Positions 1 to 45,180 of a stretch of 45,180 nt of DNA are shown piece after piece. The notes under the pieces were generated by a model. The model worked only from the letters and a program-made list of their open reading frames with translations. It searched no databases and was not told the origin of the DNA. The position numbers and the translations under genes were made by a program. The DNA comes from a virus, in the IMG/VR virus record IMGVR_UViG_3300033146_006838, positions 1-45,180 of that record; one strand, given 5' to 3'. Positions within the stretch are counted from its first letter, which is position 1; each line of letters starts with the position of its first letter.

Positions 1-119
1 TCTTGCGTTATATGATTAATGTAAAGCTTATTGTACCTAAAAGGGCTTACTATAAATGCGTTTTACGTATAAATTTTATAAGTAGCATAATGTAGCTTGC
101 GGAGCTGTAATAATAAACG

Positions 120-275
120 AATCGCAGCGAGCGACAGGGATAGAAGCGGCATCCTATTTTATGAGGACATAGATAATCTTAATCTGAGAGATATGACAAC
201 GGAATATCCTCGCAGATATAGATAATCTAAGTTCACATAAAATAGATACAGCGGATAGCCCGGCTGTCGCCCAAC
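120..275. repeat. Bacteroidetes-type intergenic repeat after terminase
   Basis: On the minus strand this reads as a CGGGCTATCCGCT block, an AT-rich middle and a GGATGCCGCTTCTATCCCT block. I recognise that paired arrangement as a recurrent intergenic repeat in Bacteroidetes genomes, but I cannot confirm the family here. It starts right after the terminase stop codon, and I saw no second copy in the window. The first 120 bases hold no gene or other signal I can name. Confidence 0.4.
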
Positions 276-1942
276 TAACTATAATGATTAGGTAATGATA
301 TACGAGAATAGATATTATCAACACGGTAATTGTTGCAACCAATAAACAAAGTATCCCAAGCATCACCGCCATCGGTGCGGAACTCTGCCGGGTCATCGGG
401 AGTGTCAGGCTTCTTCTCTCCTGACTTGTCTTTGCCCCAGCCGTTAGTAGTTACGGTTGTGCCTGTTTGCTCTAATCCTTTTAGTAGTGTTTCACAATTA
501 GGCCTGTTAAACTTAGGAAACAGATTGCGTCTGGCTTTCAGTGCATCGTCTATCTCTTTATGCTTAGCATCATGTTTCATCGGCTGCCCTATGTATGTGG
601 GTGTAATAAGCCAGCCGCGCTGCTCAAGTACTCTGATAATTGTTTGATAGAATGCCTCGGTAGATATACCGGATTTGCCTTGTGCAAATGTAGAATCATA
701 ATAGAATATAACATCCTTATTAGGCAACGGCTCATAGTAATCAGCAAATTCATTACAAACCTCAGTAAGCATACGTGGATGTTTTACATATAAGGCATTA
801 AGTGTTATGAGTTCGTTCTTTGCATAATTCGGCTGTCCTACTATCAGCCAATTAATATTGATGTTAGTATCGAATGCTATACATAACGGCTGATTAACAT
901 TAATATCTGTATCTTGAGTGCAATCATACGTTTGTGTTGTTGCAGCACGCCAATCAATATCACCGTAATCAGACCGGAAATTGTTTAGATATGAATTATC
1001 ATAAGCCTGATAGTAGTGTAGTTTTTCACTCAGAGCGGCATAAAAGCCACCTTCTGTATTTTTAAGGTTTTGAGATAATAATGCTGTTCTAAAAATAAAA
1101 GGATTAGTATTCCGGAACATATCATCAATATACCTTTGTCCTACTATTTCAATGTTTTCTAAAATGTCATAAATAACATAAAGAGATAATTCTTTACGAT
1201 AAAGGTTTAGTTCGTTATTTAGAGAATTAATTTTTCTTTTATAATAATTGCTCCCGGTACTTTGTGAAATGATAAGAGAAATTTCATAAATAAGACCTTC
1301 TATTAATTTAAGAAGCTCCTTATCCATTTTGTCATCTTCATTCAACAACCAAAGTCCTTGCTTTGAAGTAGGCATATCAGACACAATAGTATAACCGGTA
1401 TGCCATGGACATTCAGTAAAATACGATAATCCGGAAGTCGCCAGTATTGTTTCATTAAGTATTTTATTATAATTAAGCGTTTTGGCTTCATCAGCTATCC
1501 AATAATCTAAAGTTAAAGAGTTTGAAGAGAAAGGAATATCTTGTGAAATTATAGGATTTACAGAACCGTTATACCAATGAATGAAGTAATCCCAACCACT
1601 GTTTGAGCGAGGTTTTATATACGGCTCTTCAAAACCGGCAGAAACCGGAGCTTTACGTCCGATAAAATAATGTTGTCTTTCGTGATAGCCTAAACGGTCA
1701 AGAGCATGTAAAGTCGCGGGTAATGTTCTTGTTAAAGCTTGCTTATAAGTTTGTGCTACTATTGCTCCCGATGAACGCGGCATCGCCTGAACATTACGAA
1801 GCAAAACAGGAGCGAGAATGCCCTCAGATTTACCGAAACGCCTTGAAGCTATTGCAGTAAGATTTCTTGCTGCAATTTGCCATACATATTGCTGTGCGGC
1901 ATTCATGTAATATTTTTTAGTCTTCATTTTCATCAATAACAA
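275..1942 (-). CDS. Terminase large subunit (TerL)
   Basis: This is the packaging ATPase/nuclease that threads phage DNA into the prohead and cuts it. A Walker A variant, SRRFGKSEG, lies at residues 33-41 and a Walker B, WIADEAK, at 148-154 with the D-E pair at 151-152. A coupling-like segment SDMPTSKQG lies at 188-196. The C-terminal half shows the acidic pattern of the RNase H-like nuclease: IAFDTN (D358), FYYDST (D416) and DGGDAWD (524-530). At 555 residues it has normal family length. Several Met codons crowd the start; Met-6 at position 1927 would reduce the overlap with the upstream small-subunit gene. It is the last gene of the head/packaging transcript, followed by an intergenic repeat. 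Confidence 0.85.
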   Translation of the reverse strand: MLLMKMKTKKYYMNAAQQYVWQIAARNLTAIASRRFGKSEGILAPVLLRNVQAMPRSSGAIVAQTYKQALTRTLPATLHALDRLGYHERQHYFIGRKAPVSAGFEEPYIKPRSNSGWDYFIHWYNGSVNPIISQDIPFSSNSLTLDYWIADEAKTLNYNKILNETILATSGLSYFTECPWHTGYTIVSDMPTSKQGLWLLNEDDKMDKELLKLIEGLIYEISLIISQSTGSNYYKRKINSLNNELNLYRKELSLYVIYDILENIEIVGQRYIDDMFRNTNPFIFRTALLSQNLKNTEGGFYAALSEKLHYYQAYDNSYLNNFRSDYGDIDWRAATTQTYDCTQDTDINVNQPLCIAFDTNININWLIVGQPNYAKNELITLNALYVKHPRMLTEVCNEFADYYEPLPNKDVIFYYDSTFAQGKSGISTEAFYQTIIRVLEQRGWLITPTYIGQPMKHDAKHKEIDDALKARRNLFPKFNRPNCETLLKGLEQTGTTVTTNGWGKDKSGEKKPDTPDDPAEFRTDGGDAWDTLFIGCNNYRVDNIYSRISLPNHYS

Positions 1943-2501
1943 CGGTTTCAGCTTGCGTAATCCTGTTATCTAAATTGTATTTTTTGCGAAGTTTTTCTTT
2001 TAACTCTTTTAAATTAGGCAAAGGTTTGATACCGAGAACAGAGGGGTCGGAAGTTATTTCAGGAAAAAAAGGAATAATATCATCAAAAGGAGGCTTAATA
2101 ATATCTTCTTTGTCTGTAAGATTATGCTTTCCGATTATGTTCAGCAAATAACCTTGAGTGTAGGCATCGCCTTTGGCAACGGCAACTTCTAAGGCTTTTT
2201 TTGCATTTTCGACAATAAAATAGCGATGCCAAACTTTTTTTGCATCGCCTGTTGCATCTTTTTCTGATGCAATCATTCTTTCTATTACCGAAATATCATT
2301 ACAAATCTGAGGAAATGTAATAAAAGGATATTTTTTTTTAGCTTTTTTATATAAATCATAATCAGTAATAATAAGCTTTTCTAATTTCAAGTCAAGAACA
2401 AAAAGCAACCTGTCAGCATATTTTTTCTCATCTTCATTAAGAACTATATGCGTATTGTCGAAACTTTCGATTATTTTTTCAATGAATGCTTTTTTAGGCA
2501 T
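1917..2501 (-). CDS. Probable terminase small subunit
   Basis: This 194-residue, highly charged protein overlaps the start of the TerL gene, the usual place of the DNA-recognition subunit of terminase. The middle (about residues 55-95) is helical with alternating basic and acidic residues, and a proline-rich segment near 140-160 precedes a basic helix. I see no textbook helix-turn-helix, so the call rests mainly on position, size and translational overlap with TerL. It may instead be an accessory packaging protein, with the shorter upstream gene at 2494-2781 being the true small subunit. Confidence 0.5.
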   Translation of the reverse strand: MPKKAFIEKIIESFDNTHIVLNEDEKKYADRLLFVLDLKLEKLIITDYDLYKKAKKKYPFITFPQICNDISVIERMIASEKDATGDAKKVWHRYFIVENAKKALEVAVAKGDAYTQGYLLNIIGKHNLTDKEDIIKPPFDDIIPFFPEITSDPSVLGIKPLPNLKELKEKLRKKYNLDNRITQAETVVIDENED

Positions 2502-2781
2502 CTGTTATTTGTTTTAGTTCAAGCTTACTTATTAATTTCAAAGCTTCTTGCTGTGCAGCCGGACTGCCCATTTTTGCTGTACTTATTATTTCTTTTCTGA
2601 TTTCATTCTCACTGATCAGTCTGCCGCGATGATATGATTTATATAAATCTGTATTAACATCCGTAACTTCATTCATAAAATCAGAAATATCAATACATAC
2701 TAATATTGCTGTTTCTTTAAATGAAAAAAAATTGGCTGCATATTCTTCAGTTTTTTTTAGAATGTCTTCTGAAAATATCAT
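2494..2781 (-). CDS. Small terminase-associated protein (possible DNA-binding)
   Basis: I chose the start at 2781 (MIFSEDILKK, 95 residues) because the longer version adds a residue run that only overlaps the upstream gene. The C-terminal part, YHRGRLISENEIRKEI followed by AKMGSPAAQQEALKLI, resembles the pattern in small terminase subunits of Bacteroidetes phages. There, a basic turn is followed by a G-S-P-A-A-x-x-x-A-L helix. It overlaps both neighbours, so it is translationally coupled to the probable TerS and TerL genes. A role in packaging is inference from position and this pattern. Confidence 0.5.
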   Translation of the reverse strand: MIFSEDILKKTEEYAANFFSFKETAILVCIDISDFMNEVTDVNTDLYKSYHRGRLISENEIRKEIISTAKMGSPAAQQEALKLISKLELKQITDA

Positions 2782-3274
2782 GTTTGTCGAATAATTGAGC
2801 TTTTGATATTGCTGTGTTAATTTTTTCAAGATAAAGGTTGTAAATATCAATATCTGTGCAAATGACACCTGCCTCGTGTGCGGGGTTTGGAGTTGCGTTT
2901 GCTGATTGATTTACTGTTATAGAAAATTTATCATTCTTTATAAGGAAGATTTTTAAATGAAAATTGCCGACATAAATTTCATCAAACAGATTTGCAGCAA
3001 AAAACATTAAATCCGTTTTATATCTGCGAACAGCAACATTAAAAACGCCTGTAATTAAATTAATATAGCCATTCTCTTTAGCTTTTTTTAAAGCTCTCAA
3101 AAATTGCTCTGAAATAGAAAAAGAAGTTATTGTAATGTCTGCTTTACCGGAAATAAAAAGCAGATAAAGCAGTAATTCGTAACTGCTCCATCTGCCTTCT
3201 GTAAAAAAGTGAGTATAAGGCTCCGAAATATCACCTATTTCGGATTTTATTTTTTTTAAATGATTACTTATCAT
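2747..3274 (-). CDS. Phospholipase D-like (HKD) domain protein
   Basis: The segment FHLKIFLI with the following VNQSANATPNPAHEAGVI matches the layout of a PLD-superfamily HKD half-site: H-x-K, then a serine/asparagine turn (S-A-N), then E-x-G-V about ten residues on. Only one such motif is present in 175 residues. An active enzyme of this family would therefore have to dimerise, as single-motif PLD nucleases do. The upstream half (ITSFSISEQFLRALKKAKENG) resembles the Rossmann-like strand-helix start of the fold. The canonical Asp of HxKx4D is not in its normal place, so activity is uncertain. It lies between virion and terminase genes. Confidence 0.55.
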   Translation of the reverse strand: MISNHLKKIKSEIGDISEPYTHFFTEGRWSSYELLLYLLFISGKADITITSFSISEQFLRALKKAKENGYINLITGVFNVAVRRYKTDLMFFAANLFDEIYVGNFHLKIFLIKNDKFSITVNQSANATPNPAHEAGVICTDIDIYNLYLEKINTAISKAQLFDKHDIFRRHSKKN

Positions 3275-3549
3275 TTGATAAATAATGGGATTATTTTGCT
3301 GTTTTTTACAAAAGCAATTCCTTTTTTAGAGTTTATCAGCGTTCTGTATTTTTCAGAAATATTTTCTTGATTGCCACCCGCTCTTGTAACAACAAAATCT
3401 TTTATTTCAAAACTTGTTATTTGAAAATTATTCCATCGTTCTTCAAAGCCTGTATCTTGGGCTATATAACCGTTGTCTATTAGTAAATATGCAGATGCTT
3501 TTTCGCCGTTAAGTACTAATGTTAAAAAATCAATAAGTATTTGTTTCAT
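3271..3549 (-). CDS. Hypothetical protein, 92 aa
   Basis: I do not recognise this protein. It has a hydrophobic N-terminal helix (ILIDFLTLVLNG), a charged middle and a basic C-terminus. Its stop overlaps the start of the PLD-like gene by four bases, so the two are probably translated together. A structured spacer of about 100 bases separates it from the upstream virion gene; it contains the inverted pairs GATAAC/GTTATC and GGCTGA/TCAGCC. Confidence 0.5.
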   Translation of the reverse strand: MKQILIDFLTLVLNGEKASAYLLIDNGYIAQDTGFEERWNNFQITSFEIKDFVVTRAGGNQENISEKYRTLINSKKGIAFVKNSKIIPLFIK

Positions 3550-3648
3550 AGCTAATTGTTAAGCGCTATCTACCTGTTGATAACATATAGTCGTTATCTT
3601 CCTGTTGGCTGAATTTTGGCTCAGCCTGTAGATTGACAGCATATATTT

Positions 3649-5271
3649 TTAAAATGGCTTTTCGTATGATTGTTTTAAGCCTAATTTATAACCTCTTTTA
3701 AAAACTTCCGGAACAATCGCTCCGTAAGGTTCTGATATTTCTCCTGTAGCTTCGTTCATATAAAACAAACTGCATTTTTTTATAGTTTTTTCATTTAAAC
3801 CATTGTGGAGATGAGAATGAGATAGCATATAGTTAACTCTTAATAAACGTGATTTAGGAACACCCCATCCCATACCTGATTCTTCACTGTCGATAATGTC
3901 AGAAAATTTAATTTTACGAATAACCGGTTTAGCCTGTGCATTATTCCAGAACATTCCGTATAAACTATAAATTGAAGTGTCAACATAGGATGTATAAAAA
4001 TAATCCATGCCGAGAGGTTTTATAACTAAACTCCAAACTGTTTTATTTCCGATTGGAGGTGTGGAACTGTAATATAATGATTTAAAAGCGTAAATTCGTA
4101 CGAAATTAGTTCCTGCATATTCCTGCACACTCGGATATGTGCCTCTGAAATTATAAGAAGTATTGTTATTAAGTTCGCAAACAATAGAGCCTTCGTTTGA
4201 GAAGAAAAGAGGATCTGCAAAATTGTTTAAAATATTATTAATAGTCTCCCAAGCTCCGTCAGTTTCATTCCAGACATTTCGATTATACCCTTCTGAATTG
4301 TTGAAACCTATTTGGTGGTTTCCATTTCTCATTTCTGTAGGAAATGCAACAAAATGGTTGTTTGCAACTGATGTCATCCAACAATCGCTTCCGTCATGTG
4401 CCGGTACTACGGGTATTTGAGAGCCTAATTCATTTCGTAAAGCCGTCCAAGCTGCGGAGATGAAAGTTGACCAAGATGCACTTAATTTTCTTTGTTTGTA
4501 ATCTTTGTATGTTGAGCGGCTTTTTATTGCTTCAATACCTTTGTTTACTCCCCATACGTTTTCAAAAGAATTTAAACTTATCTTCACATAACATCTAAGA
4601 GTAACATCGTTAGTTATATTAGTTCCATCGTTGGCAACATTAGCTGTCAGCCAATCTTTTACCAAAGCAGATGTACCGAGCTGCAAAATATTAGGACTTA
4701 TTTTTATGCCTTTGTCAAAAATGTCCCACAATGCGAAATCATAAGAACCGTAAGCGTGCATGTTTCCTTGACCAAAATCAAAAAATTTTTTATTTAAGAT
4801 AAGTCTAATGTAATCAATAGCTTTGCCTGCTGAAAATTTTAAATTTACAAAATCAAAAGTTTTTGCTTTGTGAAAATTTTTAAAGCTTAATTGTTTCTTC
4901 ACATTCGATTGTTCACTGTCTTCAATTAAAACAATATCTGTTTCAGCAGGCGTTTGTTTCTCAGGAATTAGTGTGATTTCAGATGCTACATTATCATGTA
5001 TGGCATTTACATCAGTGCCGCTTGATGATGAAGAGCAAAGGAAGAAAAAAACTTCAATTAGAACGGTGAATAATTCATCTTGCGATGCTATAGTAGGGAC
5101 TGTTACGTCTCGCCAATCTATTGGTATCGTTCCGAAAATTTCATCAACAATGTCTATTATTTCGGAATTAAGGCGTTTTCTAACACCTGCCGTATTACCA
5201 AGATTATGCTCTTGACCATTATTATTAATAATGACGTTTCCGTTTGATAATTTAGTAAATGTTATTGCCAT
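3649..5271 (-). CDS. Virion/tail appendage-like protein
   Basis: This 540-residue protein starts with a short beta-rich region (FTKLSNGNVIINNNGQEHNL). It also has the segment DIVLIEDSEQSNVKKQLSFKN, of a type common in phage appendage proteins, where a D-S-x-x-x-N-x-K-K motif leads into a structural domain. The rest is rich in Asn, Ser, Tyr and Trp without enzyme motifs, consistent with a surface fibre or receptor-contact protein. It lies at the end of the head/tail-tube gene block and overlaps the upstream small gene by ten bases. The exact role (fibre, decoration or spike) cannot be settled from sequence alone. Confidence 0.5.
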   Translation of the reverse strand: MAITFTKLSNGNVIINNNGQEHNLGNTAGVRKRLNSEIIDIVDEIFGTIPIDWRDVTVPTIASQDELFTVLIEVFFFLCSSSSSGTDVNAIHDNVASEITLIPEKQTPAETDIVLIEDSEQSNVKKQLSFKNFHKAKTFDFVNLKFSAGKAIDYIRLILNKKFFDFGQGNMHAYGSYDFALWDIFDKGIKISPNILQLGTSALVKDWLTANVANDGTNITNDVTLRCYVKISLNSFENVWGVNKGIEAIKSRSTYKDYKQRKLSASWSTFISAAWTALRNELGSQIPVVPAHDGSDCWMTSVANNHFVAFPTEMRNGNHQIGFNNSEGYNRNVWNETDGAWETINNILNNFADPLFFSNEGSIVCELNNNTSYNFRGTYPSVQEYAGTNFVRIYAFKSLYYSSTPPIGNKTVWSLVIKPLGMDYFYTSYVDTSIYSLYGMFWNNAQAKPVIRKIKFSDIIDSEESGMGWGVPKSRLLRVNYMLSHSHLHNGLNEKTIKKCSLFYMNEATGEISEPYGAIVPEVFKRGYKLGLKQSYEKPF

Positions 5272-5507
5272 ATATCTATAATTTGCCAGTTTTTAAATCT
5301 TATATTGTCAAAATCAATAAGGCTTTTAGCTATTATTTGCATTTCATCACTATCACTAATGATTTTCATTTTTTCATGCAAACTTTTCATTTTATTTGTA
5401 ATTTTTGCATTTTCGACAAACATCTGTTTCTTAGTTAAAAAAAGGCTTTCGTCATTATTAAAATAATTCTTTTCTCTGTAAGATAAATTATTCCAATCGT
5501 AAGCCAA
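5262..5507 (-). CDS. Probable frameshifted extension of the upstream small tail gene
   Basis: This 81-codon frame (AYDWNNLSYREKNYFNN...) has only a TTG at its apparent start. Its reading frame is open upstream, through the end of the 5567-5854 gene and back to that gene's A9-G5 run. It lies in the -1 frame relative to that gene. It is therefore more likely made as a -1 frameshift extension than from its own start. The pair sits directly after the tail tube gene, where many long-tailed phages place the G/G-T tail assembly chaperone pair. The sequence is Lys/Asn/Asp-rich and predicted helical. Independent initiation at TTG remains possible. Confidence 0.5.
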   Translation of the reverse strand: MAYDWNNLSYREKNYFNNDESLFLTKKQMFVENAKITNKMKSLHEKMKIISDSDEMQIIAKSLIDFDNIRFKNWQIIDIWQ

Positions 5508-5566
5508 TAATTTGTTAGTAATTGGCTTACTTTTTGGAATATCCTCGGCAGAATCAGAATTTTGTA

Positions 5567-5854
5567 TTATTTGTCTTCTTTCGCTTTGTCGTTCGGGTCT
5601 TCGATAATTGCTTTCGGTTTCTCTTTTCCCCCTTTTTTTTTAGCAATTTGTTCGCCAACGGTAACAATATATTTCAAACGGTTTTCAAGCATATTAAAAG
5701 CCATATCACCCGGCTTAACATCTTTTTGTGCTTTTAAAAACTTTGACCATTTGTCAGGCTCGGAAGGGTTTAAACGTTTTTTTTCGTTGTACAACTTAAC
5801 GCCTTGAGCGAAAGTTCTCTTTTTATTTTTTAGGTGTTTTTGAATTTCGTTCAT
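5567..5854 (-). CDS. Small basic tail protein, candidate tail assembly chaperone
   Basis: A 95-residue, helical, lysine-rich protein encoded directly downstream of the tail tube gene. Near its end it contains K-K-K-G-G-K encoded by a run of nine A and five G residues (plus-strand T run at 5633-5641). The phase there gives an A AAA AAA heptamer suited to -1 slippage. Its stop codon is followed by a frame that remains open in -1 into the next gene. Position, size and slippery run suggest the gpG-like half of a tail assembly chaperone pair. No sequence family is recognised. Confidence 0.5.
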   Translation of the reverse strand: MNEIQKHLKNKKRTFAQGVKLYNEKKRLNPSEPDKWSKFLKAQKDVKPGDMAFNMLENRLKYIVTVGEQIAKKKGGKEKPKAIIEDPNDKAKEDK

Positions 5855-5905
5855 ATATATATATAAATGTAGAATAGATTTTAAATTAAAATCTATTCCG
5901 TGTTA

Positions 5906-6856
5906 TTATGAAAAATTACCAAGAGTTATAACATAAACAGGGGCGATGAGCGTTCCTGTGTTTGTAATTTCAAACCATTCTGTGTCAGCATCAATTAATG
6001 CAGCAGCAGCAAACTCTCCTGTAAAAGCGAGACTGTTAGCTGAAAGTGCATCAAACTCAATTCTGAGACGTTCACCTTCATCTAAATTAGTTATAGTTGT
6101 AAGAACAGTAGGGGCAGTGTTCGCACCAACTACCCAACGATGAGAAACAGAAGCATCAATTGCTACGGCATCAATTGCCATTCGCTCTGCTTCATATAAT
6201 ATAGTTGTTTCGGTTATTATTTCGCCTGAATAAATCATTGCAGGTTTGCAACTTGCTGCTTCAATAGTATATGTTATCCCTTTTTCATCAGAATAAGCTT
6301 TCCCTGAATTTTCAGAACCTGCAATTGTAGCCGGTATATCTTCAGTTCCTACAACTCTTAATTGCCCGCCTTTACTAAATTCTTTCAGTATAACTATAAC
6401 GTCTGAATTTTTAAATAAAGCTGTCATACCAAGTGCTTCGGCAGTAACACGCGGATAAAATGCAGTTGCTGTTATTCTAAAGAATTTTCCGTCGGTAGGT
6501 CCGTCAATTTCTCCGATAAGCTCGCCCATTTCCTTGGTGCTGTATAATGTATGCCAATACTTATTTGGTTTAAGTGTAAAATCATCAATATATCTTACCA
6601 AATCGGCAGGAGTAACCGGCGGGCCGACACTCGGAAAACTCTCTATGTCGTTTTTATCAATCACATAAAGGGTTGTGGCAATACCTGCCATGTTACAGAT
6701 ATTTGTTTTTTCGAGAGAAACAAAAGGAACAGCCATTGCTGTGATGCCGGGCAGTGTAAAGAAAAATGTATCGGCAGCTAAATCTATTGATGTGCCGACA
6801 AGTAATAGTAATAATATAATTATTATGTTTTTGGATTTAAAGCCGATATTTTTCAT
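5906..6856 (-). CDS. Tail tube-like structural protein with odd N-terminus
   Basis: From residue 41 onward (MAVPFVSLEKTNICNMAGI...) the protein resembles the tail tube proteins of Bacteroidetes long-tailed phages. It has a segment around ALFKNSDVIVILKEFSKGG, then a G-x-E-D-I-P-A turn, a D-E-K-G-I-T-Y strand and ending CKPAMIYSGEI near residue 210. About 100 more residues form a beta-rich C-terminal domain, perhaps an Ig-like or TP0-like decoration. The first 40 residues look like a signal peptide: basic start, I/L core, then GTSIDLAAD. That is unexpected for a cytoplasmically assembled tail protein. Met-41 at position 6736 is an alternative start. It directly follows the major capsid gene. 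Confidence 0.6.
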   Translation of the reverse strand: MKNIGFKSKNIIIILLLLLVGTSIDLAADTFFFTLPGITAMAVPFVSLEKTNICNMAGIATTLYVIDKNDIESFPSVGPPVTPADLVRYIDDFTLKPNKYWHTLYSTKEMGELIGEIDGPTDGKFFRITATAFYPRVTAEALGMTALFKNSDVIVILKEFSKGGQLRVVGTEDIPATIAGSENSGKAYSDEKGITYTIEAASCKPAMIYSGEIITETTILYEAERMAIDAVAIDASVSHRWVVGANTAPTVLTTITNLDEGERLRIEFDALSANSLAFTGEFAAAALIDADTEWFEITNTGTLIAPVYVITLGNFS

Positions 6857-6907
6857 ATTGTTTATGTGTGTTTTTGTTTATAAAAAAAGTATAATAAAGA
6901 AAAATTA

Positions 6908-6926
6908 AAAGAGGCTTAGCCTCTTT
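6908..6926 (-). terminator. Terminator-like hairpin after major capsid gene
   Basis: AAAGAGGC and GCCTCTTT form an eight-base-pair stem with a three-base loop, just after the capsid stop. On the minus strand the stem is followed by a T-rich run. It probably causes partial termination, giving more capsid than tail tube message. Confidence 0.6.
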
Positions 6927-6929
6927 ATT

Positions 6930-7958
6930 TTATTGATAATCGCCTGCCAGTTCTACAGAAACAGGTGTTCCGTCGTTCACTTGAAATTCTTTTTCGTGAA
7001 TAGAAACGATTCTTGCACCAAAATCAGCTTGTAACCAAAATTGAACAATGTTTGGATCTTCAAAAGGATTACGTATTTGAACAAATTCAACATCACCCAT
7101 AGTGTCCATCCCAAAATGGAAATTACCGGGAATAGTTAATTCAATTCTGTCGCCTGTACCCATATGTTCAGAAACAACAAGTGTTATTTTTGCTTTTGCT
7201 TTTTCATTTATATATCGTTGCAATCCGTTTAAATCCCAATCTTTATACTTGAATTTGTTTTCAAGTGCATCAATAGCAAATAAATAAACATTGTGAGTTA
7301 TATAAAGTACTCCGTTTTTGCGAAGGAAAGAATGTGCCGCACGAACAAAATCAACAAGAGTATTAACTGCTGTGTAATCAGTTTCATCAACCGGAGCAAC
7401 TATGGCACCTGTTGGTTTAAGATTGCCGTTTGCTGCCGATATATCTGTAGCAGTTATGAAATCGTCAATTTTTTTATCGTAACCGTCAAAAGTACCTTGC
7501 GGAGTTAAAACAGCAGGGTTTCTTTCTGCCGACCAAAGTGCATCCAATACATCTTCAGTAGCTGTTTTTACAACATTTGCCGAAATAAGCTTTTCAAACG
7601 GATGTTTTTTTGTTTGATTTAATGCTGTTCCCGGAGCAGGTACGTTCATTAATTTTTTTGCATTATAATTCTTGATATTATCTATCATAGAAATATATGC
7701 AGTTTTGGGAGCAAGTTCAGCCTCTCTAAACTTCATTAAATCATCTTCGTTTGTTATTGCCGCTCCCGGTACGTAAGGTTTCAATAAACCTCCGCGTCTC
7801 TGTGCTTGAGTAATTACATCAATTCCGGCAACTTGTAAAAGTTGAATCCCTGCATTTGCAAGTTCTGGAGCCATGATGTAATAAGGCAATAAACGTAATT
7901 GTTCTTGGTACTTTTTCGCTTCTTGCGATATGGAAGTAACCGTAATAATGTCAGCCAT
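6930..7958 (-). CDS. Major capsid protein
   Basis: This 342-residue protein sits after an S49 protease and a coiled-coil scaffold-like gene, the classic protease-scaffold-capsid order of HK97-fold heads. It begins with short helices (ISQEAKKYQEQLRLLPYYIM) and has the mixed alpha/beta composition of HK97-type capsid proteins. A late segment runs FGMDTMGDVEFVQIRNPF then WLQADFGARIVSIHEKEF, like the P-domain and A-domain C-terminus where receptor-free strands close the subunit. No signal or catalytic motif is present. A terminator-like hairpin follows. Assignment is from order, length and fold-type features rather than a search. Confidence 0.7.
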   Translation of the reverse strand: MADIITVTSISQEAKKYQEQLRLLPYYIMAPELANAGIQLLQVAGIDVITQAQRRGGLLKPYVPGAAITNEDDLMKFREAELAPKTAYISMIDNIKNYNAKKLMNVPAPGTALNQTKKHPFEKLISANVVKTATEDVLDALWSAERNPAVLTPQGTFDGYDKKIDDFITATDISAANGNLKPTGAIVAPVDETDYTAVNTLVDFVRAAHSFLRKNGVLYITHNVYLFAIDALENKFKYKDWDLNGLQRYINEKAKAKITLVVSEHMGTGDRIELTIPGNFHFGMDTMGDVEFVQIRNPFEDPNIVQFWLQADFGARIVSIHEKEFQVNDGTPVSVELAGDYQ

Positions 7959-7980
7959 GGTATTTTTTTATATTAAGTTT

Positions 7981-8388
7981 TTAACTTTTATACTCGTCAA
8001 GCTCTTTTGTGAAAGCTGCAAGTTTTTCAACAATAGAAACACCTTCAGGCATCCTAACTACATTAGGGTCTGCATCTGCATTTCCGTCTGTTTCTTTTGA
8101 AGCAACAAGCGAAGAAGCTCCGGGAGCTTTTCTTAATTCTGCAATTTCTTTTTCAAGTTCAATATTTTTTTCGTTTGCTTTTGCAAGTTCCGACTGAGCT
8201 GTTACTTTTTGCTCTTTTTCTTCTTTTAAAGATTTTTCAAGCTCTGCAACTTTCGCAACTGCTGTTTCTTTTTCTTCAATTAGTTTTCCTGAAGCTTCAA
8301 TTTGCTCTTCAGTCATTTCAAATTTCGCTTTTCCGTCTTCAAGTTGCACACTTGTCAGTCCTAAAAATATTAAGAATTTTTTAAACAT
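7981..8388 (-). CDS. Scaffold-like coiled-coil protein
   Basis: Residues about 20-90 form a nearly uninterrupted charged heptad pattern (EEQIEASGKLIEEKETAVAK, ELEKSLKEEKEQKVTAQSEL), followed by a flexible Gly/Ser/Asp linker and a short C-terminal helix. Its place between the S49 protease and the major capsid protein makes it the likely scaffold or protease-delta domain, used in prohead assembly and then cleaved. The first 17 residues (MFKKFLIFLGL...) are hydrophobic, which is unusual for a scaffold and could be a membrane or core anchor. At 135 residues it is short for a scaffold. Confidence 0.55.
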   Translation of the reverse strand: MFKKFLIFLGLTSVQLEDGKAKFEMTEEQIEASGKLIEEKETAVAKVAELEKSLKEEKEQKVTAQSELAKANEKNIELEKEIAELRKAPGASSLVASKETDGNADADPNVVRMPEGVSIVEKLAAFTKELDEYKS

Positions 8389-8389
8389 A

Positions 8390-9250
8390 TTATTGAGTTT
8401 TTATAGTTTTTATAGTTGGTTTATGTAATGCCAAAGCTCTTTCTATTGCATAATCAAAATTACCGATTTCATCAATCAGTGTGCCTTTTACATCTTTTGC
8501 AAAAAAAACTTTCCCGGTCAGCATATCATCGGTGACTTGCGGTCTGTTTGATTTAATTGTTTCAATAAAAGTATCTGCAACAGGGTTCAACATTTCTTTT
8601 CTTATGCCTTCATAATTACCTTCGAGAGCATCGTAAATTACTTTGTTTTTCTCAGAAGATTGGTCAGCATTAATTCTATGAAATTTCACGCCTTGCTCTT
8701 CCCAGTAAGGTTGCATATCTGCAAATGAAATCATCACCCCTATACTTCCTATTTCGTCATTAGGAAGAGATGCTATAATTTCGTCAGCAGCTGATGCTAT
8801 CCACATTCCTGCAGAACAAGCCATACCGTCAACAAAAGCCACAATCGGTTTATTTGTTTCTTTTATGATATTAGCAAGCTGTTCAGTTCCGGCTACAGTT
8901 CCGCCGGGAGAATCTATATTAAGAACAATAGCTTTAAAATTGTCATCTCGGTCAACCCTTTGAATCCAACGTCCTATAGTTTTCATTCCGACAGGTCCGC
9001 AGAATTGAGAATATTTCATCAGAGGTCCGATTACAGGAATAACAGCAATACTGTCCCTGTCTGCCTCTTCAATATCTCCTTTGATAACACCATTGCTTGA
9101 AACAGCAAAAGGTTGTATTTGCTCTTGCTCCTGAATAACAACTTTTTTTTCATTAAGAATTAGCGATAAGGTTGAACCGTAAGCTAAAGCTGTTCGGGGT
9201 TCAATGGCCCAAATTTCTTTTAATATTGCCGATGCTAACAAGATATTCAT
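8390..9250 (-). CDS. S49 (SppA-like) capsid maturation protease
   Basis: This 286-residue peptidase has the S49 signature. A strand IVLNIDSPGG at 108-117 supplies the oxyanion turn, and GMACSAGMW holds the candidate nucleophile Ser-146. GSIGV at 168-172 follows, with Lys residues near 198-201 (SSEKNK) in the region of the catalytic base. In phages such enzymes cleave scaffold and capsid N-termini during prohead maturation. The gene lies immediately upstream of the scaffold-like and capsid genes, with a two-base gap to the former. A late-type promoter (9271-9306) precedes it, making it the first gene of the head operon. Confidence 0.85.
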   Translation of the reverse strand: MNILLASAILKEIWAIEPRTALAYGSTLSLILNEKKVVIQEQEQIQPFAVSSNGVIKGDIEEADRDSIAVIPVIGPLMKYSQFCGPVGMKTIGRWIQRVDRDDNFKAIVLNIDSPGGTVAGTEQLANIIKETNKPIVAFVDGMACSAGMWIASAADEIIASLPNDEIGSIGVMISFADMQPYWEEQGVKFHRINADQSSEKNKVIYDALEGNYEGIRKEMLNPVADTFIETIKSNRPQVTDDMLTGKVFFAKDVKGTLIDEIGNFDYAIERALALHKPTIKTIKTQ

Positions 9251-9270
9251 AAATGCTTTTTAATTTATTT

Positions 9271-9306
9271 CAAAATTCAATCAAAAACTCATTAAAAAAA
9301 AGGACT
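9271..9306 (-). promoter_or_regulatory. Late-type promoter P5 (head operon)
   Basis: Minus strand: AGTCCTT, 21 bases, GAATTTTG, ending 21 bases before the S49 protease start codon. It differs by one base from the TGTCCTT seen at the other five sites and matches five of the six fixed positions of TAnnTTTG. It lies just after the terminator hairpin of the preceding gene, as expected for the start of a new transcript. Confidence 0.55.
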
Positions 9307-9312
9307 AAGAAA

Positions 9313-9339
9313 AAGCACACCTTATATAAAGGTGTGCTT
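9313..9339 (-). terminator. Terminator after the 157-aa gene
   Basis: AAGCACACCT and AGGTGTGCTT form a ten-base-pair stem with a short AT loop. On the minus strand it is followed by TTTTTC and further T runs. It separates the 9370-9843 gene from the head operon. Confidence 0.7.
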
Positions 9340-9369
9340 AAAATCAACATTATGAAAACAAAAAAAAAC

Positions 9370-9843
9370 TTATAATCTTAAATACGAAGCAGGTTTGTAG
9401 TTTTGATGTAAAAATGATAATACTCTTACAGCAACATTATCGGCGATTGAAAAATCATCTGAAATAAATACCGGGTTTTCAAGACTTCCGAAAATTAACG
9501 ATTGCGGAATTTCACAGCCTGCTACATCAATTTTTATAAGAAGCGGTTTGCCGATAAGGTTTTTTAGTATGTTTTGATTATCGGATGAACTACCGGGATA
9601 GTTTATTGAAAGCTCTTGCTTATATAAATTGCCTTCATCTTCGTAGCTGTGCTTTTGCGAGAATCTTCCGGTTTCTTTAGTCATATAAATTTCTTTCCAT
9701 TCCGAACCTGAAAAAAAATTAACGGTAACAGTTCCGTCAGTATGTTCAATAATTGATTCTACATCGGAATCCGGTATATGAATAATTGCATAATGTATTT
9801 TTGATACCGGCAAAAATAAATTAGTGTTTTTTTGTAAACTCAT
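9370..9843 (-). CDS. Hypothetical protein, 157 aa
   Basis: I do not recognise a family. The protein is beta-rich (IHYAIIHIPDSDVESIIEH, DGTVTVNFFSGSEWKEIYM), lacks a signal peptide and membrane segments, and ends with a terminator of its own. It has the look of a small virion or head-tail joining protein, but the composition alone does not prove this. A weak TGTCCCT element lies about 45 bases upstream of its start without a convincing -7 box. Confidence 0.4.
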   Translation of the reverse strand: MSLQKNTNLFLPVSKIHYAIIHIPDSDVESIIEHTDGTVTVNFFSGSEWKEIYMTKETGRFSQKHSYEDEGNLYKQELSINYPGSSSDNQNILKNLIGKPLLIKIDVAGCEIPQSLIFGSLENPVFISDDFSIADNVAVRVLSFLHQNYKPASYLRL

Positions 9844-9893
9844 AGCAGTAAATAGTTAAATGTCTGATAATCAGTAACGGCAAAGGGACAGTA

Positions 9894-10358
9894 CTACGAA
9901 ACTTTTTTATATTTCTGATATACAATAATTTGCGTGTCCTCTTTGTGTCTTTGTATATGTTTTATTAAAGTTGCAAGCTCAATGTCGTCCTCGTTGATGC
10001 CAAAAAGTGAATTGAAATTCAATATTGCTTGCTTCCGTTCAGGGTGTTTATTAAACAATTTATCGAAGCCGATGAACATAGCCAAATCCTTTCTGTAAAT
10101 ATCTTCAATCAAAGAATTAAAATCAAATACATTTCCGGCGGATAAAGTTAAATCGTATTCGTGGTCAAAAACAATTTCAATAGTGTCATTATAATCTGAT
10201 GTTTTCTTAGTTCTATTTTGATGCTCAGAGAATATTTTTATAATAAGCTTCCCAAGCATGAAGTTTTTTGAAATAACAAGTGGCAATTCACTCTTGAAAC
10301 GATTAAGAATATACTTACGCAGATAGCTTTTTATAGGTATTGATGCTTTTAATTTCAT
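9894..10358 (-). CDS. Phage protein of unknown role, possible regulator
   Basis: I placed the start at 10358 (MKLKASIPIKSYLRKYILNRF), because the longer frame adds a hydrophobic run that crosses a regulatory region. The protein (154 residues) has a basic N-terminal helix. It also has a middle segment DYNDTIEIVFDHEYDL and a C-terminal part (FNSLFGINEDDIELATLIKHI) with helix-turn-helix-like spacing. I recall similarly organised small proteins in Bacteroidetes phages, without a firm function. The leader carries the first of the TTTTGTCA motifs, so the gene may be controlled by whatever binds there. A late-gene activator role is a guess. Confidence 0.4.
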   Translation of the reverse strand: MKLKASIPIKSYLRKYILNRFKSELPLVISKNFMLGKLIIKIFSEHQNRTKKTSDYNDTIEIVFDHEYDLTLSAGNVFDFNSLIEDIYRKDLAMFIGFDKLFNKHPERKQAILNFNSLFGINEDDIELATLIKHIQRHKEDTQIIVYQKYKKVS

Positions 10359-10367
10359 ATTATTGAT

Positions 10368-10781
10368 TTTTGTCAAAAATACAACATAAACAACAATATC
10401 TAAGCATTTTATAAAGGAAGTTATTAACATTATGAAAAAGTCTAATATGTGTCATTATTTATTAGACTTGCAAAAAAGGGTATATTATGGGAGTAAACTT
10501 TTTGGAAATCTCCGGTTTTTGTCATAATGGATTTTTCGGGGTTTAAAACTCTGTGTATCAGGATGCCCAACTTTGACAAAAACGTTTTCAGTTTTGTCAT
10601 AAAGTTTGGCAAAGTTTGGCAAAATGATATTTGAGAGGAAATATCGGAGCAGAAATATTTTTATGACAAAAAACAAATACTGTTTTGTCAGCAAAAAACT
10701 ATGTTTGTCAAAGTTTTGTCAAAATCGTAAAACATTGTTATTGAGTTGATAGCAAAAGAGTTTTATATTATTATGACAAAA
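10368..10781. promoter_or_regulatory. Cluster of TTTTGTCA/TGACAAAA motifs (operator array or origin candidate)
   Basis: This noncoding stretch holds nine copies of TTTTGTCA or its complement: 10368, 10517, 10574, 10592, 10664, 10683, 10704 (TTTGTCA only), 10714 and 10774. It also has a tandem TTTGGCAAAG/TTTGGCAAAA at 10604-10623. Copies occur in both orientations. Such iteron-like density in a 547-base gene-free region suggests a multi-site operator or a replication origin. A 69-codon minus-strand frame across it has low-complexity content and is not called. Confidence 0.55.
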
Positions 10782-10856
10782 ATACAAAAATATTGAAACT
10801 ATTAAGTAGTAATAATATAAGTCTAATAAGAATTACACACTTATTAAGCATTAAAA

Positions 10857-10886
10857 AAGCCGCTGTTATTAATTTAACAGCGGCTT
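10857..10886 (-). terminator. Rho-independent terminator after the 82-aa gene
   Basis: AAGCCGCTGTTA and TAACAGCGGCTT form a perfect twelve-base-pair stem with a six-base loop. On the minus strand it is followed by TTTTTTAATG. It closes the transcript of the 10906-11154 gene. Confidence 0.85.
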
Positions 10887-10905
10887 GAAAAAATTGGAAT
10901 ACATT

Positions 10906-11154
10906 TTAATTTTTAAGTGTCAGTAAATTCGATAATTTCTCAAAAAACTTACTGGAATTGCGATACAAATTCATAACTTTAAAACGGTTATGATTAAGCC
11001 GGGCATCGAAATCGGAACTGTAATGAAGGCTTTCAATTATATCCCAAAATGTTTGCTCGAATTCGTCGGCACTGTAAGTTTTTAGGAAATTTTCGGCAAG
11101 CTCTGTTATAGCTTGCTGCTGTTGCACGTTTGTGCAGGTTTTTGAATTATTCAT
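10906..11154 (-). CDS. Hypothetical protein downstream of a C4-like leader RNA
   Basis: The 82-residue product (MNNSKTCTNVQQQQAITELAEN...) matches no family I know. It is helical and mildly acidic, with aromatic residues in the middle (FEQTFWDIIESLHYSSDF). It is the only gene between a C4-like leader and a strong terminator, so it is a self-contained regulated unit. In P1/P7 the gene in this position is icd/ant, encoding a division inhibitor and antirepressor; a comparable role here would be inference. The leader's arm copy, TGACACACTC, ends a few bases before this start codon. Confidence 0.6.
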   Translation of the reverse strand: MNNSKTCTNVQQQQAITELAENFLKTYSADEFEQTFWDIIESLHYSSDFDARLNHNRFKVMNLYRNSSKFFEKLSNLLTLKN

Positions 11155-11185
11155 AAGAGTGTGTCATTTAACTCTGTGGGAGCAT

Positions 11186-11312
11186 AAAAAAAGCGGTGCT
11201 TCCACTTTCCGCTGACACACTCCTGCCAAAGGCATAAAGATACGCAAAGTTTCCACACCGCCTATATTTTGGACAGTTTGGGTTATATACCTTTGATTAT
11301 ACAGAAATGTGT
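11186..11312 (-). ncRNA. C4-like antisense leader RNA, copy C
   Basis: The order on the minus strand is as follows. A TACCTTTG -7 box (11318-11325), then arm 1 TGACACA (11308-11314). Arm 2 GCGGTG follows at 11256-11261, then the small hairpin TGCC-TTT-GGCA. Arm 1' GAGTGTGTCA is at 11213-11222, and arm 2' CACCGC (11193-11198) leads into seven T. After the T run comes arm 1'' TGACACACTC (11157-11166), just before the ATG. Arm 1' can pair with arm 1 or, over ten bases, with arm 1''. The 71-base core is close to the size of the P1 C4 RNA. No -33 box is evident. Confidence 0.65.
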
Positions 11313-11345
11313 CAATACAAAGGTATGAAAAATATTTTAATTATG

Positions 11346-11906
11346 TTAAGAGTGATTTATATTTTCTTCTTTATAAAATTTTTGAGACCATAAATCATAT
11401 TGCCCTGTAACAATATCTTTATCTAAGCTGTTCAATGAACGAGTGGTTTTTTTCTTCAAATTTTTTAGCTCCTGTATTCGTTTAAATTCTTTTGATTTAC
11501 TTAAATTTTCCTCCAACTGTTCTATCTCAATATCCGATTGAGTTTTAATTTTTAGTAACTTTTCACGTTGTGTTATTGTACCTTTGAAATATTCATATAA
11601 AATTTGATATACTTCCCACTTATATTTCGCTAATTTCTCTGATTCAGACTTAATCTGAAATATCCAACCATAAATAAAAAATTCAGGCAAACATGACCAA
11701 TTCCGAGACTGATCATTTCCTACCTGCATTTGCTGTATAGCAAATGCAGGTGCTAATATACTATCTGATTTTATATTTTGAAATTGTCGGTTATAGTTTA
11801 CTTCAAGTGCTTCGCAAATAGGTTTTATTGCAATCCAATAAGTTCCGTCTTTGGAAAGAAAATAAATTGATTTTCCGTTAAATTCTAAAAATTTTTTGGT
11901 GTCCAT
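11346..11906 (-). CDS. Antirepressor, P22_AR_N type (copy 1 of 3)
   Basis: The N-terminal domain (WIAIKPICEALEVNYNRQF, then KYKWEVYQILYEYF) has the P22_AR_N pattern of phage antirepressors. A basic-aromatic strand is followed by I-K-P-I-C-E-x-L and later a Y-x-x-x-x-Y-x-x-L-Y helix. Such proteins bind the prophage repressor and release it. A coiled coil follows (KIKTQSDIEIEQLEENLSKS), then a tail LDKDIVTGQYDLW nearly matching the tail of the ORF6N-like protein at 34708-35238. It lies downstream of a truncated BRO-N gene. Confidence 0.7.
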   Translation of the reverse strand: MDTKKFLEFNGKSIYFLSKDGTYWIAIKPICEALEVNYNRQFQNIKSDSILAPAFAIQQMQVGNDQSRNWSCLPEFFIYGWIFQIKSESEKLAKYKWEVYQILYEYFKGTITQREKLLKIKTQSDIEIEQLEENLSKSKEFKRIQELKNLKKKTTRSLNSLDKDIVTGQYDLWSQKFYKEENINHS

Positions 11907-11934
11907 AATTATTTATTTTTTGTTGTGATTTATA

Positions 11935-12132
11935 TTAACAATTTCTTTTCTGACCTGATGCCCCTATTTGGTGCATCAGGTATTCATCATCATCTAAAAT
12001 TTTAACGGCTTTTTCAGCTTTCGCATAACCCAAAATATCGCTAATATCTTTTGCTACTATTAACGGATTCCCGTTTTCATCTGACAGAACTCTAAGTTCT
12101 TGTTTCTCGAATTTAAAAATTTCTTGTTTCAT
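11935..12132 (-). pseudogene. Truncated BRO-N domain protein
   Basis: The 65 residues match the start of a BRO-N domain: an N-terminal strand, VAKDISDILGYAKAEKAVKI, then DEYLMHQIGASGQKRN. The sequence stops there with Cys and TAA, where intact BRO-N proteins continue into the I-N-E-S-G-L-Y core. No downstream continuation in any frame was seen before the next gene. It is probably a remnant left by recombination, although the shortened peptide may still be made. The leader (CACTTAAAAAATCAATAATT just before ATG) is identical to that of the KilA-N gene at 12806, so it may have retained expression signals. Confidence 0.6.
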
Positions 12133-12239
12133 AATTATTGATTTTTTAAGTGTTTGATATTCTTTAGTTAAAAAGTAAAGCTTTGATAATTAGCCGAATA
12201 ATGCTTTTTGAAAAATTACAGTTAAATAAACTTTTTTTT

Positions 12240-12806
12240 TTACTTAAATAAATCTCTCATAAGATTAAGTTGTTGGGCATTTTCTGAACGGTTTAAATAA
12301 CCGTCTTTCTTATTTTCTTTTTCAAGTTTTTGATATTCTTTAAAATCTGAATTATCAATTAAGTTCATTTCAAGTTCAGCAAGCCGGTTCATTCGCTTTG
12401 CCTTATTCTCTAATCTTTGCTTTTGTTCGGCAAAGTGTCCAAAAATTAATTTTTCAATTGTCATATATATCCAAACTTCAAAATGCGGATTTAGCCATGC
12501 TGCAAATTTAAGTGATAGGCTTCTGTGCATAAATGTACCTGCATGACCTTTTGTTTGAATAATATCTTCTCTTTTTATTTCCTCTGAATTTACCCTTTTT
12601 GGGGTAAATTCAGATTTTTTATTTCCGCCATTTAGTGTAAATAAAAGTGCATCAATAAATGATTTTGTGTTGTCAGTTCTCAAAAAACGGTCTATCCTTT
12701 TGTCAAAAATTTTTGCCATTTGCGTAGCATTAACTTTTACGTCTCTGTCTCCGTTTAATTGAAACTCTATTTTGTGTTCGTTAAATTCATAAGTTATTGT
12801 GTCCAT
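12240..12806 (-). CDS. KilA-N domain protein (antirepressor-type)
   Basis: The KilA-N fold is clear. VNATQMAKIFDKRIDRFLRT opens the domain. Later the segments HAGTFMHRSLSLKFAAWLNP and HFEVWIYMTIEKLIFG give the G-T-F-M-H-x-x-L-x-x-x-F-A-A-W motif. KilA-N proteins bind DNA and are common as phage regulators and antirepressors. The C-terminal half is a coiled coil ending QLNLMRDLFK, a DLF-type ending like those of other antirepressors here. At 188 residues it is a full-length small member. It lies in the accessory region between integron-like cassettes and P22_AR_N genes. Confidence 0.75.
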   Translation of the reverse strand: MDTITYEFNEHKIEFQLNGDRDVKVNATQMAKIFDKRIDRFLRTDNTKSFIDALLFTLNGGNKKSEFTPKRVNSEEIKREDIIQTKGHAGTFMHRSLSLKFAAWLNPHFEVWIYMTIEKLIFGHFAEQKQRLENKAKRMNRLAELEMNLIDNSDFKEYQKLEKENKKDGYLNRSENAQQLNLMRDLFK

Positions 12807-12836
12807 AATTATTGATTTTTTAAGTGTTTGATTTTT

Positions 12837-13028
12837 TTACATCGGATAGTTACATTCATCAGTGCATGATACGAAAATCTCATAATCAAAATAATCTTCA
12901 TAAGATTTTAGTTCTTCGGCTTCATCTTTTGCATCTTGATATGAATTGTACATTTCTTTGAAACTATTGCTGTCTGTATGTAAATGTGCATCGTTGCTAC
13001 CGGGGTTTATTAAAATAACATAGTCCAT
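12837..13028 (-). CDS. Hypothetical acidic protein, 63 aa
   Basis: A small acidic protein (MDYVILINPGSNDAHLHTDS..., YQDAKDEAEELKSYEDYFDY) of unknown function. It resembles small acidic phage proteins that modify host enzymes, but this is only a resemblance. It precedes the KilA-N gene by 30 bases and likely shares its transcript. The 126 bases upstream are an AT-rich spacer ending at the third attC-like element. Confidence 0.45.
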   Translation of the reverse strand: MDYVILINPGSNDAHLHTDSNSFKEMYNSYQDAKDEAEELKSYEDYFDYEIFVSCTDECNYPM

Positions 13029-13133
13029 TTTATTGATTGTTAATTAAGTTATCATTTCTTTGCTTATAAATAAATATTTTATTTGTGACATAATTTTATA
13101 TTGTTATATATTTTTGATTGATAAATAATTGAA

Positions 13134-13152
13134 GCACATAACACTTTGTTAA
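13134..13152 (-). repeat. attC-like site 3 (partial)
   Basis: GCACATAAC followed by ACTTTGTT on the plus strand repeats the end of attC-like site 1. It lies immediately after the stop codon of the 13155-13451 gene. The matching left half is missing or fused, leaving only CCTTAAC next to GTTATGTGC on the minus strand. It looks like a deleted site. Confidence 0.4.
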
Positions 13153-13154
13153 GG

Positions 13155-13451
13155 TTAATGTTCTACCAATCGTAAGAAATAATCCTCTTCGGTTAAATGG
13201 CTTTCGTTAAAACTTAAATTAAAGCTTTGTAATTGATCTGTAGTTATTAATTCAAAAGCTATAAAATCGCTATTTTTTGTAGGCAGGTAAAGAATTACTG
13301 CATGAACTTTAACATCAGTATATTTAATTAGATGTTCAATTTTTTCAATAGGCTTGTCTAAATCTTCCTGTGAAAAAGCTTGCATCCAATCATCACTTTC
13401 GGCAATTCTTGCATAAAGATTGTCTGGCTGTATTACTTTAATTATTTTCAT
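13155..13451 (-). CDS. Hypothetical protein, 98 aa (cassette gene)
   Basis: The start at 13451 (MKIIKVIQPDNLYARIAES) is preferred over a longer frame that overlaps the upstream gene more deeply. No family is recognised. It is a soluble, mixed alpha/beta protein with DSDFIAFELITTDQLQSFNL-like strands. Its stop codon is immediately followed by an attC-like end, and it overlaps the upstream gene by 14 bases, so the pair may move together as one cassette. Confidence 0.5.
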   Translation of the reverse strand: MKIIKVIQPDNLYARIAESDDWMQAFSQEDLDKPIEKIEHLIKYTDVKVHAVILYLPTKNSDFIAFELITTDQLQSFNLSFNESHLTEEDYFLRLVEH

Positions 13452-13683
13452 TTTTAGTGTATTTAATTTTTTGAAATTCTTGGAATAATTTAAAATCTTC
13501 ATTTGTCATAAATTCAATAGCATCAATATAATTCGTTAGAATTGTATCTAAAAACATGTGTAAACTTTTGATTTTGTCTAATGAAAATTCTTTTGGCATA
13601 TTAATCATATTCATTTTTGAACTTTCCTCATTAGACAAAATCATTTTAATTAAACTCTCAATTTCTTGTTGTTTTGTTTGCAT
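13438..13683 (-). CDS. Hypothetical protein, 81 aa (cassette gene)
   Basis: A helical, charged protein (MQTKQQEIESLIKMILSNEE...) with no family I can name. Its stop lies inside the next gene, so the two are coupled. It sits between attC-like site 2 and partial site 3, consistent with a two-gene cassette. Upstream are 40 AT-rich bases separating it from site 2, with no clear promoter. Confidence 0.5.
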   Translation of the reverse strand: MQTKQQEIESLIKMILSNEESSKMNMINMPKEFSLDKIKSLHMFLDTILTNYIDAIEFMTNEDFKLFQEFQKIKYTKNENN

Positions 13684-13723
13684 AATAATAATAATAATCT
13701 GGTTTAAAGTGATGAATAAAAAA

Positions 13724-13826
13724 CCTTAACATTCGCTTGGTAAACAGTTTTGTAATTTTGTTTTTTCGTTTCACTCAAAAACTAAAAAATACAAAAACAG
13801 TTTCCAAGCTCAATAACGTTAAGTGC
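13724..13826 (-). repeat. attC-like site 2
   Basis: On the minus strand GCACTTAAC (13818-13826) opens the site two bases after a stop codon. GCTTGG, then a long imperfect stem, then CCAAGC follow, and GTTAAGG (13724-13730) closes it. The outer CTTAAC/GTTAAG and inner GCTTGG/CCAAGC pairs with bulges give the R''-L''-L'-R' layout of integron attC sites; ACTTAAC fits RYYYAAC. The closing box ends in G rather than a pyrimidine. Confidence 0.5.
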
Positions 13827-13828
13827 AA

Positions 13829-14098
13829 TTAAAAACGTTCATCATGCTTAATTTGCATAGCGAATAAACCAACGTCAAAATTTTCTTCTGTTGGATTATC
13901 AATAAATTCAAAAGCACCGAAAACTTGATAAATAACACTTTTGTCTATGCAATAATTACTAAATTCACGGAATGAAAGTATTTTTGTTTCGTAAGAATAT
14001 TCAGCCAAACGTTTTTTGTAAAAATTATATGCACTTCTAATTGAAGTCGTAAAATTCTCTTGATTAGCAGCCTCAGAACAGAGTATTATATAAATCAT
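13829..14098 (-). CDS. Hypothetical protein, 89 aa (cassette gene)
   Basis: Unrecognised protein with a short hydrophobic start (MIYIILCSEAANQEN) and a Tyr/Phe-rich body. The hydrophobic segment is too short for a confident membrane helix. Its TAA stop is followed by TTGCACTTAACGT, the same bases that follow the stop of the upstream 14233-14484 gene. A single gene bracketed by two attC-like sites is the usual organisation of an integron cassette. Confidence 0.5.
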   Translation of the reverse strand: MIYIILCSEAANQENFTTSIRSAYNFYKKRLAEYSYETKILSFREFSNYCIDKSVIYQVFGAFEFIDNPTEENFDVGLFAMQIKHDERF

Positions 14099-14157
14099 GA
14101 TTACTGTATTTGTAGTTGAAGTTGAAAAATGTTTTTAGCCTGAAAAGTAAAAATAAA

Positions 14158-14230
14158 GCACATAACACTTTGTTGGAAATCATTTTGCTGAAAAACGCAA
14201 AACGCTTCCAACAAGTGCTACGTTAAGTGC
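14158..14230 (-). repeat. attC-like site 1
   Basis: On the minus strand GCACTTAAC (14222-14230) pairs with GTTATGTGC (14158-14166), eight of nine bases. Inside, TTGTTGGAA (14206-14214) pairs perfectly with TTCCAACAA (14170-14178), with one extra base beside the stem. ACTTAAC fits RYYYAAC; GTTATGT fits GTTRRRY except one position. The 73-base length, two-stem layout and bulge match a short attC. It starts two bases after a stop codon. Confidence 0.6.
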
Positions 14231-14232
14231 AA

Positions 14233-14484
14233 TTAAGGCGTTCCGATTAATTCGTGTCGATGTTGAAACATTTTATCTTTCAAATTATACTGAAAATTAT
14301 TAAGTAACCTGCATTTTTTTTGAGCTTTTTCAGCACTTGATTTTGTCGCAAACCTGACAAATAAATAACTTCCATTAAAATATACATTTTTAATATTTTT
14401 AACATCATAAACACCTTTCAATACATCTTTCTCAAAAGATTGTGCTACTTTTTCTTGAGCTTCTAATTCTTTTTCTGAATACAT
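14233..14484 (-). CDS. Hypothetical protein, 83 aa, possible RNA-binding fold
   Basis: The segments KNVYFNGSYLFVRFATKSSA and EKAQKKCRLLNNFQYNLKDK have the strand-helix rhythm of a small RRM-like fold. F-V-R-F resembles an RNP-type strand, but the match is weak. It lies directly downstream of the P-loop ATPase gene. Its stop is the left boundary of attC-like site 1, so it may be the last operon gene or the first cassette gene. Confidence 0.45.
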   Translation of the reverse strand: MYSEKELEAQEKVAQSFEKDVLKGVYDVKNIKNVYFNGSYLFVRFATKSSAEKAQKKCRLLNNFQYNLKDKMFQHRHELIGTP

Positions 14485-14503
14485 TTTGATAATTTTTTAT
14501 TGA

Positions 14504-15103
14504 TTAATAATTTTTAATATTATCTTTAAATAAAACGCCTTCTTTTTTCAGGACTACTTTAACAACTATTGTTGCTTTCTTAGGATACTCATTCCTGAAT
14601 TCTTTCTTGTCGTTAAATGTGTGCTTTAATACATTTAGAGCTTTCTTTTTTCCTGAACTACAAATGAATGCATTGCAACTCATATCGCCGTTTGTAATCA
14701 TATAAAGGTTCATTTTTTTTATTTTTGTAATATTTAATTTCGGAATGTTTTTTAGCTCTATCAATTTAATCCCAACAGGTGTATTTGCGTAAGGATAATC
14801 TGTTTTAGTAATCTTTTCTGCACATATTATAATTTCAGGCATAGCTATGCTTATTGGGTTCTGACCTTTTTTATTCACCTTAATGTTGTCGATGCTTAGG
14901 ATATAATCAATGTCTTGTTTTCTAGTTAAATCATCAAAGACAACACATTCCGTATCCTTATCTACATCACTAAAAGCAAAAGGGTCTTGCAGGTTTGTAA
15001 AACCAAGGGTTAGCCAAACTGTTTTTTTATCTTTTGATAACTCTTTTGCTTTTCTTGATTTCCCGCTTCGCAGAGGTCCTGTTATTATTGTAACTTTTTT
15101 CAT
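14504..15103 (-). CDS. P-loop ATPase of unknown role (early operon)
   Basis: The first ten residues lead into Walker A, ITGPLRSGKS, and a later CVVFDDL gives Walker B, so this binds ATP or GTP. The remainder (KMNLYMITNGDMSCNAFICS..., then TIVVKVVLKKEGVLFKDN) forms a second, beta-rich part. The ATPase core is only about 100 residues, resembling small phage kinases or zonula-occludens-type NTPases. It follows the primase-helicase operon and could assist replication or packaging; I do not recognise a specific family. Confidence 0.65.
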   Translation of the reverse strand: MKKVTIITGPLRSGKSRKAKELSKDKKTVWLTLGFTNLQDPFAFSDVDKDTECVVFDDLTRKQDIDYILSIDNIKVNKKGQNPISIAMPEIIICAEKITKTDYPYANTPVGIKLIELKNIPKLNITKIKKMNLYMITNGDMSCNAFICSSGKKKALNVLKHTFNDKKEFRNEYPKKATIVVKVVLKKEGVLFKDNIKNY

Positions 15104-15135
15104 AGTCTGTAAATTTTTAAGATATTTTTAATTAA

Positions 15136-15351
15136 TTATTTTATTTCAGGAATAGTGTCAGGTCTGTAAACTACAACTAAGCCTTCTAATTTAGATTCGG
15201 AAATTTGCAAATCAACGATAGGGGATTTTGCTGATGTTAATTTTGCAATTTTTTGTAATGTTTCTTTTTTTTCTTCTTCTGTCATTCCTTTTTCAAATGT
15301 AACAATCGTTTGCCACATTATTTCTTTATTAAATAAATCTGAATTTTTCAT
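15136..15351 (-). CDS. Hypothetical protein, 71 aa
   Basis: The start at 15351 (MKNSDLFNKEIMWQTIVTFE) is chosen because the preceding bases carry the TTTACAGATT leader found before its neighbours. The product is small and soluble, ending in a strand (LEGLVVVYRPDTIPEIK) that resembles the ending of the next gene upstream. The two may be old duplicates, but the similarity is slight. No function is inferred. Confidence 0.5.
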   Translation of the reverse strand: MKNSDLFNKEIMWQTIVTFEKGMTEEEKKETLQKIAKLTSAKSPIVDLQISESKLEGLVVVYRPDTIPEIK

Positions 15352-15408
15352 AATAATCTGTAAATTTTTTAAGTGAATAATCAATATATTAAATTGTTAA
15401 TTACTAAA

Positions 15409-15663
15409 TTAGCGGACATGAAACATTACAACTAAATCTTGACGATTACGAGCTTCGATAGAAAATGAAGTCGTTTGAATGTCTGAAAACGCTTTTTTCA
15501 AAGCATTATATTCGTTATCTGAAATTCTGCCCATAACAATATTAACAGTAACAAAAAATTTATATATAGTCTTATCTGTGATAATAATTACAGGGTCGTA
15601 ACTATCAAAATCAACATTTCTAATTCTTTGAACAATGTCGTTTTTTGTAATAAAAGTTTCCAT
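15409..15663 (-). CDS. Hypothetical protein, 84 aa
   Basis: An 84-residue protein with alternating strands (DPVIIITDKTIYKFFVTVNI), a helix (NEYNALKKAFSDI) and a final strand (RQDLVVMFHVR). It lies between the primase-helicase and the 15136 gene with a leader of the TTAAAAAATTTACAGATT type. No family is recognised; the shape suggests a small alpha/beta binding protein. Confidence 0.5.
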   Translation of the reverse strand: METFITKNDIVQRIRNVDFDSYDPVIIITDKTIYKFFVTVNIVMGRISDNEYNALKKAFSDIQTTSFSIEARNRQDLVVMFHVR

Positions 15664-15689
15664 AATCTGTAAATTTTTTAAGTGAATAA

Positions 15690-18600
15690 TTAAAAAGGTA
15701 ACCCGTCATCATTAGTTTCCGGGAAATCATCAACCGGGATTTTTAATTGTTCCGGTTTTTGTACCTGTGGTTCATTGATTTTTTTTGCTTCGTTTTCAAT
15801 TTCTTCAGTAGCACCTTCTGTTGTGTGGATGAAGAAATGTTCTGTAATTTTATAGTATCCGTTTTTATTTTGCTGTGTTTCGGATTGTTTGCGAATGCGT
15901 TTGTCGTCTGTGTGTAATTCAGAAGGGTTGAATATCCAGCCTCTTATCCTGCAATAATCTGACACCAAGTGTTTGAATTTCTGGCTTGTATTATATACTT
16001 GTGTCTTTTGCCAATTGTTCATATTGAATCGCTGTTCTTCAATAAATTGCTTGTAGAACGGTACTCTGTCAACATAGCCGAAATTCTCTTTATCGTCGAA
16101 ATACAATTCAAGGAATTCGATAAGCGGCTCGCCGATGCGTTTCGTTAGCCTGAATTTTTCCATATCTTGCATCGGTGGATTTACTTCTCCGAAATGCCGA
16201 TTTGCTATATAAGCATACGCAAAAAAGTTAATCAGATTTGATTTATCTTGTACTGTGTCATCTTTATAAAGCATACGTCCGAACCAATCAGACGGTTTAC
16301 GGCGTTGCTTGAATCTGCCACTTTTATTGTCGTGAAAGAATGGAAATACAAACATACGTCCGAGTCTTCGGTCAACTCTCTCTCCTTCGTCATCAATATA
16401 ATTTCTGGTGATGATAACTTTCGGACTTTTGGCAAACGGAATTGTAATTACTTTTTTGTGCTTAGGATTTACATATATTCCGTCCGAAAAATCTGTGAGC
16501 ATATTACCTATTCTGCTTTTTAAGTGCATATCATCGCAAACAATTACACGTTCATCTTCATAACCTTCGTATCTGTGTGCATATTCGGCAAAGTCTTCTC
16601 GCTCAGCTTTTATTACAAGTGTTCGTTTTACTTCCTTTATCCCTTTTGTTATTAGTGATTTTCCTCCTCCGGCGGCACCTCGCTTGCTGTTACCGGGTAA
16701 ATCGTCAATTGCGTCAAGAATTGCCAGTCCGTAATCGTCAGCCGGCTGCCGATGGTCCTTCATGTAATATCCCAGCCATGTTATTTTATTTATTAAATGT
16801 AGTTTTATTTCCTTTATTTCATCTTCTGTAATTGTTCCTTTCGGAAATTCATACCAGAAGTCTGTTGGTTTTATAAAAAAGCCGTTAAGCTCAGCTTTCT
16901 CAAAGTAAACATAAGAAGTGGCGAACAGATATTGCAAGAAATAATTATTGCGGTCATTTATTGTAATATCGTATTTATCAAAATGCTTGAACTCGCCGAG
17001 TTTCTGAGTGTATTTGTGTTTTTCTTTGTCAGTTTTTGCGGCTCTTTTCTTCGCCAATACTTCTGCATATTGTTTATGATATGTAATTTCAAAAGGTGGT
17101 TTTTGTACTTTTGAAGGATATTTCAGTAATTCTTCTTCCCATACGTATTTTTTTAATTCATCTTGAGAACTCAGCTTAATTCCAAGTTTTGTAACTGTCC
17201 ACATATTGCCGTCGTCGAAAAAAAAGTTTTGAAAGTGTGGTCCTGAATTCTCAAAATCTAAATCAATTTGTTTCAAGTTTGAGAGGTTTTGTTCCGAAAA
17301 TCTGTTTGTTACCATTATCTTATTTCGAAGCTTTACATTCTCGCCCCTCCGACTAAGATAATTATCTACGAAAATTTTTATTTGTCTTGAAAAAATATCT
17401 TTGTCCATTTTTGAAACAACTTTACCTTGAATTTGTATATACATGTAGCCTTGCTTATCTCTTATGCTGTTGTGAGTATAGTAGCCGAAACCGTTAAGAA
17501 AGTTTTGCAGAATAACTACATTCAAATCAAAATCTTTACTTTTCTTGTCCCATTCCCAAAATTTTAACGGCAGTGCAGTGTTCAGGTGCTTTTTGAAATA
17601 ATTTTCGCTTGTCGCATCAATTAAATGTGATACAGAATAAAATTTTTGTTCAAGGTAATATGTTTTTATTTCAATGTTTTTTGATGCAATTTTCTTTGCT
17701 CTTTTGCGGTCAGAACGGTTATTTGCAGGGCATTGATATAGTTCGTAGGCAAAGCCGAGTAATTGTTCTTTTACTTCATAATCAAGTTCGGCATGTAAAT
17801 ATACAGGGTTTTCATTAATTGAAATCAAATTAAGAAAGTCAATAAAATTGTATGTTATTATTACTCTCTTTAGCTTTTGTTTGTTTTTCAAATCTTCAAC
17901 GCTTTCAGCATCATCACCGTTCGACAGCATTTCGCTTTCTATTAATGCAAGTCCGTAGGTCCAATTGTTCAATTTTCCTTTTCGATATGATGTTATTTTC
18001 GCAAATGGTTTTCGGGCGAAAGGTCTGATGATTATTTTATCATCAATAGTAAATATAGGATTTTCGAAGGTTGAAGTATGTACATGAGCTTTTCGGTTAT
18101 CAATTATTGTATATTCTTTTACGTACTTAAACTTACTGTCTCGCAAAGCATTAATACTGAGACAACCTGATATATCTAATTTATTAAAAACTTCATCAGG
18201 GAGAGCGTCTGTGGTTTTTGTCAGTTTTCCGTCTTCTTCTTGATCAGCAGCGGGGCGTGTATAATAGTTGTATTTTTTTAACTCAAGTTTATATTTATTA
18301 TCTTTTTCAAGTTCATGCAAATAAGTTTTCAATTCAGTAATCGACGGATATATATAATTGTGTTGATCAGATAAGTATTTCGCTAATTCATTTGATTGCA
18401 ACAAGTCGTTATCATCTTTGTCTTCGGGGTGTATTAATATGCTGCCGTTTTTGACATCAAAATTTTTGCGAATAAAATATAGTTGTTTAATTGCAGCCTT
18501 CTGTCCGGCAAAATTCTTATCAAAATCGAAAGCAATAATTACATTTTTGTTTTCAATATATTGTTTGAATTTGTCAACATCAGAGAACAGATTAGTTGTG

Positions 18601-19346
18601 GCAAAAATAGCAATTGCCGACGCTCCTGTTTGATATATTGACATTGCATTTATTACACCCTCGGTAATATATACACTGTCAGAATCATCACGATAAGTGC
18701 AATTGTACAATGCATTTTTAATGGCAGGGTAGTTGAATTGTTTTGCACCGTTTTCGGGTGTTATAAAATTTCGTTTGTTCAAACATTTTTTTTCTGAACC
18801 AAAAAAAACGACACCTGCCGGGTGTTCTTTATATTCATTAAGTTGAAAAAAAGAATCATCAGGCAAGTTCATTATGTCAATTGCTCTACTTTCGAGATAT
18901 TCGGCTGCTGCTGTTTTCTCGTTTTTTAAAGCTGTTTCAAGTAAGTAATTGAATGTTTTTTGCTTAGTTGCAAGTTCGGCCACTTCTTTTTTTTGTCGTG
19001 CTTTTTCGGCTCGTTCTATTTCTTTTGTTTTTTCTGCCCTTACTGATGCCGGTATATGTTCATCAATGATAATATTATATTTATCGCCGATATATTTTAA
19101 AGCTTCGGGGTAAGAAACTTTTTTATGTTCCATAACAAATTTTACACTGTCGCCTGCAGCTCCGCAACCAAAACATTTATAAATTCCTTTTGCGGGCGAT
19201 ACAATAAACGATGGTGTCTTTTCATCGTGAAAAGGGCATGTCCCGGAATAGTTTTCACCTTTTTTTTTGAGTTCAATAAAATCGCCGATTATATCTTCTA
19301 TTCTTGCAGAAGTTTTTATTCTACTGATTGTTAATTTATCTATCAT
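15690..19346 (-). CDS. Primase-helicase (CHC2 zinc finger, TOPRIM, P-loop)
   Basis: This 1218-residue replication protein starts with a DnaG-type zinc finger, CPFHDEKTPSF then YKCFGCGAAGD (C37, H40, C58, C61). A TOPRIM domain follows: VYITEGVINA with E229 and IAFDFDKN with D274/D276. The C-terminal third is a helicase-type ATPase with Walker A GAAGGGKSL (about residue 890) and Walker B VIVCDDMHL (about 935). Combining primer synthesis and unwinding in one chain is common in phages. A long middle region (about 300-850) has no motif I can name. It is the largest early gene. Confidence 0.85.
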   Translation of the reverse strand: MIDKLTISRIKTSARIEDIIGDFIELKKKGENYSGTCPFHDEKTPSFIVSPAKGIYKCFGCGAAGDSVKFVMEHKKVSYPEALKYIGDKYNIIIDEHIPASVRAEKTKEIERAEKARQKKEVAELATKQKTFNYLLETALKNEKTAAAEYLESRAIDIMNLPDDSFFQLNEYKEHPAGVVFFGSEKKCLNKRNFITPENGAKQFNYPAIKNALYNCTYRDDSDSVYITEGVINAMSIYQTGASAIAIFATTNLFSDVDKFKQYIENKNVIIAFDFDKNFAGQKAAIKQLYFIRKNFDVKNGSILIHPEDKDDNDLLQSNELAKYLSDQHNYIYPSITELKTYLHELEKDNKYKLELKKYNYYTRPAADQEEDGKLTKTTDALPDEVFNKLDISGCLSINALRDSKFKYVKEYTIIDNRKAHVHTSTFENPIFTIDDKIIIRPFARKPFAKITSYRKGKLNNWTYGLALIESEMLSNGDDAESVEDLKNKQKLKRVIITYNFIDFLNLISINENPVYLHAELDYEVKEQLLGFAYELYQCPANNRSDRKRAKKIASKNIEIKTYYLEQKFYSVSHLIDATSENYFKKHLNTALPLKFWEWDKKSKDFDLNVVILQNFLNGFGYYTHNSIRDKQGYMYIQIQGKVVSKMDKDIFSRQIKIFVDNYLSRRGENVKLRNKIMVTNRFSEQNLSNLKQIDLDFENSGPHFQNFFFDDGNMWTVTKLGIKLSSQDELKKYVWEEELLKYPSKVQKPPFEITYHKQYAEVLAKKRAAKTDKEKHKYTQKLGEFKHFDKYDITINDRNNYFLQYLFATSYVYFEKAELNGFFIKPTDFWYEFPKGTITEDEIKEIKLHLINKITWLGYYMKDHRQPADDYGLAILDAIDDLPGNSKRGAAGGGKSLITKGIKEVKRTLVIKAEREDFAEYAHRYEGYEDERVIVCDDMHLKSRIGNMLTDFSDGIYVNPKHKKVITIPFAKSPKVIITRNYIDDEGERVDRRLGRMFVFPFFHDNKSGRFKQRRKPSDWFGRMLYKDDTVQDKSNLINFFAYAYIANRHFGEVNPPMQDMEKFRLTKRIGEPLIEFLELYFDDKENFGYVDRVPFYKQFIEEQRFNMNNWQKTQVYNTSQKFKHLVSDYCRIRGWIFNPSELHTDDKRIRKQSETQQNKNGYYKITEHFFIHTTEGATEEIENEAKKINEPQVQKPEQLKIPVDDFPETNDDGLPF

Positions 19347-19575
19347 ACCAAGTCTTTTCTTTTTCTTTTTTTGTAAAATCTAAATCAACTTTTCTAATGT
19401 AAGTTTGTTCTTTGTTCAGTTCGCAATTTTCAATTCTGTTTGTATCAAACAGCGTTATAATTGAATTAAAGGCCAACTCGCTGTCAATCGGATACCATTT
19501 CTCAAACTGCATTTTTTTGTTAATAAAGCTTAGCATTTTCGATAGTTGATGAGCTGTAGGGTCTTGATATATCAT
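19336..19575 (-). CDS. Hypothetical protein, 79 aa
   Basis: Small protein (MIYQDPTAHQLSKMLSFINK...) overlapping the start of the primase-helicase gene by eleven bases, so translation is coupled. The sequence is charged and mostly helical with no known motif. A role in loading or regulating the primase is possible only by association. Confidence 0.55.
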   Translation of the reverse strand: MIYQDPTAHQLSKMLSFINKKMQFEKWYPIDSELAFNSIITLFDTNRIENCELNKEQTYIRKVDLDFTKKEKEKTWYDR

Positions 19576-19811
19576 TTCAAATTATTAATAAAAGTTGTAG
19601 TTCTTTCGTGTAAATCTGTTATTACAAAGCCTTCTTGATTAAACAGAAAATCTTGGCCGATTACATTAATATTCCGACAGCTTTCATTATCGACAAATTC
19701 GGTAATGTTTTCTGCAAAACTTGTCATATAATCGACAGTTTCCTGTATATCCTCGGCAGATAATTCCACTCCTGCTGTTTCTTTTATTTCTACTATTATT
19801 ATTGCTTTCAT
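19572..19811 (-). CDS. Hypothetical protein, 79 aa
   Basis: The start at 19811 (MKAIIIVEIKETAGVELSAE) is preferred because the longer frame begins with a low-complexity asparagine-rich stretch inside the upstream gene. The product has a beta strand, an acidic helix and a C-terminal DLHERTTTFINNL segment. No family is recognised. It overlaps the next gene by four bases. Confidence 0.55.
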   Translation of the reverse strand: MKAIIIVEIKETAGVELSAEDIQETVDYMTSFAENITEFVDNESCRNINVIGQDFLFNQEGFVITDLHERTTTFINNLK

Positions 19812-19812
19812 A

Positions 19813-20097
19813 TTAAAATAATTGATCTTGTTGAAATAATTTATATTGAACTTTCGGCAGATAATCACCTAAGCCGTTTTTTTTCATTTTTGTTTTGGCA
19901 ATTTTGGGCTTTATTTCATAAAATTGACCGGAGCTTTTATAAAACTGTATAATGCTGGCTCTAACGCGTTTATCAATAAGTTTTTTCTTACTTTGTAAAT
20001 CAAAAATTGCAACACGGTTATTATATTTACTTATTGTAAGCATTACTATTTGTGTACTGTTCCGCAGGAAATGAATTTCTTTAGTTCTCGTTTTCAT
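19813..20097 (-). CDS. Hypothetical basic protein, 94 aa
   Basis: A strongly basic protein (MKTRTKEIHFLRNSTQIVML..., KSKKKLIDKRVRASIIQFYK), compatible with nucleic acid binding. It fits tightly in the early operon: its start abuts the upstream gene's stop at 20097. I recognise no specific domain. Confidence 0.55.
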   Translation of the reverse strand: MKTRTKEIHFLRNSTQIVMLTISKYNNRVAIFDLQSKKKLIDKRVRASIIQFYKSSGQFYEIKPKIAKTKMKKNGLGDYLPKVQYKLFQQDQLF

Positions 20098-20522
20098 TAC
20101 AAAGAGTTTACGGCAGTAAGTAATTCAACTTTCATTTTTTCTGTTCTTATAATTGCATCTGAAACAGAAATTACAGCTTTTGCTTGAGTAAGTAATTTTT
20201 TGTTGTCAGGAAAGGCCGAAATTTTCTCAAGCATTTCAAGCAAAGCATATTGACTGCGGTCAACAGCTTCGTTTTTTACTGCAATAAATTTGGGTTTAAT
20301 ATCAATTTCATCTTTTCTGAGTAAAGGGACCGTTATTTCTTTTAGTTTGCTGATAATTACTCCGAGATCGTAAACGTTTGTTTTTATCCAATCACCGTCA
20401 TCGGTGATTATTTCAATTAAATCCTCTGTTTGTTTGAATGTTAGGATTTTAAATTCGCGATTATTGTAACGGAATTTTCTTCCGCACAAACTTTTTAACT
20501 TTTCAATTTTTTCGTTTTCCAT
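20097..20522 (-). CDS. Hypothetical protein, 141 aa
   Basis: The N-terminal half reads as a small beta barrel (CGRKFRYNNREFKILTFKQT, IEIITDDGDWIKTNVYDLG), and the C-terminal half as helices. This is a common build for small phage accessory proteins but I recognise no family. It overlaps the HNH gene by about 20 bases and carries the TTTACAAAAT-type leader. Confidence 0.5.
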   Translation of the reverse strand: MENEKIEKLKSLCGRKFRYNNREFKILTFKQTEDLIEIITDDGDWIKTNVYDLGVIISKLKEITVPLLRKDEIDIKPKFIAVKNEAVDRSQYALLEMLEKISAFPDNKKLLTQAKAVISVSDAIIRTEKMKVELLTAVNSL

Positions 20523-21342
20523 TTTGTAAATTTTTAAGTGTTTTATTTGCTTTAAGAATGTTTCTTTTCAGTTCAATAATTTCAGGATTATTTTCAAGAA
20601 TGCTTTTTTGCAATTTTTTATCATTTGTAATGAATCTTACTATATTATTGTCGGACAGAGCAGCACGTTTAATGCTTTCTTGTCGTGTTGAAAGTATAAT
20701 ATTATCAATATGTAAATTAGCTCTGTTGCCGTCTGCAAATTCAAGGATATCATCTCTTTGCTGGATATAATCAGGATTATGTTGCTTATATATTACATGA
20801 TGTAATTGCTCCCACTTACGAGGTTCCGAAACTTTGATATAATAATATCCGTCAGCTTGCATTCTGACACTTCCGATATTTTTGTGATTATGCGGGCTGT
20901 GCCCTTTTTTGTAGCATGTTTTCAAGCAGTTTTTTTGACCTTCTTCCGACATGAACTCATCCCATTTTTTACCTTTATTAAATGCTTCTTGTCCTTTTTT
21001 GTACCAGCCTATGTTTGTCCCTTTTTTTAATCCGAGTTTTCTTATTCGGTTGCGAACCATCGTTCTTGGTAATTTTAGTTTTTGAGCAATTTCAATACGT
21101 GTGAGCTGTTTGTAATTCTCAACAATGAACATTTCCATTTCAAGAGTCCAATTCTGATTATATGTGCGACGGATACGATGCATTGTTTCTTCGGATATTT
21201 TTAAACCCATTGTTTTTGCTTTGGATTTTATTGCTGTATCAGTTTTGTTCGGAAACAAAATTTTTAACTCAGCCTTTGTGCTTACCGGGTACTTTTCGGC
21301 AAGCAATTTTTCTTCCGCTTCTGTCCATGTTTTTTTTCCCAT
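20503..21342 (-). CDS. HNH endonuclease with Myb/HTH N-terminus
   Basis: The C-terminal third holds an HNH motif: LHHVIYKQHNP with H181-H182, then FADGNRANLHIDNIILSTRQ with D204, N206, N209, H211 and N214. The N-terminal half contains two SANT/Myb-like segments (TWTEAEEKLLAEKYP and NWTLEMEMFIVENYKQL) followed by helix-turn-helix pattern TRIEIAQKLKLPRTMVRNRI. This is the architecture of homing-type endonucleases that read a long target. It could be a free-standing homing enzyme, or a nuclease with a role in phage DNA metabolism. It sits inside the early operon, sharing overlaps with neighbours. Confidence 0.75.
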   Translation of the reverse strand: MGKKTWTEAEEKLLAEKYPVSTKAELKILFPNKTDTAIKSKAKTMGLKISEETMHRIRRTYNQNWTLEMEMFIVENYKQLTRIEIAQKLKLPRTMVRNRIRKLGLKKGTNIGWYKKGQEAFNKGKKWDEFMSEEGQKNCLKTCYKKGHSPHNHKNIGSVRMQADGYYYIKVSEPRKWEQLHHVIYKQHNPDYIQQRDDILEFADGNRANLHIDNIILSTRQESIKRAALSDNNIVRFITNDKKLQKSILENNPEIIELKRNILKANKTLKNLQNGKRKN

Positions 21343-21345
21343 AGC

Positions 21346-21534
21346 CTAATCTTCAAAAATGTCTTCTATTTTTACTCCAAAGAATTTTGCAATTTTCATT
21401 GCAAGCGGCAATGACGGTTCGCTCTTGTTTTTTTCAATTGCATGAATTGATTGCCGTGTTACGTGAACTTTCTTGGCAAGTTGCTCTTGTGTCATGTTTT
21501 TTTTTGCTCGTTCTACGTTTATTGTATTTTTCAT
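21346..21534 (-). CDS. Cro-like XRE transcription factor
   Basis: A 62-residue helix-turn-helix protein (MTQEQLAKKVHVTRQSIHAI, then EKNKSEPSLPLAMKIAKFFG). The Q-x-x-L-A-x-x-x-x-V-x-R-x-x-I pattern is a textbook XRE/lambda-repressor-like domain with no extra oligomerisation part. It lies a few bases upstream of the HNH gene in the early operon. As a leftward early gene opposite the larger XRE protein at 22943, it is the natural Cro counterpart. Confidence 0.75.
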   Translation of the reverse strand: MKNTINVERAKKNMTQEQLAKKVHVTRQSIHAIEKNKSEPSLPLAMKIAKFFGVKIEDIFED

Positions 21535-21548
21535 AATATTGAGTTTTT

Positions 21549-21791
21549 TTACGCTGCCTTTTCAGCAACAGTTAATAATTGAAGTATTGAAATTTTATAT
21601 TTATCAGGAAGACATTCGTTGTAATGCGCTACTATTATTTTTGCAGCTGCGGGCGTTTGAAAACAATCGTGTTTTACGGCTGCCATTGCTTCAATGCTTT
21701 CACCGGTTTGATTCCTGAATATTTTCATTAACTTGAGTTGCAAGGATGCGTCTTCTGCAACCATTTCGTAAAATCGGTCTTGTAGTTTCAT
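21549..21791 (-). CDS. Hypothetical protein, 80 aa
   Basis: A helical, soluble protein (MKLQDRFYEMVAEDASLQLK..., CFQTPAAAKIIVAHYNECLP). It resembles no family I know. It is part of the early operon with short intergenic gaps to the DnaA-like and XRE genes, so replication or regulation is the likeliest context. Confidence 0.5.
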   Translation of the reverse strand: MKLQDRFYEMVAEDASLQLKLMKIFRNQTGESIEAMAAVKHDCFQTPAAAKIIVAHYNECLPDKYKISILQLLTVAEKAA

Positions 21792-21796
21792 AATAT

Positions 21797-22078
21797 TTAT
21801 ATTTGAATAGTTAAATTATAATAGTTTGCTTTTTTTACGGCATTAATTATTGTTGCATGTGTTCGGTTTAGAAATAGGCCTATTTCGCTGTACGATTTTC
21901 CGAGCGAGTGAGCTTTTTCGCAGAAGATAAAACGAGCATCAACCAGATGCTGTTTTTTACTTTTGCTTTTCACTTCTGATTCTTTTACATGCAAACTGCT
22001 GCAAGTGTCTGTAAATAATCTTTGCAGTTGCGTTTTTTGTGCAATAAAGCTTGTGTAATGTACTGCGTAGTAATTCAT
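21797..22078 (-). CDS. DnaA domain IV-like protein
   Basis: Residues about 40-88 (KKQHLVDARFIFCEKAHSLG, then KSYSEIGLFLNRTHATIINA) follow the pattern of the DnaA C-terminal DNA-binding domain. A helix A-R-x-I-F is followed by S-x-x-E-I-G-x-F-x-x-R-x-H-A-T-I-x-x-A-V. The last part corresponds to the G-R-D-H-T-T-V signature that contacts DnaA boxes. No AAA+ ATPase domain is present in the 93 residues. This suggests a phage initiator or a regulator that occupies DnaA-box-like sites. Its position in the early operon upstream of primase-helicase fits replication initiation. Confidence 0.6.
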   Translation of the reverse strand: MNYYAVHYTSFIAQKTQLQRLFTDTCSSLHVKESEVKSKSKKQHLVDARFIFCEKAHSLGKSYSEIGLFLNRTHATIINAVKKANYYNLTIQI

Positions 22079-22082
22079 TATG

Positions 22083-22334
22083 CTAAGGATTAATTTGTTG
22101 ATTATTAAAATTGCCGATAGCTGTTTGGTTTACTACTGCCTTTTCACGTGTAATAACCGTATTGTTTAAAAAATCATCAACAGCCAATTGGCATTCTGAC
22201 ACTTTACTCATAACAGCAGCATACGAAGTGTTGTAGCGTGCGTTTGGATTTTCGGGCTTATTTTTCTCAATAAGTAATATTAATGAGTTTATTATTGAGT
22301 TTGCCTCAATTCTTAATTCTGCTTTTTCTTTCAT
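22083..22334 (-). CDS. Hypothetical protein, 83 aa
   Basis: A helical, Asn/Gln-rich protein (MKEKAELRIEANSIINSLIL..., RYNTSYAAVMSKVSECQLAV) with no known motif. It ends in N-F-N-N-Q-Q-I-N-P, a low-complexity tail. Its tight spacing with the DnaA-like gene places it in the same transcript. Confidence 0.5.
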   Translation of the reverse strand: MKEKAELRIEANSIINSLILLIEKNKPENPNARYNTSYAAVMSKVSECQLAVDDFLNNTVITREKAVVNQTAIGNFNNQQINP

Positions 22335-22346
22335 TGTCTCAATGTT

Positions 22347-22511
22347 TTATATTAAAAATAATATTGTTCCAATAATGCCCGATACCGACATCATAAGTAA
22401 AATCATTTTTCCCCAGTGATGTTCCGGGCATAGTATCATTTTAAAAAGCCTGCTAAAAAAACCGCCTTTATCGCATACGGGAACTTGGCATTTGCCGTCA
22501 TAAATTTTCAT
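22347..22511 (-). CDS. Small membrane protein with Cys/His cluster, 54 aa
   Basis: This small frame starts at 22511 and overlaps the end of the 22498 gene. The start (MKIYDGKCQVPVCDKGGFFS) and CPEHHWGKM supply Cys and His residues spaced like a small zinc site. MILLMMSVSGIIGTILFLI forms one membrane segment at the C-terminus. The clean start, overlap and composition argue that it is a gene. Function is unknown; a small phage membrane protein such as a superinfection or host-modifying factor is conceivable. Confidence 0.6.
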   Translation of the reverse strand: MKIYDGKCQVPVCDKGGFFSRLFKMILCPEHHWGKMILLMMSVSGIIGTILFLI

Positions 22512-22821
22512 AGTCTGTTTTTATTTTGGTTAAATTCTCTTGCATATCTGCAACTTGCTGTCGGTATGCGAAATATAAAATTTCAACATATAAGTCTAAT
22601 TCTGTTTCGTTAAGATTTGACAATCTTGTTTTTGGATACCGGAAATCCTGAGCAAGGGTTTCGGCCGACTTTGCTTTTACTCCCACCAGCTTTTGGCATT
22701 TTGGATACACATAATCACTGCGGTTGTTTATATTTTTCGTCTCTATTATCTGAGGAAAAATATTTTTAATAAAAGACATTTTATTCTTGTAAGACGTGTT
22801 ACAAATTGTTACATTTGCCAT
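22498..22821 (-). CDS. First early-operon gene, hypothetical, 107 aa
   Basis: The first gene of the leftward early operon. The product (MANVTICNTSYKNKMSFIKN...) is a mixed helical protein with no recognised domain. Its first codons contain the TTGTAAGAC motif at 22787-22795, so a regulator may bind within the coding start. A host-type promoter TTTG-N20-TTACTTTG (22855-22886) lies just upstream with a second copy of that motif at its start point. Confidence 0.6.
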   Translation of the reverse strand: MANVTICNTSYKNKMSFIKNIFPQIIETKNINNRSDYVYPKCQKLVGVKAKSAETLAQDFRYPKTRLSNLNETELDLYVEILYFAYRQQVADMQENLTKIKTDYENL

Positions 22822-22855
22822 AATTATTGTTTTATACTGTTACTAATTGTAAGAC
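22787..22855. promoter_or_regulatory. GTCTTACAA motif pair (candidate repressor operators)
   Basis: TTGTAAGAC occurs on the plus strand at 22787-22795 and again at 22847-22855, the second touching the -7 box of the early promoter. A third copy at 38183-38191 lies upstream of the toxin-antitoxin -7 box. The first and third share a longer imperfect dyad, TTGTAAGAC-R-TGT-W-ACA. These are the best candidates for binding by the XRE repressor. Confidence 0.5.
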
Positions 22856-22886
22856 AAAGTAAAACAAATTAAACTAAAGAACCAAA
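22855..22886 (-). promoter_or_regulatory. Early promoter
   Basis: Minus strand: TTTG (22883-22886), 20 bases, TTACTTTG (22855-22862), which matches TAnnTTTG except one base. It drives the leftward early genes from 22821. It sits between this operon and the divergently read repressor gene. Confidence 0.6.
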
Positions 22887-22942
22887 TATTTCAACCATTA
22901 GTTGAATTATTTTTATGTATTTTTAATTAAACATTTCGTATA

Positions 22943-23314
22943 GTGCTTAATACTAAAAAGATAGATGATTTAAGAAAATTAAAAGGACTAACAATTCCTG
23001 AATTGAGTGATTTGCTTTCAATAAATAAGGGAACTTACCATAATTTGCGAGGAAGTGGAGACTTTAGAGTAAGTCATTTAGAAAAATTGGCAGAAATATT
23101 TAAAATTGATGTGCGAGAGTTTTTTGAAGGAAACAGAGGTAATTCTCAAACAGCGAACGGAGACGGAATAACTCAAGCTATAAACGGTAATATATATAAA
23201 GCTGATTGCGAAAAATATAAGGCGGAAAATAAACAGCTTAAAGAGTTGTTGAAAGCGAAGGATGAGACTATAAAGAGTAAAGAGGAGTTAATTGAAATAT
23301 TGAAAAATAAATAG
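22943..23314 (+). CDS. XRE repressor (CI-like) with coiled-coil tail
   Basis: The N-terminal domain (MLNTKKIDDLRKLKGLTIPE then LSDLLSINKGTYHNLRGSGD) is a helix-turn-helix of XRE type, followed by LEKLAEIFKIDVREFFEG, the usual end of such domains. A short Ser/Asn-rich linker leads to a coiled coil (KYKAENKQLKELLKAKDETI) suited to dimerisation. There is no LexA-like peptidase, so induction would depend on antirepressors, of which this phage has several. The start codon is GTG. It is divergent from the early operon and next to the proposed operators, so it is the likely lysogeny repressor. Confidence 0.7.
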   Translation: MLNTKKIDDLRKLKGLTIPELSDLLSINKGTYHNLRGSGDFRVSHLEKLAEIFKIDVREFFEGNRGNSQTANGDGITQAINGNIYKADCEKYKAENKQLKELLKAKDETIKSKEELIEILKNK

Positions 23315-23316
23315 GT

Positions 23317-23520
23317 ATGGAAAAAGAGCAAAAATATCAAAAACAGGTAATAGAGTTACTTATAGCAAATCAAGCATCGAATACATTGATTATTGAAAAT
23401 CAAGCAAAAATATTGGCTGAATTGACAAAGAAATCAGAAAAAAATATTCTTATCGAATTTATTGAGCGAGAACAGAAACTTGCGGAGTCGGTTCATACTT
23501 CTTTTTTATCTTCTCTTTAA
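23317..23520 (+). CDS. Hypothetical helical protein, 67 aa
   Basis: It starts two bases after the repressor stop, so the two are co-transcribed. The product (MEKEQKYQKQVIELLIANQA...) is a long amphipathic helix without a known domain. Its 3' end overlaps the minus-strand gene at 23459-23629 by 62 bases, so both strands encode protein there. Confidence 0.55.
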   Translation: MEKEQKYQKQVIELLIANQASNTLIIENQAKILAELTKKSEKNILIEFIEREQKLAESVHTSFLSSL

Positions 23521-23629
23521 GGTCTGATAAATCTATTTTGAACGAGAAATGTTTTTTAAAAATGCTTTGCATTAATAATTCAAATTCTTCAACAGTAAGT
23601 TCTGATATTTTTTTTGATTTGTTGGGCAT
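23459..23629 (-). CDS. Small protein, 56 aa, convergent with the repressor operon
   Basis: The frame begins MPNKSKKISELTVEEFELLM and ends EPTPQVSVLAQ, with a basic-acidic helical pattern. It has the phage-wide CACTTAAAA leader before the ATG, and a late-type promoter 23 bases further upstream. Those signals make it a more convincing gene than its length would suggest. It runs opposite to the repressor operon, and its 3' half overlaps the 23317-23520 gene. No function is known. Confidence 0.55.
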   Translation of the reverse strand: MPNKSKKISELTVEEFELLMQSIFKKHFSFKIDLSDLKEKIKKKYEPTPQVSVLAQ

Positions 23630-23651
23630 GATGTGTGATTTTAAGTGAATA

Positions 23652-23687
23652 CAAATAAATTTAAAAACCTGCTTAATTAAAAGGACA
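23652..23687 (-). promoter_or_regulatory. Late-type promoter P6 (antisense to repressor operon)
   Basis: TGTCCTT (23681-23687), 21 bases, TTTATTTG (23652-23659), followed 23 bases later by the ATG of the 56-aa gene. TTTATTTG matches five of six fixed positions of TAnnTTTG. The TGTCCTT overlaps the start codon of the plus-strand gene at 23687. Confidence 0.55.
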
Positions 23688-24142
23688 TGAGGAAAATAAT
23701 ATTATTAATTATAACTGTGTTTTTTTGCTTTTCAACGAAATCGCAAATAATAGTTGAAGGTATTGATATTAATAATGAGCCGAGTGTTGAAATTTGTCAA
23801 GTAGTAGCTTACGGGAAATTTCTATCAAAAAAAGTAATAATAAGCATTGATTATGGTCAGGAAATTAGTTTTTGGCAAAAAAGAACAATTGTTTCTGACA
23901 CAGTAGGAGAAGAGATAGTTTTTAATACAGTAATAGATGCAATCAATTTTGTAGAAAAAAATGGTTGGACACATTATGAAAGTTTAGCAATAACAATGAC
24001 AAGCAGTAAAGTTTATCATTACTATTTTAGGCGAAAAGATACAAACAGGAATTTTACAAAAAAGAAAAAATATAAAATTCCGGAACATAAAGTTGACAGC
24101 AGACTTGAGCGCTTGAGAAATGAAGAAGAAGAGGAAGAATAA
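23687..24142 (+). CDS. Secreted accessory protein (moron candidate)
   Basis: The first residues (MRKIILLIITVFFCFSTKSQ) form a classic signal peptide with the Bacteroidetes-style S-Q end. The remaining 130 residues are beta-rich with a charged C-terminus ending in Glu repeats. Expressed from a lysogen it would act outside the cytoplasm, as lysogenic conversion proteins do. No family is recognised. It is read with the repressor and integrase direction, and its Shine-Dalgarno-like AAAAGGAC precedes the ATG. Confidence 0.6.
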   Translation: MRKIILLIITVFFCFSTKSQIIVEGIDINNEPSVEICQVVAYGKFLSKKVIISIDYGQEISFWQKRTIVSDTVGEEIVFNTVIDAINFVEKNGWTHYESLAITMTSSKVYHYYFRRKDTNRNFTKKKKYKIPEHKVDSRLERLRNEEEEEE

Positions 24143-24159
24143 AACAGTAAAAAACAATT

Positions 24160-24360
24160 TGTATCGGGACAAAAACGGGACAAAACAGCAATAAACATAA
24201 ATCGTACTGATTTTTAAATAGCTGAAATATAGGAAAATACTAAAATTGATGGGGCAAAATAAAGTCCCGTTATTTACCCTTATTATCTTCGCAAACCTTA
24301 AAAAAAAAGGTTTGCGGAGTTTGTTTCAAAAAAAACGGGACAGAATCGGGACACAGGACT
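24160..24360. other. Probable attP region
   Basis: Two pairs of CGGGACA direct repeats flank this region: 24165 and 24176 upstream, 24336 and 24347 downstream. Within each pair the spacing is exactly 11 bases, one helical turn, as in arm-type integrase sites. Between them is a ten-base-pair inverted repeat, CGCAAACCTT/AAGGTTTGCG (24290-24299 and 24307-24316), a candidate core. A further GTCCCG lies at 24263. It is directly upstream of the tyrosine integrase gene. Confidence 0.6.
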
Positions 24361-24409
24361 TTTTAGGATTTTTCTAAAAAAAATAGGAAAAACTTAAAAA
24401 GAAAAAAAA

Positions 24410-25540
24410 ATGCCTACACTTTTCATAGATTACTTACCTGCAACACTTCACGAAAACAAAGATTGGTATATAAGTTATTACGTGAAAAACCCTGCAACAC
24501 AAAAATTAAAGCGAAAAAGGATAAAATTAAATAGGATAAAGAGTAAAATTCAACGCAGACGATATTCTAAAAAACTAATTCTTGAAATTAATAAAAAATT
24601 AGAAAATGGTTGGAACCCTTTTATTGAACAATCTGCACCAAAAGCTTATACTAATATTTTTGACATATACAAAATTTGGCTTGATGTGAAAAAAAAAGAA
24701 TTACGCGATGATAGTATGCGTGTTTATAAATCGTTCGTAACTATCATTACGAATTTTTTAAAAAAAAAGTCAAATACAGATGTTTATTATGTAATTAATT
24801 TTGATAAACGAACAGCGGTTGATTTTATGAACTATTTATATAATATTCGGAATGTTTCAGGAAGAACATATAATAGTTATTTGTCTTATGCGAATACTTT
24901 GTTTAATTGGATGCTTGAAAATTCTTATGTAAATAATAATCCGTTTCAGGGTATAAGAAAGAAAAAAGAAACAACAAAAAAAAGAGTTTTGATTCCTATT
25001 GAGGATAGAAAAAAAATTAAGAAATATTTATTGAAAAACGATAAATATTTCCTCGCAACCCTCATGCTTGAGTATTATGCGTTGCTTCGCCCTAAAGAAA
25101 TTTTAAATCTTGAAATAAAAAATTTTATGTTTGAAATTTCTTTAATATATGTGCCTGCTAAAGTGTCGAAAAACGGAAAAGAAAGATTAATTACTATATC
25201 TGATGCGTTATTACCATATTTAACCGTATTAAATCTTGATTTGCATGACAAATCGCTGATAGCTTTTTCTCAAAATTTAAGACCGGGAAAAAAAATAAAA
25301 CGTACGAAGTATATGGGATATCGTTGGAGTAATATGAGAAAAATTTTAAATTTTCCGGACACATATCACATGTATAGCTTGCGAGACAGCGGCATTGTAC
25401 AGATGTTACAAGACGGCATTAGTATTGATGAGGTAGCCAAGCAAGCTGATAACAGCTCGCTCGAAATGACTTCAAAATATGCACTTCATGCAAATAAGAA
25501 GGCTTCGGAACAGATATTAAAAAAATCATCAGAAATTTAA
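24410..25540 (+). CDS. Tyrosine-type integrase
   Basis: This 376-residue recombinase has an N-terminal arm-binding part, a SAM-like core-binding domain (DDSMRVYKSFVTIITNFLKK) and a C-terminal catalytic domain. Catalytic residues visible are R227 in YYALLRPKEIL, K254 or K257 in VSKNGKERL, R325 in MYSLRDSG and the nucleophile Y357 in MTSKYALH. The usual histidines are replaced: Y322 and D326 around the second arginine, and N348 in QADNSSLEM where relatives have H. Such changes occur in some Bacteroidetes phage integrases but three at once is notable. It sits next to the candidate attP. Confidence 0.8.
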   Translation: MPTLFIDYLPATLHENKDWYISYYVKNPATQKLKRKRIKLNRIKSKIQRRRYSKKLILEINKKLENGWNPFIEQSAPKAYTNIFDIYKIWLDVKKKELRDDSMRVYKSFVTIITNFLKKKSNTDVYYVINFDKRTAVDFMNYLYNIRNVSGRTYNSYLSYANTLFNWMLENSYVNNNPFQGIRKKKETTKKRVLIPIEDRKKIKKYLLKNDKYFLATLMLEYYALLRPKEILNLEIKNFMFEISLIYVPAKVSKNGKERLITISDALLPYLTVLNLDLHDKSLIAFSQNLRPGKKIKRTKYMGYRWSNMRKILNFPDTYHMYSLRDSGIVQMLQDGISIDEVAKQADNSSLEMTSKYALHANKKASEQILKKSSEI

Positions 25541-26133
25541 ATATCGTTAAGATTAATAAGATGACAGTCAGTATTCTCTGTAAGATAAGCTGTAATTAAA
25601 TCAACATCGCTGTCATTTATTTTACTTAAATATACGTCAAAATACTCATCAGCAAATTTGTGAAAAGGATTGCGAAGTTTTAACATATCGTTTGCTTTTT
25701 GTTCTAAAACGCCGCCTGTTAAGGTGTCTGTAATTTTCACACGCAGTCTTATTGCAAAAGTTTTATAATCTTCTTGCCAATTAAGATTTATTGCTTTATC
25801 ATTTTTTGATACTGCATTTTTTTCGTCAACAGTCATTTCGTTATAGCCAACAAAAAGGTTTTCAGCATACACAGGCTCCTTTTCTTTGTATGAAACTATC
25901 TCTGTTCTAAAAACTTCTTTTTTGTAGTATTTCGGAACATCCGGTAACTCTTCTATTACCACAGGTATTTCAAATGAATTTATATTGTTATTAAAAAGTT
26001 CATTTATACAAGTTTGTAAATCGTCGTTTTGATATACAGTGAAGTTTGTTTCAACCTTACAGTTACCTGCGTTTATTCCTGTTATTAATTTAGCTTCGTT
26101 CCGCACGAAGTAATATTTTTTTGTTATTTCCAT
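25537..26133 (-). CDS. Tail-tip or adhesin accessory protein, 198 aa
   Basis: The start at 26133 (MEITKKYYFVRNEAKLITGI) avoids overlap with the adhesin gene; a longer version starts at 26178. The product contains short strands and an acidic C-terminal region (DEYFDVYLSKINDSDVDLIT). Position after the leucine-rich-repeat protein at the end of the tail transcript suggests a chaperone or last tail-fibre component. It converges with the integrase gene, the two stop codons nearly touching. No family is recognised. Confidence 0.5.
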   Translation of the reverse strand: MEITKKYYFVRNEAKLITGINAGNCKVETNFTVYQNDDLQTCINELFNNNINSFEIPVVIEELPDVPKYYKKEVFRTEIVSYKEKEPVYAENLFVGYNEMTVDEKNAVSKNDKAINLNWQEDYKTFAIRLRVKITDTLTGGVLEQKANDMLKLRNPFHKFADEYFDVYLSKINDSDVDLITAYLTENTDCHLINLNDI

Positions 26134-26146
26134 TTCTGTTTTTTTT

Positions 26147-27940
26147 TTAGTTTGATGAAACGGTACAACCTCTGCCAATTAACGCAGCTACAGCCGCATC
26201 GCTTGCTGATGTTCTTGCAGCGTTTGTTCCTGCAATTTTTATTGTGCAATTTGATACTCCTGTATTATTTATTCTTATTAAATTGTCATCAACATTTGAG
26301 GCTGACATATTGTTATTTTGTAAATTTATTGAAGTGTATATACTGCTGCCGTACGTAAGTAAACCAATATTATTACCTTGAAAGTCAAGATTAACAACAC
26401 CGCTACAGCCGTTAAGCACAGGTGTAACTAATTGTTCATTTGTAGCCCATATCGCTTTAAAAACAGGGCAATTAATAATATTAAGTACTGCAAGATTGGG
26501 GTTTCCGTTAAAAAAAGAACCTGCCGACATGTCGGATTCTGAACCTGCACTTGGACAATTTATTATATCTATTCTTGAGAAATTATTATTTGAAATATAT
26601 ACTTTGTTAAGGTCGGCTTTATCTGAAATTGTAAAAGAACCAGTCAAACTATTATTATCTAAATATAGAAATACGATTGAGTCTAAATTATTCACGTTCG
26701 TTATATTTTGCAAATTAGTTTGTCTGGCTTCTACTGTAATTAAGTTCTGACCATTCGCAAAGTCTAAATTTGCAATATTATTAAAGTTGCATTTTAGATA
26801 AGTTAGATTAACGGCATCTGTAATGTCAAGAACGTGAAGATTGTTAGACTGCACTCTAATATCCTCGAGTCCTGCACATCCTTCTATATTAACAATTTCA
26901 AAATTGCTCATATTATACGCCCATAAACCTTTGCATCTTGGGCAGTTTTTTAAATTCAAACTTATCAAGTTTGGGTTGTTTAAACAAAATTTTGCCGCTG
27001 CAGGGTAAGTGCTGAGTCCTAATGTAGGATTATTTGACACATCAATGTTGGTTAATTTATTGTTTGCCAACTGCAAGGAATCTAAATGAGGCATGTTATT
27101 TAACACAAAATCACCCTGCAGTATATTGTTTTCTAAATGAATATAACTTGTATTTTGCATTAATTCTAATCCACCAATATCACTAATTCTACCTCCTATT
27201 GCAGACATAAGCTCAATAGCCGAAACTTCTGTAAAAATAAAAGTTCCTGTATATATCCCATTTTCTTGATAAGAATGCGATGCTGGTGTCTCTGAAATAA
27301 CATCATCAATGTCTCCATCCCCCCACACGATTTTAACAGTACCCGAACGGAAAACAAAATTCCATTCAGCAATTTGTGTTGCAAAATCATCAATAGTAAC
27401 TTCAAAAAATATTTCATCGGTAGGCGGTTCAGCCTCTGCCCGCATTATAGGTGTCATTTTCCACACTTGGTCTTTTTCATCTGCAACAAGTAGGATTATC
27501 ATTTTTGAAGTAAGAGTAATATCTTCGCCTGTATCGTTCCAAATTGGGCGGTATTCATCTTTGCTTGTCGCATCATCGGGCGGAGAGTTGTGTTTAATTG
27601 TCGTGCCTGCATCAAGTTGCAGGAATACAGAAACGCCGCCGGTTACGGTACCTTGTAATATAGTACCGTCATTTGTTTGCCAACCTGCGTTACCGGGCCA
27701 ACGAGTTGTATTTTTGACAAATGAAATACGGTTAAGTATACCGTTGCCGGTTACTCTGTAAAAATTATATAAGCCGGGTAATTGCAACAAACCGTCAGCT
27801 GTCGGAAATGTTAAATCGTCGGCTTGTGTGCCTCTGTCGTCAAGGTGCAGAAAGCTTTCTAACCAATTTTGGAAGTCGCCTTCGGGCGGTTTCATACCGT
27901 TTTTGAACTTATTTATTAAATCTGTTATGCTCTTAATCAT
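26147..27940 (-). CDS. Leucine-rich-repeat, PKD-like adhesin/tail fibre
   Basis: This 597-residue protein begins with a short helical attachment segment (MIKSITDLINKFKNGMKPPE). Midway it has a PKD-like domain: VKIVWGDGDIDDV then SHSYQENGIYTG. Leucine-rich repeats fill the second half (NLISLNLKNCPRCKGLWAYN, LHVLDITDAVNLTYLKCNFN, and so on). It ends TSASDAAVAALIGRGCTVSS, a terminal cap I associate with phage LRR fibres. Such proteins bind host surfaces, and the repeats probably define receptor choice. It is near the end of the tail gene block, as expected for a receptor-binding protein. Confidence 0.7.
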   Translation of the reverse strand: MIKSITDLINKFKNGMKPPEGDFQNWLESFLHLDDRGTQADDLTFPTADGLLQLPGLYNFYRVTGNGILNRISFVKNTTRWPGNAGWQTNDGTILQGTVTGGVSVFLQLDAGTTIKHNSPPDDATSKDEYRPIWNDTGEDITLTSKMIILLVADEKDQVWKMTPIMRAEAEPPTDEIFFEVTIDDFATQIAEWNFVFRSGTVKIVWGDGDIDDVISETPASHSYQENGIYTGTFIFTEVSAIELMSAIGGRISDIGGLELMQNTSYIHLENNILQGDFVLNNMPHLDSLQLANNKLTNIDVSNNPTLGLSTYPAAAKFCLNNPNLISLNLKNCPRCKGLWAYNMSNFEIVNIEGCAGLEDIRVQSNNLHVLDITDAVNLTYLKCNFNNIANLDFANGQNLITVEARQTNLQNITNVNNLDSIVFLYLDNNSLTGSFTISDKADLNKVYISNNNFSRIDIINCPSAGSESDMSAGSFFNGNPNLAVLNIINCPVFKAIWATNEQLVTPVLNGCSGVVNLDFQGNNIGLLTYGSSIYTSINLQNNNMSASNVDDNLIRINNTGVSNCTIKIAGTNAARTSASDAAVAALIGRGCTVSSN

Positions 27941-27944
27941 AATG

Positions 27945-29201
27945 TTAAGGTTTTTTTACAATAAAATCTGTATCAATTTTCATAAACGCAATTCCGTCCG
28001 GGATAACATTGCCTCCGGGTTCTACTGTCATCCCTGATGCGTCTGCTGCATTTGAATAAAATTTGTTTATGCCGGATAATTCGTATTTTATTTCTACTGA
28101 ATGGATGTATTTATTGTCTTTGCTTACTGTAAAATTCTTTGAAACTATATTTATATCAATGATATAAGGATATTTTAACTCATATACTTCAGTCGAATTA
28201 AACAACTCAATAATATATTCTTTATACAAGATAGGTTTATCAAATATATACGTAAACCAGCCTGAATTTACTTCAATTTCTTCAATATATTGAGAATTTA
28301 CAATTTTCTTTTTATCGGAGAAATAGCCTGTTGTGCGGTCAATTTTATTATCTGTTTCTGAAATTCCTCTTAAACAAATTGAATCGAAACAGACGAAACT
28401 ATTTCTGAAAATAAATTCACGTGTTTGATTAAAATAATCAGTATTTATATAATATGTGTGTGCCGGGACTAAAACTTCATCGTCGGAGCTTCGTTTTATT
28501 TCAACTTCGTATTTCACTATTGTTTTTCCAATTTCGAGACTTTCAAAATCGTTTGCGTAAAATGATGTATTAAACTCATATACATTATATTGTTCAACAG
28601 AAAAAACGGTTTGATTTTCGACAGAAGTAGTGTCATCACTATAATATACAGTAAAACTCGGATACACTTCTCCGCTTTCTTTCGCAAGGAAATATAAAAT
28701 ATTAGCATCTTGTTTGTCAATTATTTTGTCGTTTTGCCAAGTCAGAAAACGATTATCAGGATTTATTATATCAGCGAAAAAACTTTTATCATGTTTTTTA
28801 TAATATTCATTTACAATAAATGAAAATCCGCCCTGTACTGCTGTAATATATTCAGTTGTTCCTGTTTTTATGTTTTCAGAATCAATCCCTTGCCAAGTCT
28901 CATAATATTCAAATTTGAACTTTTTTGTAAGGTTTGCATTTCTGAAAAAATAAAGATAAAAATCGAACATATTAAAATCAGCATCATAGTCAATTTTTAA
29001 ATAATCAGATACGTCAAATTCTGCTTTTAAATCAACAGGACTAAGTGCATCTTCGCCGATAATGTTGTCATCTTCGTCTAAAATACGTAAATGAAGTTTA
29101 TGAAAACTTTTTCTGGCAAGCACATGCGACTCTAATTCTATCAAGACAGGATTGCCTGTTAAAACAACAATTTCGGGGAATTTTGATACTGTAACACTCA
29201 T
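27945..29201 (-). CDS. Tail-tip structural protein, 418 aa
   Basis: Beta-rich protein (VSKFPEIVVLTGNPVLIELE, then WQGIDSENIKTGTTEYITAV) located between the hub-like and adhesin genes. The aromatic and Asp/Asn content and absence of catalytic motifs fit a baseplate or tail-tip component. A late-type promoter ends five bases before its ATG. The identical string TACTTTTACARTATG precedes the start of the 43550 gene, so either both are made from nearly leaderless messages or the shared string has another role. Confidence 0.5.
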   Translation of the reverse strand: MSVTVSKFPEIVVLTGNPVLIELESHVLARKSFHKLHLRILDEDDNIIGEDALSPVDLKAEFDVSDYLKIDYDADFNMFDFYLYFFRNANLTKKFKFEYYETWQGIDSENIKTGTTEYITAVQGGFSFIVNEYYKKHDKSFFADIINPDNRFLTWQNDKIIDKQDANILYFLAKESGEVYPSFTVYYSDDTTSVENQTVFSVEQYNVYEFNTSFYANDFESLEIGKTIVKYEVEIKRSSDDEVLVPAHTYYINTDYFNQTREFIFRNSFVCFDSICLRGISETDNKIDRTTGYFSDKKKIVNSQYIEEIEVNSGWFTYIFDKPILYKEYIIELFNSTEVYELKYPYIIDINIVSKNFTVSKDNKYIHSVEIKYELSGINKFYSNAADASGMTVEPGGNVIPDGIAFMKIDTDFIVKKP

Positions 29202-29205
29202 ATTG

Positions 29206-29241
29206 TAAAAGTATTATTTGTGTTGATTTTAAAAAAGGACA
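29206..29241 (-). promoter_or_regulatory. Late-type promoter P4
   Basis: TGTCCTT (29235-29241), 21 bases, TACTTTTA (29206-29213). The -7 box ends five bases before the ATG, so the message may be leaderless. The first part overlaps the end of the upstream hub-like gene. Confidence 0.6.
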
Positions 29242-30977
29242 TCATCGCCTATTGAGCTTAAAGGAATTAACTTTATTTTTGCAATTGAAATTGAATTAAT
29301 TAACAAACTGACATCAATTTCTTCTACAAAATAGAACTTGTTATTAATGAGTATTTTTTTTGCAAAATCGAAATTGCGAATTTCTGAGGCTGATAAGTTT
29401 ACTTCTGCTGTAATTGAGTTGTCAATATTTTGCAAATGTGAAATAGAATATTTCCAGAAATTGTTTATTAATCCTTTTTCGCCGTACCAGCCAAGTGCAA
29501 GTGCTCCGTCTTTAGAAACATTGCTTCCGGTTTGAACATCATCTCCTGACAGGCTTTCAACTATTCCGTTATAGAAAAGTAAACCAAAACCGTTTTCAAC
29601 TGTCTCGGTGCGGATGGGCGAGTTAGCTTTTTGAACAGAATGAGGAATATAACCGCCAAACGTATCGCCCGCAGCTTCGTATCGCATTACGGGAAGAGTA
29701 TAAATATTTGTACTAAATTTTAATTCTTTACCGGTATTATGGAAATTATAGAACTGATGAGTATCTTCTATTCCAAGGTATTCTAATTCAGACGGCACAT
29801 AATAATGCCACCAGAATTTATAATCAGAACCGACCCTGACTATTTTTTTTCTGAGTATTACTCTCTTTTCTTGAGTAGCTGTCCATTTTGTAATTAATAC
29901 ATCATTTTCTTTTGCTTCGGGAATTTGAGAGTTATCAAAATAATCAGTCTTAAAAAAATAAGTATTTCCGAGATTCATATCAACCATACCTGCAAAAATT
30001 TCGTCAGATGCAAGATTCCAATCACAAGTAACCCCTGACAGTTTATTTGTAATTGATTTTTCGTAGTTATCAAAAAACTTATTTGACCAATCAAGATAAT
30101 CCGAAGAAATTATTGTATCATCATTGTTTACAATACGAACGGTGTCAAGATTGAAAATAAATGAAATATTGAATAAATTCATAAGGTCAACAATAAATTT
30201 CTTGACAGTATAATTTCTCGGCATACATTTTTCTATATAGATATAATCTAAAAAACTATCCATGTAGCCTGTTCCTGTGTTTGTTCTATATTCTTTGCTG
30301 TCGTTATTAGTATAAATAACAAGGTCTTTGAGGTTTTCTTGATTAAAAAAATTCTCAGTTACCCGGTAACCCAAACCTTCAAATAATAATTTTATAACTC
30401 GGAATAAATAAGGAAATGCAGTCATTGGAACATCATAGTGTTCGCCTGTGCTAAATTCTCCGAGTTGCGAATAATTTGTTAATCTAAAGAATGGTTCAGG
30501 CGAGTCAGGAACTTCCCATAGAGTGTCTTTATAAAAATTAGGATTCCAAACAGGGAATAAGCAATAATCATAATCGTCAGAATTATAATCACCGAAAAAA
30601 TGATAATTACGAGGGTCTCCGAAATCTTGTTCATGCATATATGATTCTGAAACGGTATCGGAAAAAGCTCCGGCATCAACTGTGATGTCGCAATTTAAAC
30701 TATATATATTTGTATCAGTTACCGTAATTATGCCTGATAATATTAAAATACCTGAGTGCCAAACTTCTGCATTTTTCTTAATTTTTAAGTTCACATGTTT
30801 TTCTAATCTGTGAGGGAAACCAAGAATTATTCTGTTTGTTTTTGAGTTAGGTATAGTAAACGGATAGGAATATGAACCTTGTATATTATCATATTGGAAC
30901 AATGAAGTTTTACGGCGAAAGCGTAAACCTTTAGTGTTCATATCAATATCCTGATTGTTAATTTTTATTTTAAGCAT
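29229..30977 (-). CDS. Tail hub-like protein
   Basis: The N-terminus (MLKIKINNQDIDMNTKGLRF then QGSYSYPFTIPNSKTNRIIL) follows a pattern I recognise in Bacteroidetes phages directly after the tape measure. The protein has an L-F-x-x-D-x-x-x-G-S-Y-S-x-P-F-x-I-P motif near residues 25-45. The rest is a 582-residue beta-rich chain with many Tyr and Asp. It is likely the distal tail or hub protein connecting tube and fibres. It overlaps the tape measure stop by one base. Confidence 0.55.
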   Translation of the reverse strand: MLKIKINNQDIDMNTKGLRFRRKTSLFQYDNIQGSYSYPFTIPNSKTNRIILGFPHRLEKHVNLKIKKNAEVWHSGILILSGIITVTDTNIYSLNCDITVDAGAFSDTVSESYMHEQDFGDPRNYHFFGDYNSDDYDYCLFPVWNPNFYKDTLWEVPDSPEPFFRLTNYSQLGEFSTGEHYDVPMTAFPYLFRVIKLLFEGLGYRVTENFFNQENLKDLVIYTNNDSKEYRTNTGTGYMDSFLDYIYIEKCMPRNYTVKKFIVDLMNLFNISFIFNLDTVRIVNNDDTIISSDYLDWSNKFFDNYEKSITNKLSGVTCDWNLASDEIFAGMVDMNLGNTYFFKTDYFDNSQIPEAKENDVLITKWTATQEKRVILRKKIVRVGSDYKFWWHYYVPSELEYLGIEDTHQFYNFHNTGKELKFSTNIYTLPVMRYEAAGDTFGGYIPHSVQKANSPIRTETVENGFGLLFYNGIVESLSGDDVQTGSNVSKDGALALGWYGEKGLINNFWKYSISHLQNIDNSITAEVNLSASEIRNFDFAKKILINNKFYFVEEIDVSLLINSISIAKIKLIPLSSIGDDVLF

Positions 30978-33900
30978 TATTCTATAAATGTTTTTTCTTT
31001 AATGTCATTCATTACATTAAGTGATTCTTCAATATCATCATAAGAAACATAAGCTTTTAGCAATGTTTGCTGATTATTTATTATTGAACTTTGTTGTTCA
31101 ATTCTTGCTATCAATATCATTAATAATTCATCAGTTTTTGAACTGCTTGTTTGTTTTTGAACATTAGAAGTTGCACCGCCTTCGGCAAATCCTGTTGCTG
31201 CAATTGCTCTGCGAAAATCAAATGTTTTTAAATCGCCTCTTTGCCTTGATGCTTCAATTTGCGATAGTATTCCGGACAGAGTTGGATTTTGCAAACCGGA
31301 ATTAGGGACAACATATTCAGGACCTTCTTCAGAAACCAATACTGAAGGTTTGCTTATCAATCCGCGACTTTGAGTATGTTCGGCATTGAATAACTTTCCG
31401 TCTTGTGAGCGTTCTACAATTGTGCTGCCTCCTTCTGCAAGTCCTTTTATTCTTTTTCTTTCATTATTTGCTGTATTTACTTGCACTATGCCTGTTGCGG
31501 CGAGAAATACTGCCGCAATAGTACCGGCAACAGGACCGAGTTGAGCATAAGCCTGCATTATTGCAACTGCTGTATTTGCTACAATCTGGGCTGTTTTTAT
31601 AGCAAATTCTTTGTCGGCATAACGCTTCATTATTTCTTTTTTCTTTTCTTCGTTATCGCCTGCCGCTTGAAGGTCAGCATCTTTTTGTGCTTGAATAAAA
31701 CCGGAATGGGCACTGACTATCATGTTTTGAAACTGAAGAGATTCATTAGCATACTTTAATTTCTCTTTCATTTCGTCTCTGTAAGTCTGGATACGTGCTT
31801 CTTTGTATCTGTCTTCTATTACTTTTTTTGCCCTTTCGTAGTCTTCTGTTGAAATAAGCTCTTGCTCATAAAAATTATCTAATTTATCTACTTCTAATTG
31901 GTAATATTCCTCGTCAGTAACAAGACCGTATTCCTCTTTGATGCTTCTTAATTTTTCTGCAAATTCTAATTCTTTTTGTAAACGATATTCAATTATAGTA
32001 TCTTGTTTTAACTGTTCTATCTCAATTGCTTTTTGTGCAAACTGAGCTGACAAAGCATGATTCTTGGCCGCTTCTTCTTCTGCGAGTTGTATTTGTTTGT
32101 CAAATTTTTGTTCAATTCGTTCAATTTCAGCTTGCATCATTGCTTCTCGGTCAACTTCTAAAGCTTGATTTGTGCTGACTATAAATTGATTAATTTGCTC
32201 AAGGTTGGCAAGTTGTTTGTCGTGATATTTTTGATCTAAGTCTAATGATTTCTTATTAAATAAAGCATGTAAAGTTAATGCAGCTTCATTTCTTATATTT
32301 GCAGATGCTACTGAAATATTAATCTTCGCCTGTTCTTTTTCGTACCAAATAACAAGCTCTTCTTGTGCTTTTTTCTTTTCATCTTCAATAAGTTCAACAT
32401 TCATAAGCAAAATCAAATCCTGTAAGTCTTGATTTGCTTTTTTTCGTTTTTTATATTCTTCTTCGGCCGCTTTTATTCTTATAATTTTTTGTTTTTCCTC
32501 TTCGGCTGCGGCTTCATCAGCACGTTTCTTTGCTATTTTGTATGCTTTCTCGGCAGCTTGCCGCATTAAAGCAAAACGCAACAAATACGCATCAAGGAAT
32601 GAATTTTGACTTGTATTAACATCTTCGCTAAGATCATCAAGTCGCAACATAAAATCAAAGACTTTCTTGGCTATTTTTAATAAACCTTCAAAATGAGCTT
32701 TTATAACATCTACGGTCTTTCCGAAAAACTCACCCGCTACCGTTCCGTCGGCAAATATATCAGTAAGCCACTCAAAAACTTCACCCACTCCTTTTATTAC
32801 ACCCTGTATAACTCTTGAGTGAGTTATTACATAAAGAATAACCTCATTAAATTTTGTTAAACCCCAAATTACTGCTCTGATAGGTGCGAAAACTAACTTC
32901 AATGTAGTTGACAGTATTTTTATAATTACATCGGCGGCAGAAACTTTCCCTTTGAATATATCAAAAGTTGATAACAAATTAAATATAACTTTTAAAAATC
33001 CGTAAAATTCTTTCACTGTATCTTTTACAACGTCTGTCAAGCTGCCTGATTGTTTTATCATATCGGTTACAAAAGTCAGAACACCTTTTGCATTTGCCGA
33101 AAATTTTAGAGTAAGGTTTGAGAACTCCGAAACCTGCGACATTACGGCTTTTATAACAGGTGATAATTGTTCACGTAAACTCAATGTAAGTGCAATAAGA
33201 CTGCCTTTTGCTCTTGCAATTGCTTGAGCGGCGGTTTCTTGCTGTTTTGCGAAAGCTTTTGTAAGTGAAGAGTTTTCTCCGTAGTCTTCGTTTACGTTTT
33301 TTAAAATTTCTTGATAATCTTCAAGTCCTTTCCCTGATAATGAAATAACAGCCGTAAGACCTTCAACCGAGGGTATTGCTTTTGAAACAGCATCAGGGTT
33401 TTGCTCAATCATTTCATTTAGCTTCCCGAGTGTATATGTTAAACCTTTTGCTTTTATTTCCGCTGAACCTACAGGCACACCGTATTTTTTTAATACTTTG
33501 GCAGCTGCGGCACTCGGTTTTTGCAATGATGCAAAGGCAGCTTTCAGCATTGTGGTACTTTCTGCCGTACTTATTCCGTTTTTGGTAAGTTCTGCAAGAG
33601 TTGATAAAACTTCTTGATATGAGACACCAAGATTTGAAGCAAGCGGGGCTACTTTTCCTATATTTGCAGCAAGCTCGGCAACTGTGGTTTTACCTGCTTT
33701 TTGTGCCGAAAAGAACGCTGCTGAAACTTTTGATGCTTCTGATGCTTCAAGTTTCCATGCATTCATTACAGTGGTTAATCCGTCTGTGGCGGTTGACAGG
33801 TTTGTTACTCCGCCTACTGCGAGTATTGAAGCTTCATCGACAACATTAATAGCATCAGCCGCATCAACACCGGCACTGATAGTATCAAACAGTGCTTTGT

Positions 33901-34588
33901 TTGTGTCTTCAATTGCAAAGCCGTATCTTTTAATAATATCAATACTGCCTTCTTCGAGTAATGTTCCGTATTTTTCTACGTCGGCATCCGAAAGCAAGGT
34001 GAGTACGTTTGTAAAAGATTTTTCAAATGTATTAATTACATCTCCGATTTTACGGAATGCCATTATCAAACCTGTAATTATAGCGGTTACAGCCATTACA
34101 GCTCCTGCGAACTGGTTGAAAGCGTTTGAAGCTTTCATTCCGAAAGATTGTGATTTTGCTCCAGCTTTCCCTATTTCATTCGATAATTCTCTTACAGATT
34201 TTTTTTCTCTGTCCCAAACTCCTTTTAATTGTGCTAATTTTTTTTTCTTATTGATATATTCTTGTGTCCCGCGAACAGAGCTGTTGACTTCGCGATTAAG
34301 TTGAAGATATGCTGTACGTAAATCATTTATAGATGATTTCGAAAGATTTTTTAAGACAACGTTATAGTCATTCATTGACCTTTTTACCTGTTTTGTCTCT
34401 TTATTGACCAGTGTAAGTTCGCCTCTGAGGTTTTTTAGTTTTTTCCTGTCGAGAATTTCGGCTTTATTTACTTTTACTATTGCCTTACGCAGTTCTATTG
34501 CTTTTTGCTCAAGTTTTTTAAGCTGAATTCCTGCTTCTTGTCCGTTTACGTTTACTTTTGCTGTTCCCTTTACTTCACTGCCTGCCAT
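30977..34588 (-). CDS. Tail tape measure protein
   Basis: At 1203 residues this is the largest structural gene. The N-terminal third is charged coiled coil (EIRKAIVKVNKAEILDRKK-like region). The core (EKSFTNVLTLLSDADVEKYG... FDTISAGVDAADAINVVDEA... TTVMNAWKLEASEASKVSAA) is the TP901-type tape measure domain. Two or three hydrophobic segments follow (AGAVMAVTAIITGLIMAF near 155-175 and others), and long KA-rich coils fill the last third. Length predicts a long flexible or rigid tail of siphovirus type. A late-type promoter lies upstream. Confidence 0.85.
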   Translation of the reverse strand: MAGSEVKGTAKVNVNGQEAGIQLKKLEQKAIELRKAIVKVNKAEILDRKKLKNLRGELTLVNKETKQVKRSMNDYNVVLKNLSKSSINDLRTAYLQLNREVNSSVRGTQEYINKKKKLAQLKGVWDREKKSVRELSNEIGKAGAKSQSFGMKASNAFNQFAGAVMAVTAIITGLIMAFRKIGDVINTFEKSFTNVLTLLSDADVEKYGTLLEEGSIDIIKRYGFAIEDTNKALFDTISAGVDAADAINVVDEASILAVGGVTNLSTATDGLTTVMNAWKLEASEASKVSAAFFSAQKAGKTTVAELAANIGKVAPLASNLGVSYQEVLSTLAELTKNGISTAESTTMLKAAFASLQKPSAAAAKVLKKYGVPVGSAEIKAKGLTYTLGKLNEMIEQNPDAVSKAIPSVEGLTAVISLSGKGLEDYQEILKNVNEDYGENSSLTKAFAKQQETAAQAIARAKGSLIALTLSLREQLSPVIKAVMSQVSEFSNLTLKFSANAKGVLTFVTDMIKQSGSLTDVVKDTVKEFYGFLKVIFNLLSTFDIFKGKVSAADVIIKILSTTLKLVFAPIRAVIWGLTKFNEVILYVITHSRVIQGVIKGVGEVFEWLTDIFADGTVAGEFFGKTVDVIKAHFEGLLKIAKKVFDFMLRLDDLSEDVNTSQNSFLDAYLLRFALMRQAAEKAYKIAKKRADEAAAEEEKQKIIRIKAAEEEYKKRKKANQDLQDLILLMNVELIEDEKKKAQEELVIWYEKEQAKINISVASANIRNEAALTLHALFNKKSLDLDQKYHDKQLANLEQINQFIVSTNQALEVDREAMMQAEIERIEQKFDKQIQLAEEEAAKNHALSAQFAQKAIEIEQLKQDTIIEYRLQKELEFAEKLRSIKEEYGLVTDEEYYQLEVDKLDNFYEQELISTEDYERAKKVIEDRYKEARIQTYRDEMKEKLKYANESLQFQNMIVSAHSGFIQAQKDADLQAAGDNEEKKKEIMKRYADKEFAIKTAQIVANTAVAIMQAYAQLGPVAGTIAAVFLAATGIVQVNTANNERKRIKGLAEGGSTIVERSQDGKLFNAEHTQSRGLISKPSVLVSEEGPEYVVPNSGLQNPTLSGILSQIEASRQRGDLKTFDFRRAIAATGFAEGGATSNVQKQTSSSKTDELLMILIARIEQQSSIINNQQTLLKAYVSYDDIEESLNVMNDIKEKTFIE

Positions 34589-34613
34589 AATTTTGCTATT
34601 GTTATGATAATAA

Positions 34614-34649
34614 CAAGATTATATATATGTGTGCGGAAATTAAAGGACA
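34614..34649 (-). promoter_or_regulatory. Late-type promoter P3 (tape measure)
   Basis: TGTCCTT (34643-34649), 21 bases, TAATCTTG (34614-34621), 26 bases before the tape measure ATG. It begins directly after the terminator hairpin of the ORF6N-like gene. Confidence 0.6.
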
Positions 34650-34651
34650 TG

Positions 34652-34683
34652 AAAAAAGCGTAGTTTTTTTACTACGCTTTTTT
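34652..34683 (-). terminator. Terminator after ORF6N-like gene
   Basis: AAAAAAGCGTAG and CTACGCTTTTTT make a twelve-base-pair stem; on the minus strand it is followed by T residues. It separates the regulatory cassette from the tail genes. Confidence 0.8.
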
Positions 34684-34707
34684 TACGGGAAAGTATTATT
34701 TAAAATT

Positions 34708-35238
34708 CTAATTATCAAATAAATCGAATTGAGCATTAACAATATTTTTATCCATTTCTTTGAGTTCTTTGCCTGTACGCATTACAGCTGCTTTTGCTTT
34801 CATAAGCTGCAAATAATCATCGTTCTCAATCAAGCGTTTTTCCATGTCTCTGTAAAGTTTTTGACTGTTTGTTTTTTCTTTCAAAATTTCACTGCGAAAT
34901 AAGACATTTCCGGTAACTGTGTTGAAAAGCGTATCTTCTGCCCAGTTGCGAAATATTCGTGCATTTTCGCTTTTTATTAAAAAACCGAGTCGCATTACTC
35001 CTCGCAATGTCCAAAAAATATTAGGTGCACTTCCTGATTTGCCGTCAGGATTCCTGACGACAAAATGTTTGTTTTCGACAAATTCTTTTGAGTTTGTCGA
35101 TTTGTGTTCGCGGACATTTTGCGGACTTACTTCATATCCTTTTGCAACTTGTTTTCCTGTAATTAAAAAAACATGAACAGGATGCGGATTCGCTAAGATT
35201 GTAAAATCGTCTGTAATTTGAACTAATTCTTTTTCCAT
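34708..35238 (-). CDS. ORF6N/Rha-like antirepressor
   Basis: The N-terminal half (KGYEVSPQNVREHKSTNSKE then NIFWTLRGVMRLGFLIKSEN) follows the ORF6N or Rha-type regulator pattern, with a W-T-x-x-G-V-x-R-L-G segment and A-R-I-F-R-N-W-A-E-D after it. The C-terminal coiled coil ends MDKNIVNAQFDLFDN. That ending nearly equals the tail of the P22_AR_N protein at 11346 (LDKDIVTGQYDLW), though their N-terminal domains differ. It has its own host-type promoter and terminator and lies directly before the tail genes. A transcription-regulator or antirepressor role is likely. Confidence 0.6.
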   Translation of the reverse strand: MEKELVQITDDFTILANPHPVHVFLITGKQVAKGYEVSPQNVREHKSTNSKEFVENKHFVVRNPDGKSGSAPNIFWTLRGVMRLGFLIKSENARIFRNWAEDTLFNTVTGNVLFRSEILKEKTNSQKLYRDMEKRLIENDDYLQLMKAKAAVMRTGKELKEMDKNIVNAQFDLFDN

Positions 35239-35289
35239 TTTAGTGTAATTTAAAGGGTAAACAAATATTTTTTTAAGTAATTAATTATG

Positions 35290-35317
35290 CAAATATACTA
35301 TTTATTATTTAAACAAA
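35290..35317 (-). promoter_or_regulatory. Host-type promoter of the ORF6N-like gene
   Basis: Minus strand: TTTG (35314-35317), 16 bases, TATATTTG (35290-35297), followed by the ORF6N-like start at 35238. The -7 box is perfect, but spacing is shorter than the usual 19-21. The 44248-44275 copy is identical in layout. Confidence 0.5.
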
Positions 35318-35341
35318 AAATAGTCGGCTTGTGTTTGCAAC

Positions 35342-35375
35342 AAAAACACGAATAAAATTCGATATTCGTGTTTTT
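35342..35375 (-). terminator. Terminator of cassette B
   Basis: AAAAACACGAAT and ATTCGTGTTTTT form a twelve-base-pair stem with a ten-base loop; T residues follow on both strands. It ends the transcript of the 35391-35669 gene. Confidence 0.75.
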
Positions 35376-35390
35376 GTGTGCCTGAATTGA

Positions 35391-35669
35391 TTATTTTTGC
35401 TCTACAATGGAAGTATCGTTTATTAAATCTTTGAACTCGTAAAGAGTTGTAAAAAAATTAATCTGTTCCCATTTATTATTAAGGGTATCCGGTTCTACAA
35501 TTAAATTAAGATTTGCAAAACGAATAGTTTTTTCAATACTGTGAGCCATTGACGGCAGTCCGTCAAAATGCGAATTGCTCTCGAAAATTAGATTAAAAAA
35601 AGGGCGAACGTTTACGAAATGTCCTGTTTCGGGGTGTTGAACCAATACCGGTTTTTGTCTATTTTGCAT
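35391..35669 (-). CDS. Cassette protein, 92 aa (paralog of 44349 gene)
   Basis: It shares almost its whole sequence with the 44349-44627 gene (both QKPVLVQHPETGHFVNVRPF...). Few substitutions separate them. No family is recognised; the sequence is mixed alpha/beta with HPETGHF and RPFFNLIF segments. It is the last gene of the cassette, coupled to the upstream 85-residue gene by a GAGGAGGCAAACCATG junction. Association with an antirepressor suggests a partner in the lytic switch, which is inference. Confidence 0.6.
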   Translation of the reverse strand: MQNRQKPVLVQHPETGHFVNVRPFFNLIFESNSHFDGLPSMAHSIEKTIRFANLNLIVEPDTLNNKWEQINFFTTLYEFKDLINDTSIVEQK

Positions 35670-35916
35670 GGTTTGCCTCCTCTTCTTTCAGCATTTTTAT
35701 TAATACGGCTTCAGACATTCTGCCTTTTGCAAAACAGGCATGATAAAGAGTAACCGAATAAGGCAGCTTCCCGTATTCAGGGCAAATAATTGAAACAGGG
35801 TCTTCGTTTGTTTCAAAGGAGTGTTCAAATACTTCGGAAATAAAATCTTCGAGATTGTTACATGCTAAGGTTTTAGTTTCCGTTTTGTAAATAATTTGAT
35901 ATTGTTTAGTTTGCAT
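35659..35916 (-). CDS. Cassette protein, 85 aa (paralog of 44617 gene)
   Basis: Almost identical over its length to the 91-residue gene at 44617 (YQIIYKTETKTLACNNLEDF versus YQIVYPTETKTLVCKNLENF). The segment CPEYGKLPYSVTLYHACFAK is conserved in both. Its C-terminus, KEEEANHAK, is also the C-terminus of the upstream antirepressor (KEEEANHAN). The preceding start is reached through an AGGAGG-containing junction. Function unknown. Confidence 0.6.
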   Translation of the reverse strand: MQTKQYQIIYKTETKTLACNNLEDFISEVFEHSFETNEDPVSIICPEYGKLPYSVTLYHACFAKGRMSEAVLIKMLKEEEANHAK

Positions 35917-36475
35917 GGTTTGCCTCCTCTTCTTTTGCTTCCAAATCGGTTATGAGTGCTGTGTTATCAATTTTCCAATCATCGAAAGATACTGCACGCA
36001 CTTGGTTAAGGTCTTTTTTTGAAACTGAAAGCCTGTCTTTAGCTGTTTTGAACTGTTTTTGGATTATTTGATAATTGTCTAAACGGGCAGAAATTGCGTC
36101 TTGTTTTTGCTCAAGAAAACTACTGTGCTCGATGAAGTGGCGATACAGGGCGTTGTAACATTCAAGTTGATACTTGAGAACTGCCTCTGCTGCTTCCGGT
36201 TTTACTTTGCGGGCATCAATTGAAAATAACCAACCGAATACAAACTTGTATGGAATAGTTACCATTTCTCTGTCTTTTCCGTCGGCTCCAACTGTGACCA
36301 TGATGGTCATAGTTGAACTTAAAATCGGATGTTCTTTTATTTTCCGGATTTGAACTTCATGTGAAACTCCGAGAGCTTCGCAAATTGGTTTTACGGCAAT
36401 ACGTTTTTCGCCGTCGTGGATTAGCACAATATCAACCTCGTTGATTCGTGCTACTGTTTTTGAATTTTTAATCAT
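35906..36475 (-). CDS. Antirepressor, P22_AR_N type (copy 2 of 3)
   Basis: The start at 36475 (MIKNSKTVARINEVDIVLIH) is chosen because a longer frame reads through the leader RNA. The AVKPICEALGVSHEVQIRKI segment and later KFVFGWLFSIDARKVKPEAA match the P22_AR_N pattern seen in its paralog at 43651. A coiled coil follows. It is preceded by a C4-like leader whose arm lies against this start codon, the situation of the P1 antirepressor. It ends in a shared EEEANHAN junction with the 85-residue gene. Confidence 0.7.
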   Translation of the reverse strand: MIKNSKTVARINEVDIVLIHDGEKRIAVKPICEALGVSHEVQIRKIKEHPILSSTMTIMVTVGADGKDREMVTIPYKFVFGWLFSIDARKVKPEAAEAVLKYQLECYNALYRHFIEHSSFLEQKQDAISARLDNYQIIQKQFKTAKDRLSVSKKDLNQVRAVSFDDWKIDNTALITDLEAKEEEANHAN

Positions 36476-36502
36476 AACTCTTTTGACATTTATGTGATTA
36501 AT

Positions 36503-36653
36503 AAAAAAAGCGTTGAGTTTGGCTGTCAAAAGAGTAGTTCGAGAACTAATACTTAACCAAAAACAACGCCCATATTTTTAGAAAAATATTGACTTGTTAA
36601 AAATAAAAAATCCGTAACATTTATAGTAGTACGGATAGTTACTACTCTTTTGA
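36503..36653 (-). ncRNA. C4-like antisense leader RNA, copy B
   Basis: Minus-strand order: TATATTTG (36659-36666), arm 1 TGTCAAAAGAGTAGT (36641-36655), a hairpin ATCCGTA/TACGGAT with T6, then arm 2 GCGTTGTTTTTGG (36557-36569). A small GTTC-TC-GAAC hairpin follows, then arm 1' ACTACTCTTTTGACA (36524-36538), and arm 2' CCAAACTCAACGC (36510-36522) leading to T7. Arm 1'' TGTCAAAAGAGT (36477-36488) is next to the ATG. Arm 1 and 1' pair over 15 bases; 1' and 1'' over 12. The core is 60 bases. Confidence 0.75.
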
Positions 36654-36658
36654 CATTG

Positions 36659-36689
36659 CAAATATAATTCAAAAATATTAGAATCCAAA
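36659..36689 (-). promoter_or_regulatory. Host-type promoter of leader B
   Basis: TTTG (36686-36689), 19 bases, TATATTTG (36659-36666). Both boxes are perfect. Arm 1 of the C4-like leader begins four bases downstream, at or next to the expected start point. Confidence 0.75.
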
Positions 36690-36708
36690 TTTTTGCTCAT
36701 ATTTTAAA

Positions 36709-37251
36709 TTATAAAGATTTAATTTTAACTTGAGCCTTCTCTGCAATTTTAAGTAATGTTTCAAAATCAGCAATATTCATAAAGACTGTTGATTTGCCAT
36801 CATATTTTTCAAGTTTCAAGTAAGTTGACCATGCTGATTTTCTTTCACTGTAATAGCATCCAGCTTCAAAACCTGTTCTGCTTGTAAAAACAATTTCAGT
36901 ATAAGTGTCAGGTTTTGTATTAAATACTGAAGTTTGCAAAATTTTGATAGACTTAATAAGCCCATCAATTTCATCAGAATCCAAAACACCTATTTTTGTA
37001 CTTGAATATGAACCTCCGGTTGTATATTCAAATCGTAAACTACTGACAGAAGTCTTGTCCATTAAATTTGTCAACTTTTGAACTTCTACTTTAACAGTTT
37101 TTACTTTTCCAATGTCATAGCTTTTTCGTTCTATTAAAGTTCCTGCTTTTGAAGAGAAATCATCAGCTTTACTTAAAATCTTTTTTGTTCCTTGAGAATA
37201 TGAACAAAAAACTAAAGTCGTAAAAACGACAAATAAAATTACTTTTTTCAT
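36709..37251 (-). CDS. Secreted accessory protein (moron candidate)
   Basis: MKKVILFVVFTTLVFCSYSQ is a signal peptide with the Ser-Gln end common in Bacteroidetes secreted proteins. The mature 160 residues (GTKKILSKADDFSSKAGTLI...) are mixed alpha/beta with a conserved-looking FTSRTGFEAGCYYSERK. It has no known family. It lies between a toxin-antitoxin pair and the antirepressor cassette, an unusual place for a lysogeny gene. A terminator precedes it and no strong promoter is evident. Confidence 0.55.
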   Translation of the reverse strand: MKKVILFVVFTTLVFCSYSQGTKKILSKADDFSSKAGTLIERKSYDIGKVKTVKVEVQKLTNLMDKTSVSSLRFEYTTGGSYSSTKIGVLDSDEIDGLIKSIKILQTSVFNTKPDTYTEIVFTSRTGFEAGCYYSERKSAWSTYLKLEKYDGKSTVFMNIADFETLLKIAEKAQVKIKSL

Positions 37252-37317
37252 AATGTTTAATTTTAGTTAAAAACATAAAACTATACAAAAAGCAAACCGG
37301 AGTTGTCTAAAAAAATA

Positions 37318-37339
37318 AGCCTGCAAAATATTGCGGGCT
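37318..37339 (-). terminator. Terminator after toxin gene
   Basis: AGCCTGCAA and TTGCGGGCT make a nine-base-pair stem with one G-U pair, and on the minus strand a T run follows. A 24-base stretch including its 5' arm is repeated at about 45058-45082, where it forms part of the promoter of leader A. Confidence 0.65.
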
Positions 37340-37362
37340 TTATGTGGAAATAAAGAAAGGTG

Positions 37363-37626
37363 TTATTTGTCTTGATAATGATATTTACAAGAAGTAATAA
37401 TAATTTGTTTATCTTTTATTTCATAAATTAAACGGTCTTTATCATTAATTCTTCTCGACCATTGGTTGCTCAGATTATTTTTAAGATGCTCAGGTTTTCC
37501 GAGTCCTTCAAAGGGAGTTCTTGCAGTGTTTTCTATAAGTTTATTAATCTTTTTAAAAGTTTTTTTATTTTCTAACCAAGCAATATACTCTTTCCACGCT
37601 TTCGGTGTAAATGTAATTTGTTTCAT
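37363..37626 (-). CDS. YoeB-family toxin
   Basis: The 87-residue protein has the YoeB/Txe features: a start MKQITFTPKAWKEYIAWLEN, then GKPEHLK, RRINDKDRLIYEI and TSCKYHY. The residues at E46, R65, H83 and Y84 correspond exactly to the catalytic positions known for E. coli YoeB, a ribosome-dependent mRNA nuclease. It is downstream of and overlapped by its proposed antitoxin by four bases. A toxin within the connector/tail region of a phage is unusual; it could stabilise the prophage or block competing phages. Confidence 0.85.
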   Translation of the reverse strand: MKQITFTPKAWKEYIAWLENKKTFKKINKLIENTARTPFEGLGKPEHLKNNLSNQWSRRINDKDRLIYEIKDKQIIITSCKYHYQDK

Positions 37627-38126
37627 TTATTCAAGTGTAATGGAATTTCATCGACAGAGTTGAATGAGATAAGCTCTCCGTTTTCGATTTGACTGATAGA
37701 TTTTAACAGATGCGACCTGTTTGGTTCAGTAAGTAGTAATTCAGTTGTATCTTCGCCCGTGTCAATACAATCGGCTTGTATTTCTAATTCAAGTATTTTG
37801 TCTTCAATTAAATCAATATACTCATCTAAAAATTTATAAGCTTTTTGCATTTGAGCGTTATCAGTTTTGGTTTGTCGTTTTTTGAATGATTTAAGGAGTT
37901 CTAAAGCGGGGTTTATCCATTCTAATGTTTTTATTGCTTCTTCAGGCTCAAAATATCCTATGTCTGTATTGCTTAATGTTTTTATCGCCTTTTTAATTTT
38001 TTTTGTAAATAGTCTGACTGTCAACCAATGACGTATGAAAATAATTTCGGCATTAAAGTTAAGCAATTCACTTATTGTACTGAAAACTGAACGCTCTATA
38101 TTGTAATTATATGTTAAGGCAAACAT
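37623..38126 (-). CDS. Proposed antitoxin, unusually long
   Basis: I chose the start at 38126 (MFALTYNYNIERSVFSTISE), where the CACTTAAAA leader precedes the ATG; an upstream start adds a hydrophobic extension. The last 35 residues (EPNRSHLLKSISQIENGELI then DEIPLHLNK) match the toxin-binding tail of YefM/Phd-type antitoxins. The first 130 residues are a helical domain I do not recognise, in place of the usual 50-residue DNA-binding part. The protein is about twice the normal length. It overlaps the toxin gene by four bases. Confidence 0.65.
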   Translation of the reverse strand: MFALTYNYNIERSVFSTISELLNFNAEIIFIRHWLTVRLFTKKIKKAIKTLSNTDIGYFEPEEAIKTLEWINPALELLKSFKKRQTKTDNAQMQKAYKFLDEYIDLIEDKILELEIQADCIDTGEDTTELLLTEPNRSHLLKSISQIENGELISFNSVDEIPLHLNK

Positions 38127-38157
38127 GATTAAATGTTTTAAGTGTTGTAATATAACG

Positions 38158-38191
38158 CAAAGATACAACAAATATTTGAGTTTTGTAAGAC
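38158..38191 (-). promoter_or_regulatory. Toxin-antitoxin promoter with GTCTTACAA motif
   Basis: TATCTTTG (38158-38165) is a perfect -7 box followed 32 bases later by the antitoxin ATG. No TTTG is found at the -33 place; instead GTCTTACAA (38183-38191) is there, the motif also found at the early promoter. A regulator binding it would cover the -33 region. Confidence 0.5.
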
Positions 38192-38222
38192 ATGTAACAA
38201 AATGTTTTTGTTTTGATAAAAA

Positions 38223-38615
38223 TTACACAGTAACATTCTCAGAAATAACAGTAACACCCTGTTTCTGATAGCTATCGGTAAGGAGTTCTACAAGCTTGCG
38301 AAATTCGGAATAAAAGGTGCGGTTAAAAACTTTATAGGCTCGGCGGTTTGAGCCTTTTACATTATCAAGTGTTACACCTTTGCCTACACCCATATCAAGC
38401 ATGCGGAGATAATAATTAAAAGCAAAAGTAATCATACCTACATCTCCGTTTGCATCTTGTGAAACTGATATTTGAAAGCTGTTAAGGAGGTCCCCGGAAT
38501 ATATTAGATTTTTTGAAGCAACATTATATTCCCATTTTTCAACGGTAATTTGTGCCCATTTTTCGAGGTCAACTCGCTGAGATTCTTTTATATGCGTAAA
38601 CTTTAAGGTAGCCAT
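38223..38615 (-). CDS. Neck/tail completion protein, 130 aa
   Basis: A small basic-to-neutral protein (KESQRVDLEKWAQITVEKWE..., SRAYKVFNRTFYSEFRKLVE-like end) with the length and location of head-tail neck proteins. GMITFAFNYYLRMLDMGVGKG is typical of gp10-type proteins, in which a Y-x-x-x-L-D-x-G-V-G motif is common. It overlaps the 38603 gene. Confidence 0.5.
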   Translation of the reverse strand: MATLKFTHIKESQRVDLEKWAQITVEKWEYNVASKNLIYSGDLLNSFQISVSQDANGDVGMITFAFNYYLRMLDMGVGKGVTLDNVKGSNRRAYKVFNRTFYSEFRKLVELLTDSYQKQGVTVISENVTV

Positions 38616-39109
38616 ACGTCAGCATCAATCTCTGTGCATTCAGGTTCTGCAAATGTCATAAATGCTGCAAGTCCGTAATATTTGTCAGCTATCATACCCA
38701 CCGGCACTATTTGTATATTGTTAAGCTCAAAAAAGTGAGGAACTTTTCTTATTTCAGGGTTCATATCAAGTCGCATTTTAGCAATTATTTGCTTAAATAT
38801 TTCTTTCGTTTTGTCGCGTGCAGCTCCGATATTGCCGTCAAAAACTTTTTTAAGAATATAAATTACACCTGTGTTTTTATAAAATAAAGAATCATCGTTT
38901 GCCCCGGTAAGGAGACCTTCGCCGTTGAATTGCGAAATAAGTGCGATATTTTTTGCATATCGCAGCTTACTAAGGAAATCTGAATTATCAAACAAGATTT
39001 TTGAAGTAGAATACTCTCGGAAGAAAGCCGGTGCTTCTTCCGTATGTGCTATATCCTTATGTTTTTCGGCTATTTCAGTTTTGAAATATTCGTTTGCGTC
39101 CCAATTCAT
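38603..39109 (-). CDS. Tail completion-like protein, 168 aa
   Basis: Mixed alpha/beta protein (MNWDANEYFKTEIAEKHKDI..., ALISQFNGEGLLTGANDDSL) with no catalytic motif. It overlaps the next gene and lies between the holin-like and neck genes, so it is likely a head-tail or tail-terminator protein. The family is not recognised with certainty. Confidence 0.45.
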   Translation of the reverse strand: MNWDANEYFKTEIAEKHKDIAHTEEAPAFFREYSTSKILFDNSDFLSKLRYAKNIALISQFNGEGLLTGANDDSLFYKNTGVIYILKKVFDGNIGAARDKTKEIFKQIIAKMRLDMNPEIRKVPHFFELNNIQIVPVGMIADKYYGLAAFMTFAEPECTEIDADVWLP

Positions 39110-39444
39110 TTTGCAGCTTTTAGGTTTTTTACTTCATTTTGCAAGACTGCGAGTTCTTTTCCGAGCTTTATAATTTCGCCGTTTAGCCTGTCTAATCTTT
39201 TATTCCTGTCGTCAACTTCATCATCAATTCTACGTTCAATGCCGTTTACATTTCCTTTGAGTTCTCCGACAGTTGCATTTACATTTGTGAAATTCAATTG
39301 AAGTTTCATCATGTTTTCTTGCAATCCTGTCAGCTTTTTATCTAAATTAGTGAACAGTCGGCGGATAAAAAAAGTTACTACACCAAGTAAAAGAGGTGTT
39401 ACGAATGATGTTAAAATCATTAATTTAACGGATTCTTCTTTCAT
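39106..39444 (-). CDS. Membrane-anchored coiled-coil protein
   Basis: An N-terminal membrane segment (LMILTSFVTPLLLGVVTFFI) is followed by a long coiled coil (LDKKLTGLQENMMKLQLNFT... DRLNGEIIKLGKELAVLQNE). This type occurs in many Bacteroidetes phages near tail genes. It could be a holin-like or spanin-like lysis component, or an assembly protein. No endolysin was found nearby to support a lysis cassette. Confidence 0.5.
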   Translation of the reverse strand: MKEESVKLMILTSFVTPLLLGVVTFFIRRLFTNLDKKLTGLQENMMKLQLNFTNVNATVGELKGNVNGIERRIDDEVDDRNKRLDRLNGEIIKLGKELAVLQNEVKNLKAAK

Positions 39445-39448
39445 AAAT

Positions 39449-40198
39449 TTATTGTTTTTTTATTTGCTCGGCTTTTTTAATCATAGCGGTTAATCTAACG
39501 AAAGCTTCGTAAACGTTAGATTGTTTTATTTGATTGTTATTTGTAATATTTTCGTTGCTGAGCTGGTCAATAAGTTCAAAATAATGAAAATCGCTTACAA
39601 CTGATTTTGTTTTCTTTGTGCGGAACAGTTCCGGAAACTTATTCGACATTAAATCTCGGCAGCCAAGATAAAACAACAAGATTGAGAACTTATATGCAGA
39701 AGGCATTTTTCTGACAAGTTTAAGATTATTGTCAAACATATCAGGATTAAAAATTCCTTTTTCTCTTACATAGAGAGAGCAAACAAGATTATTTAACTGT
39801 TCGTAAGCTCCTGATTCGGCAAAACGAGAGAAATAAGTTTCTGAATATCCGAAAAATTGTTCAAAAGTTAAGTCTAATAATCCGTCATCGGGACCGTGCA
39901 AAGAAACCTTCTTGCGATTTTCTTTTAAAATGATAACAGGCAGTAAATTAACTGTAAGTTCCTTTTTGTCGAAAAGAAAAGCTATTGTTTCTGCCATGTC
40001 TGATAGTGCCAATGCGGGTATATCGTAAAATTTACGTAATGGTACACAAGTAAACTTTTGCAATATCAAAGTTTCAACAACTTTACGGTCAAGCTTGCGG
40101 TGCATTAAAGCTGCAACAAAAAGCAATTGCTTTTTTGTCAGCTCATTCCATTTTTCAGGGTATTCGGTTTTATATTTCAGATATTCAAATGTGTTCAT
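39449..40198 (-). CDS. Hypothetical protein, 249 aa
   Basis: A charged, mostly helical protein (MNTFEYLKYKTEYPEKWNEL... then FSILLFYLGCRDLMSNKFPE). No family is recognised. It lies among the connector genes and overlaps the upstream gene by one base, so it is part of the late structural transcript. It may be a tail assembly protein, but this is only context. Confidence 0.45.
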   Translation of the reverse strand: MNTFEYLKYKTEYPEKWNELTKKQLLFVAALMHRKLDRKVVETLILQKFTCVPLRKFYDIPALALSDMAETIAFLFDKKELTVNLLPVIILKENRKKVSLHGPDDGLLDLTFEQFFGYSETYFSRFAESGAYEQLNNLVCSLYVREKGIFNPDMFDNNLKLVRKMPSAYKFSILLFYLGCRDLMSNKFPELFRTKKTKSVVSDFHYFELIDQLSNENITNNNQIKQSNVYEAFVRLTAMIKKAEQIKKQ

Positions 40199-40572
40199 TA
40201 CTCGAAACTTACAATATTAGCCGTTGGGCTTAAAATGTCAAGGGTGTAACCTTCGCCTTGCCATGTAGCCAACACAGTTCCAAAATCTGTAACTTCGCCT
40301 GTGCCGCCGTCAACGGTTGCGTCAAGCAATATGTAATGTGTGCGTAAATTGCCGTCTGTAATAGTTGCTTTAGTAAGGTGGTCGATAATATATTGAGGCC
40401 AGTCAACATCCGGCACAACTATATTGTTTATTTTGAGTTGTTTTTTTACTTCAAGCTCTAAAGCTTCATCGAAAAGCAGAATTGCTTTTGCTTTTTCGGT
40501 ATCGTAAAAATGTTGTACAATAGTTTGAACCGTAGCTGTTCCTGTTTGAGTTATTTCTGATAAAAAAGCCAT
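40198..40572 (-). CDS. Hypothetical virion protein, 124 aa
   Basis: A beta-rich protein (MAFLSEITQTGTATVQTIVQ..., TYVLLDATVDGGTGEVTDF-like region with Gly/Thr) with no catalytic motifs. Its start follows late-type promoter P2. Location between the connector and tail genes suggests a head-tail or tail component. Confidence 0.45.
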   Translation of the reverse strand: MAFLSEITQTGTATVQTIVQHFYDTEKAKAILLFDEALELEVKKQLKINNIVVPDVDWPQYIIDHLTKATITDGNLRTHYILLDATVDGGTGEVTDFGTVLATWQGEGYTLDILSPTANIVSFE

Positions 40573-40595
40573 ATTTGCAAATTATTTTATTTATA

Positions 40596-40631
40596 CAAAT
40601 ATGGCTTATGTGTGATTTTAATTAAAGGACA
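40596..40631 (-). promoter_or_regulatory. Late-type promoter P2
   Basis: TGTCCTT (40625-40631), 21 bases, CATATTTG (40596-40603), then the ATG 24 bases later. CATATTTG matches five of the six fixed positions of TAnnTTTG. Confidence 0.6.
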
Positions 40632-40644
40632 AAAGGGTTTGCAG

Positions 40645-41004
40645 TTATTCGATATGCTTAATACTTCTCGGGTCAAAAAAGAAAGTTGCATCGGGTGATG
40701 TTACATAAGCTTCTTTTTGTGCAGTAAACCTAATCCTGTAAATTCCTTTATATCCGTTTCCTGCAAGTTTAGCAAAAGCATCAAACATTACATTAGTATG
40801 TATTTTTATTTCTTTTAATTCAAAGTGCATAGGTTTAGGTATTCTAATATGCGAACTGTTCGGGTGTTTTTCTCGCCAATTTAATCCGGACATATTCCAA
40901 AGCTTTAATTTACTTCCTTTGATAAGTGTTTTTAATAATTTTAAAGCATCAATTTTTGTCCGTTGTTGTAATTTTGTATCGTCTGAACCTGTATATTTTA
41001 TCAT
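40645..41004 (-). CDS. Hypothetical protein, 119 aa
   Basis: A basic protein (MIKYTGSDDTKLQQRTKIDA..., RIRFTAQKEAYVTSPDATFF) with no recognised domain. It lies between the connector gene at 41024 and the P2 transcript. It may be a minor virion or assembly protein. Confidence 0.45.
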   Translation of the reverse strand: MIKYTGSDDTKLQQRTKIDALKLLKTLIKGSKLKLWNMSGLNWREKHPNSSHIRIPKPMHFELKEIKIHTNVMFDAFAKLAGNGYKGIYRIRFTAQKEAYVTSPDATFFFDPRSIKHIE

Positions 41005-41023
41005 AATTGCAAATATATAAAAA

Positions 41024-41905
41024 TTAACCCATTACAAAAAATCCGTTTTCCTCGTCATTTATTTCGGTTGTCAATTCGGTTGTGTCAGTATAACAATCAG
41101 AAAGTTTGTAATCAGGATATTTGTCGGCATTTGTGTTAAGATAATTCATTAATTGTTCTAAATATCGCTTACCTTCAAGCTTATAATTATCGTTGTTTTT
41201 TGAATTATCTAAAGCAAGATAACAAAGTGCAGGGCGGATATATGAATTAAGAATTAATTGATTGTCGTTTGAAATATTTCCTGTTTTTATTTCAGATTTT
41301 AATTGATTAAAAAAACGTGAACAAATAGCTGCTTTAATTTCAGCCTGCTCAATTATGTGAATGTTTTGTTTGAGTTTTAAAAACTCGATGCGAGAAATTT
41401 CAAGAAAAACAGAATCGTTGATTTCTTTAGCATTGTTTACAAAGAACTGTTTTTGAAAAGAATAAGCTTTTGAAGTTTTCCATAGAGGATACGCTTCAAC
41501 ATTATCTTCCAAAAACTCGATAAGGATTTCAAGGGCATCATTCCCGGCTGAATTAACTGATTCTCGGAATTCATCAATTCTCCACTTGCTTGCAGGTTCA
41601 AGATTATTTCCGACAGTAACGGTAAAACCTGTTTCGCCGACATTTACATTCAGTTTAGCTATTGCTAAACTGTATGCAAAATTAGCAAGCGGCAAGCGTA
41701 CTTCAGTTAATAAATCTTTTAGAGCTTCATCATCATTGTTTTGATGTACAACTTCTAATAATTTTTTATGTAAAGCTTTGCCGATGATGTCGGTTGTGAA
41801 TTTTTCGGCTTGCTTTACGTAAGGTGCTATTGTGCGAAAATTTGAAGAAATATCTATCGTAATATATTCTTGTATTTCTTCAATTGTTGTAAAAAGTGCT
41901 TTCAT
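41024..41905 (-). CDS. Head-tail connector-like protein, 293 aa
   Basis: The N-terminal part (FRTIAPYVKQAEKFTTDIIG, then LPLANFAYSLAIAKLNVNVG) follows a pattern common in the second head gene of Bacteroidetes phages, downstream of the portal. The protein is helical without catalytic residues. It begins three bases after the portal stop. A role as connector or adaptor between portal and tail is inferred. I recall an unnamed Bacteroidetes domain family like this, but cannot confirm it. Confidence 0.5.
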   Translation of the reverse strand: MKALFTTIEEIQEYITIDISSNFRTIAPYVKQAEKFTTDIIGKALHKKLLEVVHQNNDDEALKDLLTEVRLPLANFAYSLAIAKLNVNVGETGFTVTVGNNLEPASKWRIDEFRESVNSAGNDALEILIEFLEDNVEAYPLWKTSKAYSFQKQFFVNNAKEINDSVFLEISRIEFLKLKQNIHIIEQAEIKAAICSRFFNQLKSEIKTGNISNDNQLILNSYIRPALCYLALDNSKNNDNYKLEGKRYLEQLMNYLNTNADKYPDYKLSDCYTDTTELTTEINDEENGFFVMG

Positions 41906-41907
41906 TT

Positions 41908-43302
41908 TTAAACATTAATTTGTTGAACTTCTTTGCCTTGATCAAGTGTTGTAAGTATAATATCAGGAATTGAAAATTTTATTTCAGAGGGCCATCGGTT
42001 AATTTTTTTTACGGCATATAACGGACGGAGTAAACGACTTCTTAATCTCGCCTGTAATGATTGTGAAATTCGTAACAATTCACGCTTGTCTGTTCCCGAA
42101 AGATTTGAAGAAGTCTTTCCGGGAATAATTCCTATCATACTCGGGTGAACACCCATTGCAATGAAGGTCATTGCAGAAGCTTCGTGCGAGTCTTCAATAA
42201 ATTCGCCGCCTATTTTTTTATCAACAACAGTAATCGTTATTTCAGGAACTTCTTCCTCCGCTCCGTTTTTTCCGTGTATTTTTCGTTTGTAGGTAATTAA
42301 TGTGCTGCCTGCTTTTTCTTCGCCTTTCAGGAATTTACTAATATCAGCATATTCTTTTTTCATACGCTTCTTACCCTCTTTTTTTGTCTTGATACCTTCT
42401 TCTTTAAAGATACGAGGAAAATAATCAGGACTTATTTCAACATGAAATGCAATATTCAGAGAATTTGTCATTAATGCTTTTTTGTAAACAGGGATTTTGT
42501 TGGCAAATTCAAGCCAACCGCTTTCGATAATAGAATAATAATAAGGTTTAGGGTAATATTTTCGTCCCGGAGACGGTAAACGAACAGGTATTATATATCT
42601 GTATTTTTTATCGTCCTTTTTCTTGGCTCCCGGTACTTCTGTTCGTCCTATTCTATGTTCAATAGCCGTAGTCAAATTTTTTTCCCAGATAACAGGAGTT
42701 AATTCAAATTCATCTTCTTTAGGCTTAGGCCATTTAGATGAATAAAAATGATTTTCGACTAATCCTGTTTTCGGATTGGCAGATTCCCAACGACTGAAAG
42801 TAGCTTCTTTAGCAGACATTTCAACTATTTTTCTTTTTTCGGGTGTGTCCCTGTTTAAAATAATTTCGACAAAACCGTTATAAAACCATTGTATATCAGT
42901 AATAAGCTCACTGTACATGCCGTCTATATCATTGTCTTCAAAAAAACCGGCGATTTCTTTGTATTTGCCTGCTTCCTCTTCGCTTGTCAATTCTCTGAAC
43001 TCACCTTCTTCAATTAATCCGGGTTTGACACCGCTGCCGTAAGCAACATCAATTTTAAATTCTAAACAACGTGAACCTACAGGATTAGCACCAATTAAAT
43101 TTTCTATTATAACCGGCAAATCATTGTCGGCACCCCATGGAACTGCCCCTCTGTTTTCTTTTTTTGTTTGGAGTTTTATAGGTTTTAAATCTTCATCAAA
43201 AATGTTTTTTGATGAAAATGTTACGGCAGCAGCTACACCGGGCAAATATGCCGTAGCTCCTGATATTAATATTAAACCGTCATCAGTTTTTTGAATATCC
43301 AT
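41908..43302 (-). CDS. Portal protein
   Basis: At 464 residues with a charged stem and wing composition this fits a portal. The N-terminal part (DNDLPVIIENLIGANPVGSR and the following KIDVAYGSGV) shows the usual N-terminal pattern: a conserved G-A-D-N-D-L-P and then a chain-entry helix. A later region (SAKEATFSRWESANPKTGLV) and the C-terminal KTSSNLSGTDKRELLRISQS clip and crown segments match the fold. It precedes the connector gene and follows a small 82-residue gene often upstream of portals in related phages. Confidence 0.75.
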   Translation of the reverse strand: MDIQKTDDGLILISGATAYLPGVAAAVTFSSKNIFDEDLKPIKLQTKKENRGAVPWGADNDLPVIIENLIGANPVGSRCLEFKIDVAYGSGVKPGLIEEGEFRELTSEEEAGKYKEIAGFFEDNDIDGMYSELITDIQWFYNGFVEIILNRDTPEKRKIVEMSAKEATFSRWESANPKTGLVENHFYSSKWPKPKEDEFELTPVIWEKNLTTAIEHRIGRTEVPGAKKKDDKKYRYIIPVRLPSPGRKYYPKPYYYSIIESGWLEFANKIPVYKKALMTNSLNIAFHVEISPDYFPRIFKEEGIKTKKEGKKRMKKEYADISKFLKGEEKAGSTLITYKRKIHGKNGAEEEVPEITITVVDKKIGGEFIEDSHEASAMTFIAMGVHPSMIGIIPGKTSSNLSGTDKRELLRISQSLQARLRSRLLRPLYAVKKINRWPSEIKFSIPDIILTTLDQGKEVQQINV

Positions 43303-43550
43303 TATAGAAAAATTTCGTGTCCGTCAAATTCTATAAGCAAAACATAATAACACCAACGCATTTGGTTACTGTCGAGCGATTTTAAGTTCATTTTTCTTCT
43401 TTCGTAATTTGAACTTGTAACAACTGCATTGTTCATTTCAACAATATAGCCGCCTTTACGTTTGTTTTTTGCCGTTCCTTTGGTTACAAACTTAAAATCA
43501 TGCGGTTTGTTATTTTGTGCTAATGCTATTGCTTTGCTTATGTGTAACAT
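43302..43550 (-). CDS. Small protein preceding the portal gene, 82 aa
   Basis: I use the start at 43550 (MLHISKAIALAQNNKPHDFK), because the longer frame extends into the upstream terminator and gene. The product is basic and shows FKFVTKGTAKNKRKGGYIVE. It overlaps the portal gene by one base. Its start codon lies five bases after the -7 box of P1, so the message may be leaderless. Confidence 0.55.
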   Translation of the reverse strand: MLHISKAIALAQNNKPHDFKFVTKGTAKNKRKGGYIVEMNNAVVTSSNYERRKMNLKSLDSNQMRWCYYVLLIEFDGHEIFL

Positions 43551-43554
43551 ACTG

Positions 43555-43590
43555 TAAAAGTAGCGTATGTTTAAGCACTTTTGAAGGACA
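43555..43590 (-). promoter_or_regulatory. Late-type promoter P1 (portal operon)
   Basis: TGTCCTT (43584-43590), 21 bases, TACTTTTA (43555-43562). The same TACTTTTACARTATG string is found at P4. It starts directly after the terminator of the P22_AR_N gene. Confidence 0.65.
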
Positions 43591-43626
43591 AAAAAAAACT
43601 TGGCAGAATTTACCAAGTTTTTTTTT
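43591..43626 (-). terminator. Terminator after P22_AR_N gene (copy 3)
   Basis: AAAACTTGG and CCAAGTTTT with an AGAATTTA loop; on both strands the stem is flanked by A and T runs, so it may act in both directions. Confidence 0.8.
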
Positions 43627-43650
43627 GACAAGTTTGTTTTTGACAAAAAT

Positions 43651-44217
43651 CTAATTTTCCTTTTCAAAATCAGCATCTTTAAACAAATCTCCCTGCATAT
43701 CATCTGCCTGCCACTCTTCAAAAGAATAATGAGTTATATCTTTCAATTTTTTTCTTCCGTCTGCAAGTGCGTTTTTAGCATCATTAAAATTCTTCCTGAT
43801 ATCGTCAAGTTTCTCTTGCTGTTTTTCCATTGCTGTTTGTTTTTCCTGAAGGAATTTACTTTGTGAAGTAAAATGATCATACAAGGCTTTATAACATTCA
43901 ATACGATATTTACTGACAGACTCCTTTGCTTCTTCTTTTACGTTTTTTGGGTTAATTGTAAACAACCAACCAAAGACGTACATGTACGGTATTGTTGTCA
44001 TTTTATACTCTTTTCCGTCTCGTCCAGTTACGGTGCTGAGCACCGCAACTGATTTTAGAATTTCATCATTATTTATTTTCTGTCTTTGAGAACTTTCATT
44101 AATTCCGAGAATCTCACAAATAGGTTTTATCGGCACATACTTTTCGCCGTTTTTTATCATCATTGTAATAGATACTTCATTAATTTTTGCTACTGTTTTT
44201 AAATTTTTAGATTTCAT
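43651..44217 (-). CDS. Antirepressor, P22_AR_N type (copy 3 of 3)
   Basis: Its first half (MKSKNLKTVAKINEVSITMM then VPIKPICEILGINESSQRQK, later PYMYVFGWLFTINPKNVKEE) aligns by eye with the 35906 and 11346 proteins, and carries the conserved K-P-I-C-E-x-L core. A coiled coil follows. The C-terminal region (HYSFEEWQADDMQGDLFKDA) resembles the Q-x-D-L-F ending of the other antirepressors. It has a host-type promoter and terminator of its own. A role in prophage induction, by sequestering the repressor, is inferred from the family. Confidence 0.7.
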   Translation of the reverse strand: MKSKNLKTVAKINEVSITMMIKNGEKYVPIKPICEILGINESSQRQKINNDEILKSVAVLSTVTGRDGKEYKMTTIPYMYVFGWLFTINPKNVKEEAKESVSKYRIECYKALYDHFTSQSKFLQEKQTAMEKQQEKLDDIRKNFNDAKNALADGRKKLKDITHYSFEEWQADDMQGDLFKDADFEKEN

Positions 44218-44247
44218 AATATTGATTTTTTAAAGTGAATAATTATG

Positions 44248-44275
44248 CAAATATACTATTTATTATTTAAACAAA
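44248..44275 (-). promoter_or_regulatory. Host-type promoter of the P22_AR_N gene (copy 3)
   Basis: TTTG (44272-44275), 16 bases, TATATTTG (44248-44255), then the ATG at 44217. The -7 box is perfect; the spacer is short, as in the copy at 35290. Confidence 0.5.
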
Positions 44276-44299
44276 AAATAGTCGGCTTATGTTTGCGAC

Positions 44300-44333
44300 A
44301 AAAACACGAATAAAACTGAATATTCGTGTTTTT
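44300..44333 (-). terminator. Terminator of cassette A
   Basis: AAAAACACGAAT and ATTCGTGTTTTT, the same stem as at 35342-35375. It ends the 44349-44627 transcript. Confidence 0.75.
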
Positions 44334-44348
44334 GTGTGCTGTAATTGA

Positions 44349-44627
44349 TTATTTTCGCTCTATAATAGAAGTCTCGTTTATTAAATCTTTGAATTCGTAC
44401 AGAGTTGTAAAGAAATTAATCTGTTCCCATTTACTTTCAAGAGTATCCGGTTCTACTATTAAATTAAGATTTGCAAAACGGATAGTTTTTTCAATACTGT
44501 AAGCCATTGACGGCAGTCCGTCAAGATGCGAGTTGCTCTCAAAAATTAAATTAAAAAAAGGGCGAACGTTTACGAAGTGTCCTGTTTCGGGGTGTTGAAC
44601 CAATACCGGTTTTTGTTTAGTTTTCAT
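44349..44627 (-). CDS. Cassette protein, 92 aa (paralog of 35391 gene)
   Basis: Nearly identical to the 35391 gene, with substitutions spread along the protein (FDGLPSMAHSI versus LDGLPSMAYSI). The AGGAGG junction precedes its start as in copy B. Conservation between the two copies suggests a real function. None is assigned. Confidence 0.6.
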   Translation of the reverse strand: MKTKQKPVLVQHPETGHFVNVRPFFNLIFESNSHLDGLPSMAYSIEKTIRFANLNLIVEPDTLESKWEQINFFTTLYEFKDLINETSIIERK

Positions 44628-44892
44628 GGTTTGCCTCCTTTTCTTTAAGCATTTTTATTAATACGGCTTCTGATATTCTGCCTTTTGCAAAACAGGCATG
44701 ATAAAGAGTAACAGAATAAGGCAACTTACCGTATTCCGGACAAATAATTGAAACAGGGTCTTCGTCTCTTTCAAAGGAGTTTTCAAATACTTCGGAAATA
44801 AAATTTTCGAGATTCTTACAGACTAAGGTTTTAGTCTCCGTTGGGTAAACAATTTGATATTGTTTACGTTCTTTTTTCGTTTGTTGTAGCAT
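44617..44892 (-). CDS. Cassette protein, 91 aa, first gene under leader A
   Basis: The first codons (ATG CTA CAA CAA ACG) are themselves the third copy of the leader arm, GCTACAACAAACG. Pairing with the leader would hide this start. The rest is homologous to the 85-residue gene at 35659. Its C-terminus (KEKEANHEN) leads into the AGGAGG junction with the next gene. Function unknown. As the first target of the C4-like leader it occupies the place of icd in P1. Confidence 0.6.
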   Translation of the reverse strand: MLQQTKKERKQYQIVYPTETKTLVCKNLENFISEVFENSFERDEDPVSIICPEYGKLPYSVTLYHACFAKGRISEAVLIKMLKEKEANHEN

Positions 44893-44915
44893 TTTAATAA
44901 AAATTAGGAATTAAT

Positions 44916-45041
44916 AAAAAAGAGAGGGGGTCGCTACAACAAACGATTTATTTACCAAAGGTAAGAAATCTCCCCTCTCAATATTTTGATTTTCTTATTT
45001 TTCTATAAATTAATTTTTAGTAAATATTACGTTTATTGTAG
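44916..45041 (-). ncRNA. C4-like antisense leader RNA, copy A
   Basis: Minus-strand order: arm 1 GCTACAATAAACG (45030-45042) just after the TATATTTG box, then arm 2 GAGAGGGG (44972-44979). Hairpin TTACC-TTT-GGTAA (44952-44964) follows, then arm 1' CGTTTGTTGTAGC (44933-44945), arm 2' CCCCTCTC (44922-44929) and T6. Arm 1'' GCTACAACAAACG (44878-44890) covers the first codons. Arm 1' pairs perfectly with 1'' (13 bases) and with arm 1 through one G-U pair. The core is 58 bases. Confidence 0.75.
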
Positions 45042-45046
45042 CACTG

Positions 45047-45078
45047 CAAATATACGACAAAAAAAATAAGCCTGCAAA
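45047..45078 (-). promoter_or_regulatory. Host-type promoter of leader A
   Basis: TTTG (45075-45078), 20 bases, TATATTTG (45047-45054). Both boxes and the spacer are consensus. The TTTG lies inside a stretch shared with the terminator at 37318. The rest of the window to 45180 holds no gene I can see. Confidence 0.75.
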
Positions 45079-45180
45079 ATATTTTCATATAATTAAAAAG
45101 AAAAATACCATAAACTACTGAAATAATGGAGCTTAAAAACAAGAGGGTGCGGGGTGTCTCCTGCGTATCTGTCAGAAGAC

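Follow-up and report, generated by a model that had tools for sequence, protein, structure and literature searches.

The question raised by this locus is whether a run of small genes in a phage genome forms an integron-type cassette array and, if it does, to which gene each of its hairpins belongs. The analysis concerns an IMG/VR virus record, 45,180 bases long and referred to here as the window, in which nearly every gene lies on the minus strand. An earlier note on this DNA had described two full attC-like sites and one partial one, all in one orientation and each beside a minus-strand stop codon, and inspection located all three. The sequence TTGCACTTAACGT, which it placed after two of these stops, follows both exactly (minus strand, 13816-13828 and 14220-14232), and its copies are enclosed by a 17-bp exact repeat. 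The region belongs to the early part of the genome, flanked by a P-loop gene (14504-15103) and a KilA-N gene (12240-12806), and the window also encodes a primase (15690-19346) and a phage-type tyrosine integrase (24410-25540). The nearest named relatives are distant, with the portal at 34% to a human-gut phage and 28% to Polaribacter phage Leef_1, and a portal query among viral contigs returned one distant relative. The phage is probably a temperate phage of Bacteroidota. Elsewhere in the window a small-gene module occurs twice in nearly the same form (35391-36529 and 44349-44892, with 43651-44217); it adjoins antirepressor-like genes and its proteins begin QKPVLVQHPETGHFVNV.

An integron cassette is a unit in which the opening bases, the R' following G|TT, can pair with an R'' of the same cassette close to its far end. 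Read as such units, each running from the TT of one G|TT to the G of the next with a stop codon at the R' end, the array consists of two whole cassettes, X and Y, which follow one another head to tail; the phage genes on the two sides end at 14233 and start at 13028. The features of the region are as follows.

13134 to 13156, plus strand: left boundary; R''-like GCACATAAC, spacer ACTTT (5 bases), then G|TTAAGGTT; hairpin absent
13149 to 13818, plus strand: cassette X, 670 bp; TTAAGGTT, antisense g3b and g3a, R'' AACCTTAAC, hairpin B, G
13155 to 13451, minus strand: g3b, in cassette X; frame open from 13502, start probably the ATG at 13449-13451
13438 to 13683, minus strand: g3a, small gene in cassette X
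13722 to 13826, plus strand: site B, attC-like; R'' AACCTTAAC (13722-13730), L'' GCTTGG-T-AAAC, L' GTTTCCAAGC, R' GTTAAGTGC (13818-13826)
13819 to 14222, plus strand: cassette Y, 404 bp; TTAAGTGC, antisense g2, R'' GCACATAAC, hairpin A, G
13829 to 14098, minus strand: g2, small gene in cassette Y
14158 to 14230, plus strand: site A, attC-like; R'' GCACATAAC (14158-14166), L'' ACTT-T-GTTGGAA, L' TTCCAACAAGT, R' GTTAAGTGC (14222-14230)
14233 to 14484, minus strand: g1, flanking gene; stop 10 bp past the last crossover point

This anatomy and the matching of each cassette's own boxes are direct observations. In cassette X (GC 0.257) the own boxes match at 9/9, the R' being GTTAAGGTT of the left boundary (13148) and the R'' lying at 13722-13730; in cassette Y (GC 0.295) the R' GTTAAGTGC at 13818 and the R'' GCACATAAC at 14158-14166 match at 8/9. 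Both are therefore complementary enough at their own ends to be circularisable units, for which host integrons mostly show 9/9. The same rule was checked in Bacteroidota integrons, where, at most loci examined, the R'' of the first cassette is matched 9/9 by a box at attI or at the site before it. The inverted arms described in the earlier note are real, but outer arms match across a cassette, flanking a gene, and not only within one site. Its partial site (13134-13154) likewise exists, but represents the left boundary of the array and has no hairpin; the crossover point lies there between 13148 and 13149 (G|TTAAGG), and the boundary has 24 bp in common with the beginning of site A at 92% identity. 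Sites A and B are 404 bp apart, R' to R', and each shows on the plus strand the structure of an attC, with an imperfect L''/L' stem, an extrahelical T on the R''-L'' arm and an unpaired central spacer. Spacers are 0 and 5 at site A and 4 and 8 at site B, and a C precedes the GTT at both. The plus-strand R' is GTTAAGT at both sites, a full match to GTTRRRY with crossover at G|TT, while the plus-strand R'' boxes, ACATAAC and CCTTAAC, each carry one mismatch to RYYYAAC.

Four open reading frames fall in the region, of which g2, g3a and g3b are inside the cassettes and g1 is outside; g1 was assigned to the flank because no partner R'' lies to its right. No matching boxes extending the array to the left or right were found toward g4 or g1. 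The empty site expected once the two flanks are joined is GCACATAACACTTTG|TTAAGTGC (also given as GAAGCACATAACACTTTG|TTAAGTGCAATTAAGG), an imperfect inverted repeat with no hairpin that may be either a decayed attC or an insertion target. Searches of g3b, g3a and g2 against Pfam, PHROG and NCBIfam gave nothing above cut-off, and no homologues of the cassette genes were detected in the phage collection, nor any of g2 and g3b among viral contigs, where the primase as query also found no relatives. As a separate observation, native phage genes are preceded by the conserved leaders TTAATTATTCACTTAAAAAATTTACAGATTATG and AAACACTTAAAAAATCAATAATTATG (15353-15384, 15642-15693, 12101-12164 and 12775-12838), which are absent from g2 and g3a.

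The polarity of the sites was compared with that of host integrons. Integrases distinguish attC strands through the extrahelical bases of the R''-L'' arm and the unpaired spacer (PMC2727003). The comparison set comprised 76 bulged attC beside a gene stop, drawn from 80 Bacteroidota stretches around integron integrases. The bulge lies on the R''-L'' arm, in gene direction, in 74 of these 76, and the 5' spacer is the shorter in 56 and equal in 13. When sites A and B are read in gene direction, their bulge and spacer plan is the opposite of that in host integrons; on the plus strand, the bulge is on the expected arm, the spacers run from short to long, GTT is preceded by C, and the GTTRRRY box is complete. 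Because all of these elements read on the plus strand, attC polarity is plus and the minus-strand genes are backwards, an observation that can be made directly at both sites. The usual agreement of a gene with the direction of its attC is thus absent, and both cassettes are reversed. Judged from these sequence elements, a hairpin goes with the gene that starts downstream of it and not with the gene whose stop it follows, as had been supposed, and the start codon of a cassette gene is 40-60 bp from its own attC hairpin. The boxes quoted in the earlier note follow the attC plan only in part: R'' ACTTAAC fits on the minus strand, but the minus-strand R' boxes GTTATGT and GTTAAGG each miss GTTRRRY.

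To evaluate the arrangement statistically, a chain was defined by own R'/R'' matches of at least 8/9 and a hairpin of at least 8.5 pairs per gap. The 45-kb window contains one two-cassette chain, whereas such a chain arose in 2 of 1500 dinucleotide shuffles and, with canonical attC features added, in none of 1500; a looser chain score was reached in 1 of 150 shuffles. Hairpin folding relative to shuffles gave z values of -4.6 (minus strand) and -3.8 (plus strand) for site A and of -3.4 and -2.6, respectively, for site B. The window sites are integron-like and their arrangement is beyond chance; the proposal of attC-type sites bounding cassette units is supported by the own boxes (9/9 and 8/9) and the chain result. 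Simple patterns were of little use. A loose box scan of the window did not separate the sites from noise, viral and bacterial matches to the exact pattern GCACTTAACN{30,60}GTTATGTGC looked like chance and lay mostly inside coding sequence, the AACAAAGTGTTATGTGC pattern gave two chance matches and the joint pattern none, and an Rfam search returned no relevant match.

Covariance models, named in the earlier note as a check and possible refutation, scored the sites weakly. Two were built with the window excluded, R1 from 23 host attC and R2 from 11 phage attC. Site A received 3.2 bits from R1 and 11.4 bits from R2 (plus strand, rank 2 in the window, rough E 3.4); site B was matched by neither, and R2 missed it because of its long terminal loop. 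Held-out host sites scored 21-39 bits with R1, and the experimentally validated attC of phage TJE1 26.3 and 23.9 bits; R2 gave 20-45 bits on other phage sites, some of which are training sites or near copies. Published phage practice employs a threshold of 20 bits (PMC9892861), and both A and B, scored here with our own models, fall below it. R1 also misses P12002L and, at E 0.1, the real AT-rich array L156. Since the host model misses real AT-rich arrays too, the weak scores were not counted as a refutation of the attC reading. L156 is itself a Bacteroidota integron (400-3900, intI at about 9035-9916) whose integrase and cassette genes run in the same direction and whose AT-rich attC share an inner palindrome (AAGGGTTTTAACCCGC); it had been considered as a second reversed array and was rejected on its usual spacer order.

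The Flavobacterium phages filifjonk9-1 and mumin6-1 (L181 vs L182, 1648-4425) have flanks that are 99.9% identical, and comparison of the two revealed in filifjonk9-1 an inserted G-to-G cassette of 412 bp, placed precisely at G|TTATAAG. Three further cassettes in filifjonk9-1 were added behind a hairpin that was already there, at G|TTAGTGGC. This precise insertion at G|TT was observed directly, in sister phages sharing the layout of the window; a DNA methyltransferase cassette is among the insertions of this pair. Eleven related Flavobacterium phage genomes carry chains of 5-12 cassettes, 30 of them distinct, with own boxes at 9/9 in 24 and 8/9 in 6 and with the plus spacer order in 29 of 30. 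Of 109 breakpoints among the 11 phages, 63 are no more than 15 bp from a G|TT boundary, against 4.6% expected, although the breakpoints come from related genomes and are not all independent; chain selection required boxes of at least 8/9, which leaves the breakpoint figure and the orientation as the only free tests. In the Polaribacter phage P12002L, the site at 30003-30059 has plus polarity with flanking genes on the minus strand, own boxes at 9/9 and spacers of 3 and 6. A 1.0-kb methyltransferase cassette, 98.6% identical between P12002L and P12002S, occupies different array positions in the two (L111 29238-32295 vs L179 3461-5248) and ends in CCAAACG|TTACCTGC in one and CCAAACG|TTAGCAAC in the other. 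A further attC-like site of P12002L (L111 38030-38095) adjoins a Mom-like DNA modification gene.

A polarity-specific pattern search of IMG/VR yielded 13 contigs (L191-L203), in which the left gene is opposed to the attC in 13 of 13 and the right gene in 12 of 12. Of 31 sequence-distinct phage sites, two in the window and 29 elsewhere, 29 have an opposed left gene; the right gene is opposed in 30 of 30. Every one of the 31 is from a Bacteroidota phage or from a contig retrieved with a site of such a phage, and the sample therefore does not bear on phages of other phyla; in TJE1 both sites lie at the ends of forward genes.

Several other explanations were weighed against these results. If X and Y were ordinary forward cassettes, each site would belong to the gene whose stop precedes it and attC polarity would be on the minus strand. 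The sites do lie 0-4 bp past stop codons, as in canonical cassettes, and the minus-strand R'' ACTTAAC fits RYYYAAC, but the extrahelical bases, spacers, C before GTT and GTTRRRY box point to the plus strand at both sites, and the unit inserted in the sister phage holds its hairpin upstream of a gene start rather than after a stop, which leaves forward cassettes very unlikely. It is highly improbable that the hairpins act between the small early genes as terminators of transcription or as regulatory elements. They are positioned between co-directional genes with T-rich sequence 3' of them on the minus strand; a terminator scan, however, was negative at both sites, a GC-rich stem followed by a direct T run is lacking, and matching boxes at both gene ends and the 2/1500 chain would go unexplained. 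Chance resemblance in an AT-rich genome could account for the frequency of loose attC patterns in the window and for the location of the top whole-window covariance matches elsewhere, but the chain statistics and a layout equal to that of 29 independent phage sites make it scarcely tenable.

A further alternative is an exchange of modules by homologous or illegitimate phage recombination, with the hairpin repeats (former attC or shared palindromes) as substrates and no integron integrase involved. Identities of 17 bp and 24 bp between sites would permit it, and the low covariance scores, the absence of an integron integrase from the window and the 46 of 109 sister-phage breakpoints away from detected boundaries are all compatible with it. 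Nevertheless, the first filifjonk insertion point shares only GTTATAAG and the empty phage has no hairpin there, and homologous exchange does not predict the matching of boxes within a cassette; we regard it as unlikely. Insertion itself was seen in the sister phages and not in the window phage, as no cassette-free relative of the latter (empty site) was found in the phage and viral-contig searches.

The preferred reading is an array moved by an integrase from outside the phage. No integron integrase was found in the window, in agreement with the earlier note, as its sole tyrosine recombinase (24410-25540) matches XerC/XerD and phage-integrase models and not TIGR02249, which suggests a captured array without integrase. 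With intI not found and the left boundary, tried as an attI, rejected as unlike Bacteroidota attI, the locus is not a complete integron; two close sites and no TIGR02249 match make it a candidate CALIN (at least two close attC, no intI), with both sites under the score threshold. We consider it likely that the window holds a short integrase-less array of integron type (CALIN) with backwards genes, moved by host IntI, in a temperate Bacteroidota phage. The minus strand, at once the coding strand and the attC 'bottom' strand, would form hairpins A and B when single-stranded. The host, not the phage, would provide an integron integrase to cut at G|TT and insert or remove a circular cassette, and leftward phage transcription would then read the cassette genes. 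IntI above the TIGR02249 cut-off occurs in 105 of 395 sampled Bacteroidota genomes, and the attC2 site of P12002L (P12002L_attC2) was recombined by IntI1 on the bottom strand (PMC9892861). For the window phage we infer the action of host IntI, the expression of the cassette genes, the direction of acquisition and the host.

Comparison with known systems places this array among phage CALIN arrays, published in 2023 and including P12002L with its functional attC2 (Qi et al. 2023, PMC9892861). Cassettes in Bacteroidetes phages, expected by the earlier note to be unusual, have thus been reported in a Polaribacter phage and are carried as arrays by many Flavobacterium phages and IMG/VR contigs. Like the window phage, P12002L is a Bacteroidota phage with attC-bounded cassettes, no integrase and the extrahelical base on the plus-strand 5' arm; unlike it, P12002L is lytic and has methyltransferases, whereas the window phage is probably temperate, with small orphan genes and lower-scoring sites. 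The Flavobacterium arrays of Muminvirus, Lillamyvirus and Hattifnattvirus (genomes in PMC7077304) share with the window boxes at 8-9/9, plus polarity against minus-strand genes and a start near the hairpin, but they chain 5-12 cassettes with evident sister turnover and many methyltransferases, in contrast to two cassettes and no known sister. Bacteroidota chromosomal integrons resemble the window in box matching within the cassette, G|TT crossover, extrahelical base and spacer plan, but differ in having forward genes (74/76), an IntI and an attI (TATAATATTATG|TTA, about 220 bp from intI). The 2023 paper mentions 'divergent directions' in P12002L and describes no systematic backwards layout, nor does its main text mention Flavobacterium phages (PMC9892861); the report of the Flavobacterium phages does not mention integrons (PMC7077304). 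No description of systematic gene reversal was found in the literature searched, which covers few subscription journals. Phage-borne cassettes were already known, and the backwards orientation of their genes appears to be new.

These results add a probably temperate Bacteroidota phage to the phages that carry cassettes and bring out a wrong-way gene rule that seems undescribed. The action of host integron integrases on phage genomes, and the standing of reversed cassettes as a separate gene pool, have become testable. Tentatively, Bacteroidota phages may share a phage-specific pool of all-reversed cassettes, transcribed by the phage and antisense to the host array promoter, which host integrases might swap between phages, altering their methyltransferases and with them the restriction systems survived. 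In the Flavobacterium phages, plating efficiency on a second host is associated with the presence of one methyltransferase gene (PMC7077304), so the exchange of cassettes could offer phages a natural way to meet new restriction systems.

Follow-up and report, generated by a model that had tools for sequence, protein, structure and literature searches.

Putative C4-like antisense RNA leaders with co-varying arms and predicted terminators at antirepressor operons of Bacteroidota phages

Three leaders in a phage genome, together with their homologues in related phages, are best explained as a C4-like antisense RNA that controls antirepressor synthesis and is fused to an intrinsic terminator, a reading that rests on sequence comparison and predicted folds and to which we assign a probability of roughly 0.7. 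The phage is a virus record in IMG/VR (IMGVR_UViG_3300033146_006838), and the whole stretch of 45,180 nt that was analysed is referred to here as the window. The leaders share a conserved layout: the promoter is followed by arm1 where the transcript begins, often by an early terminator-like hairpin, and then by a stem-loop core that carries arm2 and by a T run; arm3 comes last and overlies the start codon of an operon, in many cases one encoding an antirepressor. From locus to locus the three arms change in concert, and leaders in one genome have different arms. C4-type antirepressor control has been described for proteobacterial phages, and the switch reported here looks like a widespread and apparently undescribed cousin of the antisense RNA by which phage P1 silences its antirepressor.

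Leader 1 lies on the minus strand and reads from 45077 downwards. Its promoter, as read from the sequence (45047-45077), is of the Bacteroidota -33/-7 type, with TTG at 45077-45075 followed after 20 nt by TATATTTG at 45054-45047. Directly 3' of this TAnnTTTG promoter comes arm1 (TGCTACAAtAAACG), delimited by the detector described below as TGCTACAATAAACG (45030-45043; arm2 duplex of -19.1 kcal/mol) and forming the predicted 5' end of the transcript; the arm1 copy GCTACAATAAACG, 3-4 bases past TATATTTG, carries a single C-to-T change with pairing kept as G-U. An A+T-rich stretch lies between arm1 and GAGAGGGG (44972-44979), the 5' strand of core stem P1, and is succeeded by a small inner hairpin, TTACC-TTT-GGTAA (44952-44964, from the fold of the isolated core), by the antisense arm arm2, CGTTTGTTGTAGCG (44932-44945), and by the 3' strand of P1, CCCCTCTC plus TTTTTT, an intrinsic-terminator-like end (44916-44929). 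The arm2 segment CGTTTGTTGTAGC (44945-44933) is the complement of the start-codon arm and sits in the loop formed by GAGAGGGG, CCCCTCTC and TTTTTT. About 23 nt separate TTTTTT from ATG CTA CAA CAA ACG, and arm3 lies inside ATG CTA CAA CAA ACG A (44877-44892; arm2 duplex of -22.8 kcal/mol). The sequence-only reading had taken this pairing arm to be coding sequence as well, which holds: the ATG at 44892 on the minus strand opens a 91-aa ORF (44617-44892), with arm3 covering its start and first codons.

Two further leaders with the same arm order and unrelated arms, also proposed in that reading, were read directly at 36666-36475 and 11325-11155, both on the minus strand. Leader 2 comprises the promoter element TATATTTG (36659-36666), arm1 TGTCAAAAGAGTAGT (36641-36655), an early terminator-like hairpin T1, ATCCGTA...TACGGAT with TTTTTATT (36602-36636), a core running from GGGCGTTG to CAACGC and a T run (36502-36571), which encloses the hairpin AGTTCTCGAACT and arm2 ACTACTCTTTTGACA (36538-36524), and arm3 ATGTCAAAAGAGT (36477-36489), a five-codon ORF (MSKEL) ending in a TGA that overlaps the ATG of the antirepressor at 36475. 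Leader 3 has the promoter element TACCTTTG (11318-11325), arm1 TTGACACATTTCTGT (11301-11315), a core from GGCGGTGT to GCACCGC and a T run (11184-11263) enclosing arm2 GCAGGAGTGTGTCAG (11226-11212), and arm3 ATGACACACTCTT (11155-11167), just upstream of the start of an 82-aa ORF (11154). The small hairpin and the T run are present in all three leaders as claimed, while the spacing, said to be identical, proved only similar, with arm1-arm2 gaps of 83, 102 and 74 nt. A detector requiring a TAnnTTTG-like site, arm1, a complementary arm2, a T run and arm3 scored the three at 64.5, 63 and 56.5. Among 400 dinucleotide-preserving shuffles of the window none reached the weakest leader, the top score being 46, and the plus strand gave 39. 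A fourth detector site in the window (34389, reverse strand) was dropped as a chance match or coding repeat, and a 16-bp inverted repeat at 13569-13643 is not a leader, being inside a coding region.

The three arm sets of the window are computationally orthogonal, with own arm2:arm3 duplexes of -22.8, -16.5 and -19.0 kcal/mol and cross pairs never stronger than -5.6. Over all leaders the median arm2:arm3 duplex is -19.4 kcal/mol for own and -6.2 kcal/mol for foreign partners, and 37 of 40 arm2 sequences prefer their own arm3 in computed duplexes. Other genomes with two to four elements have different barcodes (the variable bases of the arms) too, and separation is weaker in some same-genome pairs, such as those of genome G530 (-13.5 to -14.3 kcal/mol).

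We scanned the window together with 134 loci from antirepressor relatives in genomes of IMG/VR and GTDB, among which almost all that carry a name are Bacteroidota, and at a score of at least 48 the detector returned 44 leaders on the sense strand versus 1 on the opposite strand. Compensatory change, which the structure proposed from the window alone would predict among homologous leaders, was found: the 41 distinct leaders among the 44, nearly each with its own arm sequence in the common order, keep three-way complementarity while their sequences differ. In the close pair L013/L014, all three arms have changed together (TGTCTATCA/TGATAGACA/TGTCTATCA versus TGCTTATCA/TGATAAGCA/TGCTTATCA). Most homologous leaders have the start of arm3 inside an ATG, and a strong stem around arm2 is usually followed by a T run; a T-rich tail after the core stem occurs in most of 40 leaders, including all three of the window, many cores begin with GG, and 28 of the 40 carry an early terminator-like hairpin between arm1 and core (4.6 expected from shuffles). 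The promoter site present in every detector leader is a requirement of the detector, while the TTTG+3 register is independent in the leaders found with the covariance model described below. Detector matches in L051-L054, L036 and L080 and at the second site of L037 and L129 were set aside as chance or coding repeats, L017 and L019 were dropped for want of a credible arm3, and a leader peptide suggested by a long open frame through L028 was rejected by eye, the frame not being kept in L006.

Near-perfect repeats of 9-15 bp around a promoter are also what phage repressor proteins bind, and the arms might accordingly be read as DNA operators, with direct copies at the promoter and the start codon and an inverted copy in the leader. 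How the arms diverge makes this highly improbable. Just beyond the common core, arm1 forms a wobble and arm3 a Watson-Crick pair with arm2 in 20 cases and the reverse in 1, typically with U in arm1 (often within CAUUU) and C in arm3, both opposite a G of arm2, as at 45030-45043 of the window; differences between arm1 and arm3 thus mostly keep arm2 pairing through G-U. Since both versions still pair arm2, the pattern is one expected for RNA and not for protein operators. Hypervariable barcodes stand beside an RNA stem and T run that compensatory change has kept, and most leaders hold arm3 fixed on the ATG, neither of which fits a set of repressor sites.

An independent test came from class B, the subclass with GTACCCCCGTGTGGAGCGTTAATGCGCCCAC... 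in the core, of which 12 leaders were aligned. RNAalifold gave 26 pairs for the class B core, 21 of them with compensatory changes, and a covariance model built from this core alone found further elements in other genomes. In a free search for arms around 29 core-model elements, arm1 was recovered in 26, arm3 in 17 and both in 16, against a background of 8%, 13% and 2%, respectively, when core and flanks came from different loci. In a fixed-register test, where the promoter TTTG and the ATG set the register and five variable bases were scored, the barcode of core-model leaders was matched by arm1 in 22/27 (2.8% at other loci) and by arm3 in 12/27 (3.4%). The weaker recovery of arm3 than of arm1 among core-model elements counts against the antisense reading. 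Covariation as a sign of conserved structure, which had been argued from three leaders, is borne out by 26 distinct barcodes in 34 fixed-register leaders. Every one of them pairs by Watson-Crick rules, and the four pair types all occur at barcode positions 4 and 5. The class B core was found in 13/201 genomes sampled from the family of the centre genome (G007, an uncultured Bacteroides sp.) and in 4/395 sampled from its phylum, counts that include the centre genome and were made with strict filters, and its distribution is patchy, as expected for prophages. The window leaders are not class B: the class B core model (R1) had no match in the window. Their predicted folds have fewer inner helices, with arm2 only partly unpaired. 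A related antirepressor is also present in the isolated Polaribacter phage Leef_1, which had no core-model match. At L162 (positions 1422-1572), a single leader holds two class B cores in tandem. The second core agrees with arm1 and arm3 of that leader; the first bears another barcode (TGTCCTTCA...), for which no matching arm was seen there, and might be an antisense RNA directed against a different phage.

In the proposed mechanism, the transcript of each leader would contain both a C4-like antisense RNA and the target of that RNA. When the antisense RNA is absent, as in a fresh infection or upon induction, nascent arm1 would pair with arm2, pre-empting the core terminator and hiding arm2, such that transcription reads through, arm3 stays free and antirepressor is made. 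When the core RNA is present, as in a lysogen, its arm2 would bind arm1 of new transcripts, the terminator would form and more core RNA would result; the same arm2 would bind arm3 of any read-through mRNA, blocking initiation and silencing the antirepressor, and the barcode would determine which phage or operon is recognised. C4-type start-codon silencing in trans is the better supported half of this scheme, and trans action is inferred because of barcode diversity; the attenuation feedback is the more speculative half. The scheme gives no part to the early terminator-like hairpin of many leaders, which counts against it. By sequence, the leaders have the stem and T run of a predicted intrinsic terminator and the competing arm1:arm2 pairing of an attenuator, and arm1:arm2 is more stable than the core stem in 35 of 40 predicted leader folds (median margin 6.5 kcal/mol), a result partly conditioned by the detector, which favours strong arm1:arm2 duplexes. 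The attenuation step is suggested by this predicted ranking of arm1:arm2 above the core terminator.

The main rival is a purely cis-acting, riboswitch-like attenuator, with arm1:arm2 as antiterminator against the core terminator, arm2:arm3 hiding the start, and no free antisense RNA. It would account for arms that all lie on one transcript and for arm1:arm2 and core stem being predicted as mutually exclusive, with arm1:arm2 usually winning. We nonetheless regard it as unlikely, as it leaves unexplained why 34 leaders with a shared core have 26 barcodes and why elements of one genome have different ones; moreover, the core T run precedes arm3, which makes a free arm2 RNA a natural product, and phage P1, with the same order of parts, has an annotated C4 antisense RNA. 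Extending the antisense reading, one can picture a self-reinforcing memory of lysogeny, in which the core binds the 5' end of its own nascent precursor, forces termination at its own stem, so yielding more core RNA, and blocks the antirepressor start. The hypervariable 5-base barcode would sort Bacteroidota phages into RNA immunity groups, and an extra core whose barcode lacks a matching arm in its own leader, as in the tandem of L162, would possibly target other phages; this extension is tentative, and we consider it doubtful as a whole.

The likeness to phage P1 is detailed. The P1 record annotates the order a1, b1, a 77-nt C4 RNA, a2, b2, icd and ant, and the leaders here repeat the order of a1(b1), structured RNA, a2(b2), small gene and antirepressor, with a counterpart of b1 in only some leaders and none of b2 seen. 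As in the C4 RNAs of P1 and P7, a variable arm gives specificity, and the antisense arm comes after the inner hairpin(s) and ahead of the outer stem's 3' strand. C4 has two such hairpins and a single-stranded arm; the predicted class B consensus has an outer stem, two inner helices and then arm2, and the window leaders have fewer inner helices. P1 itself (L044:20283-20317, NC_005856) has a terminator-like hairpin between b1 and C4, ACCGCAG...TTGCGGT followed by ATTTTTG, at the position of the early hairpin in 28/40 Bacteroidota leaders. The leaders here differ from P1 in coming from another phylum, in a long and contiguous arm2, in an arm3 that covers the AUG itself, and in a core stem that usually ends in an intrinsic-terminator T run; the predicted P1 leader fold keeps the C4 stem, whereas arm1:arm2 can out-compete the core stem here.

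These likenesses (the same part order, the same kind of regulated gene, and a two-inner-hairpin class that shares the P1-P2-P3-arm2 topology) could also mean that the leaders are true members of the P1 C4 family (RF01695), processed by RNase P, whose cut before GGW makes the 5' end of C4, and diverged past the reach of its model. The family model detects phage P1 at 68.8 bits (51 bits for c4-a1b1), yet at cut-offs up to E=10 it matched none of the three leaders of the window, nor L028 of class B, and no C4 match at the gathering threshold was obtained in seven related loci. RF03163 (c4-a1b1) had no match in the window, nor up to E=10 in the leaders, and Rfam as a whole, at gathering thresholds and at E<=10, yielded chance matches only. 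Phage P1 shows neither the T run that usually ends the core here nor an arm1 able to out-compete the stem, and true membership is quite unlikely. The label C4-like in the sequence-only reading therefore stands for layout and target gene but not for family membership.

Other phage RNAs offer partial parallels to the antisense reading. The sar RNA of Salmonella phage P22 silences Ant by antisense pairing, and the N-terminal family of Ant, P22_AR_N, is also found here; sar has its own promoter and is not known as a barcode RNA placed within its target's leader. In the phage-plasmid N15, as summarised from Ravin 1999 in PMC10432266, a small processed RNA controls the antirepressor; it likewise silences a phage antirepressor, but N15 is a proteobacterial phage and is likened here by description. 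The C4 RNAs of P1 and P7 are set apart by a 4-nt difference according to work that PMC5320573 cites, and the Group 1 C4-like sRNAs of Acinetobacter baumannii comprise many C4-fold RNAs per genome with differing specificity loops (PMC5320573); unlike the leaders here, they match Rfam C4, are chromosomal and are proteobacterial. The 2010 survey reported C4 for Proteobacteria and phages only (PMC2864571), and we found no description of a Bacteroidota C4 in Rfam 15 or among the open-access papers searched. The present leaders would bring C4 logic to phages of Bacteroidota, gut genera among them, where the barcodes co-vary by the dozen and a genome can hold several independent copies. Such barcodes point to RNA-coded superinfection immunity groups in Bacteroidota; a readable code of about five variable bases, given thrice per class B leader, could allow phage cross-immunity to be predicted. 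The leaders also offer a possible natural template, simple in design, for orthogonal RNA switches in bacteria that start translation without reliance on strong Shine-Dalgarno sequences.

Antirepressors of P22 type occur in two of the three leader operons of the window, all on the minus strand. Leader 1 is followed by two small ORFs without known family, of 91 aa (44617-44892) and 92 aa (44349-44627), and then by a second P22_AR_N antirepressor (43651-44217; PF10547, E=1.7e-30; phrog_524, 1.8e-34), while the P22_AR_N antirepressor with its true ATG at 36475 (35906-36475; PF10547, E=1.9e-29) lies directly behind leader 2. The two modules are paralogous, with the 91-aa ORF 84% identical to an 85-aa ORF at 35659-35916 and the antirepressors 45% identical; relatives of the 91-aa protein were found in neither viral contigs nor phage records. 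Leader 3 is followed by a lone 82-aa ORF of no known family (10906-11154) and a terminator-like hairpin (10857-10886), and among the wider set the first gene behind the leader is an antirepressor in 5/36 only, the rest being small ORFs without family. Both the lone ORF and the scarcity of antirepressor first genes count against the reading as antirepressor control. On the plus strand, a C1/Cro-type HTH repressor gene (22943-23314; phrog_3, 1e-8; HTH_26, 2.8e-4, just below Pfam's cut-off) is a candidate antirepressor partner, and a tyrosine integrase (24410-25540; PF00589, 4.5e-14) marks the phage as temperate; the window also holds a DnaG-type primase gene.

Several minor features accompany these genes. 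More antirepressor-like genes (KilA-N; Bro-N/RhuM-like) at 12240-12806 and 34708-35238 bring the phage total to at least four. An identical 15-bp hairpin, ACAAAAACACGAATA...TATTCGTGTTTTTGT, precedes the last antirepressor-like gene of each duplicated module (35340-35377 and 44298-44335). A cluster of TTTTGTCA/TGACAAAA repeats in both orientations at 10515-10781 is iteron- or operator-like, and AACGGGAC/GTCCCGTT motifs that recur at 24162-24350, immediately upstream of the gene for the integrase, are possibly operators or integrase arm sites.
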